A DNA stretch of 64,000 bases from Acidicapsa acidisoli. GTDB taxonomy: Bacteria > Acidobacteriota > Terriglobia > Terriglobales > Acidobacteriaceae. Where the stretch lies: positions 2,275,147 to 2,339,146 of the forward strand of contig NZ_JAGSYI010000001.1 in the NCBI RefSeq assembly GCF_025685625.1, in the 5' to 3' direction. The notes beneath the pieces are model-generated. The model was not told the DNA's origin. It was given only the letters and a program-made list of their open reading frames with translations, and made no database searches. The stretch's first letter is position 1. Every line of letters starts with the position of its first letter. The position numbers and the translations under genes were made by a program. Shown here piece by piece: positions 1-64,000 of the stretch.

Positions 1-849
1 GGATCATCGAGAACAGTACGCAGCAATGTTGTAGGGCCGGAGTTCTTCGGCACGCTTGGCGTACCGGTGCTTGCGGGGCGTGATTTTTCCAACTCCGATA
101 CGGCGACGTCGCCTCATGTGGGCATTATCAATGAGCAGTTCGCGCAACGGTTTCTTCCCAATCAGAACCCATTGGGCCACACGATTGGAACCGAGGATGG
201 ACATTACACGATGACCATCGTTGGCGTTGTGAAGGACCACAAGTATCGAAGCATCGACGAAGAGCCGATTCCGATGGCGTGGTATATGTATGCACAGATT
301 CCGATGGTTGGGCCTATGCATGTCGAGATGCGTGTGAAGGGCGAACCGATGGCGATTCTGCCCTCTGCTCGTAAGGTGGTGCAGGAACTGGATCCAAATC
401 TTCCGCTGATTCGGCCGATGACGCAACGCGAGCAGTTCGATACGACGATCTCGCAGCATGTGTTGTTTGCGCGGCTCGCCGAGTTCTTCGGCTTTCTCGC
501 AGTTGCGCTGGTGGCGACGGGACTCTATGGAATGCTGGCGTATCGCGTGAGTATGCGGACAGCGGAGATTGGGGTGCGCATGGCCGTGGGTGCACGGCGT
601 GGGCAGGTGGTTTGGATGATCCTGAAGGACAGCTTGCTGCTGACGATGGTTGGGGTGGTGATGGGTGTTCCGCTGGCGATGCTGGTGGGGCGCGCATTGG
701 CCTCGTCGCTGTATGGCGTGAAGCCGCTGGATTCGTTGAGCTATCTGCTGGCGGTGGCGGGGGTAGCGGTCGTTGCGGTGGTAGCGAGCGCGGTGCCTGC
801 GGGTCGTGCGGCGAGCGTCGACCCTATGCGGGCGCTGCGCACGGAGTGA
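1..849 (+). CDS. ABC transporter permease, MacB/FtsX type (5' end missing)
   Basis: The frame is open from the first base, so the gene starts outside the window; 282 codons are visible before the TGA. The visible part holds a periplasmic MacB-like region, including the stretch LAGRDFS typical of these permeases, and a C-terminal FtsX domain with hydrophobic segments near residues 155-180, 205-230 and 250-270. Between them lies the conserved cytoplasmic motif EIGVRMAVGARR. The protein ends in DPMRALRTE, the usual tail of acidobacterial orphan permeases. The family moves lipids, peptides or toxins across the inner membrane or drives a mechanical step in the envelope; the substrate cannot be read from sequence. 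No ATPase gene is visible. Confidence 0.88.
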   Translation, partial: GSSRTVRSNVVGPEFFGTLGVPVLAGRDFSNSDTATSPHVGIINEQFAQRFLPNQNPLGHTIGTEDGHYTMTIVGVVKDHKYRSIDEEPIPMAWYMYAQIPMVGPMHVEMRVKGEPMAILPSARKVVQELDPNLPLIRPMTQREQFDTTISQHVLFARLAEFFGFLAVALVATGLYGMLAYRVSMRTAEIGVRMAVGARRGQVVWMILKDSLLLTMVGVVMGVPLAMLVGRALASSLYGVKPLDSLSYLLAVAGVAVVAVVASAVPAGRAASVDPMRALRTE

Positions 850-963
850 TGTTTTGAGGCGCGGATGGTTCGTGCTGGCTTGTCATTCTTCAGGTTGGTT
901 CTGAAAGCGCAAGCTCTACGATTGGAGGCGCCAGAAGTTAGTTTGAAAATTCGCCAAAAATGA

Positions 964-992
964 CAAAGCCCGGGTCGAGAACCTGGGCTTTG
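964..992. terminator. Rho-independent-type hairpin between convergent genes
   Basis: CAAAGCCCGGGT and ACCTGGGCTTTG form a 12-bp stem with one wobble/mismatch pair around a 5-nt loop. It lies between the ends of the permease and glucokinase genes, which converge, so it may serve both strands. The T-run after it is weak. Confidence 0.5.
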
Positions 993-1015
993 CTGTTTGA
1001 GTGTAGGATTGGCAG

Positions 1016-2035
1016 TCAAAAGGCTACGGAAGCAGCGCGTGGGCTTACGCCACTTAATTCGGCGGCGCGGGCTTCGGCGTAGGCTGCTGCGCCCAGCAGG
1101 GCAGCCCGGCTTTCGAGGATTACTCTTACTGGCATGTTGATCAGGAGCTGGCTCAGGCGGCCCTTGTCGGTGAAGGAGCGCATGAAGGTGCCGTCTTTCA
1201 GCTTCTCCAGGATGCGTGGAGCGATGCCCCCGCCAATGTAGAGGCCACCGACGGAGAGGATCTTGAGGGCGAGGTTGCCGGCTTCGGCTCCGTAGGCGGA
1301 GACATACATGTCGAGGGTTTTTTCGCAGAGCTCGCTTTTGGCGGAGAGGGCCAACTCGGTGATCACGGCGTTGGGGTCTTCGCTGGCGATGCGGTCGCGC
1401 AGCCAGGCTGGCTCTTCCATGCCGCGAACGTCGCGCAGGAAGTCGTAGATGTTAGTGATGCCCATACCGGCGACGACGCGTTCGTAGCTGACGCGGCCGT
1501 GGTACTTCTGCTTGAGGAAGCGGAGCAGATCGATCTCGTCTTCGTTGCGCGGACCGTAGTCGGTGTGGCCGCCTTCGGAGGGCATGGGGACATGGATCTT
1601 GCCGTTCCAGGCGAGGATGCCTTCGCCGAGACCGGTGCCTGCGGCGATGAGGGCGCGATTGCCGATCTGGCTGGCGTCTCCTTCGGCGAGGGTGTAGATC
1701 TGGTCGGCTTTGAGCTCGGCGACGCCGTAGCCGTTGGCTTCCAGGTCGTTGATGAGGAAGACGTGGTCAATCTTGAGGTGCTGGGCGAGCTCGCGGCTAT
1801 CCAGTGTCCAGGGAAGGTTGGTCAGGCGCAGGCGGCCGTCACGGACCGGGCCGGGGACACCGAAGCAGGCCGAGGTGGGCTGATCTGCGCCGAGAAATTC
1901 GCGGACGATTTCTTCGAGGCCGGTGTAGTCTTTGGCCGGGAACCGCTCGTCGCGGGCGTAAGTAAGGTTGCCGTTGATAAAGTCGTACAGCGCCAAGTGA
2001 ACTTTGGTGCCGCCTACGTCGCCTGCAAGAATCAT
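1016..2035 (-). CDS. glk: Glucokinase
   Basis: A 339-residue cytoplasmic sugar kinase that phosphorylates glucose to glucose-6-phosphate with ATP. It carries the phosphate-1 motif GDVGGTK at residues 5-11, the sugar-binding region GVPGPV-LTNLPW at about 59-76, AAGTGLGEGIL at 131-141, the EGGHTDYGPR stretch at about 154-163 and SVGGLYIGGGIAP near 262-274. Length and motifs fit the glucokinase family (COG0837) better than ROK kinases, since there is no ROK zinc-binding cysteine cluster. Its ATG overlaps the stop of the upstream 6-phosphogluconolactonase gene by 4 nt, so the two are translationally coupled. It is the last gene of the pentose phosphate block and supplies its substrate. Confidence 0.93.
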   Translation of the reverse strand: MILAGDVGGTKVHLALYDFINGNLTYARDERFPAKDYTGLEEIVREFLGADQPTSACFGVPGPVRDGRLRLTNLPWTLDSRELAQHLKIDHVFLINDLEANGYGVAELKADQIYTLAEGDASQIGNRALIAAGTGLGEGILAWNGKIHVPMPSEGGHTDYGPRNEDEIDLLRFLKQKYHGRVSYERVVAGMGITNIYDFLRDVRGMEEPAWLRDRIASEDPNAVITELALSAKSELCEKTLDMYVSAYGAEAGNLALKILSVGGLYIGGGIAPRILEKLKDGTFMRSFTDKGRLSQLLINMPVRVILESRAALLGAAAYAEARAAELSGVSPRAASVAF

Positions 2036-2829
2036 CGAGATCTCTCCAAATGGCCTTTGCCGTCGGACCCAGGGGGCGGAAGTTGCGCGGCGGCAGCCTT
2101 ATCCAAAATCAAAGTGAGTATACCGCTTGCGGGCCAGATGAGTTGAGACGGGAGGCGTTCGACGTCTTTCGGGCCGAGGAGGACTTCTTTGAGCCGGTCG
2201 GCTTTGTCGGCTCCGCCGATGAGGAAGAAGACTTCGCGGGCGTGGTTGATGACAGGCCAGGTGAGAGTGATACGCCAGGTGTCCTTTTGCGGAACCTGGT
2301 TGGCGACGACGAGACGGCCCATTTCGTCGATGGCTGCGGTGTGAGGGAAGAGCGAAGCGGTGTGGCCGTCGTCGCCCATGCCGAGCGTAACGATATCGAA
2401 GCGCGGGGCTTCGGCGCCTTCCAAACGAAAGGCGCGGCGCAGTTCGAATTCGTACTGGGCCGCGGCAACTTCGGGCTCGAGTTCGCCCTTCATGCGGTGA
2501 ATCTGATCGGGGCGCATGCTGACTTTGTCGAGGAGCGTTTCTTTTGTCATTCGATAGTTGCTGTCGGGGTGGTCGGGCGGGACAGTGCGTTCGTCGACAA
2601 AGAAGAGCTCAAGTGCGGACCAGGGCATGCGGCTCAGGAATGGGTGAGCGGGGTCGGCGAGCAGCGCGAATGTGGCTTTGGGCGTCGATCCGCCGGATAC
2701 CGCGATGCGGACGCGGCCACGGGCGGCGACGGCTTCTTCGGCCAGTTCAACGAGGTGCAGGGCCGCGTGCATGGCCAAGGCTGCAGGGTCCGGCTCGACT
2801 ACGTAAGTGATGTGCAGCTTCGAGGACAT
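2032..2829 (-). CDS. pgl: 6-phosphogluconolactonase
   Basis: Hydrolyses 6-phosphogluconolactone to 6-phosphogluconate, the second step of the oxidative pentose phosphate pathway. The 265-residue protein belongs to the glucosamine-6-phosphate isomerase/6PGL fold: AVSGGSTP at 43-50, FFVDERTVPPDHPDSN at about 76-91 and the signature LGMGDDGHTASLFPHT at about 147-162. The H-T-A-S tetrad is the one seen in true lactonases. The gene lies between zwf and glk on the same strand and overlaps glk by 4 nt. The start is an ATG preceded by a modest purine run. Confidence 0.93.
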   Translation of the reverse strand: MSSKLHITYVVEPDPAALAMHAALHLVELAEEAVAARGRVRIAVSGGSTPKATFALLADPAHPFLSRMPWSALELFFVDERTVPPDHPDSNYRMTKETLLDKVSMRPDQIHRMKGELEPEVAAAQYEFELRRAFRLEGAEAPRFDIVTLGMGDDGHTASLFPHTAAIDEMGRLVVANQVPQKDTWRITLTWPVINHAREVFFLIGGADKADRLKEVLLGPKDVERLPSQLIWPASGILTLILDKAAAAQLPPPGSDGKGHLERSR

Positions 2830-2875
2830 GAAAGCTCCGTGTGGGGAAGTGGTCGGTGATCAGCCGTTAGTGTGA

Positions 2876-2910
2876 AGTGCGAAGTGTGGAGTCGACTCAC
2901 ACTTCGCACT
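2876..2910. repeat. Perfect 13-bp inverted repeat between zwf and pgl
   Basis: The arms AGTGCGAAGTGTG (2876-2888) and CACACTTCGCACT (2898-2910) are exact reverse complements around a 9-nt spacer. It fills most of the 87-bp zwf-pgl gap. It could be an RNA stem that attenuates or stabilises the transcript, or a small mobile repeat. No T-run follows on the minus strand, so a simple terminator is not well supported. Confidence 0.6.
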
Positions 2911-2916
2911 GTCTTG

Positions 2917-4467
2917 TTACAGTTTGCGCCAGGTATGGCCGTCGCGCTTGAGCAGTTCGTCGGAGCACTGCGGGCCAGCCGAGCCAGCTGCATAGTTGGG
3001 GAAGGTTTTGGGCTTCTTGGCTGCCCAGGCTTCCAGGATTGGGGTGTAGAGGGCCCAGGTGGTTTCGACGCCGTCGCGATGGGCGAATAGTGTCTGGTCG
3101 CCGAGCATCGCATCGAGCAGCAGACGTTCGTAGCCATTGGCGGAGTTCTTGCCGAAGGCTGCTGCGTAGTCGAAGTCCATGGTGACAGGGCAGACGGACA
3201 TTGCCTGGGTGGTGGGCACCTTGGCGCCAAAGCGCAGGGAGATTCCTTCGTCGGGCTGGATGCGCATGGTGATGACGTTCGGCTGGATCTCCCCGCAGTC
3301 GCTGACGGAGGCGTTGCGATTGAAGATGAGTTGCGGCGGCTGCTTGAACTGGATGCTGATCTCGGTGTAACGCCGCTTCAGTCGCTTGCCGGCACGCAGA
3401 TAGAAAGGGACGCCTGCCCAGCGCCAGTTGTCAATGCCGAGCTTGACGGCGGCGTAGGTCTCGGTGCCGGATTCGGGGTCGACACGTTCTTCTTCGCGGT
3501 AGCCGAGGACATCCTTTCCGGCGATCTGGCCAGGGCTGTACTGGCCGCGGACGGCATCGGTCATAGGGATGGCGGGGATGGCCTGCCAGACCTTGAGCTT
3601 TTCGAGACGCACGCTCTGCGATTCGAAGGACGTGGGTGGCTCCATGGCTACGAAGGAGAGCAACTCCATGACGTGGTTCTGAACGACGTCGCGCAAGGCT
3701 CCTGCTTTTTCGTAGAACGGTCCGCGGCCTTCGACGCCGAGTGTTTCGGCAGCGGTGATCTGGACGTGGTCGATGTAATTGCGGTTCCAGACCGGTTCAA
3801 ACATGCCGTTGGCGAAGCGGAAAACGAGGATGTTTTGCACCGTTTCCTTGCCGAGATAGTGGTCGATACGGAAGACCTGACGTTCGGCGAAGACGGAGTT
3901 GATCTGACGGTTGAGCTCCCGGGCGGATTCGAGGTCGTGGCCGAAAGGCTTTTCGACGACGGCGCGGACCGCTCCCTGAGCGGGCTTGGCAAGGCCGTGC
4001 GAGCCGAGGTTCTGGACGATTTCGTTGAAGTATTCGGGTGCAGTCGCGAGATAGAAGAGGCGATTGCCGCCGATGCCGTTGGCCTTGGCGATGCCGTCGA
4101 GTTCCGACTTCAGACGGGCGTATGCGGCGCCGTCGTCGAAGTTCATGGCGAAGTAATGTACTTTCTTCACGAACTCTTCGAGGTGCGGCTCATCTGCTGT
4201 GACGCCGCCAAACTCGAGGATTCCGGAACGCATGTCCGCGGCGAATTCGTCGCCGAGCGGGCGGCGGGCCACGCCGACGATGGCGAATTCCTTCGGCAGG
4301 AGACCCACCTGCTCCAAGTGAAAGAGCGCGGGCAGGAGCTTGCGCTTGGTTAGGTCGCCGGAAGCGCCAAAGATCACGATGATGGTTGGTTCAGGGATGC
4401 GTTCGCTGGGGGTGGTTGGGACATTGGAGAGATCTTCGGGAGTTACTTTCATCTGCGCTGTTGCCAT
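2917..4467 (-). CDS. zwf: Glucose-6-phosphate 1-dehydrogenase
   Basis: Oxidises glucose-6-phosphate to 6-phosphogluconolactone, producing NADPH. The 516-residue length is typical. The N-terminal Rossmann motif is IFGASGDLTKRKLLPALF (about 32-49), followed by EKPFGHD at 172-178 and the active-site signature RIDHYLGKE at 200-208, with the catalytic His and Lys intact. The chosen ATG has an upstream GAGG about 9 nt away. It sits in the same orientation between gnd and pgl, in line with a shared transcript, but the intergenic gaps on both sides hold hairpin repeats that might uncouple expression. Confidence 0.96.
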   Translation of the reverse strand: MATAQMKVTPEDLSNVPTTPSERIPEPTIIVIFGASGDLTKRKLLPALFHLEQVGLLPKEFAIVGVARRPLGDEFAADMRSGILEFGGVTADEPHLEEFVKKVHYFAMNFDDGAAYARLKSELDGIAKANGIGGNRLFYLATAPEYFNEIVQNLGSHGLAKPAQGAVRAVVEKPFGHDLESARELNRQINSVFAERQVFRIDHYLGKETVQNILVFRFANGMFEPVWNRNYIDHVQITAAETLGVEGRGPFYEKAGALRDVVQNHVMELLSFVAMEPPTSFESQSVRLEKLKVWQAIPAIPMTDAVRGQYSPGQIAGKDVLGYREEERVDPESGTETYAAVKLGIDNWRWAGVPFYLRAGKRLKRRYTEISIQFKQPPQLIFNRNASVSDCGEIQPNVITMRIQPDEGISLRFGAKVPTTQAMSVCPVTMDFDYAAAFGKNSANGYERLLLDAMLGDQTLFAHRDGVETTWALYTPILEAWAAKKPKTFPNYAAGSAGPQCSDELLKRDGHTWRKL

Positions 4468-4486
4468 GTTCTTTGCCTCGTTGGAC

Positions 4487-4514
4487 AGCTTCTAGCTTTT
4501 AGCTTCCAGCTCGA
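4487..4514. repeat. Short 7-bp tandem repeat upstream of zwf
   Basis: Four degenerate units of the form AGCTTNN (AGCTTCT, AGCTTTT, AGCTTCC, AGCTCGA) stand head to tail about 20 bp upstream of the zwf start. No function is visible. Confidence 0.45.
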
Positions 4515-4541
4515 TGCTGGGGCTTGAATCCAGTTTGGTAT

Positions 4542-4642
4542 CCCACCCTTGACGATAAGGCTGTCAAGGATGGGGCACCCGGTTTTGTGGTTGTGCTTTC
4601 CCATCCTTGTCGCGATAAGGATGCGCCAAGGATGGGGCACCC
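4542..4642. repeat. Two copies of a dispersed hairpin repeat (CCCACCCTTG...GGGGCACCC)
   Basis: Two back-to-back imperfect palindromes occupy the zwf-gnd gap, at 4542-4580 and 4600-4642. Each begins CCCAYCCTTG and ends CAAGGATGGGGCACCC, with the outer arms complementary. A third copy lies at 31454-31492 inside the isc operon. The shared hairpin with a fixed GCACCC tail is REP-like. Possible roles are mRNA stabilisation or partial termination in operons; this is inference. Confidence 0.75.
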
Positions 4643-4693
4643 AGATTTGTGAGAAAAGCCCGCATCTCAAAATCGAGAGTGGGTATCCACGTT

Positions 4694-5599
4694 TTAGTCT
4701 TTCTTGACGGCGTGGCCGCCGAAGGCGTTGCGCTGGATCGCGATCATGCGGTCGGTGAAGTTGTTTTCTTCGCGCGAACGGATGCGGCGGATCAGGGACT
4801 CGGTGATGACCGGAGCCGAGACATTCAGGTCGATCGCTTCGAAGACGGTCCAGCGGCCTTCGCCGGAGTCGGCGACGTAGGCTTCCAGGCCATCAAGCGT
4901 GGGGTTCTTGGCCAGCGCCTCAGCCGTGAGGTCGAGCAGCCAGGAGCGGACGACCGAGCCGTAGCGCCAGATTTCGGCGATCTGAGGCAGGTTGAGGTCG
5001 AGCGACTCCTTCTTTTCAAGGATGGTGAAGCCCTCGGCGTAGGCCTGCATCATGCCGTATTCGATGCCGTTGTGGACCATCTTGGTGTAATGGCCGGCGC
5101 CGGATGGTCCAACGTGTCCCCAGCCCTTGTCTTTAGCGGGGGCGAGAGCTTCCCAGATGGGGCGAAGGTGCTCGACTGGCTTCTTGTCGCCGCCGATCAT
5201 CATGCTGTATCCCTCTTTGAGACCCCAGACGCCGCCGGAGGTGCCGCAGTCGACATATTGGAATCCCTTGGCGGTGACCTGGCCGTGGCGGCGGATGGTG
5301 TCTTTGTAGTTGGAGTTGCCGCCGTCGATGATGATGTCGCCGGGGGAGAGCAGCTTCTCGAGTTTGGCGATGGTTTCGTCCACGGGATCGCCGGAGGGAA
5401 CCATCATCCAGACGGCGCGGGGCGCTTGGAGCTTGCTGACCATGTCTTCGAGACTGGAGGCGCCGACATTGCCGGATGCGGTGAGTTTGGCCACGGCCTC
5501 GGCGCTGAAATCGAAACCAACTACCTGATGGCCCGCGAGTCGAATTCGCTCCGCCATGAATCCGCCCATTTTGCCTAAGCCGATAAGTCCGAGTTGCAT
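4694..5599 (-). CDS. gnd: 6-phosphogluconate dehydrogenase, decarboxylating (short type)
   Basis: Converts 6-phosphogluconate to ribulose-5-phosphate and CO2, producing NAD(P)H. At 301 residues it belongs to the short subfamily (YqeC/GndA-like), not the roughly 470-residue enterobacterial type. The Rossmann motif is GLIGLGKMGGFMAERI (4-19). IDGGNSNYKDT spans 91-101, DCGTSGGVWGL 118-128, and the catalytic stretch SGAGHYTKMVHNGIEYG 166-182 includes Lys173 and Asn177. A GGAGAAG ribosome-binding site 4 nt upstream fixes the start. Short-form enzymes are often NAD-preferring, but the cofactor is not settled here. Confidence 0.94.
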   Translation of the reverse strand: MQLGLIGLGKMGGFMAERIRLAGHQVVGFDFSAEAVAKLTASGNVGASSLEDMVSKLQAPRAVWMMVPSGDPVDETIAKLEKLLSPGDIIIDGGNSNYKDTIRRHGQVTAKGFQYVDCGTSGGVWGLKEGYSMMIGGDKKPVEHLRPIWEALAPAKDKGWGHVGPSGAGHYTKMVHNGIEYGMMQAYAEGFTILEKKESLDLNLPQIAEIWRYGSVVRSWLLDLTAEALAKNPTLDGLEAYVADSGEGRWTVFEAIDLNVSAPVITESLIRRIRSREENNFTDRMIAIQRNAFGGHAVKKD

Positions 5600-5638
5600 T
5601 TGCTTCTCCTTTTTTTTTTCTTCTTGCGAGTTTTTCTC

Positions 5639-6283
5639 TTAGAGAATTCCAACTTGTTTCAGGTCGCGGCGAAGTTGCTCTTCGCCTAGAAATTGAATGG
5701 CATGTATGCCTGCGGCTGCCGCGGCGTCTGCGTTGCCCTTGCGATCGTCGATGAAGAGGACGCGATCGGCGGGGCGGCCGAGAATGTCGAGGGCGCGGCG
5801 ATAGATGTCGGCGTCGGGCTTGCGGAGTCCGAGATAGCAGGAACTGAGCTGAATGTCGAGATGCTTCTCGATGCCGAATTTTTCCATGCGGTATTCATGC
5901 AGAAGACGCGACTCGTTGTTGAGCAGGCCAACGAGCCAACTATCAGATGCAGCAATTTCGCCAAGGACTCCTAACGCATTTGAGTGAATCGGCTTGGACT
6001 GGACCTTCATGGATGCGATGAAGTCGTCGGGGGTGAAGGGACGGGGTTCGTAGAAGATGGTTGCGTTGAGGTAATCCTGCATGGTGATGGTGTCCCGTTC
6101 CAGTGCGTCATAGGGGTCTGGATGGCGGGCTTCGAAGGCTGCGCGGTCGAGTTGAAACTGATCGAGTACGGTGGCTCGCTCCACGTGGTCCCAGCCATTG
6201 GTCAGGAGGACTCCGCCGACGTCGAAGAGGACTACTTCGAACTCATTGCCGGATACGCTCAGGGAAGAGGACATGCTCAACAT
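5639..6283 (-). CDS. HAD-superfamily phosphatase (subfamily IA)
   Basis: A 214-residue haloacid-dehalogenase-like hydrolase. Motif I is LFDVGGVL, with the nucleophilic Asp but Gly in place of the usual second Asp, as in YihX-like HAD-IA proteins. Motif II is LLNNES, motif III lies in LRKPDADIY, and motif IV is LFIDDRKGNADAAAAAG. A helical cap lies between motifs I and II. It probably dephosphorylates a small phosphometabolite. It sits 39 bp upstream of gnd in the pentose phosphate block, which suggests a sugar phosphate or a side-product of that pathway, but no substrate can be assigned. The start may instead be the ATG at 6274. Confidence 0.82.
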   Translation of the reverse strand: MLSMSSSLSVSGNEFEVVLFDVGGVLLTNGWDHVERATVLDQFQLDRAAFEARHPDPYDALERDTITMQDYLNATIFYEPRPFTPDDFIASMKVQSKPIHSNALGVLGEIAASDSWLVGLLNNESRLLHEYRMEKFGIEKHLDIQLSSCYLGLRKPDADIYRRALDILGRPADRVLFIDDRKGNADAAAAAGIHAIQFLGEEQLRRDLKQVGIL

Positions 6284-6401
6284 ACCTTTCGGGCAATCTC
6301 GAAGAATAACCGGATGTTAGAGAAGGATAAGGTTCCAACGAGACGGCACAAGGATGAGTTACAGGAAATTCATCGTGACTGCGTTGAAATTGAGGACGCA
6401 A

Positions 6402-6866
6402 TCACGAAGTGGTCTTGGAGTATTTGGCTTCGATGGCCAGCACTTTGTTGAAGCGGCGGACGAAGCGCGGCTCGCTAGAAACAAAACTGGCGGCCAGGAA
6501 CGAGTCGACAACATCATGCGCGGTTTCGGTGCCGATGACGCGCGCGCCGACGACCAAGACATTCATGTCGTCGTGCTCGACGCCCTGGTGTGCGGAGTAG
6601 TGGTCGTGGCACATGCCGGCGCGAATGCCGGGGATCTTGTTGGCGGCTACGCAGACGCCGACGCCTGAGCCGCAGATGAGCACGGCGCGCTTCGCGACGC
6701 CGGATTTAATAGCTTCGCCGACGGCTTCCGCGGAATCCGGGTAGTCGGAGGGTTCGGTGGAGTGAACGCCGAGGTCGACGACTTCGTGGCCTTTGGTGGC
6801 GAGGTAGGCGCGGACATCCTCTTTGAGGGAGAAGCCGGCGTGGTCGGAAGCGATGACGATTTTCAT
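6402..6866 (-). CDS. rpiB: Ribose-5-phosphate isomerase B
   Basis: Interconverts ribulose-5-phosphate and ribose-5-phosphate. The 154-residue protein has the RpiB/LacA fold: ASDHAGFSLKE at 6-16, DYPD at 41-44, the catalytic Cys65 in LICGSGVGVCVAANK (63-77), and MCHDHYSAH and VEHDDMNVLVVGARVIG near 85-113. It lies between transketolase and the HAD phosphatase on the same strand. The next gene upstream, tkt, ends 95 bp away across an 8-bp tandem repeat. Confidence 0.94.
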   Translation of the reverse strand: MKIVIASDHAGFSLKEDVRAYLATKGHEVVDLGVHSTEPSDYPDSAEAVGEAIKSGVAKRAVLICGSGVGVCVAANKIPGIRAGMCHDHYSAHQGVEHDDMNVLVVGARVIGTETAHDVVDSFLAASFVSSEPRFVRRFNKVLAIEAKYSKTTS

Positions 6867-6875
6867 AGAGCCTCT

Positions 6876-6931
6876 GGCAAGCTAGCAGGTTAGCAAGTTA
6901 GCAAGTTAGCGGGTTAGCGGGTTAGCAAGTT
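6876..6931. repeat. 8-bp tandem repeat, about seven units (AGCRRGTT)
   Basis: Units AGCAGGTT, AGCAAGTT, AGCAAGTT, AGCGGGTT, AGCGGGTT and AGCAAGTT run from 6884 to 6931, preceded by a degenerate unit GGCAAGCT. The array lies in the leader of rpiB between the tkt stop and the rpiB start. The unit length is not a multiple of 3 and no gene covers it. Copy-number slippage here would change the tkt-rpiB spacing. Confidence 0.8.
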
Positions 6932-6960
6932 AGCTGCACTTGCCAACCCGCGGATTCTGG

Positions 6961-8958
6961 TTATTTGCCCAGGAGTGTCTTGGCGTGAGCGGCTACGTTG
7001 TCGGCGGTAAAGCCAAGTTCTTTGAGGACGGTTCCTCCGGGAGCGGAAGCCCCGAAGCGGTCGAGGCCGATGACTGCGCCCTTGCCGCCGACAAGATACT
7101 TCCACCAGCCAAGGGTAGCGCCCGCCTCGATGGTGACCTTGGGAACGCCCGGCAGCAGGATGGAGTCACGGTACTCGGCCGGCTGTTCATCGAAGATCTT
7201 CCAGCTTGGGAGCGAAACGACCCGGGCTGCGATGCCGGATTCGGCCAGGAGTTTGGCCCCATCGAGAGCCGGCCAGAGTTCAGCGCCAGTGCCGATAATC
7301 ACGATTTCGGGATTCGGGACATCCTTGACCACATAGCCGCCCTTGCTTACACCGGCGTACGTGTCGATGGTCGCCGGATCGAGCACCGGCAGATCCTGAC
7401 GCGAAAGCGCCATGAACGAGGGACTGTTGCGCTCCAGGGCTACGCGCCATGCCGCTGCGGTTTCGTTGGCATCGGCGGGGCGGAAGTCAGTGAAGAATGG
7501 AAGGGCACGCAGCGCCAGCAGATGCTCGATGGGCTCGTGCGTTGGACCATCTTCGCCGACGGCGATCGAGTCATGGGTGTAGATGAAGAGCGAATGCACG
7601 CCCATAATGGCCCCGATACGCAATGCGGGCTTGCAGTAGTCGCTGAAGACGAAGAAGGTCGAGCCGAAGGGAACCAGGCCGCCGTGAGCTGCGATTCCGT
7701 TGACCGCCGCGCACATGGCAAACTCGCGGACACCGAAGAAGACATTGCGTCCGGTGGGGTCGGCAGCGAAGTGCGGGCTGTCCTTGAAGATGGTCTTGGT
7801 CGAAGCAGTGAGATCCGCTGCACCGCCGAAGAGCTCGGGAACGGTCTTTTCCAGAGCGTTCATGACGACCTGACCGGCATTGCGCGTGGCTACCGGCTTG
7901 GTTGTCGGGAAGCTAGGAATGGCCTTTTCCCAATCCGCCTTGCGCTCGTTCTTCTGGGTGCGCTCGAACTCGGCAGCCAGCTCGGGGTATTCAGCCTTGT
8001 AGGCTGCGAAGAGCTTGTTCCACTCGGCCTCATATTCTGCGCCTTTATCGACGGCCTGACGCCAGTTGGCGAGGGCATCTTCGGGCAGGTAGAAACTCTG
8101 GTCTTCCGGGAAGCCGAAGAACTTCTTGGTGGCCGCGGTGGCCTCGGCTCCGAGAGCTTCGCCGTGCACCTTGTTGGTGCCAGCCTTCGGACTGCCATAG
8201 CCGATGACGGTGCGGACGCCGATCAGCGTGGGCCGCTTGGTGTCTGCCTTGGCTTCCTTGACGGCCGCTTCGATGGCCGCGAGATCGTTGCCGTCATGCA
8301 CGCGCAGCACCTGCCAGCCATAGGCCTCGTAGCGCGCGTAGACATTCTCGGTAAAGCTCCACTCGGTGGGGCCGTCGAGCGAGATCAGGTTGTCGTCGTA
8401 GAAGAAGATCAGCTTGCCCAGGCCGAGGGTTCCGGCGAGCGAGGCGGCCTCGTGCGAGACGCCTTCCATATTGTCGCCGTCGCCCATGATGCCGAAGGTG
8501 TGGTGATTGACGATCTCAAAGCCGGGCTTGTTGTAGACTGCGGCGAGATGCTTTTCGGCCATCGCCAGACCGACAGACATGGCGAAGCCCTGACCGAGCG
8601 GCCCGGTGGTGACTTCAACGCCGTCGGTGTGGTGGTATTCGGGGTGTCCAGGGGTTTTCGATCCCCACTGGCGGAAGCCCTTCATATCGTCGAGAGTGAT
8701 CTTGTAGCCGGATAGAAAGAGCGTGCCGTAGATGAGCGCCGAGGCGTGGCCATTGGAGAGAACGAAGCGGTCGCGGTCGGACCACTTGGAGTTGCCCGGG
8801 TTGTGCTTCATCAGCTTGTGAAAGAGCAGGTAGGTGATGGGAGAGCAGGCCAGGGGCGCTCCGGGATGGCCGCTTTTGGCCTTCTCTACGGTGTCAACGG
8901 CCAGGATGCGCAGGGTATCGATGGAAAGCTGGTCAATGTCTGTTGCGATTGCGGGCAT
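6961..8958 (-). CDS. tkt: Transketolase
   Basis: A thiamine-diphosphate enzyme that transfers two-carbon units between sugar phosphates, linking the pentose phosphate pathway to glycolysis. It is 665 residues from the ATG at 8958, which I prefer to an upstream in-frame codon because of the AAAGGA site before it and the MPAIATDID start. Motifs: KSGHPGAPLA near the N-terminus, GPLGQGFAMSVGLA, the ThDP site GDGDNMEGVSHEAASLAG, the pyrimidine-domain stretch DGPTHEPIEHL, and a C-terminal domain. Length matches the family. It is the only transketolase in the window; no transaldolase or ribulose-phosphate epimerase gene is visible. Confidence 0.96.
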   Translation of the reverse strand: MPAIATDIDQLSIDTLRILAVDTVEKAKSGHPGAPLACSPITYLLFHKLMKHNPGNSKWSDRDRFVLSNGHASALIYGTLFLSGYKITLDDMKGFRQWGSKTPGHPEYHHTDGVEVTTGPLGQGFAMSVGLAMAEKHLAAVYNKPGFEIVNHHTFGIMGDGDNMEGVSHEAASLAGTLGLGKLIFFYDDNLISLDGPTEWSFTENVYARYEAYGWQVLRVHDGNDLAAIEAAVKEAKADTKRPTLIGVRTVIGYGSPKAGTNKVHGEALGAEATAATKKFFGFPEDQSFYLPEDALANWRQAVDKGAEYEAEWNKLFAAYKAEYPELAAEFERTQKNERKADWEKAIPSFPTTKPVATRNAGQVVMNALEKTVPELFGGAADLTASTKTIFKDSPHFAADPTGRNVFFGVREFAMCAAVNGIAAHGGLVPFGSTFFVFSDYCKPALRIGAIMGVHSLFIYTHDSIAVGEDGPTHEPIEHLLALRALPFFTDFRPADANETAAAWRVALERNSPSFMALSRQDLPVLDPATIDTYAGVSKGGYVVKDVPNPEIVIIGTGAELWPALDGAKLLAESGIAARVVSLPSWKIFDEQPAEYRDSILLPGVPKVTIEAGATLGWWKYLVGGKGAVIGLDRFGASAPGGTVLKELGFTADNVAAHAKTLLGK

Positions 8959-9077
8959 AAGCTTAGTAATCCTTTCATTCGTCTGACGCTGGTCGTCCAA
9001 AAGGCGTCGCCTTCAGGGGAATCGCAGAATGCGGTACAAAGACGGGACGCCAGCTAATTGCGTCACCCCTGCCTATT

Positions 9078-11594
9078 TTAGGCTCGTCCGCTGCCGTTTT
9101 CTGGTTGTTCAATCCGGATGTCGTAGTTGTGGCCCAGCCAGTGATCCTCTTCTGGCCAGAAGAAAGTTAATGATAAAACAGCGGGTAGCTCGCGCTCCGC
9201 CGGAAGTATGTCGGCGGCGAAACCGGCGCTGCCCAGGCCGCGGCTTTGTGTTGAGTTTGTGGTCTGCCATCCGTTGTCGGACCAGACCAGAACGAAGCGT
9301 TTGTCTGCAAGGACCCGAAGTGTTGTGTGAGGCGTGATTTCCTGGATCGGCCGGCGCTGGCTGAACATTTCGATGCACTTTTCGTGGGCGCGGCCATGGT
9401 GCTCGGACCGGGCGTGTTTGTGCTCGGACTGGAAGCGGCCGTAGCGCCGATAAACAGGTTCGATGCGGTCGAAGACTTTGCCGTCGAGGGCGGAACGCAG
9501 CAGCTTCAGGTACTCGGCGTGAGCCCACACCAAGGGACAGGCAGAGCCGGCGGGACCGCCGAATTTGAGGTGAAGATCGGGACAGTCGGCGACATCCCAG
9601 ACTTGCTCGGGAAGCATGTTTCCGGCGGTGGCGAAGCCTTCGTAGGTCTTGATGAGATCGCTTACATCGTTGCCGGCGGCGATTTCGAAATGGGCGCGCT
9701 CGCCGGTAAGCAAGGGCCAAACGCGGCCCTGCCCGGTGCCGTGATAAGGGCCGCCATCGGAGGCCTGGCCGTAACCGTCCCAGTTGTAACGCAGCCAGCC
9801 GGGCCCCTGGGGCAGGTCGCGCTTGAGGACTGCATCGACTACTTTAAGGGAGTCGATCATGAGCGGATCGTCGGCGCGGCGTATGCCGTAGCGGACGAGT
9901 TCGAGGAAGCCGCCATCAATGATTTCGCGGGCTTCAAATTCGTATCGTGTGCCGGGGGGGCGATTGTTGAGGTTAATCTTTTCCGTTCCGGGGCCTTCGT
10001 GCTGAATAGCGTGGCCGTTTTCCGGCGGACGGATGCGCATGTAATGGCGCTTGATTTCCGGGAGCAGGACGCCGTCGTTGGTGACGGTCCAATCTTCGAG
10101 GTGCAGTTCGATCCAATCGGCGTACTCCTCGAGAAATTCGGCGAGTTCGAGGGACTGGTGATCGCGGGCGATTTCGGCGGCGCAGATGAGGCCGCCGATG
10201 ACTGCGGCGAGGGTGGACGGCGAATAGCCGGAGTTTTCTTCCCAGCGCTCCTGGTGGGTGACAGGCGCGTTTCTGACGAGAAAGCCCGCGGCACGTTCGA
10301 TGAAGGGAAAAACATCCCAGTTACCTAGGCCGCCCGCTTTCCAGATACGCCAGGTGAGGATGAGCGGGAAGGCGACTTCGTCGAGTTGAACACCGGTCCA
10401 GTAGGGACGGCCGTCGATCCAGAAATTCTGGGCAAAGCTGCCGTCGGGGCGCTGGGTGCAGGCGAGATATACGAGCGCACGGCGTGCGGTATCGACGCGT
10501 CCGCAGGCCAGCAGCGCCGAAGCTGTCTGGACCATGTCGCGGGTCCAGACAAGATGGTATCCGCCGAGATCGTCGTCGCCTTTGGCCTGTCCCCAGGGGA
10601 TGGAGGCGGAGGCGACGAAGGCTCCTGAGTAGGTCTTGTCTTCGTGGGCCAGCAGGATGTTGTGGCTGGTTTGCATGAGGAGGCCGCGGTCGCCGGATTT
10701 CGTCGCCAGGATGTAGGGGCTGGCGGCGCGCTGCCATTGTTCGAGGAACCTAGCGGCGTTCTGCGGGAACGGTTGCGAAAGCGCGCCCATGGTCTTCGAC
10801 AGGGCTGAGTGATGGCTGTCGCCGACACCGATGCCGAGGGTGAATTCGCGACTTCCGCGCAGATTGAGCTCGCCGGTGAGGGCGAGGTTGCCATTGAGGG
10901 CGGAGCCGAACTGCCAGTCCATGTGGAAATTGTCGGTGAGGTCGCGCCAGCCGTCGCTGAATCCGGCGAAACCGCAACTGACGCGGGCGAATCCGCAGTC
11001 GGCGGACATGGCGAGGGTCCAGCGATTCTTCCAGGCGAGAAGCACCTTCTGTCCGGCGACGTCGACTGCGCGGGCGGAGTTACCGGCGCCGCCTCCATCC
11101 ATGTGCGGAGCGATAAGGGCGTAGATTTTGAGGGTGTCGAGGAACGCCTCGCTGCCGTTGGGGCCGGGCTGGAGATGGACGTGCATCAGGACGACGCTGT
11201 GGTGCGGATCGCAGATGATTTCCTTGACGAGCTGGTAGCGGCCATCCTTGTCGCGATTGGTGTAGCGGACGCCGAGAGCCTCGGAATGAATGTATTCGAA
11301 GGTCGGGATCAGATCGCGTTTTTCTTCGTGAACGAAGCTGCTTCCGTCGCTGACGAGCAGTTCCATGTCGCGGGTCTGCGGGCAGTCGATGGTAGGGTGG
11401 TAGATTTCGTTCAGAATGCCGTGGGAGACGGTGAACCAAATGCGGCTGGACGCGGAATATGCAGTGCCGACGGCATCCTTTACGCTGGAGGTCCAGCGGG
11501 GTTTCATGCCGGGGGATCCGAAGGCTTCGCCGTGCTGATCGAGCCATCGGTACAGGGAGTCCTGGGGTGTTGCCTGCAACGTATCCTGAATCAA
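9078..11594 (-). CDS. Glucoamylase-like glycoside hydrolase, family GH15
   Basis: Predicted glucan 1,4-alpha-glucosidase/glucodextranase-type enzyme releasing glucose from the ends of alpha-glucans. An N-terminal beta-sandwich domain (with WTSSVKDAVGTAYS and FTVSHGILNEIYHPTID) precedes the (alpha/alpha)6 catalytic domain, which holds GYHLVWTRDMVQTASALL, the conserved ERWEENSGYSPST region and the C-terminal PLTGERAHFE stretch. I place the start at the TTG at 11594 because GAGAGG stands 7 nt upstream; an in-frame codon at 11771 would add 59 residues of low complexity without a clear signal peptide. About 838 residues. It lies directly upstream of tkt and would feed glucose to the glucokinase at the end of the block. 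Confidence 0.85.
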   Translation of the reverse strand: MIQDTLQATPQDSLYRWLDQHGEAFGSPGMKPRWTSSVKDAVGTAYSASSRIWFTVSHGILNEIYHPTIDCPQTRDMELLVSDGSSFVHEEKRDLIPTFEYIHSEALGVRYTNRDKDGRYQLVKEIICDPHHSVVLMHVHLQPGPNGSEAFLDTLKIYALIAPHMDGGGAGNSARAVDVAGQKVLLAWKNRWTLAMSADCGFARVSCGFAGFSDGWRDLTDNFHMDWQFGSALNGNLALTGELNLRGSREFTLGIGVGDSHHSALSKTMGALSQPFPQNAARFLEQWQRAASPYILATKSGDRGLLMQTSHNILLAHEDKTYSGAFVASASIPWGQAKGDDDLGGYHLVWTRDMVQTASALLACGRVDTARRALVYLACTQRPDGSFAQNFWIDGRPYWTGVQLDEVAFPLILTWRIWKAGGLGNWDVFPFIERAAGFLVRNAPVTHQERWEENSGYSPSTLAAVIGGLICAAEIARDHQSLELAEFLEEYADWIELHLEDWTVTNDGVLLPEIKRHYMRIRPPENGHAIQHEGPGTEKINLNNRPPGTRYEFEAREIIDGGFLELVRYGIRRADDPLMIDSLKVVDAVLKRDLPQGPGWLRYNWDGYGQASDGGPYHGTGQGRVWPLLTGERAHFEIAAGNDVSDLIKTYEGFATAGNMLPEQVWDVADCPDLHLKFGGPAGSACPLVWAHAEYLKLLRSALDGKVFDRIEPVYRRYGRFQSEHKHARSEHHGRAHEKCIEMFSQRRPIQEITPHTTLRVLADKRFVLVWSDNGWQTTNSTQSRGLGSAGFAADILPAERELPAVLSLTFFWPEEDHWLGHNYDIRIEQPENGSGRA

Positions 11595-11999
11595 GAACGG
11601 ACCTCTCGTCGTTTTTTTTGAACAGACCCTATTTGTATGCCTGTCAAGTTGAACAGGCGATGAAATTTCCGGACCTTCCGACGTCTGCACCTCAGATGTT
11701 TCAAACGGGGCAGAAGTTCCTTCAAAGTTGGAGGTACCTTGCGATAGAAGGATCGCGGCAAAGGATCGCATCTATCGAATAGCACCTCCAGCATCGAATT
11801 CTGAAGCGGAATCGGTCTGGCCGTATCTATGAGAGTGCAGCGGCGGGAATGGTTACGGTTATTCCGCCGTGTTGGATCGGAAGTGGCGGACTCAGACTGA
11901 GTTGGATGGGCTGAACTGGAAGCGGAATCTGAATTTGATGCAACACTCAACCTGGGCTCGTGGCGGCCCAGTACAATCCAAGTGAGGAGAGACACCAAG

Positions 12000-12623
12000 A
12001 TGGCTTACGAACTTGCACCCCTACCCTATGACTATGCCGCTCTCGAGCCTTTTATCGATGCGGACACGATGAAGTTCCATCACGACAAGCACCATCAGGC
12101 ATACATTAACAATGTGAATGCCGCGTTGGCGAATCATCCTGAACTGGCGGCGAAGCCGGTAGACGCCCTGGTGCGGGATCTGGCATCGGTTCCGGAGGAG
12201 ATTCGCGCGGCAGTGCAGAACAACGGCGGCGGCCACTCCAACCACACGATTTTCTGGAACATCATGGGCCCGGTGGGTACTGCCGGTATCGGGGGCGAGC
12301 CGACGGGGGCGATTGCGGCGCAGATTACCGCTGATTTTGGCGATTTTGAGAGCTTCAAGAAGGCCTTCAACGATGCGGGCGCGAAGCGGTTCGGTTCGGG
12401 CTGGGCGTGGCTGGTATTTGCCGATGGCAAGCTGAAGGTAATTAGCACTGCGAATCAGGATTCTCCGCTAACCCAAGGGCTGTATCCGATTCTGGGCAAT
12501 GATGTCTGGGAGCATGCGTACTACCTGAAGTACCAGAATCTCCGTCCCAAGTACCTGGAGAACTGGTGGAACGTGGTGAATTGGACCGAGGTCAACAAGC
12601 GGTTTGCGACGGCAAAGGGGTAA
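12000..12623 (+). CDS. sod: Superoxide dismutase, Fe/Mn family
   Basis: Dismutates superoxide to oxygen and hydrogen peroxide. It is 207 residues, with metal ligands His27 (KFHHDKHH), His82 (GHSNHTIFW), Asp168 and His172 (DVWEHAYY) all present. The Gly-rich GGGHSNH and the Gln in NQDSPL at about 152-157 favour manganese or cambialistic use, but this is not decisive. The ATG at 12000 has GAGGAGA about 9 nt upstream. There is no export signal, so it is cytoplasmic. It stands alone, divergent from the GH15 gene and followed by a good terminator. Confidence 0.96.
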
Positions 12624-12689
12624 AAGGCAGGGAAAAGGGAACATGGAACAGGGAATAGAAAATCCCTGCTGGTCTGAACTTTGTTGCTG

Positions 12690-12719
12690 AATGGGGGTGG
12701 GCGCTGGCTCGCCCCCATT
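12690..12719 (+). terminator. Intrinsic terminator after sod
   Basis: AATGGGGG and CCCCCATT form an 8-bp stem around a GC-rich loop that can pair further (GGGCG/CGCCC), followed by TTTGCTTTTG. It lies 67 bp after the sod stop. Confidence 0.6.
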
Positions 12720-12773
12720 TGCTTTTGCGCAACCAATGCTGTGGAATTGGGTCCAATTTAATAGGAGTGAATC

Positions 12774-13565
12774 ATGATGCGTTGGATTGAGCGTATTGCC
12801 GTGATTGGCGTTGTCTCTTTGGTTGGAGCGGTGGCCGGTTCTCAAACCGGCCTGGCACAGAGTTTTGAGATCAGTCAGAACGGCAAGAGCGTTGGAAAGG
12901 CGAATTTGAAGGTTGACAAGTCGGCCGCCGGTTTTGATGCAATTTCCGACGCTGATATCAAAATGCCGGGGCTCACTTATAAGTTCTCGGAAAAGGAGTC
13001 TCTGGATACGGGCTACCGGTTGACAAAAGTGGAGCTGAAAGGCGAGGTGAATGGAGCTAAGGCGACGGTTGACACCTCGAAGCTGGGCGCCCAGTTTCTG
13101 ATGAAGATCGATGCGAACGGCGGCGTGACAACAACCCCGCTCGTGATGCATCCGCATGCTGTGTTTATGCCGGATTTCGATCCGGGAGCGTTGCAGGTGC
13201 TGCTGAATCTGGGTGCGGCGTACAACAACGCCAACATGTGGGCGCTGGTGCCGAAGCAGACAGGTTCGATTTCGGCGATGCGGATTGTGACGAATGCCGA
13301 TATGCAGGGAACTTTGAATGGCAAGCCGCTTACCGTGCACCATCTGACGATGAGTTACGATGCGAACAAGACGGAGCTGTTTTCAAGTCCAACGAATGAG
13401 TTGCTGCAGGCGGAATGGACGAGCGAGGGATTTGCGCTGGTGCGGCAGGGATTCAAGCTGACGCCTCCGGCTAAGCCTGGAGCGCCGCCTCCGGCTCCCG
13501 CGCAGCCTGCGCAACAGCAACCGGCTCAGCCACAGGGGCAGGCACCGCAGCCGCAGCAACAGTAG
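12774..13565 (+). CDS. Exported protein of unknown function with Pro/Gln-rich tail
   Basis: I do not recognise the family. The 263-residue product starts with a likely Sec signal peptide (charged MMRWIERI, then a hydrophobic stretch, cleavage near GLAQS at about residue 29). The mature part is mostly predicted beta with many short charged repeats, has no cysteine and lacks catalytic motifs I can name. The last 40 or so residues are almost entirely Pro, Ala and Gln, a disordered tail that could span or stick to the wall. Two adjacent ATGs (12774, 12777) are possible starts; AGGAG lies about 7 nt upstream. Confidence 0.7.
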   Translation: MMRWIERIAVIGVVSLVGAVAGSQTGLAQSFEISQNGKSVGKANLKVDKSAAGFDAISDADIKMPGLTYKFSEKESLDTGYRLTKVELKGEVNGAKATVDTSKLGAQFLMKIDANGGVTTTPLVMHPHAVFMPDFDPGALQVLLNLGAAYNNANMWALVPKQTGSISAMRIVTNADMQGTLNGKPLTVHHLTMSYDANKTELFSSPTNELLQAEWTSEGFALVRQGFKLTPPAKPGAPPPAPAQPAQQQPAQPQGQAPQPQQQ

Positions 13566-13582
13566 ACGCGTCTCTGAAAGGC

Positions 13583-13610
13583 AGGTCCTTCACTTTGCTC
13601 AGGATGACAA
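13583..13610. repeat. Dispersed repeat, TCCTTCACTTYGYTCAGGATGACA type
   Basis: AGGTCCTTCACTTTGCTCAGGATGACAA occurs just after the exported-protein gene, and a near-identical copy lies at 27821-27849. TCCT and AGGA can pair as a short hairpin. Both copies are at 3' ends of genes. Confidence 0.6.
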
Positions 13611-13638
13611 CTTCTGTGGGCTTGATGACTCAGGATGC

Positions 13639-14814
13639 TTAGACTGCTTTACCAGCGGCGACGGCTGAGGCCCAGGCCCATTGGAAGTTAAAGCCGCCTA
13701 GGTGGCCGGTGACATCGACTACTTCGCCGATGAAGAAGAGACCCGGGACGTTGCGCGATTCCATCGTGCGGGCTTGCAGGTGGGCGGTGTCGACGCCGCC
13801 GGCGGTTACTTCGGCTTTGGCGTAGCCTTCTGTGCCGGTGGGATAGAACGGCCAATGATGGAGGCTGCGTTCGCAGGCTTCGAGGGCGGCGTTAGACCAG
13901 CCTTGAGGTGCGGCGATTTGGGCGAGGTGCTCGGCGAGACGCTGGGGCAGGTGTTCGCGCAGGGCTTTGAGCAGGGTTGGAGCGTCGCGTCGGCCTTGCA
14001 CGACTGGCGCTAGAATCGCTTGATCTGGTGTTAAATCCACGAAAATTGGCTCACCGCGTTTCCAGTAGGACGAGATTTGCAGGATTGCCGGGCCGCTGAG
14101 ACCGCGATGGGTTGCGAGCAGCTTTTCGACGAAGCTGGTTTTCGTTGACGGAGCGCTGGCTCGGACGAGGGTCGAAACTCCGGCTAGCTGGGTCCAGCTT
14201 GATTCTTTTCCGCCCAGAAGCAAGGGGACGAGCGCGGGGCGTGGTTCGACAATCCCGAGACCGAATTGGCGGGCCAGGTCGTAGCCGAAGGCTGTCGCTC
14301 CGAGCTTGGGAATGGACAGGCCGCCAGTGGCGACGACGAGCGATTCACAGCGGAACTCGCCTTTGGCGCATTCGAGACGAAAGCCGCTGCTGGAGCGCTC
14401 GACCTGGATGCTGTGGGCGTCGGATACGTGATCGACGCGGCCCTTTTCGCACTCGGCGAGAAGCAGGTTCAGGATGGCGTGGGCCGAGTGGTCGCAGAAG
14501 AGCTGGCCGAGGGTTTTTTCATGATAGGAGATCTTGTATTTCTCGACCAGTTCGAGGAAGTGGCGCGGAGTGTAGAGCGCCAGCGCGGACTTGGCGAAAT
14601 GCGGATTGGCGGACAGAAACCGGTCGGGCGCGCAGTGGATGTTGGTGAAGTTGCAGCGGCCTCCGCCGGAGATGAGGATCTTGCGTCCGGGCAGGCTGCC
14701 GTGATCGAGCAGGGCGACGCGCCGTGAGCGCTGCCCGGCGACGGCGGCACACATCAGGCCCGCGGCACCGGCTCCGAGGACGACTACGTCGTAGCTTCGA
14801 ATCGGATCAGGCAT
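13639..14814 (-). CDS. NAD(P)/FAD-dependent oxidoreductase, HI0933/BaiN family
   Basis: A 391-residue flavoprotein of the HI0933/YhiN/BaiN family. The N-terminal FAD-binding motif VVLGAGAAGLMCA (11-23) is followed by GRKILISGGGRCNFTN (about 43-58), a family hallmark. VVATGGLSIPKLGATAFGYDLA lies mid-protein and VTAGGVDT and GLFFIGEVVDVTGHLGGFNFQWAWASA near the C-terminus. Members are cytoplasmic flavoenzymes of mostly unknown physiological role; BaiN reduces bile-acid intermediates in clostridia, which does not transfer to this genome. The start overlaps the end of the CCA-enzyme gene by 8 nt, so they are probably co-transcribed. Confidence 0.88.
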   Translation of the reverse strand: MPDPIRSYDVVVLGAGAAGLMCAAVAGQRSRRVALLDHGSLPGRKILISGGGRCNFTNIHCAPDRFLSANPHFAKSALALYTPRHFLELVEKYKISYHEKTLGQLFCDHSAHAILNLLLAECEKGRVDHVSDAHSIQVERSSSGFRLECAKGEFRCESLVVATGGLSIPKLGATAFGYDLARQFGLGIVEPRPALVPLLLGGKESSWTQLAGVSTLVRASAPSTKTSFVEKLLATHRGLSGPAILQISSYWKRGEPIFVDLTPDQAILAPVVQGRRDAPTLLKALREHLPQRLAEHLAQIAAPQGWSNAALEACERSLHHWPFYPTGTEGYAKAEVTAGGVDTAHLQARTMESRNVPGLFFIGEVVDVTGHLGGFNFQWAWASAVAAGKAV

Positions 14815-16237
14815 GCGATGGATGGTCTTCGGGGAGCGGAAATTGAGTGCGAATCAGGTGCAGAGCTTCTTCGGGAGTGTGGATTACGCTTTCGAGCTGG
14901 GCTTCTTCGACGGCGTGGAGCATGGTTTTGAAGGCTGTTCCGGGACGATAGCCTGCGGCGATCAGTTCGCGCCCCGTAAGCAGCGGCTTGGGACGGACTT
15001 CGTCGGGAGGCATGGATTCGTAGTGTTCGCGGGCGAAGTGGTAGTTGTCCAGGTTGCCCTTCATATCGAGGCTGGACGCCAGGCAATCCATGCGGTGCAG
15101 GGCGAGGTGTTCGGGGAAGCGGTCGAGGCGGAAGAATCGCTTGAGGGTCGATGGTTTCATGCGCGGGGCATCGGCGAAGCGCATGTGGTTTTCGATGAGG
15201 GCGAGGATCTGTGCGGTTTCGTCGTTGGAGAAGCGTAAGCGGCGACAGATTTCCGCACCGATGCGGACGCCGACTTCGACATGGCCGTTGAAGCGGATTC
15301 TGTCACCTGGGCCTGACGGAGGCTGGTAGGTTGCGGGTTTGCCGATGTCGTGGAGCAGCGCGCCCCAGGCGAGGGTCATGGGGCAGCCTGATTCGAGCTG
15401 GGTGAGGAGCAGGAGGGTGTGGGTCCAGACGTCGCCTTCGGGGTGGAATTGCGGCGGCTGGTTTACACCTTTCATGCGGGAAACTTCGGGTAAAACCTGT
15501 GCGAGAAGGCCGGTTGCGTCGAGTCGTTCAAAGGCGAGGCGGGCGTGGCCTTCGGTCAACATGCGAGTGAGTTCGTCGCGGACTCGTTCGCGGCTGACGG
15601 CTTCGATCTTTGGCGCGAGCGATTGTATGGCCGAATGCGTGGCGGGGTCGATCTCGAACTGGAAGCGGGCGGCGAAGCGGACAGCGCGCAACATGCGCAG
15701 GTGATCCTCTTCGAAGCGGCGGTGGGGTGAGCCGATGGCGCGGATTAGGCCGGATTGGAGGTCGGCGAGACCGCCGACGTAGTCGAGGACTGCGTTGCGG
15801 ATGTTTGCTTTTTCAGTGAGGCCGTCCAGTAAAAGACCGTTAATGGTGAAGTCACGACGCTGGACGTCTTCTTCCGGACTGGTGGTGTAGCGGACCTGGT
15901 CGGGATGGCGGCCGTCGGAGTATGCTCCGTCGGAGCGGAAGGTGGCTACTTCGGTGAGGGTGGGTACGCCGTCGAATTCAGCGGAGACGAGGACTACGCC
16001 AAAATGTGCGCCGACGGCGAAGGTGCGCGCAAAGAGATCTAGGACGATGTCGGGCGTGGCGGAAGTAGCAACATCGTAGTCTTTGGGCTCGCGGCCGAGG
16101 ACCAGATCGCGCACGCAGCCGCCTGCGAGGTAGGCCTGGTGCCCCTCATTCCGCAGCTTTTGCAGGATCGTTCTGGCCGCCGCAAGGCTGGCTGCGGCAA
16201 GGCCGGCGGCGGATTGTAGGCCTGCGGAAGACATCAC
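14807..16237 (-). CDS. cca: CCA-adding enzyme / tRNA nucleotidyltransferase with HD domain
   Basis: Class II nucleotidyltransferase that builds or repairs the 3' CCA of tRNA. Of 476 residues, the N-terminal head holds AGGCVRDLVLG (38-48) and the metal-binding DYDVATSA (53-60). RRDFTINGLL follows, then the neck motif FEEDHLRMLRAVRFAARF, and an HD domain with LLHDIGKP and NHMRFAD. The tail is helical. A CCA enzyme and a poly(A) polymerase are hard to separate in this family; the tRNA-Val in this window already encodes its CCA, so a repair role is likely. A purine-poor leader makes the exact start (MMSS) less certain. Confidence 0.9.
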   Translation of the reverse strand: MMSSAGLQSAAGLAAASLAAARTILQKLRNEGHQAYLAGGCVRDLVLGREPKDYDVATSATPDIVLDLFARTFAVGAHFGVVLVSAEFDGVPTLTEVATFRSDGAYSDGRHPDQVRYTTSPEEDVQRRDFTINGLLLDGLTEKANIRNAVLDYVGGLADLQSGLIRAIGSPHRRFEEDHLRMLRAVRFAARFQFEIDPATHSAIQSLAPKIEAVSRERVRDELTRMLTEGHARLAFERLDATGLLAQVLPEVSRMKGVNQPPQFHPEGDVWTHTLLLLTQLESGCPMTLAWGALLHDIGKPATYQPPSGPGDRIRFNGHVEVGVRIGAEICRRLRFSNDETAQILALIENHMRFADAPRMKPSTLKRFFRLDRFPEHLALHRMDCLASSLDMKGNLDNYHFAREHYESMPPDEVRPKPLLTGRELIAAGYRPGTAFKTMLHAVEEAQLESVIHTPEEALHLIRTQFPLPEDHPSHA

Positions 16238-16425
16238 TCTCTATTGTCGCCCGGATGGTCTGTTTTGGACGGCGAGAAGATATTCCCACCGGAATGACCA
16301 ACCTTGCTCAGGCGCGGATTGCGGGAAATCCTAGGTTGTTATGAGCAGGCAACGGTTTGGCCGGAGCGTGGATTTTACTCCGGCTTGGTATTGGCCAGGC
16401 GATACGAAAGAAAAGGAGAGAGCAA

Positions 16426-16581
16426 ATGACTCTGATCATCATTATTCTGTTGATTCTGCTTCTTGGCGGGGGCGGCGGGTACTACGGGTATGGCCGCTGG
16501 GGCTACGGCGGTGGAGCTGGAATCGGCCTCGGGACGATTCTGCTGATTATCCTCATTGCCTATTTGCTCGGCGCTTTTTAA
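16426..16581 (+). CDS. Small glycine-rich hydrophobic membrane protein (DUF3309-like)
   Basis: A 51-residue product: a hydrophobic helix (LIIIILLILLL), a Gly/Tyr-rich hinge with GYYGYGRWGYGGG, and a second hydrophobic helix (LLIILIAYLLGAF). It resembles the DUF3309 family of very short membrane proteins. The start is set by AAGGAGAG 7 nt upstream of the ATG at 16426; the frame upstream is open but not protein-like. Role unknown; a two-helix hairpin in the inner membrane is likely. Confidence 0.7.
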   Translation: MTLIIIILLILLLGGGGGYYGYGRWGYGGGAGIGLGTILLIILIAYLLGAF

Positions 16582-16591
16582 CAGCCCGAGA

Positions 16592-17605
16592 TTATTTGGT
16601 GCCGGGCGTGAACCTGCGAAGCACGAACTCCTGGAGAACGCCATTCGCCATGTCGGCTGCCACGTTCACAAAGAAAGTTCCGAAGACCAGCCCGGGGCCG
16701 CGATTCGACACGGGATAATACGTGTTTGCAATGGCGCCGGAGCCCAGGTAACCGCCCATGGAGGAATAGTTCGGTTGCCAGCGGCCGTTGTCTCCCTTGC
16801 ACCAGAACGGAGTGGTGAGTGCGTGGCGCAGCCGAGACTTGGTTGTGCCGGTTCCCTGGTAGAAGTAGCGCGGGTCCTGGTGCAGGAGAGAGGGCAGAAT
16901 TGCGCCGCCGATCATGATATCGGTCAGGCCATTCGCATAATTTGCGCCGAAACGCTGCCCGTATCCCTTCACACCCTGAACGTAGTTGGGAGTGCCCGCC
17001 GCTTGATCGATGCCAGCAATGAAAGCGGAGCCGGCAAAGGTGACCGGATTTATTGAGGTCTTGAAGGCGAGCCTGAACTTCAGTTTTGACGTGAGTGGGG
17101 CCGCGTTGGGATCGTAGACCACGTAGTAGTTTGGGATGAAGCCCAGCACGTGCTGTTTCTCTTCGATCTCGACCTGCTGGGTCGCAAGCTGCTCAGGAGA
17201 AACAGCGGCGACGGTGGTTTCGACAACTTCAATTTGCAGCGTGATGTCCCCGAGGTTAAGGAACTGGCCAGGTTTGAGGACGATGCTGGCAGAGGACCAG
17301 TTCGCAAAATCCTTTGCTCTGACGGTGATGTGATACGGTGTCGCCGGTTTCAGACGGTCAATCTTAAAGAAGCCGCTCTCATTCGACTCGACCGTCTGAC
17401 GATCGCCGGGAGAGGGGCCATCAAGGACCACCGTTGCGCCCGGAATCACGCTGTCATCAACCGCAACCACAGTCCCGATGATGGTTCCGGTCTGTGGCCC
17501 AGGCGCTAAGACGTTCTGTGTCAGTGCCGGAAGCGCGACCGACACGAGGATCAGAAGTGTGCCAAGCGATCGGTGAGTGCCCACGTCGAAGAGCGTCCTC
17601 CTCAC
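16592..17605 (-). CDS. Exported protein with carboxypeptidase-like regulatory domain (paralog A)
   Basis: 337 residues with an N-terminal signal peptide (SLGTLLILVSVALPALTQ). Residues of about 40-125 form a carboxypeptidase-regulatory-like beta-sandwich (GTIIGTVVAVDDSVIPGA, ESGFFKIDRLKPATPYHITV). The C-terminal half is a conserved domain seen again in the gene at 19035-20228: GFIPNYYVVYDP, RFGANYANG, LPSLLHQDPRYFYQGTGT and CKGDNGRWQPNYS. No enzyme motif is visible. The location is probably the outer membrane or periplasm. The start may be the GTG at 17605 or a downstream GTG that follows AGGAGG. Confidence 0.78.
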   Translation of the reverse strand: MRRTLFDVGTHRSLGTLLILVSVALPALTQNVLAPGPQTGTIIGTVVAVDDSVIPGATVVLDGPSPGDRQTVESNESGFFKIDRLKPATPYHITVRAKDFANWSSASIVLKPGQFLNLGDITLQIEVVETTVAAVSPEQLATQQVEIEEKQHVLGFIPNYYVVYDPNAAPLTSKLKFRLAFKTSINPVTFAGSAFIAGIDQAAGTPNYVQGVKGYGQRFGANYANGLTDIMIGGAILPSLLHQDPRYFYQGTGTTKSRLRHALTTPFWCKGDNGRWQPNYSSMGGYLGSGAIANTYYPVSNRGPGLVFGTFFVNVAADMANGVLQEFVLRRFTPGTK

Positions 17606-17792
17606 GCAACTTAAGACAGCGGAGAGTGGACGTTAGGTGCAAAAATTCGCTGGGAACGAGCGGTCACTGCCGCAAAATCTTAGTTTCTTTATCCGACGGC
17701 GGCGCCTGCCCAGCGCATTTTCCCGTTGGCGCGTTTTGCGGCAAGATTGCAGATACTCAATTCGGGAAGCATTCCACGTAAACTAGAGGCTT

Positions 17793-19028
17793 ATGGGTAG
17801 CGGGCTCATTCTTGGCATTGAATCCTCGTGTGATGAGACGGCCGCAGCGGTGGTCGAGCGCGGTGCGTGGACGCGCTCGTCAGTGGTGGCTTCTCAGATT
17901 GCGATGCATGCGCCTTATGGCGGAGTGGTGCCGGAACTGGCCAGCCGGGAGCATCTGCGCAATATTGTGCCGATTACCCGAGCTGCACTGACTGGGGCTG
18001 GCTGCGGTCTGGACGATCTGGAAGCGGTCGCAGTTACCAATGGACCGGGGCTGGCCGGGGCTCTGTTGGTGGGAATCACTTACGCGAAGGCGTTGGCTTT
18101 TGCGCGCGGGATTCCTCTGATTGCAGTCAATCATCTTGAGGGGCATATTCACGCCGTGCTGCTGGAGGACCGGCAGCGAAGGTTGGGCGGAACGAGTCTG
18201 GCGGGTTCGGAGGAAATGGGGTTGCCCATGCCGACGCTGGCGCTGGTTGTTTCCGGCGGGCATACGCATTTGTTTCTGGCGCGGCCTCCGGTCTCTGGAG
18301 CAGCTGAATTCGGTGCGTGGCAGTACTCGCTGATTGGCAGAACTCTGGATGATGCGGCTGGCGAGGCTTTTGACAAGGTTGCCAAGCTGCTGGGTCTGGG
18401 TTATCCGGGCGGACCGTGGATCGATCATCTGGCGCAGTTCGGCAACCCCAAAGCCGTGCCGTTTGGGTTTGCGCAGATCAAGACCAAGGCGCACCTGGAA
18501 GGCAAAGCACCGCGAACCAAGGGGGCGCGATCAGCGCCGATTGCCGATCTTGACCGGCATTTTCTGTTTTCCTTTTCAGGGATCAAGACGGCGGTGCTTC
18601 GCTATGTGGAGTTGCATGGGTTGCGCGAGAGCTGCGAAGTTCGGCGGCGGGCGCTGATGGCGATGAGCGAGTCCGGCCGGCATCCCACATGGCTGGATGC
18701 GCAGGGGCTGTGCGACCAGCAGACGCTGGACCTGATTGCGAGCTTTCAACATGCGGTGGTGGGTGATTTGTTGCGGAAGGCCTTCGCTGCGGCGGAGGCG
18801 GTGGGTGCGGCTTCGGTGCTGGTTACGGGTGGTGTCGCGGCTAACCGGGAGCTGCGGGTGAGATTTACGGCGGAGGCCGCGGAGCGAGGGCTGCCGGTGG
18901 CTTTCCCTACGCTGGCGCTTTCGACAGATAATGCGGCGATGATTGCGGCTGCGGCATGGCCGCGCTTTCTGGCAGGAGAGTTTGCGGGATGGGATCTGGA
19001 AGCCAATCCGCGGCTGGCCTTGGCATGA
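17793..19028 (+). CDS. tsaD: tRNA N6-adenosine threonylcarbamoyltransferase
   Basis: Transfers threonylcarbamoyl to A37 of ANN-decoding tRNAs, working with TsaB/TsaE/TsaC (not in this window). The ASKHA-fold motifs are intact: [15 protein letters not shown] (8-22), the metal-binding HLEGH at 114-118, VSGGHTHLF near 153-161, [14 protein letters not shown]-type phosphate loop near the C-terminus and the metal Asp in STDNAAM. At 411 residues it is about 75 longer than the usual 335-345; the extra residues sit near 127-148, 232-256 and 275-308. The ATG follows an AGAGGC site. It stands alone between two minus-strand paralogs. Confidence 0.95.
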
Positions 19029-19034
19029 GCGGTG

Positions 19035-20228
19035 TCAGGGTTTTGTGAGCTGGTAGTTGGGGAGCTTGGGGGTAAACCGGCGAACGAAAAATTCCTGAAA
19101 TATGTTCTGGGCGGCGCTTCCGGCGATGCCGAGGAGAGTCTCATCAATCGTGAGAGTGACTCCGTCGCGATCGCTGGCTGGGTAGTAGAGGTTGGAGATG
19201 CCGCCGGCTGCGAGGCTTCCGAGGATGCCGGAGTAATTCGGCTGCCACTGTCCGTTGTCGCCTTTACAAACGACGGAGTTGGCGATGGCGTAAAGGACGC
19301 GGGAGCGGACGGTCCCGGTGCCCTTGTAGAAATAGCGGGGGTCCTGCTTCAGGATCGAAGGAAGTATGGCGCTGCCAATCATGGTGCCGATGAAACTATC
19401 GGCGTAGTTGGCTCCAAATCGCTTGGCGTATCCCTGCGCACCCTGGCCATAACCGCTGAATCCGTTGTCGGCCTGCTCGACTCCGGCGAACGCGCCAGAG
19501 ATCGCAAATGTGAAGGGATCGATGGAGGATCTCCACGCGAGGTGGAATTTTTGCCGCGTGTTGAGCGGCGGGGCATCGGGCGCATAGACGACGTAGAAGT
19601 TGGGGATGACGCCGAAGACGCGCTGTTGTTCCTCTTCGTGGAGCTCTTCCTGGGCTACCTCGACCCTGGATGCAGTGACCTGAACTTCGCTGGTGGCGGT
19701 TGCGAAGGCTAATGCGATGGCTGGCGCCTGGTAGCTCTCGCCGGGGTGCAAAACCCCGGAAATGATCTGGGTGTTGAATCCTTGCGAGGAGACTGTGAGT
19801 TTGAACGAGCCTGGTGGGACGTTTGAGAACTGAAATTGTCCGTTGCTGTCGGATGTTGTTGTGTTCGCTGGAGTGGGACCAGGAACTGCCTGGGTCAGAG
19901 TGATTTGAACGCCTTGGTAAACGGCCCCATCGCGATCTGCGACGACACCGTGAATGCTACCTGTTTGGGCTTCATACGACTGGTTTGAGGGTGAAACCTG
20001 GGCTGAGGACTGGGATGCAGCTTGCGCTTCCGGGGCATCTGGAAGGTACAGGCTCGGGGCTGAGGTTGAGCTCTGCGACCACGCGAAAATGTTCGATCCG
20101 AGGAAACAAAGGACAAGCAGTAGGGCGGGGCGCGCCGGGCGTGACAGGCGGCGATTCCGCAGGGTCTGACTACGCAAGCCCCTCGCGCTGTTGTCCAGAG
20201 TTATCTTGTTTCCAACCGGTTGCCGCAT
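19035..20228 (-). CDS. Exported protein with carboxypeptidase-like regulatory domain (paralog B)
   Basis: 397 residues. A membrane-targeting hydrophobic stretch near 33-50 (ALLLVLCFLGSNIFAW) follows a basic N-terminus and probably acts as a signal peptide. A beta-sandwich regulatory domain spans about 90-180 (GSIHGVVADRDGAVYQGV, GQFQFSNVPPGSFKLTV). The C-terminal domain closely matches paralog A: GVIPNFYVVYAP, RFGANYADS, LPSILKQDPRYFYKGTGT, CKGDNGQWQPNYS. The stop lies 6 bp from that of tsaD on the other strand. Function unknown; such proteins are abundant in acidobacteria. Confidence 0.8.
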   Translation of the reverse strand: MRQPVGNKITLDNSARGLRSQTLRNRRLSRPARPALLLVLCFLGSNIFAWSQSSTSAPSLYLPDAPEAQAASQSSAQVSPSNQSYEAQTGSIHGVVADRDGAVYQGVQITLTQAVPGPTPANTTTSDSNGQFQFSNVPPGSFKLTVSSQGFNTQIISGVLHPGESYQAPAIALAFATATSEVQVTASRVEVAQEELHEEEQQRVFGVIPNFYVVYAPDAPPLNTRQKFHLAWRSSIDPFTFAISGAFAGVEQADNGFSGYGQGAQGYAKRFGANYADSFIGTMIGSAILPSILKQDPRYFYKGTGTVRSRVLYAIANSVVCKGDNGQWQPNYSGILGSLAAGGISNLYYPASDRDGVTLTIDETLLGIAGSAAQNIFQEFFVRRFTPKLPNYQLTKP

Positions 20229-20379
20229 TAAGCGCGGAGCCTTGGGGGTGTCATATTCAGAGAATAACCGCCAATAAAAAGGTCACTGTAGAGTTAGACG
20301 GAAATCGTAGCTTGCAGATGCAGGGGAATCCGCCAACTTTCAACAAGCTTTGATCTTTCTTTGACCTTAGGCGTGATGA

Positions 20380-23058
20380 TCAGGAGCAAAGATCCCGAAC
20401 GGCCGATTCGAGTTTGGCTGTCAACTCGGCGGGGTCGGTTGTTTCGTCTACTGGAATGATCTTGCCGATGCGGATTTCGAGCGAGCGCGAACGGAACCAG
20501 CGGGTCCGGTACATTTCATCGAGCCCGACAAGTGTGACTGGAAGTATGGGAATCTGCGCCTCCTGCCCGATTAGGCCGATTCCCTGGCGGAAGGGCCGCA
20601 TTTCGCCTTCGTGGTAGCGGGCGCCTTCAGGGAAGATGAGAACGGAATATCCTCGGTCCATGGCTTCGCCTGCGTGCTGAAAGCTCTTACGAAAGCCGTG
20701 CATGCGGGGCATTGGGAAGACATTGAAAAGCGCTGTGACGAGCCAGTATTGCGGTGGGGCGAGCAAGTTGAGCAGGAAGTTCCCCTGGTTGCGGCCGATC
20801 CGGTAGTCGAGCAGCATCTCGCCGGACATGGCGATGGCGACGCGTCGACGGAGCTTGCCGGGCAGTGCGTAAAGGACGAGTGCGCCATCGTATGCGCTGC
20901 GGTGGTTGGCGATGACGAGCAATGGGCCGTTTGGAATCTCGCCTGTCAGCCGAACGATGCGTGGAGCGCCGAGCAGCCATACGAGAGGCCGCATCAGGAG
21001 TTCCAGAAACACGCCGCGGATCATGGCAAAAGGCCAGCTTAACGGCCACTTCGGATAGAGCGGCTCGGAGGTAAGCGATTTCAGATCGTTGTCCGGGATG
21101 CCAGGTGCGCGGTTTTCCGGCGCTGGCGTATCCTCGGCTGGGACTGATCTGGTTTCGTGCACGGCTTGCGTATCTGCGACGACAGACGCTGTCCTGACCT
21201 GTGCAGGCATCTGCGTCGGCGTTTGCGGTAATTCAGGGGCGACTGCGCTTGAGACGATTGCTCGCAAATCGCCGAGCGTCTGGATGTTGGCTAGTGCGTC
21301 GTCGGGCAGTTCCCGGTCGAGGCGTTGTTCGAGGGCTGTCTGGAGCTGGACGCGGCCAAGACTGTCGAGGTGAAGATCTTCCGTGAGACGCAGGCTGTCG
21401 TCATCGGTTGCGGAGGGTTCACCGGTGACTTCAGCGATCAGGTCGAGGAGGAGGTCTTTTCCCGTTTGAGCCGAGTTCCGATCGGACTGTCGCTGGGTCC
21501 GGACTGACTGGGATGCCCATTCGGCGACTTTTCTTCGCAGGAGCTTTCCGGTGGAGGTGAACGGGAATTGCGGCTCGGGCCATTGGAGCGCCCGGCGAAT
21601 CTGCTGGAAATCGGCGAGCTCCCGGTTTGCGGCGAGCAGCGCGTCGTGAAGCTGTGCTTCATTCCCGGAAGACAGCACGACGGCGACCGGCTCGACGCCA
21701 TTCGAGGTTTCGAAGGGGATAACGACGCACTCCCGTATGCCCGGCTGCTTTTTCATGGCTGCTTCGAGATCGTCCGGATGCACATTCATGCCAGCGCCGG
21801 TGACGATCATGTCGCCTTTTCTGCCGAGGAAGCGAAGTTCGCCGCGTTCGTCGCGTTCGCCGAGGTCGCCGGTGGCGAGCCATTCTCCTTCCCGTTGACG
21901 CATGCCGCCGCCTTGCCACGTAGCCGTGGCCAGCATGTCGCCGCGCACGAGGATCTCTCCGTCTTCACTCAGGCGCACCTCGCGCCCTGGGAGGGTCTTG
22001 CCGATAGAGCCCTGGGAGATCTTGAAGGGGTAATTCAGGGTCACGAGCGCAGTGGTTTCGGTCATGCCGTAGCCCTGGATCAGGCCAATACCCATCTTGT
22101 GCCAGAACGTTTCGAGCTCGAGAGGTACGGCGGCCCCCCCGGAGATGACTGCCCAGAACTTCCATCCGAAGGCCTGACGGACTCTGCGAAAGCGCCACCA
22201 TCGCCTCAACCGTGAAGACTCGGGGCCCTGCTCCATCTGCTCCGCGAGGCCTTCGAAGCGCTTAAGGAGATGTGTCCGCAGCAACTGAAGTACGCGCGGT
22301 ACGGCGACAAGAACGGAAATGCGCTCGTGGCGGATGAGTTCGGTTAGACGTCGCGCTTCGACCTGATCGGTGAAGTGTATCTCGCCGGGCAGCAGCGGAG
22401 GGAGCCATAAACCCATGAACTGTCCGAAGACATGGCTCAGCGGCAAGGTATGGAGAAAGCGGATGGGATGAACCAGGCGTTCGAGGAAGCGAAACTTTGC
22501 CATCTCGCGCTCGATGGGGCTGGAGCTGGCAAGGACATTGGCGTGGGTGTGGACGATTCCCTTGGGTTCAGAGGTGGTGCCGGAGGTGAAGACGATCTGA
22601 AAGGGGGTTTGGGCGGTGACGGATTCGCTGACTGCGAAGTTTGGCTCCTGAGGCAGATGATCGCCGAGTTTGGAGAGCTCAATGTGCGGGAGATTGTCGA
22701 TGTTCGGGATAGCGCGGAGCAGATTGCGGTCGCCGATGATGAGTTTGGGGGCGACGTCCTTGACTACACGGGCGGAAAAGTCAGCGGAGCCGGCAGCATC
22801 GAGCGGTACGGCGATGACGGCGCGGAGCAGGCAGCCAAAGAACGCGGCCATCCACTCGGCCGAGTTTGCGCCCCAGATAACGACGCGCTCACCGGGGACC
22901 ATGCCGAGGCGGTCGAGCTCAGCGGCGAAACGGCCTGCAAGCAGGGCTAATTCGCCGTAGGTGGTGCGGTAACGCCGGATTCCACGGTGAGCGACCACGG
23001 CTGTCTCGGCAGCGTGGCGGCGGAAGTCCTCGACCAAGCTGGCGAGATGAGTGCGCAC
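20380..23058 (-). CDS. Three-domain fusion: AMP-dependent acyl ligase, acyl carrier domain, PlsC acyltransferase
   Basis: 892 residues. The first 500 or so are an adenylate-forming ligase: IVFTSGTTSEPKGIVHTHAN, QGYGMTETTALV, LATGDLGERDERGELRFLGRKGDMI. A linker leads to an acyl carrier domain with the phosphopantetheine site DLHLDSLGRVQLQ. After a Pro-rich linker comes a PlsC-type glycerolipid acyltransferase with the HX4D motif NHRSAYD and FPEGARYHEGEMRPF. This suggests activation of a fatty acid, loading onto the built-in carrier and transfer to a (lyso)phospholipid, as in Aas but with domains in the opposite order and an internal carrier. It is probably attached to the inner membrane face. 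Start GTG; site weak. Confidence 0.86.
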   Translation of the reverse strand: MRTHLASLVEDFRRHAAETAVVAHRGIRRYRTTYGELALLAGRFAAELDRLGMVPGERVVIWGANSAEWMAAFFGCLLRAVIAVPLDAAGSADFSARVVKDVAPKLIIGDRNLLRAIPNIDNLPHIELSKLGDHLPQEPNFAVSESVTAQTPFQIVFTSGTTSEPKGIVHTHANVLASSSPIEREMAKFRFLERLVHPIRFLHTLPLSHVFGQFMGLWLPPLLPGEIHFTDQVEARRLTELIRHERISVLVAVPRVLQLLRTHLLKRFEGLAEQMEQGPESSRLRRWWRFRRVRQAFGWKFWAVISGGAAVPLELETFWHKMGIGLIQGYGMTETTALVTLNYPFKISQGSIGKTLPGREVRLSEDGEILVRGDMLATATWQGGGMRQREGEWLATGDLGERDERGELRFLGRKGDMIVTGAGMNVHPDDLEAAMKKQPGIRECVVIPFETSNGVEPVAVVLSSGNEAQLHDALLAANRELADFQQIRRALQWPEPQFPFTSTGKLLRRKVAEWASQSVRTQRQSDRNSAQTGKDLLLDLIAEVTGEPSATDDDSLRLTEDLHLDSLGRVQLQTALEQRLDRELPDDALANIQTLGDLRAIVSSAVAPELPQTPTQMPAQVRTASVVADTQAVHETRSVPAEDTPAPENRAPGIPDNDLKSLTSEPLYPKWPLSWPFAMIRGVFLELLMRPLVWLLGAPRIVRLTGEIPNGPLLVIANHRSAYDGALVLYALPGKLRRRVAIAMSGEMLLDYRIGRNQGNFLLNLLAPPQYWLVTALFNVFPMPRMHGFRKSFQHAGEAMDRGYSVLIFPEGARYHEGEMRPFRQGIGLIGQEAQIPILPVTLVGLDEMYRTRWFRSRSLEIRIGKIIPVDETTDPAELTAKLESAVRDLCS

Positions 23059-23184
23059 ATTAGCATCATATCTTCGGCAATTGGGGTAATCTCATCGGTA
23101 CGATCCCGAATCCTGCGCTGATACAATCGAAAAGGCTTAAACTGCGGGGATTCTGACCGTAGCCTCAAGCAAGACTCAAGACAC

Positions 23185-24687
23185 ATGCCTCTTCGCCTCT
23201 ACAACACCCTCAGCGGACAATTGGACGAGCTGACTCCCTCCGACGGCAAGGAATTGCGGATGTATGCGTGCGGGCCGACGGTATACGACTACGGGCACAT
23301 CGGCAATTTCCGGACTTTTCTGCAGATTGACGTCCTGCGGCGGTTCCTGCGTTTGCAAGGGACTCGCATCCGCCATGTGATGAACATTACGGATGTGGAC
23401 GACAAGATTATTCGCAATGCAGCCGCGGCAGGAGTGCCGATTGGCGAGTACACCCCGTTGTACGAAAGGGCGTTTCTGGATGATCTGGCGTCCCTGCGGA
23501 TCGAGCAGCCCGAGATTTTTGCACGGGCTACGGAGCACATTCCGGAGATGGTTGATCTCGTTGAGCGGCTGGCGGCGGTCGGCGCAGCATACCGGACGGG
23601 CGATGGCGCTGGGGACGGGACCGATCACGGATCGTGGTATTTCCGGCTGGCGGCGTTTCCGACGTACGGCAAGCTGAGTAAGAAGGATCTGGAAGGGATT
23701 ACGGACGGAGCTCGCGTGGATGTCGACGAGTACGAAAAAGACTCGGCGCGCGACTTTGCCTTGTGGAAGGCTACGAAGCCGGGCGAGACAAGCTGGGAGA
23801 CGGTGATTGGCACTGGGCGTCCGGGCTGGCATTTGGAGTGCTCAGCGATGGCGATGAAGTATCTGGGTGAGAGCTTCGATCTGCATGCCGGTGGCGAAGA
23901 TCTGATGTTTCCTCACCATGAGAACGAGATTGCGCAGTCTGAATCGGTGACGCGCAAGCCATTGGCGCGGCACTGGATGCATGTGCGTTTTCTGCTGGTG
24001 GACGGGCGCAAGATGTCGAAGTCGGAGGGGAATTTCTACACGCTCCGAGACTTGCTTTTGAAGGGATACAAGGCTTCGGCGATTCGAATGGCGCTGGTTT
24101 CTGTGCCGTATCGGCACCAGCTCAATTTTACGTTTGAGGGGCTGACCGAAGCCACCAATGCCATTGATCGGCTGCGAACCTTTGTTGCGCGTCTCAAGAA
24201 AGCTTCGCTGTCTGAAGGGACGACCGTGGCGCTGCAGGAGGCGGCGGACCGGGCGGAAGCTGGCTATTTCGCTGCACTCGAAAATGATCTGAATACGGCA
24301 GAGGCGCGAGCGCCGATTTTCGACCTGGTGCGGATGATGAATTCGGCGCTTGATTTGGGGACTGTTCTGGCTGGAGACCGGGAGCGGGTGTTGGCGGTGC
24401 TCGAGAAGTTTGACGCGGTCTTTGCTGTGATCGCCGATCAAGACGCGGAGCCGACGCGCGCGGCGCTGGCCTGGGCGGAGAGCCAGGGACTGCTGGATAA
24501 GGTTGCTCCGGAAGTGCTGGTGCAGCAGGGTCTGACTGATGCGGATATCGAGGCGCTGATTGCGGAACGGAATACGGCGCGAAAGCAGCGGAATTTCCGG
24601 CGGTCAGATGAGATTCGGGACGAACTGGCGGCCAAGGGTGTAATCATTGAGGACGCCAAAGACGGCGTCCGCTGGAAGCGGAAGTAG
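23185..24687 (+). CDS. cysS: Cysteinyl-tRNA synthetase
   Basis: Charges tRNA-Cys. The 500-residue class I enzyme has CGPTVYDYGHIGNFR, with zinc ligand Cys29 and HIGN at 38-41. The second zinc site is in GWHLECSAM and HHENEIAQSE, and the KMSKS loop is at 276-280. The C-terminal helical domain carries RNTARKQRNFRRSDEIRDELAAKGVIIEDAKDGVRW, the anticodon-recognition tail. The ATG at 23185 begins MPLRLYNTLSG, the standard start. No T-box or other leader element is visible upstream. Confidence 0.97.
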   Translation: MPLRLYNTLSGQLDELTPSDGKELRMYACGPTVYDYGHIGNFRTFLQIDVLRRFLRLQGTRIRHVMNITDVDDKIIRNAAAAGVPIGEYTPLYERAFLDDLASLRIEQPEIFARATEHIPEMVDLVERLAAVGAAYRTGDGAGDGTDHGSWYFRLAAFPTYGKLSKKDLEGITDGARVDVDEYEKDSARDFALWKATKPGETSWETVIGTGRPGWHLECSAMAMKYLGESFDLHAGGEDLMFPHHENEIAQSESVTRKPLARHWMHVRFLLVDGRKMSKSEGNFYTLRDLLLKGYKASAIRMALVSVPYRHQLNFTFEGLTEATNAIDRLRTFVARLKKASLSEGTTVALQEAADRAEAGYFAALENDLNTAEARAPIFDLVRMMNSALDLGTVLAGDRERVLAVLEKFDAVFAVIADQDAEPTRAALAWAESQGLLDKVAPEVLVQQGLTDADIEALIAERNTARKQRNFRRSDEIRDELAAKGVIIEDAKDGVRWKRK

Positions 24688-24710
24688 CAGGACGAGTATG
24701 GGGGCATGGA

Positions 24711-25256
24711 ATGGAAGCCAACGAAGCAGGGGAGTTGCAGGAACACGCCGAGCACGGCGCACACGAGCCTTCGATGCGGCCAGTGGCCTTCACGATGAGT
24801 GTGTTGGCTGTGCTGGTGGCCATCACCACGGTGCTGGGGCATCGGACGCACACAGAGGCTGTGTTGACTCAAAACCAGGCGACGGACCAGTGGAATCTTT
24901 ATCAGGCGAAGAAGATCCGGTCGAGCGATACGGCGCTGGCTGCCGATCTGCTTTCGGTGATCGCCCCTACAGACGCCAAGGCGGCGCAAAAGATCGCGAA
25001 GAGCTACGCCGACCACCAAGCGAAATGGACAGACGATTTGAAGGAAGAGCAGGAGAAGGCCGAGGCGCTGGAGACGAAGGTGGAACACGCCGAAGCCAAG
25101 GCAGACCGCTTTGATTTGGGCGAGGCGCTGCTGGAGATTGCTCTGGTGACTGCGTCGATTACTCTGTTGACGCGCAACCGTGCCTATTGGCTCCTTGGGC
25201 TGATTTTTGGCGCCGCTGGAGTTATTTCGTCCGCTTCTGTATTGTTGCTGAAATAG
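24711..25256 (+). CDS. DUF4337 family membrane protein
   Basis: 181 residues. An acidic N-terminus rich in Glu and His (about 1-22) is followed by a transmembrane helix (MSVLAVLVAITTVLG, about 29-43). A long, charged, probably coiled-coil soluble segment runs from 50 to 135, with KSYADHQAKW and EEQEKAEALETKVEHAEAKADRFD. Two helices at the C-terminus (LLEIALVTASITLL, WLLGLIFGAAGVISSASVLLL) close it. This is the layout of the DUF4337 family, whose function is unknown. It follows cysS by 23 bp on the same strand. Confidence 0.78.
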   Translation: MEANEAGELQEHAEHGAHEPSMRPVAFTMSVLAVLVAITTVLGHRTHTEAVLTQNQATDQWNLYQAKKIRSSDTALAADLLSVIAPTDAKAAQKIAKSYADHQAKWTDDLKEEQEKAEALETKVEHAEAKADRFDLGEALLEIALVTASITLLTRNRAYWLLGLIFGAAGVISSASVLLLK

Positions 25257-25649
25257 ATATCGTATTTTTTCTTGCCTGAGCGCTCTCCATTCGTAAGGAT
25301 GGAATTAGAAGTGCTACCGCTTTTCGGTCGCGACGTGCTATGCTCACGCCATCTGGACTTCATTCAGAGGGCTCAATGCACACGTATTTTTGCCATGGTC
25401 GACTCGCGACCCCTGCCAGGAAACGCTGGAGCAGGTTGAGGGCGCGTGCGATAGGACCACGGCGGCATCTGCGTGTGCTGCCAAGCCGGACCAGGCCGAG
25501 CCTTTACGCCGGCGACTAGTTTGCTGGCTCCTTCATCGTCTACTTTATCCAATCCATTTCCGCGCTATTGCTTTCCTGACTCCTGAGAGCTGGGAGTGGC
25601 GGGATTTCTACATATTGCTGAAGCTCATTTCTTTTAAGGAGATTTTGCT
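25257..25649. other. 393-bp leader without a supported gene
   Basis: No convincing coding frame: the one 100-codon frame here overlaps the aminotransferase start out of frame and is not protein-like. The stretch is long for a leader and contains local inverted segments, but I could match it to no known RNA family. A good ribosome-binding site (AAGGAG) ends it. Confidence 0.4.
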
Positions 25650-27044
25650 ATGTCGCATGCTGCTTTATATGAAAAATTTGGACCCAAACTGAAGTGCTCT
25701 CTGCCGGGACCGAAGGCCAAGGCTGCTGTGGAACATGATGACCGGGTGATTTCCCCGAGCTATACCCGCTCCTATCCGCTGGTGGCCAAGCGTGGTCGCG
25801 GCATTCGTGTGGAGGATGTGGACGGAAATGAATTTCTGGATTTTGCGGCGGGCATTGCCGTTAATTCGACAGGGCACTGTCATCCCGAAGTGGTCGCAGC
25901 CATTCAGAAGCAGGCGGCGGAGCTGATTCATATCTCGGGGACGGATTTCTACTATGAGGCGATGGCCGAATTTGCAGATCGGCTTTCCGCAGTGGCTCCC
26001 ATGCCGGGGCCACACCGTTTTTACTACGGAAACTCTGGCGCGGAGGCGGTTGAGTGCGCGTTGAAGATTGCGCGGTATCACACCAAGCGGCAGCAGGTGA
26101 TCTCGTTCTTTGGGGCGTTTCATGGGCGGACGATGGGTGCATTGTCACTGACGGGGTCGAAGCCGCAGCAGAAGCGACGGTTTTCGCCTCTGGTGCCGGG
26201 CGTGACGCATATCCGGTATCCGTATGCGTATCGCGGATGTTCGGGTGGGCCGGAGGCCGAGGAGGCTTTCAGTCTGGGCTGCGCGCGGTATATCGAAGAG
26301 AAGCTGTTCAAGACGATTCTGGCCCCGGAGGAGGTTGCGGCGATCTTCCTGGAGCCGATTCAGGGCGAGGGCGGCTATGTGGTGGCTCCGGACAACTTCC
26401 TGCGCGAGATTCGGGAGATCTGCGATCGCCATGGGATTCTGTTGGTGGCCGACGAGGTGCAATGCGGCGCTGGACGCACTGGCAAATGGTGGGCGATTGA
26501 GCATTCCGGAGTGCAGCCGGATATTATCTGTATCGCCAAAGGGATTGCTTCGGGTATGCCGCTGGGTATCTGCATGACTAGAGCCGAGATTATGGATTGG
26601 GTGCCTGGTTCGCACGCTTCGACGTTTGGTGGCAATCCCGTCTCGATTGCGGCGGCGATGGCGACGATGGATATTCTGGAGCGCGAGGCAATCGACAACG
26701 CGGGGCGCGTGGGCGGCCAGATGCTGGAGCGGCTGGCTGGCTGGAAGGACTCGCATCCCCTGGTGGGCGATGTGCGCGGACGCGGGCTGATGATCGGCGT
26801 TGAGCTGGTGCTGGACAAGGAAACGCGCGAACCGGCGACGGCGCTGCGCAACCGGATCGAGACGATCTGTTTTGAGAAGGGACTGCTACTGCTGGGTTGC
26901 GGCGAGACTTCTATCCGGTTGTGTCCGCCGCTGATTGTCAACGAGGATGAGGCGACGGTGGCGCTGGATATTCTGGAAGAGGCGTTGACCCAGGTTGAGC
27001 ATGAACATGCGCGGGCGAGGGAACTGGAGACTGTTGAAGCGTAA
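25650..27044 (+). CDS. Class III PLP-dependent aminotransferase (acetylornithine / 4-aminobutyrate type)
   Basis: 464 residues, PLP-dependent, subgroup III. FFGAFHGRTMGALSLTGSK and YYGNSGAEAVECALKIARYH bind the cofactor phosphate. VADEVQCGAGRTGKWWAIEH holds the Asp that pairs with the pyridine nitrogen, and CIAKGIASGMPLG has the Schiff-base Lys at about 297. The sequence resembles both GABA and acetylornithine aminotransferases; no arg or gab genes lie nearby, so the amino donor is undecided. AAGGAG 7 nt before the ATG sets the start. Confidence 0.88.
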   Translation: MSHAALYEKFGPKLKCSLPGPKAKAAVEHDDRVISPSYTRSYPLVAKRGRGIRVEDVDGNEFLDFAAGIAVNSTGHCHPEVVAAIQKQAAELIHISGTDFYYEAMAEFADRLSAVAPMPGPHRFYYGNSGAEAVECALKIARYHTKRQQVISFFGAFHGRTMGALSLTGSKPQQKRRFSPLVPGVTHIRYPYAYRGCSGGPEAEEAFSLGCARYIEEKLFKTILAPEEVAAIFLEPIQGEGGYVVAPDNFLREIREICDRHGILLVADEVQCGAGRTGKWWAIEHSGVQPDIICIAKGIASGMPLGICMTRAEIMDWVPGSHASTFGGNPVSIAAAMATMDILEREAIDNAGRVGGQMLERLAGWKDSHPLVGDVRGRGLMIGVELVLDKETREPATALRNRIETICFEKGLLLLGCGETSIRLCPPLIVNEDEATVALDILEEALTQVEHEHARARELETVEA

Positions 27045-27086
27045 GAGCTTAAGGTTCCTGATGGGTGGTCTGAAGATACTTCGAAA

Positions 27087-27557
27087 ATGAGCGTTCTTTC
27101 AAATCTGGGTATCAAGGCCATTGAGCGTGGTGTCGCCGGATTGGATTGGCTGGCCGAACGCCGTGGCCGTTCGTCTCGGTTGCCGAAGCACTTGCAGACG
27201 GGGGAACGCGGCGAGGAGGCTGCGTTCTTCTTTCTGCGAAGGCAGGGGTTTACGGTGGTGGCGAGGCGTTGGAATGAGGGACCGTTACCGGGAGACGTGG
27301 ATTTGATTGCCTGGCAGGGGGATGTGCTGTGCTTTCTTGAGGTGAAGACACGGACCAGCAACGAGGTGGCTACGGCGTCTTCGGCGGTTGACAGGAACAA
27401 GCGGCGGACCCTGAGGCGGCTGGCGGGGCAGTATCTGCGCCGGCTTCCGGAATCGGAGCGGCCTGAGACGCGTTTCGATATTGTGACGGTGTATGAGCTG
27501 CCGGGAAAACCGAGAGAAATTCGGTTGATCCCGGCGGCTTTTGGATGGAGTGAGTGA
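27087..27557 (+). CDS. YraN / UPF0102 family protein
   Basis: 156 residues with a restriction-endonuclease-like fold. GERGEEAAFFFLRRQGFTVVARRW, GDVDLIAWQGDVLCFLEVKTR and the following basic helix correspond to the conserved UPF0102 core, including the putative catalytic E...D...E-x-K set. The first 40 residues are an extension (SNLGIKAIERGVAGLDWLAERR). A role in DNA processing or repair has been suggested for the family, not proven. It runs convergent to iscX. Confidence 0.88.
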   Translation: MSVLSNLGIKAIERGVAGLDWLAERRGRSSRLPKHLQTGERGEEAAFFFLRRQGFTVVARRWNEGPLPGDVDLIAWQGDVLCFLEVKTRTSNEVATASSAVDRNKRRTLRRLAGQYLRRLPESERPETRFDIVTVYELPGKPREIRLIPAAFGWSE

Positions 27558-27572
27558 CGCTCAGGCCAGAGA

Positions 27573-27791
27573 CTAGCCTTGCGCGTCCTGCCACTCTTCA
27601 TGCCACGCCATCTGGATGGCTTCGAGGCGGCTTTCGTTGGATTTGGCCGGGTCGTCGGCGAAGCCTTCTAGTCCTGTAACGTAGCTGTGCAGGTCGGTGA
27701 AGCGAACTTTGAGCGGGTCGATGTCGGGGAACTTTTCCTGCAGTTGTATGCCGATCTCTTCGGCGTCGGTCCAGAGGATTTCGCGGGGCAT
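27573..27791 (-). CDS. iscX: Iron-sulfur assembly accessory protein IscX
   Basis: A 72-residue acidic protein matching the IscX/YfhJ family: LWTDAEEIGIQL near the N-terminus, FPDIDPLKVRFTDLHSYV, then GFADDPAKSNESRLEAIQMAWHEEW. In E. coli it binds IscS and iron and tunes sulfur transfer. It is the last gene of the isc operon here, as in E. coli, separated from fdx by a short gap holding a dispersed repeat. Confidence 0.92.
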   Translation of the reverse strand: MPREILWTDAEEIGIQLQEKFPDIDPLKVRFTDLHSYVTGLEGFADDPAKSNESRLEAIQMAWHEEWQDAQG

Positions 27792-27820
27792 GGGTATTTC
27801 TCTCCTTGGGCTGGAACAGC

Positions 27821-27849
27821 AGATCCTTCACTTCGTTCAGGATGACAAC
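27821..27849. repeat. Dispersed repeat, second copy of the 13583-13610 element
   Basis: AGATCCTTCACTTCGTTCAGGATGACAAC differs from the first copy at only a few bases. It lies in the fdx-iscX gap. Confidence 0.6.
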
Positions 27850-27859
27850 GGGGTTGACT

Positions 27860-28273
27860 CTACTTGCTTTCGGCCAGGGTCAGCGGCTTGCCTTCGGAGA
27901 CATAATTCCGGTTCCACTTGGGAATTTCGACGATATAGTTGCCCGGCTTGGTGATGATGGCCTGGCAGCCGAGGCGCGAGTTGAGCTGCTGGTCGGCGGC
28001 CATGTCGAGGCGGTCGATTTCGTCGTCTTCGGCTTCGCTGATGCCGCCATCCTGCTTGATCCAGAGGTGGCAGGTGGTGCAGGCGCAGACGCCTCCGCAG
28101 GCGTGATCGAGGAAGACATCGTGGTTCTCGGCGACGTCGAGGAAAGACATCGGCTTGCCGTGGTGCTCGTAGGGCATGGTGCCGAATTCGAACTCGACGA
28201 CGCGGCCCTCGGGCTCGAAGGTCACGCGGACGAGTTTGTCGGCTGGGATGGGCTTTGTTGTTGCGTCGCTCAT
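27860..28273 (-). CDS. fdx: [2Fe-2S] ferredoxin of the isc operon
   Basis: 137 residues from the ATG at 28273 (an upstream in-frame start overlaps hscA and is unlikely). The cluster ligands are the first three cysteines in the loop HACGGVCACTTCHLW (C-x5-C-x2-C) plus a fourth in SRLGCQA. The adrenodoxin-like spacing is that of Isc-type ferredoxins, which supply electrons for cluster assembly on IscU. The C-terminus has EIPKWNRNYV. It lies 19 bp after hscA. Confidence 0.93.
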   Translation of the reverse strand: MSDATTKPIPADKLVRVTFEPEGRVVEFEFGTMPYEHHGKPMSFLDVAENHDVFLDHACGGVCACTTCHLWIKQDGGISEAEDDEIDRLDMAADQQLNSRLGCQAIITKPGNYIVEIPKWNRNYVSEGKPLTLAESK

Positions 28274-28292
28274 AACTTGTTCCTTCTTGAAT

Positions 28293-30254
28293 CTACTCGA
28301 ATTCAGCTGGTGCGAAGACATGGGGTGCGTGGATTTCGTTGTTGCTGAGTTCTTCGCCTGCGATTTGCATGGTCTTGCCGCGCATGGCTCCAGAAACGGC
28401 CGCGTCCATCATCTTTTCGGCGAAGTTCTGCGTGGCTTTGTCGAGGGCGCTGGTGGCTTCGCGGATTGTTTTCAGGTCGCTGCCTGATTTAATGGCCTCT
28501 AGATGCAGGCGCGCGGCTTCGATGGCGGCTTTTTCCTGATCTGAAATGAGCTGCCAGGCGGCGTGCGCTGGAGCTTTTTCGACAGCAGAGAGAATCGTTT
28601 CGGCTTCGAGGCGGGCTTCGATCAGTTGACGGGCTTCGAAGTCGCTTTCTGCGTTGTCGAAGGAGTCGAGGATCATGGTTTCGACTTGCTCGTCGGTGAG
28701 GCCGTAGGTCGGTTTGACCTCGATCTGGGCTTCAAGGCCGCTGCGCTGTTCGCGGGCTGTCACTTGCAGAATGCCGTTGGCGTCGATGAGGAATTTGACT
28801 TCGATGCGAGGCAGGCCCGCAGACATCGGCGGAATGCCTTTGAGGTCAAAACGGGCTAAAGAGCGGCAGTCTGTTGCCAGTTCGCGCTCGCCCTGGAGGA
28901 CGTGAATGGCGACGTTGGTCTGGCCGTCGACGCCCGTGGTGAAGTGCTCGGTGGCCGAGGCGGGGATGGTGGAGTTGCGCTGGATGATGCGCGCAACTAC
29001 GCCGCCGAGGGCCTCGATGCCGAGTGAAAGCGGTGTGACGTCGAGCAGCAGGAGTTCGTCGGTTGTGGTGGAGCTGCCTGCGAGGATGCTGGCCTGCACG
29101 GCTGCGCCCAGGGCGACGACTTCGTCGGGGTTTAGCTCGGTGTGGGGCTTCTTGCCGCGCGCGGAGAGTTCGAAGAGCTGATCGACGAGCTTGCGAACGG
29201 CGGGAATGCGGGTCGAGCCGCCGACGAGGACGAGTTCTTCGATCTGCTCTGGCTTGATTCCGGCGTCGGCGATGGCCTGGCGGCACGGTCCTGCGGTGCG
29301 GGCCAGGACTGGTTCAATGAGCTGTTCGTAGACTTCGCGGGGGATTTCGCGCTGGTAGCGGGCGCCGTCGGGAAGTTCGATGTCGAGTTTGGCAGAGGGT
29401 TCGGACGAAAGCGTGATCTTTGCTTCGATGACGGCTTTGCGCAGGGCCTGGATTGCATCCGCTTGTCGGCGGAGATCGACGCCGTGTTCGTTGCGGATTT
29501 CGTCGAGGGCTACGGCGAGGAGCAGGTTATCGATGTCGTCGCCGCCGAGGTGCGTGTCGCCGTTGGTGGCTATGACCTCAAAAATGCCGTCGTTGAGCTT
29601 GAGGATGGAGATATCGAATGTTCCGCCGCCGAGGTCGTAGACGGCGATAATTCCTTCCTTGGCGCGGTCGAGACCGTAGGCCAGAGCTGCGGCGGTCGGT
29701 TCGTTGACCAGGCGAAGGACGTCGAGGCCAGCCATGCGTCCGGCGTCGCGAGTGGCCTGGCGCTGGGCGTCGTTGAAGTAGGCGGGAACGGTGATGACTG
29801 CCTTGGTGACCGGCGCGCCGAAGTAGCGCTCGGCATTGCGCTTGAGCTGGCGCAGGATGTAGGCGGAGATCTCGGGCGGAGTGAACTGCATCTCGCCGAG
29901 CAGAATGCGGAGGACTTCACCGGGTTCGATGTCGTCGGCCAGGCGGAATGGGAAGAGTTTCAGCTCTTCCTGCACGTCTTCTAGGCCGCGGCCCATCAGG
30001 CGCTTCACGGAATAAATGGCCCGTTCGGGGTTTTCGATCAGGGAGCGGCGGGCGGAGTTGCCGACGGTGACAGTGGCGCGCGCGCCTTCGGCGCTGGGGT
30101 CAACGACGTCAAGGGCGACGATTGAGGGGACTAGATTGGAGCCGTCCACGCCGGGGATGACCACGGGTTGGCTGCCTTCCATGTAGGCGACAAGGGAGTT
30201 GGTGGTTCCGAGATCGATTCCGACAATCCGCTCGTTTGGGCGTTCTTCAGACAT
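28293..30254 (-). CDS. hscA: Hsp70-type chaperone HscA
   Basis: 653 residues. The ATPase domain begins [19 protein letters not shown] and holds the phosphate and adenosine motifs [13 protein letters not shown] and [15 protein letters not shown]. The substrate-binding domain follows from [14 protein letters not shown]. It uses ATP to help release clusters from IscU, guided by HscB. The identity as HscA rather than DnaK rests mainly on position between hscB and fdx and on the short, non-DnaK C-terminal tail. It follows hscB after 13 bp. Confidence 0.94.
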
Positions 30255-30267
30255 TGATTCAGGATTC

Positions 30268-30969
30268 CTAAGCTGCTGGGTTCGAGAGAACTGCGTTGAC
30301 GTCGCGGACGAGATTGCGCAGGTAGCGGCGACGATCCAAGAGCGAGGCCATGGTGTTGGCGGCCTTCTGGCGTACTTCGCTGCTGCCGCCGTCCCACTCT
30401 GCGCCTCGGGCTGTGAGGTCGGTGTCGACTGCGGCGAGAAGGTTTTCGAAGCGGGTGCGGGCTGCGGTGAGATCGGCCAGAAGAGCCGGATCGTTCTCGC
30501 CCATCTTTTGATTCATGCGCATTTCTTCGAGCTGCATGTTGAGTTCGAAGACTTCTTCGAGCAGGTCGGCAGGAGGTTGGCGGTCGGCGCTCTTGCCCTT
30601 GCCGGAGTGCTCCTCGCCGATTTGCAGGCCTTCTAGACGCAGCAGGTATTCCGTTCGCTGGATCGGATCGCGCAGAGTGCGGTAGGCATCGTTGAGCAAC
30701 GCCGTGTTGGCGAGGCTCCATTGCTGCTCGTCGGCTGAGGCACGGGCGAAGCGATCGGGATGCAGGCGGCGACTGAGACGGTGGAAATCACGCTCCAGTG
30801 CTGCCGTGTCCAGAGTGAGCGCACGCGCAAGTCCGAAGACCTGGAAGTAGTCCGCCGCGGAGACTGGCTGTACTTTGCCGCAGGTAGGGCATAGCAGCGC
30901 GGATGTTGCGAGCGCTGCGCTACATGCCCAACAGGCTGCTGGGGCGGAAGTTGTAAGTGCTGTGGACAT
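30268..30969 (-). CDS. hscB: J-protein co-chaperone HscB with N-terminal zinc-binding motif
   Basis: 233 residues. A C-x2-C...C-x2-C motif (Cys13, 16, 27, 30; CWAC, CPTC) precedes the J domain, whose HPD loop reads [11 protein letters not shown]. The C-terminal helical bundle binds IscU. Enterobacterial HscB (about 170 residues) lacks the cysteines; human HSCB has a similar CWxC...CPxC element. Gene order and the J domain make the assignment firm. Confidence 0.92.
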
Positions 30970-30997
30970 ATGATTTGCGGAGCTTTGGCGTGCTGTT

Positions 30998-31417
30998 TTA
31001 GGAAAACGAAGACCCGCATCCGCAGGAGCGCGTCGAGTTCGGATTGATGAAGTTGAAGCCCTGCTTCAGCAGAGTCTGCTCGTAATCCAGGATCATGCCA
31101 TGAAGATAGACGAAGCTCTTGGGATCGACAAAGATGCGGATGCCTTCGAATTCGTAGACGCGATCGCGCTCGCGAGGCCGCGTGTCAAAGCGGATGCTGT
31201 AGGAGAGCCCGGAGCAGCCGCCGCCGAGAACTCCGAGACGCAGGCCGCCTTCTTCGGGCGAAATGCCCTCTTTGGCCATGCCGCTGCGAATATGGGCCAG
31301 GGCGCGTGGGGTTACTTCGATTCCCTTTGCCGCAGCCTTTACCGGAGCGGACTGGGCCGAAAGCGCAGCTGCCTGACTGGCCTGTTCCGGCGTCTGAATT
31401 GTGACGAAGTCCTGCAT
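30998..31417 (-). CDS. iscA: A-type iron-sulfur carrier IscA
   Basis: 139 residues from the ATG at 31417 (site AAGAGA). A 30-residue Ala/Gln-rich extension precedes the A-type domain: IEVTPRALAHIRSGM, LRLGVLGGGCSGLSYSI, and the C-terminal SCGCGSSF. The three conserved cysteines that carry iron or a [2Fe-2S]/[4Fe-4S] cluster are present. It hands clusters from IscU to target enzymes. It lies between iscU and hscB. Confidence 0.92.
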   Translation of the reverse strand: MQDFVTIQTPEQASQAAALSAQSAPVKAAAKGIEVTPRALAHIRSGMAKEGISPEEGGLRLGVLGGGCSGLSYSIRFDTRPRERDRVYEFEGIRIFVDPKSFVYLHGMILDYEQTLLKQGFNFINPNSTRSCGCGSSFS

Positions 31418-31453
31418 CGGTCTCTTCTTCCCGTAGGTTCTTACATCTGTGAT

Positions 31454-31492
31454 CCCACCCTTGACGATGGAACTGTCAAGGGTGGGGCACCC
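31454..31492. repeat. Dispersed hairpin repeat (third copy)
   Basis: CCCACCCTTGAC and GTCAAGGGTGGG pair perfectly over 12 bp around an 11-nt loop, followed by GCACCC. It shares arms and tail with the two copies at 4542-4642. It lies in the iscU-iscA gap, 37 bp before the iscA start. Confidence 0.78.
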
Positions 31493-31532
31493 ATTCTCGC
31501 GGGGATGCGGTCGAAAACAAAGACGATGTCGC

Positions 31533-31955
31533 TTAGTGTGCGGCGACAGCGACTGCGCCGGTTGTCTCTCCGACGCCATTCTTCTTCTTCCAGTCGCCGA
31601 TGGCTGCGCGGATGGCGTCCTCTGCCAGAACCGAGCAATGGATCTTGACGGGGGGGAGGGCCAATTCCTTCACAATGTCGGTGTTCTTGATTTCCATCGC
31701 CTCGGAGACCGTCTTACCTTTGACCCATTCGGTGGCGAGCGACGAACTGGCGATGGCCGAGCCGCAGCCAAAGGTCTTGAACTTGGCTTCTTCGATGACC
31801 TGGGTTTCAGGATTCACGCGAATCTGAAGGCGCATGACGTCGCCGCACTCGGGTGCGCCGACCAGGCCTGTGCCAACTTCGTCCGAGCTCTTGTCGAGCT
31901 GGCCTACGTTGCGGGGATGATTGTAGTGGTCGATAACCTTATCGCTGTATGCCAT
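31533..31955 (-). CDS. iscU: Iron-sulfur cluster scaffold IscU
   Basis: 140 residues. The three cluster-binding cysteines lie in APECGDVM, FGCGSAIAS and IHCSVLAEDAI, with the Asp after the first Cys conserved. The HscA recognition motif LPPVK is intact just before the third Cys. IscU receives sulfur from IscS and iron, and builds the cluster. The product starts MAYSDKVIDHYNHPRNVG, the standard IscU start. AGGAGG lies upstream of the ATG. Confidence 0.96.
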   Translation of the reverse strand: MAYSDKVIDHYNHPRNVGQLDKSSDEVGTGLVGAPECGDVMRLQIRVNPETQVIEEAKFKTFGCGSAIASSSLATEWVKGKTVSEAMEIKNTDIVKELALPPVKIHCSVLAEDAIRAAIGDWKKKNGVGETTGAVAVAAH

Positions 31956-32028
31956 GTGACCTCCTTAGGTCTGTAAGTCATCTGATTCAAATGCCGGGCC
32001 CGGGATTCTATCTCCGGGCCTATGGGAC

Positions 32029-33282
32029 TTAGTGGGCGGCCCACTCGATCTTGCTCAGGTCGATGCCTTCCTTGACCATTTCGTAGAGCGGAGAGAGCTC
32101 GCGAAGCTTTTGGACGATGCCGATGACCTTGTCGGCCACATAATCCACTTCCGCTTCTTTGTTGAAACGGCCCAGACCGAAACGAATGGAACTGTGTGCG
32201 ACATCGTCGCCGAGGCCGAGGGCTTTGAGCACGTAGGAGGGTTCGAGAGTGGCCGAGGTGCAGGCCGATCCGCTGGAAACCGCGACATCGTTGATTCCCA
32301 TCAGCAGGCTTTCGCCTTCGACGTAGACGAAGCTCATGTTCAGGTTACCGGGCAGACGATGCTCCCACGAGCCGTTGATTTCAACGTAATCCAAGGCCGA
32401 TTCCAGCTTGTTGCGCAGGTGATCACGCATCGCTTGCAGACGGGCGGCTTCGGTAGCCATTTCGGCGCCGGCGATTTCGCAGGCCTTGCCGAGGCCGACG
32501 ATGCCGGGAACGTTCAATGTGCCGGAACGCATACCGCGCTCGTGGCCTCCGCCGTCGATCTGGGCGGAAATCTGGACGCGGGGGTTGCGGCGGCGGACGT
32601 ACAGCGCGCCAACGCCCTTGGGTCCGTAAATCTTGTGCGCGGTCAGGGAGAGAACGTCAATGTTCATCGCGTTCACGTCGACAGGTACCTTGCCAACGGC
32701 CTGCACGGCGTCGGTGTGGAAGATGATGCCCTTTTCGTGACAGAGCTTGCCGATTTCAGCGACTGGCTGGATGACGCCGATCTCGTTGTTGGCAAACATG
32801 ATCGAGACCAGGATCGTCTTGTCGTCCATGGCGCGCTTCAGGTCTTCTATGTCGATGAGACCGTCGGCCTTCACCGGCAGGTACGTGACGCGATAGCCGT
32901 ATTTTTCCAGACGCTTGCAGGTGTCGAGGACGGCTTTGTGCTCCGTAACCTGGGTGATGATGTGGTTGCCGCGCTCCTTATACATCTCGGCGATGCCCTT
33001 GATGGCCAGATTGTTGCTTTCGGTGGCGCCTGAGGTAAAGATGATTTCCTTTGCGGATGCGCCGATCAGCTTTGCAATCTGCTCGCGTGCATTTTCAACG
33101 GCCTGTTCTGCTTCCCAGCCAAAGGAATGATTGCGGCTTGCGGCGTTGCCGAATTTTTGTGAAAAGTAGGGCAGCATGGCTTCGAGTACACGCGGGTCCA
33201 GGGGGCTGGTCGCATGGTTGTCCATGTAAATGGGCAGGTTTACACCTGCGGGAACTGCGACGGGGGTGTCGATTGCGCTCAT
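32029..33282 (-). CDS. iscS: Cysteine desulfurase IscS
   Basis: 417 residues from the second of two adjacent ATGs (33282), preceded by GGAG. A PLP enzyme that takes sulfur from cysteine as persulfide. [20 protein letters not shown] opens the fold, [15 protein letters not shown] follows, the PLP Lys is in [13 protein letters not shown], and the mobile-loop Cys is in [17 protein letters not shown]. It lies between iscR and iscU and ends in EW-AAH, close to the usual IscS tail. Confidence 0.96.
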
Positions 33283-33373
33283 CATCTTCTCCACTTCGAA
33301 TCTTGCTTTTGAAACTAAACTTTGACCCAACTCTTGAGCCGGCCCGAAACACCATTGAATCCGGCTGATGCTT

Positions 33374-33838
33374 CTACATGGGTACGGTCAGTGAAACCAG
33401 CTGATGCAACTGCGACGCGCGCGAGACTGCTGTTTCATGATCTACAAGGTCATATACTGTGATGCTTCTGAGAACGTCGGCGATGCTCTCGTTCACTCGC
33501 GCCAGGGGCTCTTTCACGGTGCAGTTGGGCTCTAAATCGCAGGATTTACTACCCTTGGTGCAACTTGTAATGAAGAGCGGCCCGTCGATTGCGTGGATAA
33601 CTTCAAATGCCGTAATGGCGCGTGCACTCTTCGACAGGGCATATCCGCCGTTCATCCCCGCATGGGAGCGAAGCAGCCCCACCTTCGCAAGCCGCTGCAA
33701 GACCTTCGCGAGTAATTGCGCAGGAATTCCATATGTGTCGGCGATATCTTTTGCGCTCACGGATGGCGTTTCCGGATGCTCGGCGAGGTACTTGAGAGCC
33801 ATCAGGCCGTAATCCGCTTTTTTAGTGAGCCGCAGCAT
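33374..33838 (-). CDS. iscR: Rrf2-family iron-sulfur regulator IscR
   Basis: 154 residues. A winged helix ([29 protein letters not shown]) is followed by the wing [12 protein letters not shown]. Three cysteines with spacing C-x6-C-x5-C ([14 protein letters not shown]) fit the [2Fe-2S] ligands of IscR, although the first spacing is one residue longer than in E. coli. The protein senses cluster status and probably represses its own operon. It is the first gene of isc and has a clear TGGAG site upstream. Confidence 0.93.
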
Positions 33839-33867
33839 AAGTCCGACTCCATCGGTCTGGATTTAGT

Positions 33868-33889
33868 ATACGACCGTTTCTGTCGCTAT
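33868..33889. promoter_or_regulatory. Candidate IscR operator upstream of iscR
   Basis: ATACGACCGTTTCTGTCGCTAT is an imperfect dyad with ends ATA/TAT and GAC/GTC cores, the elements of IscR type 1 sites, but with different spacing. It lies 30 bp upstream of the iscR start. The family link is an inference. Confidence 0.35.
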
Positions 33890-34063
33890 TTCAATTGGGA
33901 GGAAAAGAAATCCCGGGCTTGCACCAATACCAGGAATAGAGAGCATTTATCCGTCGAGAGGCTGATCCTGTAAATCTTTATCAAATCCCCCTTGGACAAA
34001 GGACCAAGGCTCGATACAATCTGGCGCAAAGGCCTCCTGCGAAGAACGGTCAAGAACCCCAAA

Positions 34064-34231
34064 ATGGCGATCCCCTGCAAACACCCCAGAGTCCGTGTCG
34101 TCTCCCGCCAGGAAGACGTGGAATATGTCGAATGCCTGGAATGCGGCGAGGTCTTTGACTCCGACGAATTCCGCGATATGGAGATTGAAGAGAAGGTCTC
34201 CAACCCGCAGCATGAGGATGGTGTCGATTGA
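34064..34231 (+). CDS. Small zinc-ribbon-like protein
   Basis: A 55-residue product with Cys-Lys-His (PCKHPRVRVVS) and, 20 residues on, CLECGEVFDSDEF, which together could bind one zinc ion. The C-terminus is acidic. The frame is open further upstream to 33992, but the ATG at 34064 starts the conserved-looking part. No function can be named. Confidence 0.5.
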   Translation: MAIPCKHPRVRVVSRQEDVEYVECLECGEVFDSDEFRDMEIEEKVSNPQHEDGVD

Positions 34232-34257
34232 AAGAGATTTGAGACCGGTTGGCGATT

Positions 34258-34911
34258 TCAGGTAGAAGCGGAGCCGGAATCGGCCTCAGAATCCGACAGT
34301 TTGCTGATGCGGGTCGAAGCGACCCATGCATAGTGGAAACCTGATGCTACTGTCAGGAGGATGGTGGCGTCGAGCATAGCGACTCGCGTTGCTGCGACCC
34401 ATGGCCGCTGGTAGATGAGGTTAAGCAGCACTACGCCGAGAGCCCCTACCTGACTGAAACTGTTGGCTTTGCCGAGCAAAGAGGGACGAAAGTCCCGCAA
34501 CTTCGCCATCTTGTACAGGATTGCAGCGGAGAGCAGCATCCCAATATCCCGGCCGAAAACAAGAACCGTAACGCGCGGATCCAGAATCCTCATTCGGGTG
34601 AGGGCGAGAAAAAGCGAGCTGAGCAGAAGCTTGTCAGCGATGGGATCGAGATATTGTCCAAGCATGGTGCGTAGGCGGAGCCATCGTGCCAGAAGTCCGT
34701 CCATTGCATCCGTTACGGCGGCCATCAGAAACAAAACGAAGGCCATTTCAAATCGACGTTCCAAAACGGCGAGTATGATGAGTGGAACCAGGAAAATCCG
34801 CAGAATCGTGAGAAGGTTCGGGGCCATGCGCAACGGATGCCCTCGCCACGCATTTGCGAGCGACTGGACATTGAGGCCTGTCACGTCTGGGCTCGTGCTC
34901 ATCACCAGCAT
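34258..34911 (-). CDS. pgsA: CDP-alcohol phosphatidyltransferase (PgsA-like)
   Basis: 217 residues with about five hydrophobic helices. The family signature D-G-x2-A-R-x8-G-x3-D-x3-D is complete in MDGLLARWLRLRTMLGQYLDPIADK. It probably makes phosphatidylglycerol-phosphate from CDP-diacylglycerol and glycerol-3-phosphate; phosphatidylinositol or cardiolipin variants cannot be excluded. It acts in the inner membrane. The start could be either of two Mets (34911, 34902). Confidence 0.85.
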   Translation of the reverse strand: MLVMSTSPDVTGLNVQSLANAWRGHPLRMAPNLLTILRIFLVPLIILAVLERRFEMAFVLFLMAAVTDAMDGLLARWLRLRTMLGQYLDPIADKLLLSSLFLALTRMRILDPRVTVLVFGRDIGMLLSAAILYKMAKLRDFRPSLLGKANSFSQVGALGVVLLNLIYQRPWVAATRVAMLDATILLTVASGFHYAWVASTRISKLSDSEADSGSAST

Positions 34912-35057
34912 GTTAACGCAGTCTTACAAGAGCTGCCCAGATTTGGATAAGGGACATCATCGCGAACCGCATCGGTCAGATGACCGGGTAGTCAACGAAG
35001 TTGAGATGAAGTTGGCTCCTAGGCCAGCTTGCTGCTAGACTGAATAGGTCGGTTTGC

Positions 35058-35134
35058 AGGCGCGTAGCTCAGTTGGTTAGAGCGCTACCTTGACACGGTA
35101 GAGGTCAGGAGTTCGAGTCTCCTCGTGCCTACCA
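35058..35134 (+). tRNA. tRNA-Val, anticodon GAC
   Basis: A 77-nt cloverleaf: acceptor AGGCGCG/CGTGCCT, D arm with GCTC/GAGC, anticodon stem CTACC/GGTAG around loop TTGACAC (anticodon GAC), T arm with GTTCGAGTC, and encoded ACCA. The 3' half and 10 bp beyond it are repeated at 49849-49914. Confidence 0.95.
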
Positions 35135-35144
35135 TATTTATCAA
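35079..35144. repeat. 66-bp direct repeat, left copy (candidate attL)
   Basis: From AGAGCGCTACC in the tRNA D stem through the CCA to TATTTATCAA. The copy at 49849-49914 differs at 3 of 66 positions. A repeat covering a tRNA 3' end plus a few flanking bases is the usual footprint of integrase-mediated insertion. Confidence 0.8.
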
Positions 35145-35686
35145 GCACTTACAGCAAGTCATTCCGAAGCGTGGGTAGCATTTAGTAGCAAATCGTCGGA
35201 AACCTGCTGGACTTCCCCTTCTTATCGCCATCCTAAAACCGACTGGCCTCGCCGATATTCTGGCGGGATTCGCATGGTCCGCAGAGTTGGGGAGCTGTTG
35301 TGAGTCTCAACGGAACCCCTCCATGAAGTCCACAGTCACGAGCTGGCAACGAAATACATCATCTCAACTCTCTGACTTAATCGCGAACACCAAGCTTTCT
35401 GATTGCAAGAAAGGACGTGTATAGAGCAACAACTAGCCTGCTTTGAACTCGGCTTTATTGTCTATCTCCTTCATGCCCCGCATATTCTCTCAGGCACCGC
35501 TCGAGAAGTGCAGGCCGCGTCCAGTGACACTGCGTAGCTCTGCTTTTTCGGCTTTCAGGAAATCTTTTCGAGAAGAACTCGCAACGAGCACGGGAAAGAA
35601 ATGATTTTCCGAACCTTCCGAAAATGCGCCACTGGGTCTTGCGAGCAGCCATCTCTCGCGCCCTTGCGGGAGGGTGTCCTGAGAGA
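35145..35686. other. 540-bp stretch without a supported gene
   Basis: Short open frames exist on the minus strand, but none resembles a protein I know. The stretch lies between the tRNA and a truncated transposase, just inside the proposed island end. Confidence 0.4.
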
Positions 35687-36439
35687 TCACTCCGGCGCGG
35701 TAATCGGCCCCACCCCCGGCACGGTTCGAAGCCGCCGTAGCCGCTCCTTCAGGAACGGATCACGTTCCAACGAACTGACCAGCGCGTAATCGAGCTTCTG
35801 CGAGCGGCGGATCATCTCCCTGCTCAGCTTCAACAGCGGCCGTATGCTCTCGTCCACCTCTTCGTTGGTCGTCATCAGATCGGCGAAGTAGCCGACTTTG
35901 TGCAGTCGCTGCTTGTTGTAGCTCACTCCGGTCTCCATCAGCAGGCCGGAGATTCGGTTTTTCATCTGCGCCGTCTGCCTGACCAGCAGGTTCCGATAAC
36001 GGAGCGCCCGGCTTCGGTCCCGGATCTCCGTCGAAGCCATATGACACTCCGGCAGGAAATCGCATCGCAGACAGTCAGCGATCTTGCCGGCATCTATTTT
36101 GTCGTTCTTCTTCTTGGCCGCCGCGATCGCCCTCAGCATCACTGGATGCGCGACCTTCACCTTCTCAGCATGAGGAAGCAGGTAGTCATAAATCCACCCG
36201 GTAAAGATCGTCGCTTCCATGGCGATCATGCGGGGCTGCGGCATCGTCTGGATCCAGCCGTCCAGTTCCCGGCGAGTTGATCCGATCTTGCCTTCCTGGT
36301 GCACACGGCCAGCTGCGTCCTTCACGCAATAGCTGATCGTCTTCTTGTGAACATCCAGTCCAATGAAGTACTTAGTCTGAGGAGCCTCCAAGGTCGTTCT
36401 CTGAATCAGCTGGGTGCTGAGTTCAGCGTCTTGCAACAC
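35687..36439 (-). mobile_element. IS110-family transposase, 3'-truncated
   Basis: 250 residues of the N-terminal DEDD-type part: GLDVHKKTI near residue 27, AMEATIFTGWIYDYL near 73, and the Asp pair in KKNDKIDAGKIADCL near 110. The coiled region and the beginning of the C-terminal Transposase_20 domain (RTVPGVGPITA) are present, then the frame ends in PE-stop. Intact IS110 transposases run to about 340-400 residues and need the lost Ser region, so this copy is probably inactive. No terminal repeats are expected or seen. Confidence 0.8.
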
Positions 36440-36594
36440 CTCGTGCTCCTCCTCGACTTAGCATTCAAACAATACGGACATGTGCTCCTGGTCTCAATGA
36501 GCGAGTTGGTGATTTGGCATAAACCGAGAATGGATCGTTGTGGTAGTCCTGACTACATGGAGGATCCGCCCATTCGAGGCGGAACCCCGCTGCC

Positions 36595-39231
36595 TCAGTC
36601 TTCGCGCAGCAGGATCAGGGGATTGACGGATAGCGCACGCTGCGCGGGAATCCACGTAGCCAGCAATCCCAGCGCAGCCATTGCTAGAACAACGCCGATC
36701 AGCACCACTGGATCGCGCGGTGTGGCCTGATAGACGATAGAAGCGAGAACCCTGCCAGCCAGGATTCCAAGCACCAATCCCGCCGCCGAGCCAATCGCCA
36801 ACAGTTTGAACGCACGTCCCAGCGCGGCCTGCAACACTTCCTTGCGTTGTGCGCCGAGAGCCACGCGAATTCCCAACTCCTTGAGCCGCTTGCTCACTGA
36901 GTAGGCAGCCATTCCGAAGATACCTGTGATCGAAAGCATCGCGCCCATTATGCCCAGCACACCCAGCGATACTGTTGCCATGCGCGAGGGGAACAAAGTT
37001 CCCGCCAGTTCTGTGCTCCACGGTCGAATCGCCAGAACCATCCCAGGATCGATGTCCCGAAGCACACTCCTCATGGCCGCGGCAAGTTGCTGCGGGTCGC
37101 GGCTCGACCGGACCACCAGCCATATCCAACTGGCTGGCGATTGTAGGAGGGGAAAGAACATCGCGGGCTTCTGGCCTTCGGTGAGGTTCACGTATTTTCC
37201 GTCTTCGACCAGACCCACCACCCGCACGCGCGTGCCATCTTGCAGCTTGAAATACCGGCCGACAGCGTCCGGTACGGAGCCCAGTACCTTGCTTGCGAAC
37301 TCCCGGTTCACCACTGCCACGCGCGGGGCGTTTGTGTCGTCATGCCATGAGAAGGCTCTGCCCGCCAATAAAGACGTCCCGGATGCGCGGAAGTAGTCTG
37401 GAGATATGTTGAACATATTAGGGTCGGCCGCCGCTTTCGATGGGCTTAGATCCGTGGTTGTGTCGGTATAGACGATCCCTTGCCAAGTACCGGGAGGTTC
37501 TAGCGGCGGATAATTCACCGATCCTACGGAATCAACGCCGGGAATCGCTTGTATGGCATCGATCATGCGCCGTTGCATTGCAGGTACTCTTTCGCCGCTG
37601 TAGCCTGCTGCCGTCAGATCAGTATCCACCAGCATCGCGTTCTGCGGCTCAAAACCGAAGTTACTGTGCATAGAGCGCATGAGTCCACGCACAGCAACCA
37701 TCGACGAAGTGACCAGTACGGCACAGATCGCAATTTGGACGACAAGCAATACGTCTCGCACGGTAATTCGGCGCCCGAACGCGCCTGTCGATCCCGCTTT
37801 GACGATCTCGTATGGATTGGCCCGGAGAATCTGGCGCACGGGAATAATTCCGAATAGGACTCCGCTGACCAACGCCAAGACCAAAGCTACCAAATAAACG
37901 TTAGCATCCGGACTTACCGGCACATGGAGGGGGAATCGCGGAAATGGCTGCCACACGCTCAACCGGCGCAAAAGCAGAATGCTTGCTATGAGTCCTGCAA
38001 CGCCTCCAGCGAGCGAAAGCAGCACGGATTCGGTGAACAGCTGGCGCAAAATGCGATTGCGGCTCGAACCAAGAGCCAGGCGCAAGGCCACTTCGCGAGA
38101 ACGGTCGGCGGCCCGCGCCGCAAACAGGCTCCCCAGGTTGGCACAGGCCGCCAACAGTATCAAACCCGAGAGGAGCATCAACCCGGTGAGAAAAGCCCGT
38201 GTTGGCCCGTTCAAATAGTCGCCATGAAGACCAGGCCGCGCCAGTGTATAAGGGTCATTACTTTCTTCTTTGGGATAGCTTTTTTTAAGATACGAATCCA
38301 CGGAGTTCAGATCGGCAGTGGCCTGCGCCGGAGTGACTCCCGGCTTCAGACGTCCCACCATCTCAAACATCCAACGGATCCCGCGCGCGTTCAATATCGT
38401 CTTGTCGCCGGATAACTGCTCATGGTTCACGATGGGCACGAAGATATCCGACGCGAAAAACAAGACGGTCCCCTGGAACCCTGGAGGTGCCACGCCAAGG
38501 ATGGTGAATGGATGCCTGTTGAGCCGAACAACGCGGCCCACCATGGTGCGATCGTCCTGAAAATGGTTGTGCCAATATGCGTAGGAGAGCACGACAAACG
38601 GCGCGCTGTTTGGGCCATGCTCATCGGAAGCGTGGAAGAATCGCCCAAGGTACGGTTGAATGCGCAATACGTCGAAGTAGTTTCCGCTGGTTTCGTATTC
38701 CCAGACATTGGATGGATCTTTGCCCGTGTCCAGCCCTGCCTGAGAGATGGCCCAGGCAGCCACATCGTCGAAGCTACGATTGCGCTGGCGAAGATCGAGA
38801 TAATCGGGATAGGAGTGGGACCCGACGTCGCTCCCATGTTGGACTACGAAAAGGCTCTCTGCCTGAGGCACATTCAGCGGACGCAGGATGAGCGCATTCA
38901 ATACGCCGAAGACGACTGCGTTGGCGCCGATGGCCAGCGTCAGTGTCAAAACGGCAGTGATAGTGAAGCCGGGAGACTTGCGCAGTTGGCGCAGCGCAAA
39001 TCGCACATCGGCCCAGATCGATTCCAGCGTCGGCCACTGCCACACCTCGCGGCTGCGTTCCTCAAGCAGCATCCGGTTGCCGAAAGCTCGCCGCGCCGCC
39101 CGCGCCGCTTCTTCGGCACTCATCCCCTCACACATCAACTGCTCGGTACGTTCTTCAATGTGGAGGCGAATCTCTTCGGAGAGATCTTCGTAGAGCTTAC
39201 GGCGGCGGAAAATCTGCGGAATCCAGTCCAT
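36595..39231 (-). CDS. Acidobacterial orphan ABC permease (ADOP-type, MacB/FtsX)
   Basis: 878 residues. A soluble N-terminal segment (RRRKLYEDLSEEIRLHIEERTEQL, then GMSAEEAARAARRAFGN) is typical of the large acidobacterial permeases. A first transmembrane helix (FTITAVLTLTLAIGANAVVFGVLNALIL) leads to a MacB-like periplasmic domain. The first FtsX core (ILLAACANLGSLFAARAADRSREVALRLALGSSR) lies near 360-400, and a second periplasmic domain and FtsX core (LKELGIRVALGAQRKEVL) follow. It ends ALSVNPLILLRED. No ATPase lies nearby. The PadR gene 25 bp upstream on the same strand very likely controls it. The substrate is unknown. Confidence 0.9.
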   Translation of the reverse strand: MDWIPQIFRRRKLYEDLSEEIRLHIEERTEQLMCEGMSAEEAARAARRAFGNRMLLEERSREVWQWPTLESIWADVRFALRQLRKSPGFTITAVLTLTLAIGANAVVFGVLNALILRPLNVPQAESLFVVQHGSDVGSHSYPDYLDLRQRNRSFDDVAAWAISQAGLDTGKDPSNVWEYETSGNYFDVLRIQPYLGRFFHASDEHGPNSAPFVVLSYAYWHNHFQDDRTMVGRVVRLNRHPFTILGVAPPGFQGTVLFFASDIFVPIVNHEQLSGDKTILNARGIRWMFEMVGRLKPGVTPAQATADLNSVDSYLKKSYPKEESNDPYTLARPGLHGDYLNGPTRAFLTGLMLLSGLILLAACANLGSLFAARAADRSREVALRLALGSSRNRILRQLFTESVLLSLAGGVAGLIASILLLRRLSVWQPFPRFPLHVPVSPDANVYLVALVLALVSGVLFGIIPVRQILRANPYEIVKAGSTGAFGRRITVRDVLLVVQIAICAVLVTSSMVAVRGLMRSMHSNFGFEPQNAMLVDTDLTAAGYSGERVPAMQRRMIDAIQAIPGVDSVGSVNYPPLEPPGTWQGIVYTDTTTDLSPSKAAADPNMFNISPDYFRASGTSLLAGRAFSWHDDTNAPRVAVVNREFASKVLGSVPDAVGRYFKLQDGTRVRVVGLVEDGKYVNLTEGQKPAMFFPLLQSPASWIWLVVRSSRDPQQLAAAMRSVLRDIDPGMVLAIRPWSTELAGTLFPSRMATVSLGVLGIMGAMLSITGIFGMAAYSVSKRLKELGIRVALGAQRKEVLQAALGRAFKLLAIGSAAGLVLGILAGRVLASIVYQATPRDPVVLIGVVLAMAALGLLATWIPAQRALSVNPLILLRED

Positions 39232-39256
39232 TGGAGATTCCTTTCAGCTGGCCCCA

Positions 39257-39607
39257 TCAACTTGTTGTGACTTTACCCGGGTTCAAGACCAGTGAGATGC
39301 CCTCAAACATGCGCTCAAAGCTGGAAATCTGCTGCTCCAGGCGGCGCAGGCCTGCAGCAGTTATCTGATAGGTTCTCACTCGGCGATTGGTTGAAGAGAG
39401 TTTCCACTCCGCCTTCACCAGCTTTGCCTTCAGCAACCGCTGCAACGCTGGATAGAGCGAACCCTCTTCCACTTGCAGCAGGTTGTTGGACCGTTGCTGG
39501 ATGTGCTGCACCAGCGCATATCCATGGGCCGGCTCACGGCGAAGCGACTCGAGGATCATCATCTCGAGCGCGCCCGGAAACAAATCGCGTGAATTGGTTT
39601 CTGTCAT
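39257..39607 (-). CDS. PadR-family transcriptional regulator
   Basis: 116 residues from the ATG at 39607 (an ATG at 39628 is possible). The winged helix is LFPGALEMMILESLRREPAHGYALV, with EEGSLYPALQRLLKAKLVKAEW and RTYQITAAGLRRLEQQ following. This is the short PadR-s1 type that usually sits before orphan permeases in acidobacteria. The open frame extends to 39724, but the extra N-terminus is the remnant of a decayed tautomerase. A 30-bp dyad overlaps the start region. Confidence 0.88.
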   Translation of the reverse strand: MTETNSRDLFPGALEMMILESLRREPAHGYALVQHIQQRSNNLLQVEEGSLYPALQRLLKAKLVKAEWKLSSTNRRVRTYQITAAGLRRLEQQISSFERMFEGISLVLNPGKVTTS

Positions 39608-39610
39608 AGA

Positions 39611-39640
39611 CTTGTTCACTGCAGGCATAGAGTAAACAAG
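39611..39640. promoter_or_regulatory. 30-bp dyad, candidate PadR autoregulatory operator
   Basis: The arms CTTGTTCACT and AGTAAACAAG are reverse complements but for one base, spaced by 10 bp. The dyad lies directly upstream of the preferred padR start and covers the alternative one. PadR proteins bind dyads and repress their own operons, so this is a good operator candidate. Confidence 0.5.
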
Positions 39641-39689
39641 TATAGAGAGATTGTCAAGGCACACTTCCCATTGTCCGTGAACGACTGAT

Positions 39690-40034
39690 GGGATCAATTG
39701 TTGCCAACAGGCCAACGCGAGCATTGACCTATTCAGATCGATGCCTGCTTCGCCAAGCTTCTCTATCAGGGAGATAACAAGACTCTTTTTCGATCGGTGT
39801 CAGTCCCTGAAGATACGAGCACTTCAATCATCAACATCTGGCAGGTGCGCGACTTGGGCAGTGCTTGATAGTGCAGATCAACCCTGAAGTCGCTTGGTCC
39901 CAACGAAAGGAAACGTTGGAAAAGGTTGTCCTCTGATATCCAGCAGCAATGCTTGCAGCATGGATAGCTCTGGAAAGGCGGTCTTTATCATTGATTGGCC
40001 CATTGGACTTCATCGTTACGGTAAACAAGGGCAT
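39690..40034 (-). pseudogene. Tautomerase-superfamily protein, broken by at least two frameshifts
   Basis: The start MPLFTVTMKSNGPINDKDRLSRAIHAASIAAGY (split here into MPLFTVTMKSN and AIHAASIAAGY) has the N-terminal Pro of the 4-oxalocrotonate tautomerase superfamily. After GGA-TAT the reading frame moves: the next frame gives EDNLFQRFLSLGPSDFRVD and RTCQMLMIEVLVSSGTD, and a third gives LIEKLGEAGIDLNRSM. The three pieces run in the right order for a single family member. The catalytic proline is intact but the chain is not. The 3' end cannot be placed exactly. Confidence 0.75.
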
Positions 40035-40149
40035 AGAACCTTCTGATTGCTGGATATTTCTGCCTCCCGAGATTTCATGAGCTCCCATCTCGGTTGTTGA
40101 TTCTTTATGAGCAGTTCGCAATCCATTGCGGCAGATCTCGAAGCAGGCT

Positions 40150-40974
40150 CTACCGCTCTTGAGGTCTTAAAGGTAATGATCTGTTTTTCGTTAGGCTCAG
40201 CGTGAATACGGTCCTCTCTCGATTCGATTCTTCGAGGCAGACGCTGCCACCGTGTTCTTCAGCTACTCGACGAGCCAAGGCGAGACCAAGGCCTGTTCCG
40301 TTGGGTTTTCCTGCGGTCACGAAGGGCTCGAACAATGTTCTCCGGACAGAGGCAGGTATGCCAGGACCATTGTCCAGGATTGTGAGGTAGATCAGTTCAT
40401 CGACTTCAGTAAGTTGGATCTCCACCTCAGGTACGTGACTTGAGCGTGTCGCAGCTTGGCAGGCATTGAGCAGCAAGTTGTATATGGCACTTTCAAGATT
40501 CCTTACATCCATAACTGCCTTTGCCGGCGGGAACTCGCCGGCTCTGACGAACACGTTCCGCCCGTCTGGATGAAACTTCACTGCCGCAACGGCTTTCTCA
40601 ACAACCATAGAAACACGCTCATAAACCAGCGGATTGTTCCGTCCACTCCCGCCGAATTGCAGTAGTGAATCAATGCGCTCCGTCGTCGCTAGTATTGCTT
40701 CCTGAATTTCGAGCAGAAGATCAGCACGCACGCTCGCACATAAATCGTTGCGCTCGAGAAACTCGGCGTTCGCATAGATCGCCGAAAGTGCGTGGCGCAT
40801 ATCGTGGAATATTGAGCATGCCATGATGCCAATTGCTGACATTCTCTCCGTCTCAATCAGTCGGCGCGGTTCGCCCTTCTGCATCTTGTTTTCCAGATCC
40901 GGACCAAGGCCCTTACGAAACTCGAGGACATTGCCGCCGTCTGAAACTTCTGGCTTCCTAAGGTGCGTTCTCAC
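40150..40974 (-). CDS. Orphan sensor histidine kinase (no sensor domain)
   Basis: 274 residues from a GTG with an AAGGGGG site 4 nt upstream. The dimerisation/phosphoacceptor part has CSIFHDMRHALSAIYANAEFL, with His57 the likely acceptor. The ATPase domain has the N box NLLLNACQA, G1 LDNGPGIP, the F box FEPFVTAGK and G2 NGTGLGLALARRV. There is no transmembrane helix or sensor domain, so it is cytoplasmic. No response regulator is adjacent; the nearest is at 44636. Confidence 0.88.
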   Translation of the reverse strand: MRTHLRKPEVSDGGNVLEFRKGLGPDLENKMQKGEPRRLIETERMSAIGIMACSIFHDMRHALSAIYANAEFLERNDLCASVRADLLLEIQEAILATTERIDSLLQFGGSGRNNPLVYERVSMVVEKAVAAVKFHPDGRNVFVRAGEFPPAKAVMDVRNLESAIYNLLLNACQAATRSSHVPEVEIQLTEVDELIYLTILDNGPGIPASVRRTLFEPFVTAGKPNGTGLGLALARRVAEEHGGSVCLEESNRERTVFTLSLTKNRSLPLRPQER

Positions 40975-41341
40975 TGTTCCCCCTTGTGATCCGGTTCTTG
41001 GTGCTCGCGGCCGGTTGCCTCAAGACAATCGGCGAGGTAAACACAGCCGTCGAAAGGCATCTTCGTGCGGCTCAAATCCAGCGGATGTGTTTTTGTGCCT
41101 CACGCTACGTTGAACTCTTCATAGATGATTCGCGACCGTTATTTATCCTTCTGACCGTGGTATGGACGACTAATCATTGGTCCCAAGCATTTCGCCGATC
41201 TGGCCTGGCGCGAATAAAACCTTCCGATTGGCAAAGCCCTATTGCGGAGGGCTCGTCGATGCGGCCCGAGAATTCTGCTCAACCAGTCACACTGCAAGAG
41301 AAAGGGATTCGGCCCTAAGAATCGAATTGAGGACGGCGGAG
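40975..41341. other. 367-bp stretch without a supported gene
   Basis: Open frames here show no family likeness on either strand. It separates two minus-strand genes and may hold the promoter of the histidine kinase gene. Confidence 0.35.
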
Positions 41342-42214
41342 TTAGCCGCGATTCACGAGCTGAGCTATCACCTCACGAAGCGGCGTCGCTCCATTTACAT
41401 GCTCTGTTCCTGGGACGCCAAAGTGAATCCAACCAGAATTGAATCCATCGACCATCTCCGCTCGAGGCGCCGTTCGTCCCTCTGGCATCCCCTGTGAAAC
41501 CCATAACGTCTCCCATTCCGCCCTGGGAACGGCAATCGCCTCGACGGGACGTCCAACTGCTTCTGCGGAAGCATTTGTTATGTCGAGGGGGCTGTAACCT
41601 TCCGGGCCCGCAACTTCGATATGGCGAATTCCGGTCCAGCTCTGGGTAAGCGTTTGTGCACCCACCTTGCCGATGTCCGCGGTCGCAACGAGGGGAAACT
41701 TTCGGTCAAGCGGATGGAGCTGAAACCGGATCTTACATTCATTCCGCGCGCTCGGTAAGTCACCGGCTGAGTTCTCAATGAACCAGCCGGCGCGCAGAAA
41801 TGCATGAGAGAACGGAAGATCGCTCAACGTCTCTTCGAGGAGATGTGAGCTTGTGATCAAACCCAATCCACTGGCCTGTTCCGCTCCTATGGATGACAGA
41901 TAAACCGCCTTCGACGGCAGAGATCTTGATAGTGCCTCATGCAGGACCTTCAACGTCGCCTTGGTCTCGGCGAAGCCTGGGGCCGGTGCGAAGTTTGGAG
42001 GAACCATGACGAAGACGCCAGCGACACCGGTGAACGCGGTCGTTAGCGCATCCACATCGTCGTAGTCGGCTTTGAAGAGCCCCACACCTCGCCTCTGCCA
42101 CTCCTCTGCTTTCTCGGGATTCCTTACGATCCCTCGAACCTTCTCGCCCTTTGCAAGAAGGGTGCGCGCGACGGCGCCGCCTACCTTCCCTGTGATTCCC
42201 ATGACTGCGTACAT
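41342..42214 (-). CDS. NmrA-like NAD(P)-binding protein
   Basis: 290 residues of the atypical short-chain dehydrogenase group. The nucleotide-binding motif is VMGITGKVGGAVARTL at 4-19, followed by EKVRGIVRNPEKAEEWQRRG and a VFVMVPPNFAP strand. The Tyr/Lys catalytic pair of classical dehydrogenases is absent, which suggests a redox sensor or an NAD(P)H:quinone-oxidoreductase-like activity (as in QOR2). The C-terminal domain has VAGPEGYSPLDIT. The neighbouring genes are relics of other small redox enzymes. Confidence 0.85.
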   Translation of the reverse strand: MYAVMGITGKVGGAVARTLLAKGEKVRGIVRNPEKAEEWQRRGVGLFKADYDDVDALTTAFTGVAGVFVMVPPNFAPAPGFAETKATLKVLHEALSRSLPSKAVYLSSIGAEQASGLGLITSSHLLEETLSDLPFSHAFLRAGWFIENSAGDLPSARNECKIRFQLHPLDRKFPLVATADIGKVGAQTLTQSWTGIRHIEVAGPEGYSPLDITNASAEAVGRPVEAIAVPRAEWETLWVSQGMPEGRTAPRAEMVDGFNSGWIHFGVPGTEHVNGATPLREVIAQLVNRG

Positions 42215-42299
42215 GTTGATGGCTCCTGGTTTCTTTTGTTCTTATGGGTGACACCGCCAATCGAAGCCGCGTCGTCACCAAAAAATCCTATCAAGCCCG

Positions 42300-42479
42300 C
42301 TACTCGGGCAAAGCGATACCGCTGAGGCGCTCGCAGATTGCGAGGAGCCGATCTTGATTCGCAATGTCGTGGGCAGTTGGAAGAGCACCCTTCCTCCTTA
42401 AGTGATAGAAGTACTCTCCAGTGACGAGTGCCTCAGCTTGATCGCTTGAGGAAGCCCAACCTGTGTGCATGTGCCTCAT
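42300..42479 (-). pseudogene. 3' remnant of a short-chain dehydrogenase-like gene
   Basis: The 59-codon frame TGWASSSDQAEALVTGEYFYH...GALPTAHDIANQDRLLAICERLSGIALPE matches the C-terminal end of an SDR subgroup that finishes with a (V/T)(T/S)GxYF-H, QDRLL and SG(I/V)xLP pattern. The frame is closed upstream by a stop and the cofactor-binding part is missing. It ends in TAG. Confidence 0.6.
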
Positions 42480-42691
42480 TCGAGATTAGGGGTTGATCGT
42501 TCTATCTTTTTTCGCTACTGTTGCTTTGAAACTGTTGACTGCGTTGAATACCTGCGATCGTGCTATACGGTGGCCAGCTCAGCAGGAAGATCGGCTATTA
42601 AAGCACTCTTGCAACCGTACCCATGGCTGGGCCACCGCGAAATTCGCAGGTCCTTGTACCTATTCACGGTGAGTCGAAAACTAAAGGCCAC

Positions 42692-43183
42692 CTATGCGTC
42701 ATAACAACCTGTCGATTCTGAGATAGGCGGAACAACGCTGAGACGATCGATCGCATGCTTGACAAGTCCTTGCACCTCAAATGGCGACAGGCCGAGAAAC
42801 TTCGCAACCTCTCTTTCAGGCGAATGGATGATCAATCTCAGCATGAATGCCAGGCGGGGGAGATCGGGCAAGCTACCAATAGAACTCGACTGAAAAAACT
42901 GGTTCTCATCTTCCTCTCTGCGCGCGTCCGACAGTACCGCAATCGCCTGAGTGATGAGAACGTCTCGAACCTGACTGTAAGCGAGTGCCGGAATAGAAGA
43001 TTCAAATGCAGTCACATCGAGCTTCGCCATCGTGCGCGCGAATGTGTCTTCGACGAGCTTGCCATCTGCTACGAGATGCCAAACCAGCGTTGCGAATTCA
43101 TCCAGGTGCTCGAGCAGCAGGAAGCACCATGATGCGCTTTTCGGTGATGGGGTAAATGATACGGATGTGAATGAAGTTGCCAT
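42692..43183 (-). CDS. Sigma-factor-like protein, degenerate
   Basis: 163 residues from the ATG at 43183 (AGGA site 9 nt upstream). Two helical parts resemble ECF sigma regions 2 and 4: a first helix set (FATLVWHLVADGKLVEDTFARTMAKLD) and a C-terminal helix-turn-helix-like PEREVAKFLGLSPFEVQGLVKHAIDRL. The -10-binding aromatic/acidic stretch of typical sigma factors is not evident. The layout parallels the protein at 57432-57986. Whether it initiates transcription is unknown. Confidence 0.55.
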   Translation of the reverse strand: MATSFTSVSFTPSPKSASWCFLLLEHLDEFATLVWHLVADGKLVEDTFARTMAKLDVTAFESSIPALAYSQVRDVLITQAIAVLSDARREEDENQFFQSSSIGSLPDLPRLAFMLRLIIHSPEREVAKFLGLSPFEVQGLVKHAIDRLSVVPPISESTGCYDA

Positions 43184-43241
43184 GGCTGTTATTCCTAGCT
43201 TCGTAATGGGGAGGGCTGAAATCCAATTGACTGCGGAGACG

Positions 43242-43457
43242 TCATGCAGCACGGCCTTCCGAACGGCTGGTCGCCTCCGCAGCACGGCGGTCTGCTCTTG
43301 GTTTTGAGCAGCCGAACCGCTCGAAAACGTCGTTCATCGTATCCTGCAACCGAGTGTTAGGGCGATGCATTTTGCGGGTTGCCTTTGCTATCAGCCGAGT
43401 GAGTAAATAGCGATTCGATGCATGGGCGAGAGCCATAAATGTTAAGTCAGCACGCAT
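43242..43457 (-). CDS. Small conserved-looking protein, possibly RNA polymerase omega-like
   Basis: 71 residues with a strong GGAGGAA site 4 nt before the ATG. The core NRYLLTRLIAKATRKMHRPNTRLQDTMNDVF recalls the NR(Y/F)-L-x7-A-R-x3 region of the omega subunit of RNA polymerase, but this is a weak likeness. The C-terminus is Arg/Ala-rich. It lies just upstream of a sigma-like gene on the same strand. Confidence 0.5.
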   Translation of the reverse strand: MRADLTFMALAHASNRYLLTRLIAKATRKMHRPNTRLQDTMNDVFERFGCSKPRADRRAAEATSRSEGRAA

Positions 43458-43499
43458 GGTGTTCCTCCGGATGCCCGATCTTAGTTGCAGATGTTAATT

Positions 43500-43823
43500 T
43501 CAGGATTGATGATCTGCTATATGACGATGGCAGCCCTTTTTGAGGGGCACCATTATGGCAGGTACGACGAGCGATTTCTGTCGCTGCGCCTGATCTGGAT
43601 TTGCGTGTGTTCGTTCCTTGAGCCACGATCGCACACTGAACGCGTATACGCCGATGCAAAACAGGTTCGCGGGAAAAAGGCCAAGCTGTGACGTTCGCAA
43701 TCCAATTACACAAACGATCAAGCTGTTGGCTGTTGCGACAAGGAGTCCGATCCGGGATTTTCGTGCGAGCAGTATTGTCGCTAGGACGGTGAGGAAACAA
43801 GAGAGATAATCCAAATGGAACAT
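43500..43823 (-). CDS. Small membrane protein (three hydrophobic helices)
   Basis: 107 residues. Hydrophobic segments at about 3-20 (LDYLSCFLTVLATILLA), 26-44 (GLLVATANSLIVCVIGL) and 49-66 (GLFPANLFCIGVYAFSV), then a charged tail. The GLFPANLFCIGVYAFSVRSW stretch recalls PnuC/YgjV-like proteins, too weakly to name. The ribosome-binding site is poorly spaced, so the start is uncertain. Confidence 0.5.
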   Translation of the reverse strand: MFHLDYLSCFLTVLATILLARKSRIGLLVATANSLIVCVIGLRTSQLGLFPANLFCIGVYAFSVRSWLKERTHANPDQAQRQKSLVVPAIMVPLKKGCHRHIADHQS

Positions 43824-44055
43824 CGCGAAAACCGAACCTCCAATTGAAGCTTCACCCGATTCAGAGAATCGATGATTCGTGATTCTCTGATTTGTCCTCC
43901 GTGCTCGATACTGCTGAAGTGACTATGAAGGAAGACTCGGACGAGTGCATCCCGCTAAGGAAGGTATTTTCAACGCTAATGATGGATGGGTATCGGATAC
44001 CACTATTTAGGGGGATATGATGCCCAGGCATCGGGACAATTATTTGCGTTCAATC

Positions 44056-44532
44056 TCAATCAAGTGGAGAATTTTTCTGAGAATCATCGACGAGTTGAAC
44101 GCGGCCTTCAGGAATAATGATTTCGCGACGACCGAAGAGACGCGCATCAAGTGAAAAAGCGCCCGGGCCAAGCAAAACAAGCGCGGCGGATATCGCAGCC
44201 AGATTGAATGCAGTTAACGCACTGATGTGGTTGTTCGCTTCAGTCATCAAAGACGGCGAAACGCCCGTCATAAGATAACCAACTGTTGCCGCGGCGCTTG
44301 CAACGGGTGTGAGAAAGCCGACGAAAATCGCTGCTCCAACAGCGATTGCGAGCGATCCAACGACCCAAGCGCTAATCGAATGACCGTTGGGTCCAACGAG
44401 CGCTTCAATTGCGTAAATGATTGCATTGACAGCAACAGTAAGCCGCAGAAAGATGAGGCCGATGCCTGGCCAACCCTCCGGGAAGCTGGAAAAGAGCCTT
44501 TGCAGCCGGTGCCTCCTCAGGCGCAAAGACAC
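44056..44532 (-). CDS. DoxX-like membrane protein
   Basis: 158 residues with four hydrophobic helices: GIGLIFLRLTVAVNAIIYAIEAL, VVGSLAIAVGAAIFVGFLTPVASAAATVGYL, ISALTAFNLAAISAALVLLGPG and a following part. It begins LRRHRLQRLFSSFPEGWPG, as in acidobacterial DoxX-like proteins. GPGAFSLDARLFGRREI ends the membrane part. It probably sits in the inner membrane; a redox role is suggested for the family. It lies downstream of the two-component system on the same strand. Confidence 0.72.
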   Translation of the reverse strand: MSLRLRRHRLQRLFSSFPEGWPGIGLIFLRLTVAVNAIIYAIEALVGPNGHSISAWVVGSLAIAVGAAIFVGFLTPVASAAATVGYLMTGVSPSLMTEANNHISALTAFNLAAISAALVLLGPGAFSLDARLFGRREIIIPEGRVQLVDDSQKNSPLD

Positions 44533-44635
44533 GCCAGAAGAAGACTAGCCTATTTCGCTGCGAAGTGGACCCCCAGAACGAGTGCTTTTTCTACACCACT
44601 TGGAAACTCGAAAGCACTCGGAAATGCAGGTAAAA

Positions 44636-45265
44636 CTAGAGATGTATGATCCCGCGTCTAATTCCGACAGCGACGGCCTCGGTGCGATCGCTTGCGCCCA
44701 GTTTTTCCATGATGTGCTTGATATGTCCCTTCACCGTTTCTTCAGAGATGAAAAGGAGCGCTGCGATGTCGCTGTTGCGATTTCCCCCCGCGATCTTCTG
44801 AAGGACCTCAACCTCTCGCTTGCTCAATGTTTCATCTCCAATATGCTCGATGAGGTGAATTGCGACCTCGGGAGGGATTTGTTTCTTCCCGGCATACACA
44901 TTGCGGATCATATCTACGAGCTGCTTTCTGGGCATGTTTTTGAGCATGTAACCTTGCGCTCCCGCCCCCAGCGCGCGCTGAATCTCGGCGTCTCCTTCAA
45001 ACGTCGTTAGCATGATCACTCGGGCATCTGCAAACTCTGTGCGAATGGCAAGCAGTGCGTCGATGCCCCCCATATCCGGCATCCGGACATCCATGAGTGT
45101 CACGTCGGGCTGATGTTCACGAAATCCCTGAATGGCTTCGTGTCCAGTTGATGCCTCTGCAACCAATTGCATGTCAGATTCATTCCTGATGACGGCCGCA
45201 ATGCCTTCCCTCATGAGAGGATGGTCGTCAACGCAGAAGACTCGAATCCTTGGGGTAGCGCTCAT
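44636..45265 (-). CDS. NarL/FixJ-family response regulator
   Basis: 209 residues. The receiver domain (3-120) has the acidic pocket VDDHP, the phosphorylation Asp in VTLMDVRMPDMGG and the Lys in LKNMPRKQL. The LuxR-type helix-turn-helix is LSKREVEVLQKIAGGNRNSDIAALLFISEETVKGHIKHIMEKLGA. Its start overlaps the end of the propeller kinase gene by 4 nt, so they form a cognate pair. Confidence 0.94.
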   Translation of the reverse strand: MSATPRIRVFCVDDHPLMREGIAAVIRNESDMQLVAEASTGHEAIQGFREHQPDVTLMDVRMPDMGGIDALLAIRTEFADARVIMLTTFEGDAEIQRALGAGAQGYMLKNMPRKQLVDMIRNVYAGKKQIPPEVAIHLIEHIGDETLSKREVEVLQKIAGGNRNSDIAALLFISEETVKGHIKHIMEKLGASDRTEAVAVGIRRGIIHL

Positions 45266-48200
45266 TTATGTACTCGCTTCGCTTTGTCATGCTTCGGTGT
45301 CTCGAGCCTCTCTCGGCTGAGCCAACGGAACCACTGCGATATCGGGCCATTCGAACCTTTTTCGAATGCGATCGTGCCGGGAACCGTTAAGTCTATTTCA
45401 GTTCCTGCGCCAATGCGGCTTCGAAGTCTTAGATTAGCGCCAATTCTTTCGGAGCGCTCTCGGATGCCGGCGAGTCCCCAGTGCCCCTCACGACCTGTAT
45501 GCAGCACTTGAGGATCGATTCCACGGCCATCGTCGCGCACCAGCACTTTAAGATGTCTACTCGCATATTCTACTTCGACTTCGATGCGGTTTGCCTGTGC
45601 ATGCATAAATGCATTCAATAAAGCCTCGCGGCCAATGCGATAGACTTCATCGCGGATCAGCGGCCGCAATGGACGCGTGACACTATCAACGATAACGCGG
45701 AAATCAGTTTTGTCGTCCAGGGGAAATTCCTGTCGTAGTCGCGAGAAGGCAGTCTCAAGGCTTTGGTTGCCCGATTCCGTTGTGCGTAACCCACGCAGCG
45801 TATTTCTTCCTTCTTCAGTGACCGTACGCATCAATTGCAGGACCCGTTTCAAGAGAGGCTTGGTCGGAGAGTCCTCCGGGAGTTGGTCTTCAGCTACATC
45901 AAGCTGGAGAGAGGCGCTCAGGACACCTTGCAGCAGTGTGTCATGCAATTCCTGCGCAATGCGCGTACGCTCGGCGAGCCGTTCTTGGAAGCCAACATTC
46001 AATCGTTTCGTCAATTGGTGAATGCGTAAGTGATAAATGGCGAGGATCGTCAGGCAACACCCTGCAAGACAAGTCACTCGAAACCACCACGTTTGCCAGA
46101 ATGCAGGTTCGATCAGGAAAGGGACAGAAGTCTCCGGACCATTCCAAAGACCGACACTGTTGGAGGCAACAATACGGAAGAGATATGTGCCAGGGCCCAG
46201 GTTTTTATAGACAACCTGCCTTGACGCAACGATATCGCTCCAACCTTGATCGGAACCATCGAGCTTATAGCGAAAACGGATGCGTTCTCGCGCAGCCAAG
46301 TTCATATTGTCGTAATTCAAGGTAATGCTCTGAATTCCAGAGGGAATCTGGATGGGGTTCTGCGCATTAACCTGATTTCCGCCAGCGGACATAGATTCGA
46401 TTCGCACTGCGACTGGGATCGAATTTCTGGAGATGACGATCGGATCGGCCATGGACAAACCCGACTTAAGCGAAATCCAGATGCGTCCTTCAGGATCAGC
46501 AACTACGGTGCGGTCGCGACTCACGCCTTCCACCCCCTGGAGGCCGTCGTAGATTCCATAGCTTTGAACATCGGTATCAGAGAGCAATCCGCTCAACAGC
46601 CCGTCCCTATTGACGCGAAGTACGTGATCTGAGGTGGTGAACCAGAGGGAACCCATCCCGTCTTCCGCAACTCCGAAGATCTGCTCCCGTAATGCCTCAG
46701 GCAGCCTCGGTGGAACTTTGATTTTTCCGGAGGATATGTACGCCAGACCGCCGGGAGTTACTACCCACACCACATGTTTTGTGTCTTCAAAGATTGTTCT
46801 TACTATTGACGATGGTAGGCTGTCGCTAGCTGTGTAAATCGTCCAATGCCGATTTGAGAACGAAGCTAAACCGCTGGGGGTAGCCAACCATGTTGTCCCA
46901 TCGAAGCCGTCGACTATGGAATTGACAGCATTCGAGGGGAGTCCACTGGAGTCCGAATAATTGGTAAATTTCCCGCCATTCAATCTGCTTACACCAGCAC
47001 TTACAGTCCCAGCCCAGATCGTCCCATCGCGTTCACGGTGCACGGAATAAACGCTGTTCTGCGCAAGGCCATCCGCCTGCGTATAGGTGTGGGCCGTAAA
47101 TGAATCGCCCTTTCCGGCCAGCACTGTGAGACCGCCATGTTGCCGGCCGACGCAGATTTCACCGTCGCTACCGCTAACGGAATACACAACATCGTGTTCC
47201 AGTCCATCGAGAGTTATATGACCGACTTGCCCTCCCTTCATCCAGTAGAGGCCACCCGAGAGCGGCGCAAACCAGATCCGGCCCGTGGAGTCCGGGTAGA
47301 CTGAGCCAATCCCTGTTGACGGAAGACCGTCAGAAGTCGAATAGGTTGTAAACATTCCATTTCGCAGCCGCTCGACTCCTCGCGAACCGCCAAACCAAAT
47401 ATCTCCGTCGAGATCTTCATAGATTGCTGTTACTTCAAACCCAGGCTTTGGGTTGAGCAGGTCAAGCGAAACAGCGCCGGATGGAGTAATGCGCAAGATG
47501 CCATGGTTCGTTCCAATCCAGATGTTTAGGTCACGATCTCTGGCCATCGCCAGAATCTGTAATTGCTTCAACGAAGAAGTCAAGTTAAGGGTGGCCAGTA
47601 CGCCACCCTCCCACAAATGAATGCCGTTGTCGGTTCCAATCCATAAGCCGCCGGTGTCTGCGGGCAGAAGAGCATTGATCTTCGAATCCTTGAGCTCCTG
47701 CGCAACTGTGGAAATGTGTCTCTGACTCAGACGAAAGAGACCGTTATCTTGTGTGCCGAGCCAAATACTCCCGTCTCGCGTCGCAGCCAGGGAGATGACA
47801 ATACCGGGATTTTGCTCTGCACTGACTATTGTCTCCAGGCGTCCTCCCTCATATCGGAATGTCCGATCCCCGAGTCCGGAGAGAATGACGCGCCCCTTGT
47901 CGTCGGAAGCGGTCGCTGTAAAGGTGATGTCCTGAAGATCGAATCTTGTGTATGGATCCTCAAACTTCCGGTCATGATAAAGAAGCATGCGGGGACCTTC
48001 GAGACGAATCCACAGATTCCCGCTGGCATCGGTAACGAGGCCGCGCACGGGACTAATCGGAGGCGAATCTGGAAGAGGCCGCTGAATCAAAAGGAAATTG
48101 GACCCGTCGAATCGAACCAGACCTCTTTCGGTTCCAATCCACAAATAACCATCGGCCGATTGGCGAATGGCGTAAATCCTTCCTCCAATAAATCCTTTAT

Positions 48201-48327
48201 CTTCGCCCCACTTGTCATGTACGTATTGTGAGATTCTCCGGGTGGGGTCTAATCCAAAAGCAGTATTCACAAGACATAAGAGCGCGATCCCATTTATGAG
48301 TCCTTTGCGTAGCCGATGCCTCTGCAT
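45262..48327 (-). CDS. Two-component sensor kinase with beta-propeller sensor domain
   Basis: About 1021 residues from the ATG at 48327; a TTG at 48360 would add 11 and overlap the next gene. An N-terminal signal sequence precedes a periplasmic sensor built from two-component-regulator propeller repeats (for example DGYLWIGTERGLVRFDG, GGLWIGTDNGIHLW, RIWFAPLSGGLYW), which form two seven-bladed propellers. A Y_Y_Y domain (YKLDGSDQGWSDI), one transmembrane helix and a HisKA_3 kinase (RIAQELHDTLLQGVLSAS; GHWGLAGIRERSERIG) follow. This is the hybrid-like layout used for polysaccharide sensing in other phyla, with the regulator encoded separately. Confidence 0.93.
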   Translation of the reverse strand: MQRHRLRKGLINGIALLCLVNTAFGLDPTRRISQYVHDKWGEDKGFIGGRIYAIRQSADGYLWIGTERGLVRFDGSNFLLIQRPLPDSPPISPVRGLVTDASGNLWIRLEGPRMLLYHDRKFEDPYTRFDLQDITFTATASDDKGRVILSGLGDRTFRYEGGRLETIVSAEQNPGIVISLAATRDGSIWLGTQDNGLFRLSQRHISTVAQELKDSKINALLPADTGGLWIGTDNGIHLWEGGVLATLNLTSSLKQLQILAMARDRDLNIWIGTNHGILRITPSGAVSLDLLNPKPGFEVTAIYEDLDGDIWFGGSRGVERLRNGMFTTYSTSDGLPSTGIGSVYPDSTGRIWFAPLSGGLYWMKGGQVGHITLDGLEHDVVYSVSGSDGEICVGRQHGGLTVLAGKGDSFTAHTYTQADGLAQNSVYSVHRERDGTIWAGTVSAGVSRLNGGKFTNYSDSSGLPSNAVNSIVDGFDGTTWLATPSGLASFSNRHWTIYTASDSLPSSIVRTIFEDTKHVVWVVTPGGLAYISSGKIKVPPRLPEALREQIFGVAEDGMGSLWFTTSDHVLRVNRDGLLSGLLSDTDVQSYGIYDGLQGVEGVSRDRTVVADPEGRIWISLKSGLSMADPIVISRNSIPVAVRIESMSAGGNQVNAQNPIQIPSGIQSITLNYDNMNLAARERIRFRYKLDGSDQGWSDIVASRQVVYKNLGPGTYLFRIVASNSVGLWNGPETSVPFLIEPAFWQTWWFRVTCLAGCCLTILAIYHLRIHQLTKRLNVGFQERLAERTRIAQELHDTLLQGVLSASLQLDVAEDQLPEDSPTKPLLKRVLQLMRTVTEEGRNTLRGLRTTESGNQSLETAFSRLRQEFPLDDKTDFRVIVDSVTRPLRPLIRDEVYRIGREALLNAFMHAQANRIEVEVEYASRHLKVLVRDDGRGIDPQVLHTGREGHWGLAGIRERSERIGANLRLRSRIGAGTEIDLTVPGTIAFEKGSNGPISQWFRWLSRERLETPKHDKAKRVHK

Positions 48328-48334
48328 CACGATT

Positions 48335-49423
48335 TCACGGAAGGAATTCGAATTTTTCAATCACAACCTCGACTGGTTGTTGAGGTGAAGTCTTCGTAGG
48401 TCGATAACTGTACAAGCCCATGTGAACCGTTTCCTTGGCAGGAGTCGGAACTCCCGAGGTAAAGATGTGTTCACTAATGGTCGCGGCTCCGGGGCCTATC
48501 CCCGATCCGCGGACAGTCTTAAAGGAAACGCGTCCGGACTCCCAACGTAACATGTGGGTCAGCACTCCGGCCGGGGCCGTGAATCGAGAGACGTTTTCAG
48601 GGACATAAAAAGGTTGGACAACATATTGCGCATTCTTGCTGTCTGTAATACCCCAGCGGCTCAATTCGATGTCAAGTTCACCAGGGATGTCATCCGTTCG
48701 AAAGTCATCATTTGTATATAACCCCAGAGCAGCAGATGGGCCAAAATGACCGGTATCTTGAACGACAAAGATGTACGAACCATAACCAAGACTGCGGGTC
48801 AGATTAACCTCGGCACATGTCCATAGGCCATCGTGCTCCTCCATGCGAAGATGCAGATAGCCGTTCTTATCGGTCCATACATTCGAGGGATCGTAGGAGT
48901 TGGGTTGCCCTCCTCGGTCGCTCGCCGCGTTACGCACGCTCCAGTCATATCCACTAAAGTGGATGACCTTAGAAACAATCGGTGCAGCAGGCATGCCCTT
49001 CGAAGTAGCGATTGCGACCACGCCGTTGCCTTGTGCGGGCAAAGTCGCAACCTTGGTTGCAGGGTGAAAGCCGGGCTCAACTAAGATCGCTGCATAATCG
49101 GTACCGAGATGGGTCGCGTTTCTCCATGTCGAATCGGGTTGAATTTTCGTAAAAGGCTGATTCGCAAAAGGTTGAATCCACCAAATGTCGCTACGTGCGT
49201 AAAGTACGATCTGTTGACCGGGTTTCACGCCGCTTGCCCGTCCTTCAATAAAATCCAGTTGTACCGGACCTCCAGGATTGGCGGCGGGGACTAGCGTGAT
49301 TTGAACGTTTGGTTTGGGAGGCACCCTATTCGAATTGCAGGCAGAGAGAAGGACGCTCACGAACAGGAGGAGTCTATTCGATCGATGCTTTTTGATGGAG
49401 GAAGTGCAAGGGGAAGGTTTCAT
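48335..49423 (-). CDS. Lipoprotein with concanavalin-like (GH16-like) C-terminal domain
   Basis: 362 residues. The signal peptide ends in the lipobox LLSAC near residue 29. Residues of about 40-150 form a beta-sandwich (SGVKPGQQIVLYARSDIWWIQPF). From about 170 on, FSGYDWSVRN, NGYLHLRMEEHDGLWTCAEVNL, GYGSYIFVVQDTG and GELDIELSRWG follow the strand pattern of GH16-like lectin/glucanase folds, with ELDIELSRW in place of the ExDxxE catalytic motif. It is probably a surface glycan-binding or -cutting lipoprotein. It is 8 bp upstream of the propeller kinase gene, as if its ligand is what that kinase senses. Confidence 0.7.
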   Translation of the reverse strand: MKPSPCTSSIKKHRSNRLLLFVSVLLSACNSNRVPPKPNVQITLVPAANPGGPVQLDFIEGRASGVKPGQQIVLYARSDIWWIQPFANQPFTKIQPDSTWRNATHLGTDYAAILVEPGFHPATKVATLPAQGNGVVAIATSKGMPAAPIVSKVIHFSGYDWSVRNAASDRGGQPNSYDPSNVWTDKNGYLHLRMEEHDGLWTCAEVNLTRSLGYGSYIFVVQDTGHFGPSAALGLYTNDDFRTDDIPGELDIELSRWGITDSKNAQYVVQPFYVPENVSRFTAPAGVLTHMLRWESGRVSFKTVRGSGIGPGAATISEHIFTSGVPTPAKETVHMGLYSYRPTKTSPQQPVEVVIEKFEFLP

Positions 49424-49848
49424 ATTCCTCCAAATGTTAGCAATATTTGACTGTTAGCCCGCTATCGCACCACGTTTTTGGATTGTCGTAGCGGTGTTCT
49501 CAGACGTCAGTCATATATATATACGCTTCGACTGGGAATACCAATGCTGATCTATGGAGAAAACAATAGCGGTGTTCTGATGATAATTCCACATCCCGCT
49601 CGGACATCCAGCTCACACAAAGGCCGGATACATTCGCGCAGACCAACAAGTCATCCGCATTTTTCGCTTGCAAAACGGCGACGGACCATACATCTGGATC
49701 GCCGACCAGCTGCGAAACCGTGAAGATGCCGACGTGCTTCGTCTCGAAATCGCCAACTGAAGAAGAAAAGTCCCACCTGCCCCGAAAGGCGACTTCCGTG
49801 TAAATCACTGTCAAGGGAAAGGCACGAAATTTCTTTGAGCGCGCTCGG
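49424..49848. other. 425-bp stretch at the right end of the island
   Basis: Mostly without recognisable genes. A run of TA repeats lies near 49512-49520. A plus-strand frame at 49587-49760 reads protein-like (for example RIFRLQNGDGPYIWIADQL) but lacks a start codon and could be a gene fragment. Confidence 0.35.
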
Positions 49849-49914
49849 AGAGCGCTACCGCGACACGGTAGAGGTCAGGAGTTCGAGTATCCTCGTGCCT
49901 ACCATATTTATCAA
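49849..49914. repeat. 66-bp direct repeat, right copy: tRNA-Val 3' remnant (candidate attR)
   Basis: Repeats 35079-35144 with three differences (two at the start of the anticodon loop, one in the T arm). The 5' part of the tRNA is absent, so it cannot be a functional tRNA gene. The identity continues 10 bp past the CCA. Confidence 0.82.
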
Positions 49915-50190
49915 CTACTTAGAAGTTTTGACGATCGAACTGCTGTACATCGGTTCGATAACTATCTTCCGCACCGCAGTTTCAGCCCGCCAATTTCGAT
50001 CCATCAGCGCGTCCACGACCCGGCTCCGTCTCTTCTTGGCCGTGAAGCGCCAAGTGTAAACGTTCATGGTTGTTACGTTAGCGTGCCGCATCAATTCCCG
50101 CACCACTTTGACGTCGTCTTCATCTGCCTGAGGCAAAGTGGAATAGGTGTGCCGAAAGGTGTGGAATCTAACCCACTTTGATTCTGTTGA
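49915..50190 (-). pseudogene. Tyrosine recombinase (integrase) C-terminal remnant
   Basis: The minus-strand frame gives RFHTFRHTYSTLPQADEDD followed by VVRELMRHANVTTMNVYTW. This contains the H-x-x-R box (HTFRH), the third catalytic His (LMRHANVTT) and the nucleophilic Tyr (NVYT) of phage-type integrases. Nothing upstream of the FHTFRH block looks like the catalytic N-terminal part, so the first Arg box is lost. It abuts the tRNA-Val remnant, the normal place for an integrase gene. Confidence 0.75.
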
Positions 50191-50586
50191 TAGATAAGAA
50201 CGTTCCGACTTGCAGATCGCCCGCCCAGAACCGCAAGAATGATGCGAGCCGAAGTTGGAACGCGGTTTGGCTTGTTGGCTTCAATCGGAGATCACGCCTG
50301 GACAGACCGGCGGACACTAGATGACTTCCGTTATCTTTCCGGAAGCACACAGCGACTCTAACGTGCAGAGTTTAGCTGTCACGTGCCGTGGGGGATGAGC
50401 TCAAAGCGGAGTTTTCGCCCCTCGCGTCCAAATTCCAAACAATCATGAATCAGAAGTGCGGTCAGGCTCGCATGGCTGCCGGTCCGGATTCCGCTTGATT
50501 TACATGGCGGTGGCTTGCGGCGGCGTGTTTACTATACAATGCGATGCCATCGGGCGGGATGGGCGTAGTCCGCGAATCCCTCCGCC
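50191..50586. other. 396-bp intergenic stretch before the fumarate reductase/SDH operon
   Basis: No supported gene. A 60-codon minus-strand frame is not protein-like. It probably includes the promoter of the downstream operon; no distinct operator was found. Confidence 0.4.
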
Positions 50587-51384
50587 ATGGAGGGACTCGT
50601 GTCAGCTCCCGATGTTGTCTGGAAGAACGGCAAATTTGGCCAAACATCAAGGCGCGACGCCTGGTGGCTTTCTCCGGTGGCAGTCTTTCTAGGTTTCGCC
50701 TCGTTTCTGGTCTATGCGAACTGGGCGGCGTTCCAGAACAGCCACTACACCTACGGACCTTATATCTCACCGTTCTATTCCCCCGAGCTTTTCGGCAGTT
50801 CCCCGCACGCCTTGTTTGGCCCGAAACCGAGTTGGTATCCGAACTTTCTACCCTTTTCCCCGGCTCTGTTCATTCTCTGGATACCTGGCCTGTTCCGCTT
50901 GACCTGTTACTACTACCGCGGCGCGTATTACAAATCGTTCTGGGCCGATCCACCGGCCTGTGCGGTGAGCGAGCCGCGCAAGAGTTATCTGGGGGAACGA
51001 ACCTTTCCGCTTATTCTGCAGAATTTTCATCGCTACTTTCTGAGGCTCTCGTACATCGTCTGGGGCTTTCTCGTCTACGACGCCGTGAAGTCGTTCTTCT
51101 TTCCCGAGGGATTTGGGATCGGGATTGGCAGTCTCGTTCTCGTCGTGAATGTCGTACTCCTTGGCGGATATGTATTCGGGTGTCATGCGTTCCGGCACCT
51201 GATCGGTGGGACATTTGACCGTATTTCGAATCACCCTGTACGACACAAGCTCTACGATTGCGTAAGTTGCCTGAACGCGGGGCACAAGAAATGGGCCTGG
51301 GCGAGCCTGTTTTGGGTTGGGCTTTCCGATATCTACATCCGCCTCTGCTCGATGGGTATCTGGCATGACTGGAGAATTCTCTAG
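50587..51384 (+). CDS. Succinate dehydrogenase/fumarate reductase membrane anchor subunit
   Basis: 265 residues with about five hydrophobic helices (VAVFLGFASFLVYANWAAF, FSPALFILWIPGLFRLTCYYYRG, FLRLSYIVWGFLVYDAVKSFFF, GSLVLVVNVVLLGGYVFGCHAFRHLIGG, WASLFWVGLSDIYIRLCSMGIWHDWRIL). Histidines in FHRYF, CHAFRHL and GIWHDW are candidates for haem axial ligands. Long anchors of this type occur in the actinobacterial Sdh1-like complexes, not the short SdhC/SdhD. The start may be the GTG at 50599, which has GGAGGG 4 nt upstream. The stop overlaps the next start region without a gap, so the operon is tight. Confidence 0.82.
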   Translation: MEGLVSAPDVVWKNGKFGQTSRRDAWWLSPVAVFLGFASFLVYANWAAFQNSHYTYGPYISPFYSPELFGSSPHALFGPKPSWYPNFLPFSPALFILWIPGLFRLTCYYYRGAYYKSFWADPPACAVSEPRKSYLGERTFPLILQNFHRYFLRLSYIVWGFLVYDAVKSFFFPEGFGIGIGSLVLVVNVVLLGGYVFGCHAFRHLIGGTFDRISNHPVRHKLYDCVSCLNAGHKKWAWASLFWVGLSDIYIRLCSMGIWHDWRIL

Positions 51385-53199
51385 ATGCCAGAATTCCAAC
51401 GGTTTTCCTACGATGTTCTGGTGATTGGAGCAGGCGGAGCAGGCCTGCGCGCCGCCATTGAGGCCGGAGCTAACGGCGCAAAGGTAGGAGTGGTCTGCAA
51501 ATCGCTGCTCGGCAAAGCGCATACCGTGATGGCCGAAGGTGGCATCGCAGCGGCACTTGCCAATGTCGACGATCGCGATAGCTGGCGCGTCCATTTCGCC
51601 GATACGATGCGCGGCGGTCAGTATCTCAATAACTGGCGCATGGCCGAACTGCACGCCAAGGAAGCGCCGGAATGCGTGCGTGAACTCGAGGCATGGGGCG
51701 CGCTCTTCGATCGCACGAAAGACGGCAAGATTCTTCAGCGAAACTTCGGCGGACACAGGTATCCCCGGCTGGCCCACGTCGGCGACCGCACCGGCCTGGA
51801 GATGATACGCACACTCCAGGATCACGGCATCCATACGGGGATGGAAGTCCACATGGAATGTACCGTGCTCAGCCTGCTGCTTGACGGAAACCGAATTGCC
51901 GGAGCGTGCGGATACGACCGCGAGAAGGGTCGGTTCCAACTGTGGCAGGCGAAGGCAGTGGTGATGGCCACCGGCGGAATTGGGCGTGCCTTCAAGGTGA
52001 CGAGCAACAGTTGGGAATACACGGGCGACGGCCTCGCATTGGCGTATCGCGCTGGAGCCGAACTCCAGGACATGGAATTCGTTCAGTTTCACCCGACCGG
52101 CATGGTCTGGCCGATTAGTGTGCGCGGCATTCTCGTAACAGAGGGCGTGCGCGGCGAAGGCGGCGTCTTGCGCAACAGCGAAGGCTGCCGGTTCATGTTC
52201 GACGACATTCCCGACCTCTACAAAGAGCAGACTGCAGACTCTGAAGAAGAAGGCTGGCGGTATACGCAGGGCGATAAGGATGCGCGGCGTCCGCCCGAAC
52301 TGCTCACGAGAGATCACGTTGCGCGGTGCATCAATCGTGAAGTGAAGGCAGGCCGTGGCTCTCCGCACGGCGGTGTCTTCCTCGATATTTCCTGGATCAA
52401 AGAGCGCATGCCGAAAGCAGCGGAGCACATTCAACGCAAGCTCCCAAGCATGTACCACCAATTCAAACAACTCGCCGATCTGGACATCACCAAAGAGCCG
52501 ATGGAGGTTGGTCCCACGACTCATTACATGATGGGTGGAATCCGCGTTGATGGCGATTCGCAGATGTCCACTGTGCCAGGACTTTTTGCAGCCGGAGAAG
52601 CAGCGGCAGGATTGCACGGCGCGAATCGGTTGGGCGGAAACTCCCTGTCGGACCTCGTCGTATTCGGACGGCGCGCAGGACACTTTGCCGCAGCATTCGC
52701 CAATGCCAACGGCCCGGTAACCGTCGACGAAGCGAAGATACAAGCCACGGCAGCGGCGGCCCTTGCGCCCTTTGACCGCGGTCCATCCGGCGAAAATCCA
52801 TATCAGATTCAATACGATCTGCAGGAGACCATGCAGGACCTTGTCGGGATTGTGCGTGTCGAGAGTGAAATGCGGCAAGCGCTCGATGCAATCGGGCAAT
52901 TAAGCGCAAGAGCAGAGAAAGCGGGTGTCACAGGCAATCGCGAGTACAACAATGGTTGGCACACGACGATTGATATTGAAAATCTGATGATGGTGTCGGA
53001 AGCGATTACCCGTGCGGCGCTTCTGCGAAAAGAGAGCCGCGGCGCGCAGTTCCGCGAAGACTTCCCCAACAAAGATTCGGAGTGGGGAAAGTACAACATT
53101 GTCATCCGGGGCGGAGCAGACGGTGAAATGCAGGTCGAGAAGCGCGCACTTACGCCGATGCCTGACGAATTGAAGTCAGTGGTTGAGGAGATGAAATAG
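51385..53199 (+). CDS. Succinate dehydrogenase/fumarate reductase flavoprotein subunit
   Basis: 604 residues. The FAD motif VIGAGGAGLRAAIEAG spans 13-28 and the covalent-FAD His is His46 in GKAHTVMAEGG. Active-site regions HPTGMVWPISVRGILVTEGVRGEGG, RDHVARCINREVKAGRGSPHGGVFLD and HYMMGGIRVD are intact, and the C-terminus has LMMVSEAITRAALLRKESRGAQFREDFP. It oxidises succinate or reduces fumarate at the membrane with the iron-sulfur subunit encoded next. A decayed second copy of this gene lies at 54744-55177 on the other strand. Confidence 0.95.
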   Translation: MPEFQRFSYDVLVIGAGGAGLRAAIEAGANGAKVGVVCKSLLGKAHTVMAEGGIAAALANVDDRDSWRVHFADTMRGGQYLNNWRMAELHAKEAPECVRELEAWGALFDRTKDGKILQRNFGGHRYPRLAHVGDRTGLEMIRTLQDHGIHTGMEVHMECTVLSLLLDGNRIAGACGYDREKGRFQLWQAKAVVMATGGIGRAFKVTSNSWEYTGDGLALAYRAGAELQDMEFVQFHPTGMVWPISVRGILVTEGVRGEGGVLRNSEGCRFMFDDIPDLYKEQTADSEEEGWRYTQGDKDARRPPELLTRDHVARCINREVKAGRGSPHGGVFLDISWIKERMPKAAEHIQRKLPSMYHQFKQLADLDITKEPMEVGPTTHYMMGGIRVDGDSQMSTVPGLFAAGEAAAGLHGANRLGGNSLSDLVVFGRRAGHFAAAFANANGPVTVDEAKIQATAAAALAPFDRGPSGENPYQIQYDLQETMQDLVGIVRVESEMRQALDAIGQLSARAEKAGVTGNREYNNGWHTTIDIENLMMVSEAITRAALLRKESRGAQFREDFPNKDSEWGKYNIVIRGGADGEMQVEKRALTPMPDELKSVVEEMK

Positions 53200-53213
53200 C
53201 GGGAGACGAATCG

Positions 53214-53951
53214 ATGGCCACATCAACGACATTTCGCATTTGGCGCGGAAATCCAGCAGGCGGCGCATTCCAGGACTACACAACGCCGGTTGAGGAGGGG
53301 ATGGTCGTCCTTGACGCCGTGCACCGCATCCAGGCGCAGCAGGCGCCCGACTTAGCGGTGAGATGGAACTGCAAAGCCGGCAAGTGTGGATCGTGCTCTG
53401 CCGAAATCAACGGCATACCCAAGCTCATGTGCATGACCCGACTGAGTGCAATCAATCTGAACGCGCCAGTGATTCTGGAGCCAATGCACGCGTTTCCGAT
53501 CATACGCGATCTGGTTACGGATGTTTCTTGGAATTTCCGGGCCAAGAAGACGATCAAGCAATTCAAGCCGCGCCCACCCGATGCAGCCGATGGCACATGG
53601 CGCGTGCAGCAGGCCGACGTCGAGCGCGTGCAGGAGTTTCGCAAGTGCATTGAATGTTTTCTCTGCCAGGACGTGTGCCACGTTCTAAGAGAGCATCACA
53701 AGCACGAGGAGTTTATCGGTCCGCGTCTGCTCGTCTATGCTGCTGCACTCGAAATGCATCCGCTTGATATCGAAGACCGGGTCAGCGATTTGAGGCATAT
53801 TCACAACCTCGGTTACTGCAACATCACGACTTGTTGCCGGCAGGTGTGTCCCGAATCGATCACGATTACCGAGAATGCGATTATTCCGCTCAAAGAGCGC
53901 GTGGTGGATCGTTACTTCGATCCTCTAAAGCGGCTCTTTCGAATCCTCTGA
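53214..53951 (+). CDS. Succinate dehydrogenase/fumarate reductase iron-sulfur subunit
   Basis: 245 residues. The N-terminal [2Fe-2S] domain has WNCKAGKCGSC and LMCMTRL (Cys53, 58, 61 and 73). The C-terminal part has the two motifs for [4Fe-4S] and [3Fe-4S]-type clusters, CIECFLCQDVCHVL and TCCRQVCPESI. The cluster ligands are all in place. It passes electrons from the flavoprotein to the membrane quinone site. A 15-bp gap separates it from the flavoprotein gene. Confidence 0.95.
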   Translation: MATSTTFRIWRGNPAGGAFQDYTTPVEEGMVVLDAVHRIQAQQAPDLAVRWNCKAGKCGSCSAEINGIPKLMCMTRLSAINLNAPVILEPMHAFPIIRDLVTDVSWNFRAKKTIKQFKPRPPDAADGTWRVQQADVERVQEFRKCIECFLCQDVCHVLREHHKHEEFIGPRLLVYAAALEMHPLDIEDRVSDLRHIHNLGYCNITTCCRQVCPESITITENAIIPLKERVVDRYFDPLKRLFRIL

Positions 53952-53986
53952 CTGAAACTCGATGCTCAATGTGCCGTGGAGATTTG

Positions 53987-54502
53987 CTATCTTGGCGGGG
54001 CGTCCTGGGCGTCCAGGGAAGCGAATTCCTCTTCCAATCCATCCCATTCATAGGCTGGATTTTGCAGCAGACGAACACAGCGATTCCAGCGAAGGATGGC
54101 ATCATCGTTTCCTTCCGGGCGGATCTTTTCAGCCTCAGCAAAAGAGCGTAGGGCCTGGTCGAAAAGCGCTAACAGAGAAAGTGGCAGTTGCCCGGCGTTG
54201 AGCTGCGCTTTCGCGCGTCGCTCGTGCAAAATCCCTGCGTAGTAAAGCCGTTCATACGGATCCTGAAGCTGCCGGAAGAGCTCTTCGGCTTCCCGGTAAC
54301 GATCGGACCCGCGGCCGGTGAACTGATCTGTCAGTGCGAGGCCGAGTAAACGCAATGCAAGCTGATGCTGCGGTTCGACGGTCAAAATATCGAGGCAGAT
54401 AGATTCTGCCTCCTCCGGCTCGTTGAGCGAGCGATATAGCTCCGCTTTCGCAATGGCCTCGCCGATCCCGGCTGTTGAAATACGCTTAATCGTATATTTC
54501 AT
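53987..54502 (-). CDS. TPR-like helical protein of unknown function
   Basis: 171 residues from the ATG at 54502, with a GGAGGAAGAGGAG site upstream. Helical pairs resembling tetratricopeptide repeats: AKAELYRSLNEPEEAESICLDILTVEPQH, LFRQLQDPYERLYYAGILHERRAKAQ, LFDQALRSFAEAEKIRPEGNDDAILRWNRC. No signal peptide. The frame continues upstream through a decayed iron-sulfur-protein remnant, which is not part of this gene. It converges on the SDH operon, which ends 35 bp away. Confidence 0.68.
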   Translation of the reverse strand: MKYTIKRISTAGIGEAIAKAELYRSLNEPEEAESICLDILTVEPQHQLALRLLGLALTDQFTGRGSDRYREAEELFRQLQDPYERLYYAGILHERRAKAQLNAGQLPLSLLALFDQALRSFAEAEKIRPEGNDDAILRWNRCVRLLQNPAYEWDGLEEEFASLDAQDAPPR

Positions 54503-54670
54503 GCTCCTCTTCCTCCTCGCTCGAATTTCCCTGACATCGTGAATCTTGCGAACCAAGCCACATTCTCCTGCCTCGCAATTCCACCTAGCGGCCAGATCAA
54601 AAGCCGATGCGCCTGCATCCAACCGCACGTCAAGCTCAACTATGTCGGGGATCAGCAGTACACGGTAGTC
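54503..54670 (-). pseudogene. Decayed second copy of the SDH iron-sulfur subunit (N-terminal part)
   Basis: The minus-strand frame reads YRVLLIPDIVELDV, then AFDLAARWNCEAGECGLVRKIHD, in register with the intact subunit's [2Fe-2S] domain (APDLAVRWNCKAGKCGSC). The third Cys is lost (CGSC to CGLV) and the rest of the gene is missing, replaced by the TPR-like gene. It is in-frame with that gene only by chance. Confidence 0.65.
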
Positions 54671-54743
54671 GGCTGCCGCTGCAGATTGCTGATCGCCCAG
54701 GAAACTCCTTGCGCCGCGCTTGTGAACGAGCCTTCGGTCCTGT

Positions 54744-55177
54744 TCAGCCTCTCTGTCTTGTTCCAATATCCTCTGCGAAGAAATACTTCAGATCGCCCTC
54801 CATCTCAAGGACGCTGGTTTCAACAATGGTTGACGGACCAGCCTTCTTAACCACGACATTATGCTTCTTTCCCCAGGCATAGTCCAGACTTGATTCGACA
54901 ACGCGGTTACGCTCACTGAAGGCCCGTTGCAGAATCTCCCTGCCATCGCCAGACATCGTGTCGCGAAGCTGCAAACGCTGGTCGCCGGACGCATGCACAT
55001 CGGCTATCGCGGCGGTAAATGCGACCCTTGGCCATCACGTAGTGGGCTTTGCCGAGTAGAGACTTGCACGCGTGCCGATCGGCATCGCTGGGCTAATTTT
55101 CAATTGCACTGCGAAGGCGCGCACCGTCAGCGTAGATTGATGAGCACCTCGTACTTGTGAGCTTCGTATTTGGGAGT
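54744..55177 (-). pseudogene. Decayed second copy of the SDH flavoprotein subunit, with internal deletion
   Basis: Across shifting minus-strand frames the order of pieces follows the flavoprotein: TPKYEAHKYEVLI; IYADGARLRSAIEN and CKSLLGKAHYVMAKG; IADVHASGDQRLQLRDTMSGDG; then a jump to the C-terminal end, YAWGKKHNVVVKK and EMEGDLKYFFAED. Intact counterparts are CKSLLGKAHTVMAEGG, ADTMRGG and EWGKYNIVIRGG. At least two frameshifts, an in-frame stop and a deletion of several hundred codons make it non-functional. Confidence 0.72.
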
Positions 55178-55225
55178 CGCAATCGATTGACATAACGATA
55201 CCAGCGAACCACAGGCAAGCTCAAT

Positions 55226-55594
55226 TTAGACACAGACTGAGTCGACCAATTCAACCAGAGCATCTCCGTCAACTGGTTTTCTGAAGAAGCCTAAGGCACC
55301 GCTTTCCAGATAAAACTCTTCCGATCGTTCCGACGGCTTTCCTGTAATGATGATTACGGGGACGGCGCAGTTGCTGTTTTTCAAATGTTGTAGAAGGCCG
55401 AGACCGCTCATTTGTCGCATCTCGACATCCGAGATGATGCAGTTCGTTTGGGAAAGTGTACCGGATGTTAGAAATTGTTCTGCGGATTCGTAGGTCTGGG
55501 CACTATACCCAAATGAGGACAATAGGTTCGCGAGTGATTCAAGAACTCGGGGATCGTCATCTATAACCGCGATCGAACAGGCCTGCGCACTCAT
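55226..55594 (-). CDS. Single-domain response regulator
   Basis: 122 residues from the ATG at 55594. The receiver fold has AVIDDDPRVLESL (acidic pocket), the phosphorylation Asp in CIISDVEMRQMSG, the Thr in VIIITGKPSE and the Lys in FFRKPVDGDAL. There is no output domain, so it may relay or compete for phosphate. No kinase is adjacent. It lies just downstream of the FixJ-like regulator on the same strand. Confidence 0.9.
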   Translation of the reverse strand: MSAQACSIAVIDDDPRVLESLANLLSSFGYSAQTYESAEQFLTSGTLSQTNCIISDVEMRQMSGLGLLQHLKNSNCAVPVIIITGKPSERSEEFYLESGALGFFRKPVDGDALVELVDSVCV

Positions 55595-55649
55595 GGGTAA
55601 CCCTCGAGTCAACCAAATAGACTCTACTCAATCTTGCGGAAAAACTGTC

Positions 55650-56288
55650 TTACATCTTCCCATGGGATGTGCTCATCATCTCGAGCTCGAGCTTGCCTGC
55701 CAGCTTGACCAATGTCGCAAAGGAGTCGGCCTCCATCTTTCGCATTATGTGCCCACGATGGATTTGGACGGTGTACTCGGTGATCCCCAATTCAAAGGCC
55801 GCCTGCTTGTTCAGCAGACCTCTTGCCAAAAGTGAAAGGACCTCTCGTTCGCGCGGGGTCAGGGATTCATACCGAGCCACTAGCCTGGCATACTCCACTG
55901 CCTCTTGACGGGTCGCGTAATCTTGCCGCAAGGCCCGCTCGACTGAAGCGAGAAGCGCATCTTCATCAACCGGTTTGGTGAGAAAATCAACTGCGCCCCC
56001 TCTCATCGCTCTCACGGTTGATGGGATGTCGCCTCGCCCGGTGAGAAAGATCACAGGTATTGAAGTCTTTGTCGAAATCAGCTTCTGGACCTCCAGGCCA
56101 CCCAATCCGGGCATCTTGAGATCGAGGATGAGACACGCGCAAGAGTCTCGGCGGGCAAAATCAAGGAAGTCCTGTCCAGACGTAAAGATCTGCACGCGCT
56201 TGCCGTTAGCCCGTAAGAGCGTAGACAGCGCCTCTCCGACGCTGGTCTCGTCGTCCACGATATAGACAAGCTCATTCGCCGGTTCCAT
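55650..56288 (-). CDS. FixJ-type response regulator (LuxR output)
   Basis: 212 residues from the ATG at 56288. Receiver: YIVDDETSVGEAL, LILDLKMPGLGG with the phosphorylation Asp, FLTGRGDIPSTVRAM, and KPVDEDAL. The output helix-turn-helix is LTPREREVLSLLARGLLNKQAAFELGITEYTVQIHRGHIMRKM. The pattern GRGDIP-TVRAM-GAVDFLTKP is that of FixJ-like regulators. Its C-terminal helix has a partial copy near 58780-58856. The cognate kinase is not in the window. Confidence 0.92.
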   Translation of the reverse strand: MEPANELVYIVDDETSVGEALSTLLRANGKRVQIFTSGQDFLDFARRDSCACLILDLKMPGLGGLEVQKLISTKTSIPVIFLTGRGDIPSTVRAMRGGAVDFLTKPVDEDALLASVERALRQDYATRQEAVEYARLVARYESLTPREREVLSLLARGLLNKQAAFELGITEYTVQIHRGHIMRKMEADSFATLVKLAGKLELEMMSTSHGKM

Positions 56289-56654
56289 GAATGACTCCTT
56301 CCGAACAGGCACTTAACGGTCAGCGGCCCACCGATAACGGTGCGATCGAGACGCGCCTTGCGAAATCCCTTGACGTTAGGCATTATACCTGCAATGCCAA
56401 CCCAGAATGCGTTTACCTCGACGGCGTGGCATTACATAAATATGGAATAGCCTCGGACGATGTTTGCGGTATAAGGGCCTGGACTCGGCACCCGGATTGC
56501 GATCTGGAATCCTCCTCGATACAAGTAGCGGTTCTCATCGGAAGTCGTGGTTCGATCCTACTGATCGGAAATCTCGGTACTGCACGCAGTTCCTGGTGAG
56601 GTCCCGAACCTTACACATTAACGATTGAAGCGGTGCTTCGTAGCGGTGGACAAC
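56289..56654. other. 366-bp stretch without a supported gene
   Basis: No convincing frame; it lies between two minus-strand genes and would hold the promoter of the FixJ-type regulator. No clear hairpin was found. Confidence 0.35.
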
Positions 56655-57404
56655 TCACTTGCGGGGCTTGGAGATTCCATATCTCGCAAGTGAGGAGCGC
56701 AGCCTCACTTTCCCCCGCAGAAGACGAGACTTCGCTGCGGCCAAAGAGATATCCTGCGCCTTCGCCGTTTCTTCCAGGGAACACTCAGATCCGTAATAGT
56801 GGTTGACGACGGAGCGCAGCCTCGGGGGCAACTTCTCAACTTCTCGCCTCACAAGAAGGATGGTCTGTTGTTTCAGACAGATCCCTTCAGGTCCTGGCGA
56901 TCGATCTACGAACTGTTGTAGTTCCACTATTCCCGTGTCCAAGCTGTTCGTACAAGCAAAGGTTTCTCTGCGAACTCTTCGTTTCCGCATAATCATCAAT
57001 GCCGAATTCACTCCGATGGCTGTGAGCCAAGTGGAGAATTTGCAGGACCGGCGAAAGGAAGTCACATGCATACAGGCTCGCAATAGAGTGTCCTGAAGTG
57101 CGTCTTCTGCGTCCTCTTGGTTCCGCACGATCCTGAGTATCTTGTTTCTTACGATTGAAGAATGCCGTCCACACAGTTCAACAAATGCCTGCTGATCTCC
57201 GCCTTGTGCGGCAGTGATCAAATCATCGTCTGAGACATTAGAGTCACCATACGCGTAATTTCCATCGTGAAAGCTCGATGGTGACAACGGTTGCGAGCCG
57301 AGGAAATTGTCGGCCTCCGACTCAACGTTCGTGAGACTCTGTCTGCGGGGTATTTCAGCCGTTGGGATATTTCCCTCATTTGGATTGTAGAAAGTGGTAC
57401 TCAT
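56655..57404 (-). CDS. ECF-type RNA polymerase sigma factor
   Basis: 249 residues from the ATG at 57404 with GGAGG 5 nt upstream. A disordered N-terminal extension of about 60 residues precedes region 2 (DDDLITAAQGGDQQAFVELCGRH, IVRNQEDAEDALQDTLLRACMHVTSF, CKFSTWLTAIGVNSALMIMRKRR). Region 4 is LPPRLRSVVNHYYGSECSLEETAKAQDISLAAAKSRLLRGKVRL. Both sigma domains are complete. No anti-sigma gene is visible next to it. Confidence 0.92.
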   Translation of the reverse strand: MSTTFYNPNEGNIPTAEIPRRQSLTNVESEADNFLGSQPLSPSSFHDGNYAYGDSNVSDDDLITAAQGGDQQAFVELCGRHSSIVRNKILRIVRNQEDAEDALQDTLLRACMHVTSFRRSCKFSTWLTAIGVNSALMIMRKRRVRRETFACTNSLDTGIVELQQFVDRSPGPEGICLKQQTILLVRREVEKLPPRLRSVVNHYYGSECSLEETAKAQDISLAAAKSRLLRGKVRLRSSLARYGISKPRK

Positions 57405-57431
57405 TTGTTCCTCCACTGTGAACAGACCGGG

Positions 57432-57986
57432 TTAACGCATCGCGAAACGTTGTGAAATATTGCTGAGTTCATCGATTTGGCTTACTTGATTGTTGACCCG
57501 CTGTCGCGCCTTGTTTATGTCTCGAGGTGGCCTACCTAGCAGCAATGCGCAGTCACATATCGAATAGCGTTCGAGAACACAAATAACGAAAACAAACCGA
57601 TCCAACTCCGGAAGGTCGAGAATCGCTTCAGACTCTGCAATTGCACCTAGCGAGTCATCTTGGGAGAATGCGATTAATCCGTTGTCCGCTTCGTCGTTCG
57701 TATTGATGAACTGCTCACCTCCGGAGCACATGACGTGGCGGATGGCATTGCGAATAACCATGCGACGTGTCCAACTGAGGACCCATTCCTTGGAAACTGA
57801 ACTACTTGCCATGCATTCTCGAAAGGCACGAATCAAGCATCGCTTTGCGGCTTCCGAGTTCGCAGTGAGCAACAGGGCCAGTCTTTGCAAACCTACCCGT
57901 TCGCACTCGAATATCCTGACAAACTCTTCTTTGCTGGCGTATTCACATCTGTCGCTTATTGTCTTGCTGAACCAATGGACCTTCAT
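57432..57986 (-). CDS. Sigma-factor-like protein, degenerate
   Basis: 184 residues, start at ATG 57986 or GTG 57989, with GGAGG upstream. The first half (EEFVRIFECERVGLQRLALLLTANSEAAKRCLIRAFREC, SWTRRMVIRNAIRHV) resembles sigma region 2 in outline, and the second half (DLPELDRFVFVICVLERYSICDCALLLGRPPRDINKARQRV) resembles region 4. Acidic and aromatic residues of true -10 contacts are weak. It lies upstream of the ECF sigma gene on the same strand, so it may be a partner or a decayed paralog. Confidence 0.6.
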   Translation of the reverse strand: MKVHWFSKTISDRCEYASKEEFVRIFECERVGLQRLALLLTANSEAAKRCLIRAFRECMASSSVSKEWVLSWTRRMVIRNAIRHVMCSGGEQFINTNDEADNGLIAFSQDDSLGAIAESEAILDLPELDRFVFVICVLERYSICDCALLLGRPPRDINKARQRVNNQVSQIDELSNISQRFAMR

Positions 57987-58013
57987 CACATTAGTTCCTC
58001 CGTATGCCCACAT

Positions 58014-58775
58014 CGTGGTCCGGGTCCTTCGGTTTCATTTCGCGATGACTAGCGTTTCAAGGAAGCCACAATCTTTTGAGTGTCGCTCTGGGATCGAGGT
58101 CGGACGAACATGCTCTTCAAACGGTAATGTCGGTCTGACTATGCATTTCCTTGCTCTACCTGAGCACTCTCGCTTTCACTAAGCCGCAGATCACGCTCGG
58201 TTCAAGGTGACCGTCCATTTGGCCTCATCGTTCTTTCCGTACAAGGCGATCCTACTGCCGAATCTGCGCCCAGAACATTACATGTTTCTGGTAACCCTAT
58301 CGAGTGACAGTCATCCATGCTCCTTGTTCCGAGGGCTGCGGCGGGTGCTCGCAAGCTCAAATACGTATCTGCAGTCTCAGTCGGCGGGGTCTTGCGAACG
58401 AATGATCCCTTCGCGGTACAGTCGGTTCAACACACGAACGCGACCGACGGGGATGTCTACGGTGTGGCAACGGAGTTGTTTACCTCTGGGGAGAAGTTCG
58501 CGTTTCTGCAGTGCCGGTGTTCGCGGTACCCACGCCACATCAAATATGTAGCGGCTGCTCATTTCCCAACAGACGTCATCTACGCAGTGAGAGTATCTCG
58601 ATATCCGAATTCCAAATGGACCTTCGATGTTGGGACCGGTCATGTGGGAGCTACTTTGGCGCAGGGCACTAACATCAGGGTCAATAATGCGGTCGCATTC
58701 GCAGCCGACTTCCGCTTCCAGGAACGACCGGCGAGGTATAACATTCACAGGAACAATGGGACGGAACGGCGCTAT
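58014..58775. other. 760-bp stretch with overlapping open frames, none accepted
   Basis: A plus-strand frame from 58317 and a minus-strand frame at 58377-58799 overlap over 400 bp. Neither resembles a family I know. The plus frame runs into a response-regulator tail at 58782 and may be a chimera. Confidence 0.35.
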
Positions 58776-58856
58776 ATCGCGCAGATCCTTCGCGGACATA
58801 TCATGCGGAAGATAGAAGCCGATTGTTTCGCGACTCTAGCCAAGCTAGCAAAAGGA
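58776..58856 (+). pseudogene. Fragment of a FixJ/LuxR-type regulator C-terminus
   Basis: The frame reads YIAQILRGHIMRKIEADCF then ATLAKLAK, against YTVQIHRGHIMRKMEADSF and ATLVKLAG in the regulator at 55650-56288. About 26 codons match closely; the receiver and most of the helix-turn-helix are missing. It is on the opposite strand to the intact gene. Confidence 0.65.
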
Positions 58857-58894
58857 AGTTTGCAAGAAACCGCTCCCGAACTGAATATCTCGCG

Positions 58895-59356
58895 CTACTC
58901 GCCTCTCCAATTAGCTCGCGTGTAGACCGCGCGAAGTTCAGATCTGCACTTCAGCGCGAAATCGTTGAGAGGATCTGCGTGTTGCTCCAGAGCGGCCGAT
59001 TTCATCTGGTCGAGGCTCATGTTCTTCTCGCCGAACCTTTCGACGAGCTTCTTTACAAACGCTTCTGCCGCCTCGAGCACGCTGGAGGAGGCGAAGAGCC
59101 TGATCCGGTTCACCAGCGCGTACATCGCCACGATCTCATCGAGATTGTCCAGGCTCTGCGAAAGCGCCTTGGCATAACATGATGTTCCCTGTCGTATGAA
59201 CTCTGAGTAGAGTTCTTCGCGTTGCGCGATTTCTCGATTAGTCAGCTCTCGCTGCATCACGCTTCGTTGGAGAACGAAATTGCTGAGGACCGGAGTTGTA
59301 GCGCCGATAACAGAACCGCTGAGCGCCGCCAAAACACTGGTCATAGTACTATCCAT
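58895..59356 (-). CDS. Conserved hypothetical protein, N-terminal membrane anchor
   Basis: 153 residues from the ATG at 59356. A hydrophobic N-terminus (VLAALSGSVIGATTPVLSNFVL) anchors it. The rest is helical and charged: ELTNREIAQREELYSEFIRQ, LDNLDEIVAMYALVNRIRLFASSSVLEAAEAFVKKLVERF. This is the pattern of a widespread family without a known role. It lies 41 bp after tolC on the same strand. Confidence 0.7.
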   Translation of the reverse strand: MDSTMTSVLAALSGSVIGATTPVLSNFVLQRSVMQRELTNREIAQREELYSEFIRQGTSCYAKALSQSLDNLDEIVAMYALVNRIRLFASSSVLEAAEAFVKKLVERFGEKNMSLDQMKSAALEQHADPLNDFALKCRSELRAVYTRANWRGE

Positions 59357-59406
59357 GGAATTCAACCTGCCTTTGCGTGGGAACCGTCTTTCGTATGAAA
59401 TCCCCT

Positions 59407-60798
59407 CTACTGAGGCATCTGGCCGATCGTCCTCTTCAAGTCAGCCTCCGCCAATGAGAGGCCACAGTTAGCTTCCAGCAAGGATGCGGTTGCGCTTGCC
59501 AGGTCAGCATGGCTCTGACTGCGGGCGGAGTCGAGCGCCGCAGTCTGCTCAAACTGTCGATCGGCAAGCCTGGCCGCTTCTGTTCGGACCTTCAAAACCT
59601 GTCCAGCAACATCAACCATCTGCCTGAGTTCGTCGACTCTGTCATAAATGCCTTGCACCTGAACTTCAATCTCAGATTGCAGCTTGTCCACTGTAACTTC
59701 CGCAGAGTGGACTTCACTCCGGGCTTCCCGGACTTTGGCTTCGCGTCGCCCGCCGTCGAAGAGATCGTAGCCCAGTGAAAACCCGAATGTTCCGAAATTA
59801 TGGACGAGAAATGGCACACCGCTCTGATAGCTGTACCGGGAGAGAGCTGTCACATCGGGTATGTAAGCATCCTTGGCTGCCGTCAGGCCCGCTTGGGCTT
59901 TAGTAAGAGTTTGTCGAGCCGCTTTGAGGTCCTGGTTCTGATCCAATGCGATCCGTATTGCGTCAGTCCGCGATGGAATGTCGAGCGCAACCGCAGCCGC
60001 TCCGGGATCGAGATCAATTGGTGTCTCAACCGGGAGTCCAAGAACATCTGCAAGTTGACGCTGCAAATCGTTTCCTTGCAGACGTAAAGTCAGGCTCTCC
60101 TGCTGCACTTGCAGTATGGCTGCCTTGCTCTGAAGAGCCGATATTTCAAGAGCGTTGCCCCTCGCTACATCGTTTCGGCTCTCCTCATCCTTGATCTGGG
60201 CTGCGGCTAATTGGTCCTGGGATGCCTTCAACTTTTGTTGGTTGATCAATATGTTGTAGTAGAGCTGGCGGACTTGCAGTGCAATAGAATCCTGGGTTTG
60301 ATCGAGTTGTGTCTTGGCGATGAGCAAATCTTGTTTTGCAGCAACGTTCGCCTGGTGGATGCGAAACAACTGAGTAAGAGGCTGCTCTAAGCCCGCGGCC
60401 CCGGTGTATCCAGTGTCACTTCCTTGATCGACAACGAGCGGCTTTGCCGGTACCGGCCCTGTCGCCGGATAGTTTCCAAACGCGCCTTTTGGAATCTCAA
60501 TGCCTGCCAGCTCTGTGATATGAAGAACACTGCCGCTCGCTTTGATTTGAGGCAGATAGTCGGACCTCGCTTCGTCTTTCTTACTCTGCGTCTGCTCGAC
60601 TGAGAGACTGCGGAGGTGAATAGAATGATTTTGCTTTAGAGCAAGATTGATCGCTTGCTCGAGCGTTAATTGCATCGGATTCGCAGAGGGTTGTTGCGCT
60701 ACAGAATTTGTGACGAATGTCGAACCTAGGAGTACCAGGGGTAAGCACAGCCTGGCTGCTGCGCGTAGCTCTCGGCGTACTGCAGAGCCTGCCTTCAT
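59407..60798 (-). CDS. tolC: TolC-family outer membrane efflux protein
   Basis: 463 residues from the ATG at 60798, with AAAGGGG 7 nt upstream. A signal peptide (LCLPLVLLGSTFVTNSVAQQ) is followed by two OEP repeats: LTLEQAINLALKQNHSIHL, then KKDEARSDYLPQIKASGSV in the first half, and QNQDLKAARQTLTKAQAGLTAAKDAYIPDVTALSRYSYQSG in the second. Long helical stretches form the periplasmic tunnel. Together with the HlyD-like and 14-helix MFS proteins upstream it makes a tripartite drug efflux pump. Confidence 0.9.
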   Translation of the reverse strand: MKAGSAVRRELRAAARLCLPLVLLGSTFVTNSVAQQPSANPMQLTLEQAINLALKQNHSIHLRSLSVEQTQSKKDEARSDYLPQIKASGSVLHITELAGIEIPKGAFGNYPATGPVPAKPLVVDQGSDTGYTGAAGLEQPLTQLFRIHQANVAAKQDLLIAKTQLDQTQDSIALQVRQLYYNILINQQKLKASQDQLAAAQIKDEESRNDVARGNALEISALQSKAAILQVQQESLTLRLQGNDLQRQLADVLGLPVETPIDLDPGAAAVALDIPSRTDAIRIALDQNQDLKAARQTLTKAQAGLTAAKDAYIPDVTALSRYSYQSGVPFLVHNFGTFGFSLGYDLFDGGRREAKVREARSEVHSAEVTVDKLQSEIEVQVQGIYDRVDELRQMVDVAGQVLKVRTEAARLADRQFEQTAALDSARSQSHADLASATASLLEANCGLSLAEADLKRTIGQMPQ

Positions 60799-60827
60799 AA
60801 TCTGTCCCCTTTCGTGGAGTTTGCTTC

Positions 60828-62447
60828 TCATTTGGCGTCCACTGGTGCAGCAGTGACTTGTCGATACTGGGTTGGCACTGTGGACATGAAGGCAACCACG
60901 GCGAGGCAAGCTACGCAGCACGTAGCCAGGAGCAGAAAGCTGTCGGAGATTGCCAGCGTAAAGGCTTGCTGGCGAACCTGCAGCCCCAGTACCTCCGCGG
61001 CGCGGCCCGCTGCGGTGAGGCCAGTTGAGTATGGAGCGAATGCGTGTTGAAGGCCGAGGAGCCTGTAATCCGTGGGGCCATTTCCAAGCTGGACATTCAA
61101 CCCAAGCATGTTCGAGTGGAACTGTTCTCGAACAGCGATGAAGTGCCCCATAAATGTTGACCCCATCTCGCCCCCAAACAAACGGGTAACCTGGAAGAAG
61201 CCTGCAAAGGTCAACACGTCAACGGGCCGTTGCAACGCACCGGTGTCAAAAAGTTCGAGCACGATAGCGCCAACCATCGAGTTGAAAGCTAACGCCAGCC
61301 CAATGGCCATTACTGCCTCGGAGATTCCAAAGTCGGGCCCTGCCCACACCGCGGTGATACGCGCATCGAGCAAACATGCGACCCCTACCAGGCTGAATCC
61401 GGCTGTAAGGATTAGCCGGGGATCAATTCTCCGCATCAGAGCCATTGCAGCTACGCCGAGCACGAATTGCGGAAGCGCCACCCAAGCCAGGACGGTGGCT
61501 TCTTGCAAAGGACGGAATCCTCGGACCGAGCCAAGAAAGCTGGGAATGCTTACAACTGTAGCAAGCATGATGAAGCGGAAACTGATAAGGATCGGAGCCA
61601 GCAACAGCGTGTTCCTGCGCATCAGGAACCGAAAATTGATCAGAGGATTGGGCAACAGGAAATGCCGAACTATCGCTGTTAGTATCAGCATGACTCCTGC
61701 GGCCACCAATCCTATGATGAGCGACGAATGAAACCAATCCAGTCGTTGCCCCTGGTCGAACGCCGTATAGAGAAGCGCAGCCCCGAGGCTCGCATACAGG
61801 AAGCCCCTCCAATTCGGAGTGGGATGCCCCGGCTGCGGTTTTGGAAGCGGCTGCCAGGGAATACCAAAGTAAACCAGGACAATCATGATTGGAGTCAGGA
61901 CGGTGCCGTTCCAGAATATCCAACGCCAGGAGAGATGTTCGATGAAGAATGATTCCCATGCCTGCGCCATATCTGTCGTAAAGATGATGTCCGTCGCATA
62001 CATCGCTATCCCCATCAACACAAAGCGTATCGGCAGGTTCCTGAGCACGAAAGATAACGTTAATGGATAGAACGTACCCGCGCTAAGGCCAGCGATGATA
62101 AGCAGAGCGATGACCACTTCGAGTGAATGGCAAAGAGGGATCAAAAAACTTACTGCGGTGAATATCCATGCACAAGCCAAAAGTACTCGTCTGGGACCGA
62201 GGAGGCCCCCCAGATATACAGAAAAAGGACCGATAAACATCATGGACGCGTTGAACGAGGTATTAATCCAAGACGCCTCATCAACCCCGAGATGCAATGC
62301 GCCTCGTATGTCAGCCAGACCTACGCTCATTAGTCGCCCCGTGCATGTCGCGATGAGTGCACCGAGGAGCACGCCAGCGACGCCAAGCAGTGGATGTGTT
62401 GTGACTACCGGGTGTGTGTCTTGGGCGTTAGTATCAGGATCTGTCAT
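60828..62447 (-). CDS. emrB: EmrB-type MFS efflux transporter (DHA2 family)
   Basis: 539 residues with about 14 hydrophobic helices. Motifs of DHA2 permeases: VGLADIRGALHLGVDEASWINTSFNASMM, GPFSVYLGGLLGPRRVLLACAWIF and FYPLTLSFVLRNLPIR near the N-terminus. The motif-C-like stretch lies in IAGLSAGTFYPLT. It takes drugs from the inner membrane and hands them to the HlyD/EmrA partner using the proton gradient. The start overlaps the emrA stop by 4 nt. Confidence 0.92.
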   Translation of the reverse strand: MTDPDTNAQDTHPVVTTHPLLGVAGVLLGALIATCTGRLMSVGLADIRGALHLGVDEASWINTSFNASMMFIGPFSVYLGGLLGPRRVLLACAWIFTAVSFLIPLCHSLEVVIALLIIAGLSAGTFYPLTLSFVLRNLPIRFVLMGIAMYATDIIFTTDMAQAWESFFIEHLSWRWIFWNGTVLTPIMIVLVYFGIPWQPLPKPQPGHPTPNWRGFLYASLGAALLYTAFDQGQRLDWFHSSLIIGLVAAGVMLILTAIVRHFLLPNPLINFRFLMRRNTLLLAPILISFRFIMLATVVSIPSFLGSVRGFRPLQEATVLAWVALPQFVLGVAAMALMRRIDPRLILTAGFSLVGVACLLDARITAVWAGPDFGISEAVMAIGLALAFNSMVGAIVLELFDTGALQRPVDVLTFAGFFQVTRLFGGEMGSTFMGHFIAVREQFHSNMLGLNVQLGNGPTDYRLLGLQHAFAPYSTGLTAAGRAAEVLGLQVRQQAFTLAISDSFLLLATCCVACLAVVAFMSTVPTQYRQVTAAPVDAK

Positions 62448-63589
62448 TGGCCACCGTCCAATCGTCCTCCAGCCTTTCCGGTATGAACGGTCACAACTGC
62501 CGAGAACCCCGGCCGCAACTGGTCCAGATAAGGTTGCCCCGAGAAGAAGACGACCTTTACGGGCACGCGCTGAACCACCTTGGTGAAGTTGCCAGTCGCA
62601 TTATCCGGCGGCAACAGGGCGAACTGAGAGCCGCTGGCGGGAGACAACTGCTCAACCTTGCCGTGAAACACTCGACCTGGAAAAGTATCGATACGGACAT
62701 CCGCCGTGTCGCCAACTCGCATATTAGTCAGTTGAGTTTCTTTGAAATTCGCCTGCACCCAGACCTCGTTTTGAACCAGATCGATCACCTGCGTTCCGGG
62801 AGCGACCAATTGGCCGACGAGTGCGCGGCGCTCCCCGACCGTCCCATCGGTCGGTGCAGCGATTTGCGTGTAGGCCAGATTCACCTGGGCGACGACAATG
62901 GCAGCCTTCTTCGCCGCTATATCAGCCTTGTAAACATCATCTTTTATATTCAGCGCCTCCCGTTGGCGCTTCGCAGTCTCAAGTTGACTTTGGCTGGCAA
63001 CCAGGGCTCCCTCGGCGCGCGCGAGATCCGCTTTACGCGACTCAACCACGCCGCTGAGCTGGCCCTTCTGTGCGGTGGCAATTTCCAACTGCTGGTGAGT
63101 TGCCGCCTTTGAGTCGAACAGAGCCTGTTGACGCTGCAACTCTGTCAAAGCGCGATCAAGTTCGGGGGTTGCCGAGGCAATGGCAGCTTTGGCGGCGTCG
63201 ATGGCGGCTTCAGCCTGTACAATCCCTGCCTTCGCCGCTTCGATTTGAGCGTCCTGTATTCTCTTCGCCGCCTGATTGTCTGCGAGGGAGGCTTCAGATG
63301 CGGCTAGTGCGGCCTGGGCCTGATTTAGGGCCGCTCGATAGTCGTCGTCGTCAAGCTCGATAACAGCCTGGCCCGCTTTGACGCTCTGATAGTCACTAAC
63401 GTTCACCTTGCGGACTGTTCCGGAGATTCGCGTGCTCAGAGGCGTCATGTCAGCCCTCAGGTAGGCGTCATCCGTCACCTGATCAGGACGGTTTCCTTGC
63501 CAACCAGTCCAGTGACCCGCAATGCCGAAGAGAAGACCCGCAGCAGCCAGCAAGACGATCAGCGGTATGATCCACGATTTTTTACTCAT
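62444..63589 (-). CDS. emrA: EmrA/HlyD-type membrane fusion protein
   Basis: 381 residues. An N-terminal membrane helix (WIIPLIVLLAAAGLLFGIAG, about 6-25), a lipoyl-like hairpin split by a long coiled coil (QAALAASEASLADNQAAKRIQDAQIEAAKAGIVQAEAAIDAAKAAIA, then ATPELDRALTELQRQQALFDSKAATHQQLE), and a beta-barrel with APTDGTVGERRALVGQLV. It bridges the MFS pump to TolC. It is the first gene of the emrA-emrB-tolC operon. Confidence 0.92.
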   Translation of the reverse strand: MSKKSWIIPLIVLLAAAGLLFGIAGHWTGWQGNRPDQVTDDAYLRADMTPLSTRISGTVRKVNVSDYQSVKAGQAVIELDDDDYRAALNQAQAALAASEASLADNQAAKRIQDAQIEAAKAGIVQAEAAIDAAKAAIASATPELDRALTELQRQQALFDSKAATHQQLEIATAQKGQLSGVVESRKADLARAEGALVASQSQLETAKRQREALNIKDDVYKADIAAKKAAIVVAQVNLAYTQIAAPTDGTVGERRALVGQLVAPGTQVIDLVQNEVWVQANFKETQLTNMRVGDTADVRIDTFPGRVFHGKVEQLSPASGSQFALLPPDNATGNFTKVVQRVPVKVVFFSGQPYLDQLRPGFSAVVTVHTGKAGGRLDGGQ

Positions 63590-63657
63590 GCCGTAAAGCC
63601 TCCGAGCCTAAATCAATTTCGACTGAAATAATACGCCGCTGCTCTTGACCAATGCGC

Positions 63658-64000
63658 TCAATGCACACCGAGCACGCCGCAGGGAGCTTCTTGTGCGAGG
63701 TCATATACGAAACTCCAAGGACGGGATAAATAGAAGTCGTGCCGATGGAGACCAATGACGAGCAGATCTGCACTTTCCGCCCTGAGATAGTGAAGTATGG
63801 CCTCTACCTCTTGACCTTCTACGATCGAGCCTGTTGCGTGAACTTCATGCTCCTGCGCTAAGAGTGACGCCTTTTCATGCAATTCACCGTGGACTCGGCG
63901 TCGGCCGTCCTTCATTGCGCTGGGGGCGCTTGGATCGACAACGATGGCGAATGAGGCATAGGCGGGAAGATCTCCCAGGTGGGACACCGTTGCGAGCTCG
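63658..64000 (-). CDS. Universal stress protein (UspA) domain, 5' end outside window
   Basis: About 113 visible codons, open to the edge. ELATVSHLGDLPAYA, then the typical UspA C-terminal stretch VEAILHYLRAESADLLVIGLHRHDFYLSRPWSFVYDLAQEAPCGVLGVH, with the ATP-binding G-x2-G-x9-G(S/T) partly altered (GLHRHD). A stress-related role is suggested. It precedes emrA by 68 bp on the same strand. Confidence 0.82.
   Translation of the reverse strand, partial: ELATVSHLGDLPAYASFAIVVDPSAPSAMKDGRRRVHGELHEKASLLAQEHEVHATGSIVEGQEVEAILHYLRAESADLLVIGLHRHDFYLSRPWSFVYDLAQEAPCGVLGVH

Follow-up and report, generated by a model that had tools for sequence, protein, structure and literature searches.

Arrays in which ICEs, IMEs and CIMEs stand in tandem have been explained by a three-step accretion at the 3' end of the target gene, with the ICESt1-related elements of Streptococcus thermophilus cited as examples (PMC5704250). 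The target 3' end is repeated at each boundary of such tandems, the newest element lies beside the target, and the older elements have decayed to remnants with att sites and without integration genes. The same arrangement was observed at the locus described here in Acidicapsa acidisoli, where two islands, A and B, follow a tRNA-Val(GAC) gene, and the A/B tandem fits the published three-step model. It differs from the tandems of PMC5704250 in its acidobacterial host, in its tRNA-Val(GAC) target, in that B has kept the tail of an integrase only, and in that no functional element is left. The ssrA islands of Dehalococcoides (PMC3146451) likewise stand in tandem between repeats of the 3' end of a single RNA gene, carry catabolic cargo and in some cases have no integration module; they involve a serine recombinase, ssrA and a 20-bp repeat, whereas the present array involves a tyrosine integrase, a tRNA and repeats of 46-73 bp. 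Islander-type tRNA islands with an anticodon-centred attP (PMC4383910) share with this locus a regenerated tDNA and a displaced 3' fragment in the same orientation, and the match in kin of this array begins at the anticodon loop, although island A, with no integrase inside, would fail the Islander integrase filter.

The window, i.e. the whole stretch of 64,000 nucleotides of DNA that was analysed, contains a single tRNA gene according to ARAGORN, and the 3' part of this gene recurs downstream. The array is made up as follows.

35058-35134, plus strand: intact tRNA-Val(GAC) (ARAGORN), apparently restored by integration and serving as attL of island A; its left flank is collinear in seven same-genus genomes
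35079-35151, plus strand: repeat copy 1, the tRNA 3' part with about 17 bp downstream, 93% identical over 73 bp to 49849-49921
About 35135-49859, no strand: island A, with att copies at both ends; no relative carries it at this place
49849-49921, plus strand: repeat copy 2 (att2), attR of A and attL of B, 63/66 to the tRNA
About 49910-68985 (in-window part 49910-64000), no strand: island B, presumably the older, ending at the third att copy; its content is not common to relatives here
49972-50181, minus strand: relic of a tyrosine integrase, C-terminal part only (HxxR box to Tyr), oriented towards the att copy (PF00589, E 3e-5)
Window-equivalent 68986-69035 (G000:C1:2344132-2344181), 5 kb past the window end: third copy (att3), more decayed (E 3.5e-7)

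The original prediction had noted a duplicated tRNA-Val 3' end with three changes, and this was borne out: the 66 bp at 35079-35144 (the last 56 bp of the tRNA and 10 bp downstream) match 49849-49914 at 63 positions, and the similarity was extended to 73 bp by BLAST. When the genome (7.1 Mb, 18 contigs) was queried with the tRNA, the Val(GAC) form of the 3' half was found at only three places, namely the tRNA, 49849 and the third copy, the other matches returned being other tRNA genes. No tRNA was called by ARAGORN at 68986-69035, where the fragment is closer to Val(GAC) than to the other tRNAs tested. The three copies are direct and collinear, and over a 50-bp core they score 50 (tRNA), 47 (copy 2) and 41 (copy 3), so that the copies farther from the tRNA are the more diverged, which is the pattern expected of accretion at this gene. 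Outside the three copies, the highest score in 35-125 kb was 27/50, and shuffled sequences peaked at 27-28; additional att copies between 69 and 125 kb were rejected, none standing above shuffle level.

The cargo of island A includes the following.

35687-36439, minus strand: truncated IS110-family transposase of 250 aa, DEDD domain only (PF01548, E 6e-17)
36595-39231, minus strand: MacB/FtsX permease (PF12704, PF02687)
39257-39724, minus strand: PadR regulator (PF03551)
41342-42214, minus strand: NmrA-type NAD(P)-binding protein (PF05368)
44636-45265, minus strand: LuxR-type response regulator (PF00072, PF00196)
45262-48360, minus strand: beta-propeller (Reg_prop) sensor histidine kinase (PF07494, PF07495, PF07730)
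48335-49423, minus strand: 362-aa protein beside attR of A, matched by no Pfam family

This inventory agrees with the original prediction, which had placed in the interval a truncated transposase (an IS110 protein with only its N-terminal DEDD domain), a PadR/permease pair (PadR and a MacB-type permease by Pfam), a sensory system (histidine kinase and response regulator genes) and no intact integrase. No integrase was found in 35135-49849, and an integrase HMM run with all filters off gave no match either next to the tRNA (3 kb) or next to the third copy, so a relic of an island A integrase was rejected as a candidate. The IS110 fragment lies near the place expected for A's integrase. T4SS and transfer genes gave no matches in A, and no T4SS genes were found in 30-125 kb.

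The gene for the 362-aa protein is rare: 25 genomes yielded five copies, of which three lie in regions downstream of tRNA-Val. A 361/362-aa gene with a Reg_prop kinase adjoins the right att in both islands (48335-49423 in A and window-equivalent 67786-68871 in B), and G004 has another such pair, the third, at a distance of 10 kb from tRNA-Val. The 362-aa protein of A is 43% identical to the homologue beside att3 of B and 55% identical to that of G001, the nearest informative relative; the Reg_prop kinase of A is 44% identical to the kinase adjoining att3 in B. The module was rejected as a sign of tandem duplication of A and B, since A's copy is nearer to that of G001 than to that of B.

Two parts of the array had been missed by the original prediction, the third copy beyond the window and the integrase relic just outside copy 2. 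The latter lies 60-270 bp beyond att2 with its C-terminus towards it, is 68% identical over 65 aa to the intact tRNA-Val(GAC) integrase of G007 (E 6e-19), and matches positions 324-389 of the 400 in the integrase HMM (E 1e-15). It groups with the tRNA-Val integrase of G007 and a tRNA-Ala integrase of A. acidisoli itself (G000) with support of 98/95, while filling only 17% of the alignment columns; because it clusters with integrases of both kinds, close integrases serve different tRNAs. Two gene clusters of B within the window are of note.

50587-53951, plus strand: second succinate dehydrogenase (SDH) operon (cytochrome b, SdhA, SdhB)
59407-63589, minus strand: OEP outer-membrane efflux protein, MFS transporter and membrane-fusion-type protein of 381 aa, the last assigned from its sequence (PF02321, PF07690)

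The SDH operon had been taken as the ancestral flank of a single island, and this claim was not supported. Its cytochrome gene (50587) is absent from all 14 same-genus genomes. The SdhA encoded in the island shares 73-75% identity with genes of another family (f2) that stand at unrelated loci, compared with only 32% with the other, core SdhA of this genome, a kind found across the genus. The operon is thus best read, from these sequence comparisons, as an imported second copy carried inside B and not as chromosomal flank.

On the left side of the tRNA, gene order over 25.6-34.9 kb is conserved in seven genomes of the genus. On the right side, no relative is collinear at this place with any part of the 67 kb that were compared first, and G004 has only single paralogues, e.g. 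of the sensor module. In G001 the left flank and the tRNA are the same as here, followed by 11.95 kb of unrelated DNA and then by restored synteny, which restarts at window-equivalent ~118.9 kb and runs for about 20 kb. Parts of the intervening 50 kb (69-118.9 kb) have homologues elsewhere in G001 and G004, at loci unrelated to this one. The expected empty site, with the pgsA side of the tRNA joined to the SDH side, was thus not recovered; tRNA-Val joined directly to the right flank of A. acidisoli was found in no relative examined, and G002 versus G011 makes no more than an approximate empty/filled pair. Composition supports a foreign origin, GC3 being 0.69 in the left flank but 0.59 for A and 0.60 for B; it does not fix the boundaries, because the stretch at 69-118.9 kb is similar (0.61), and GC was dropped as not useful for placing them.

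Taken together, ICE-type accretion followed by decay into two tandem CIME-like islands is very probably the history of this locus. A single island of 14.8 kb with the SDH operon as its ancestral flank, as originally predicted, would explain why the interval has the two best repeat copies at its exact ends. It would leave unexplained the third copy and the relic beyond the interval, the absence of the SDH cytochrome gene from 14 same-genus genomes, the affinity of SdhA to another family, and the restart of G001 synteny only at 118.9 kb, and is considered very unlikely; at least two islands stand in tandem. Less likely still is that the copies are degenerate duplicated tRNA genes formed with no integration. 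Similar fragments would result from duplication if the 5' half were then lost, a point of reasoning that no tool result favours, but the fragments at tRNA-Val in other genomes begin at tRNA position 33, in the anticodon loop, and continue into common downstream sequence, att2 begins at position 22, in the D-arm, and integrases adjoin the fragments in a fixed orientation. Integration into tRNA-Val in a site-specific manner, the central claim of the original prediction, is accordingly backed by the core copies, the canonical orientation of integrase and att in other genomes, and the relic.

Arrival of both islands at once, either as a pre-accreted composite or by mobilisation of B's element together with A, deserves somewhat more weight than these two models, though it too appears improbable. 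Transfer of an accreted CIME-ICE tandem has been documented (PMC5704250), and the shared 361/362-aa gene and Reg_prop kinase beside the right att of each island (43-44% identical) would agree with it. The strongly different decay of att2 and att3 (47/50 versus 41/50) suggests different ages, however, and the 362-aa gene of A is nearer to its G001 homologue than to that of B.

For the preferred history of accretion and decay, we infer an order of events, a cause of the integrase losses and the mobility that may remain from the att copies, the relic, the architecture that recurs elsewhere, the intact kin and the foreign SDH operon. Element B would have integrated first, with its integrase beside the tRNA. 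Element A would have integrated later at the restored tRNA and displaced B, together with its integrase, by one att copy in the downstream direction, giving the order tRNA - A - att2 - int - B - att3. A would then have lost its integrase, perhaps by deletion involving the IS110 copy, while the integrase of B was presumably cut to its last ~70 codons and att3 drifted; mobility of the leftovers, if any, would depend on help in trans. As no trace of an A integrase is left, A could have arrived in another way, and as no transfer genes are left in A or B, their origin as ICEs rather than IMEs is suggested by kinship only.

By the usual definitions the array is known in kind and ordinary, and on our best reading it is its extent and its flank that have now been corrected. 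As in tRNA islands, the intact tRNA stands at one end with a same-strand 3' fragment at the other, and the insertions are absent from the same place in relatives, whose left flank is common to seven genomes of the genus. Since an integrase inside or overlapping the island is missing from A and reduced to a C-terminal relic in B, the islands are termed decayed remnants rather than functional tRNA-island members. An att copy occurs at every junction, as in accreted tandems, with integrase sequence beside its own att at copy 2 (the relic) and none at copy 1; intact parallels were found in G043 and at tRNA-Ala of G000. The lack of integrase and T4SS genes together with the retention of both putative att sites would be that of a CIME. 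The array does not classify as an ICE, which is defined by integrase and conjugation genes together, no T4SS gene being present in 30-125 kb; relatives at the same site carry such genes.

The tRNA-Val(GAC) gene is a recurrent target in Terriglobales (Acidobacteriota), the order in which the window was placed by the named genomes that share its tRNA-Val end. In relatives, the minus strand carries an integrase of ~390-430 residues, with its C-terminus towards the tRNA and at a distance of tens to hundreds of bases downstream of it. Among exact-core loci from public genomes, searched within 1.6 kb with an HMM of such integrases, a signal was found downstream of 28/71 tRNA copies versus 1/73 upstream, and downstream of 14/34 att-only (tRNA-fragment) copies versus 1/30 upstream; the integrase was on the same strand in 29/29 tRNA loci and 14/14 att-only loci with a signal. 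In G043 (contig PKUV01000099) the tRNA-Val is followed by an integrase, VirB11, VirD4, VirB6, VirB10 and VirB4, then by a tRNA fragment (attR) 59.7 kb away and a second integrase fragment that runs to the contig end; this arrangement is the window's tandem in a younger state. The 59.7-kb ICE (L265-L268) also carries a SIR2-HerA pair, an LmuB-like ATPase and a type II methyltransferase, probably as defence cargo. The same tandem pattern was seen in JANXZM010000091 (L213, G047), with tRNA, 2.4 kb, fragment and integrase relic. A prophage origin was set aside, the kin at tRNA-Val carrying T4SS genes instead.

Eight of ~26 truncated integrases beside tRNA-Val seemed to be broken at model positions 315-325, and a second group begins at 206-234, near the presumed first Arg box. 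Those starting at the HxxR box are L156, L158, L188, L194, L217, L243 and the relic at window position 50181. These starts possibly reflect either alignment pinning or a real breakpoint preference; a recurrent breakpoint before the HxxR box is not claimed, as pinning of local alignments to conserved boxes explains much of the pattern.

Intact integrases of this family in A. acidisoli itself adjoin tRNA-Ala(GGC), tRNA-Asp(GTC), tRNA-Asn(GTT) and tRNA-Met(CAT). At tRNA-Ala(GGC) (G000:C5:274526-281681, L293) an intact integrase and ~4 kb of cargo are followed by an att copy, 5.7 kb from the site, and by a second intact integrase, which makes this a live-looking tandem. At tRNA-Asp(GTC) (G000:C4:40868-110322, L295-L298) an intact integrase, VirB4, VirB10, VirB11 and ParB homologues precede an att copy 69 kb away, likely a 69-kb ICE. 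The tRNA-Val integrase of G013 is very similar to that of L277 in G000 (branches of 0.07 each), near which no tRNA was called within 1.5 kb; the pair may represent target switching or a tandem position.

Much smaller units were observed in genus g14, where 46-bp copies of the tRNA-Val 3' end bound ~2-kb units in two genomes, with boundaries at the following reverse-complement positions.

G027 C27 (L076): 1830, 3778 and 6103
G027 C7 (L075): 33771 and 36147
G035 C185 (L106): 5561 and 7635

The G027 units examined hold one ORF each, whose core end is RHS-associated (TIGR03696) and whose C-terminus differs from unit to unit. A conserved 163-bp arm precedes thirteen att copies in G027 and G035, and was found in only three of 200 genomes of the order, all of genus g14. 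The units look like a non-autonomous array of rhs-tip cassettes mobilised by a tRNA-type integrase. A wider proposal, speculative and rather unlikely as it stands, is that the tRNA-Val(GAC) 3' half serves the whole order as a cassette platform, where non-autonomous islands such as A and B would keep their att ends and be moved in trans by sister integrases at other tRNAs of the same genome; g14 would be the extreme, with 2-kb single-gene rhs-tip cassettes, each of a 163-bp arm and a 46-bp tRNA core, in an integron-like array on a tRNA fragment. These cassettes are the most unusual side finding and may deserve a study of their own.

For A. acidisoli, the annotation is corrected in that a succinate dehydrogenase with the appearance of a core enzyme is best read as mobile cargo. 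For the order, a family of ICE-type tyrosine integrases seems to use the tRNA-Val(GAC) 3' half as its attachment site, and the hotspot seems undescribed, no published description of it as a recurrent ICE site in Terriglobales having been found in the open-access literature. As intact, truncated and remnant stages occur together at this hotspot, the decay of ICEs into cargo islands could be studied directly there, and so could the switching of integrases between tRNAs.
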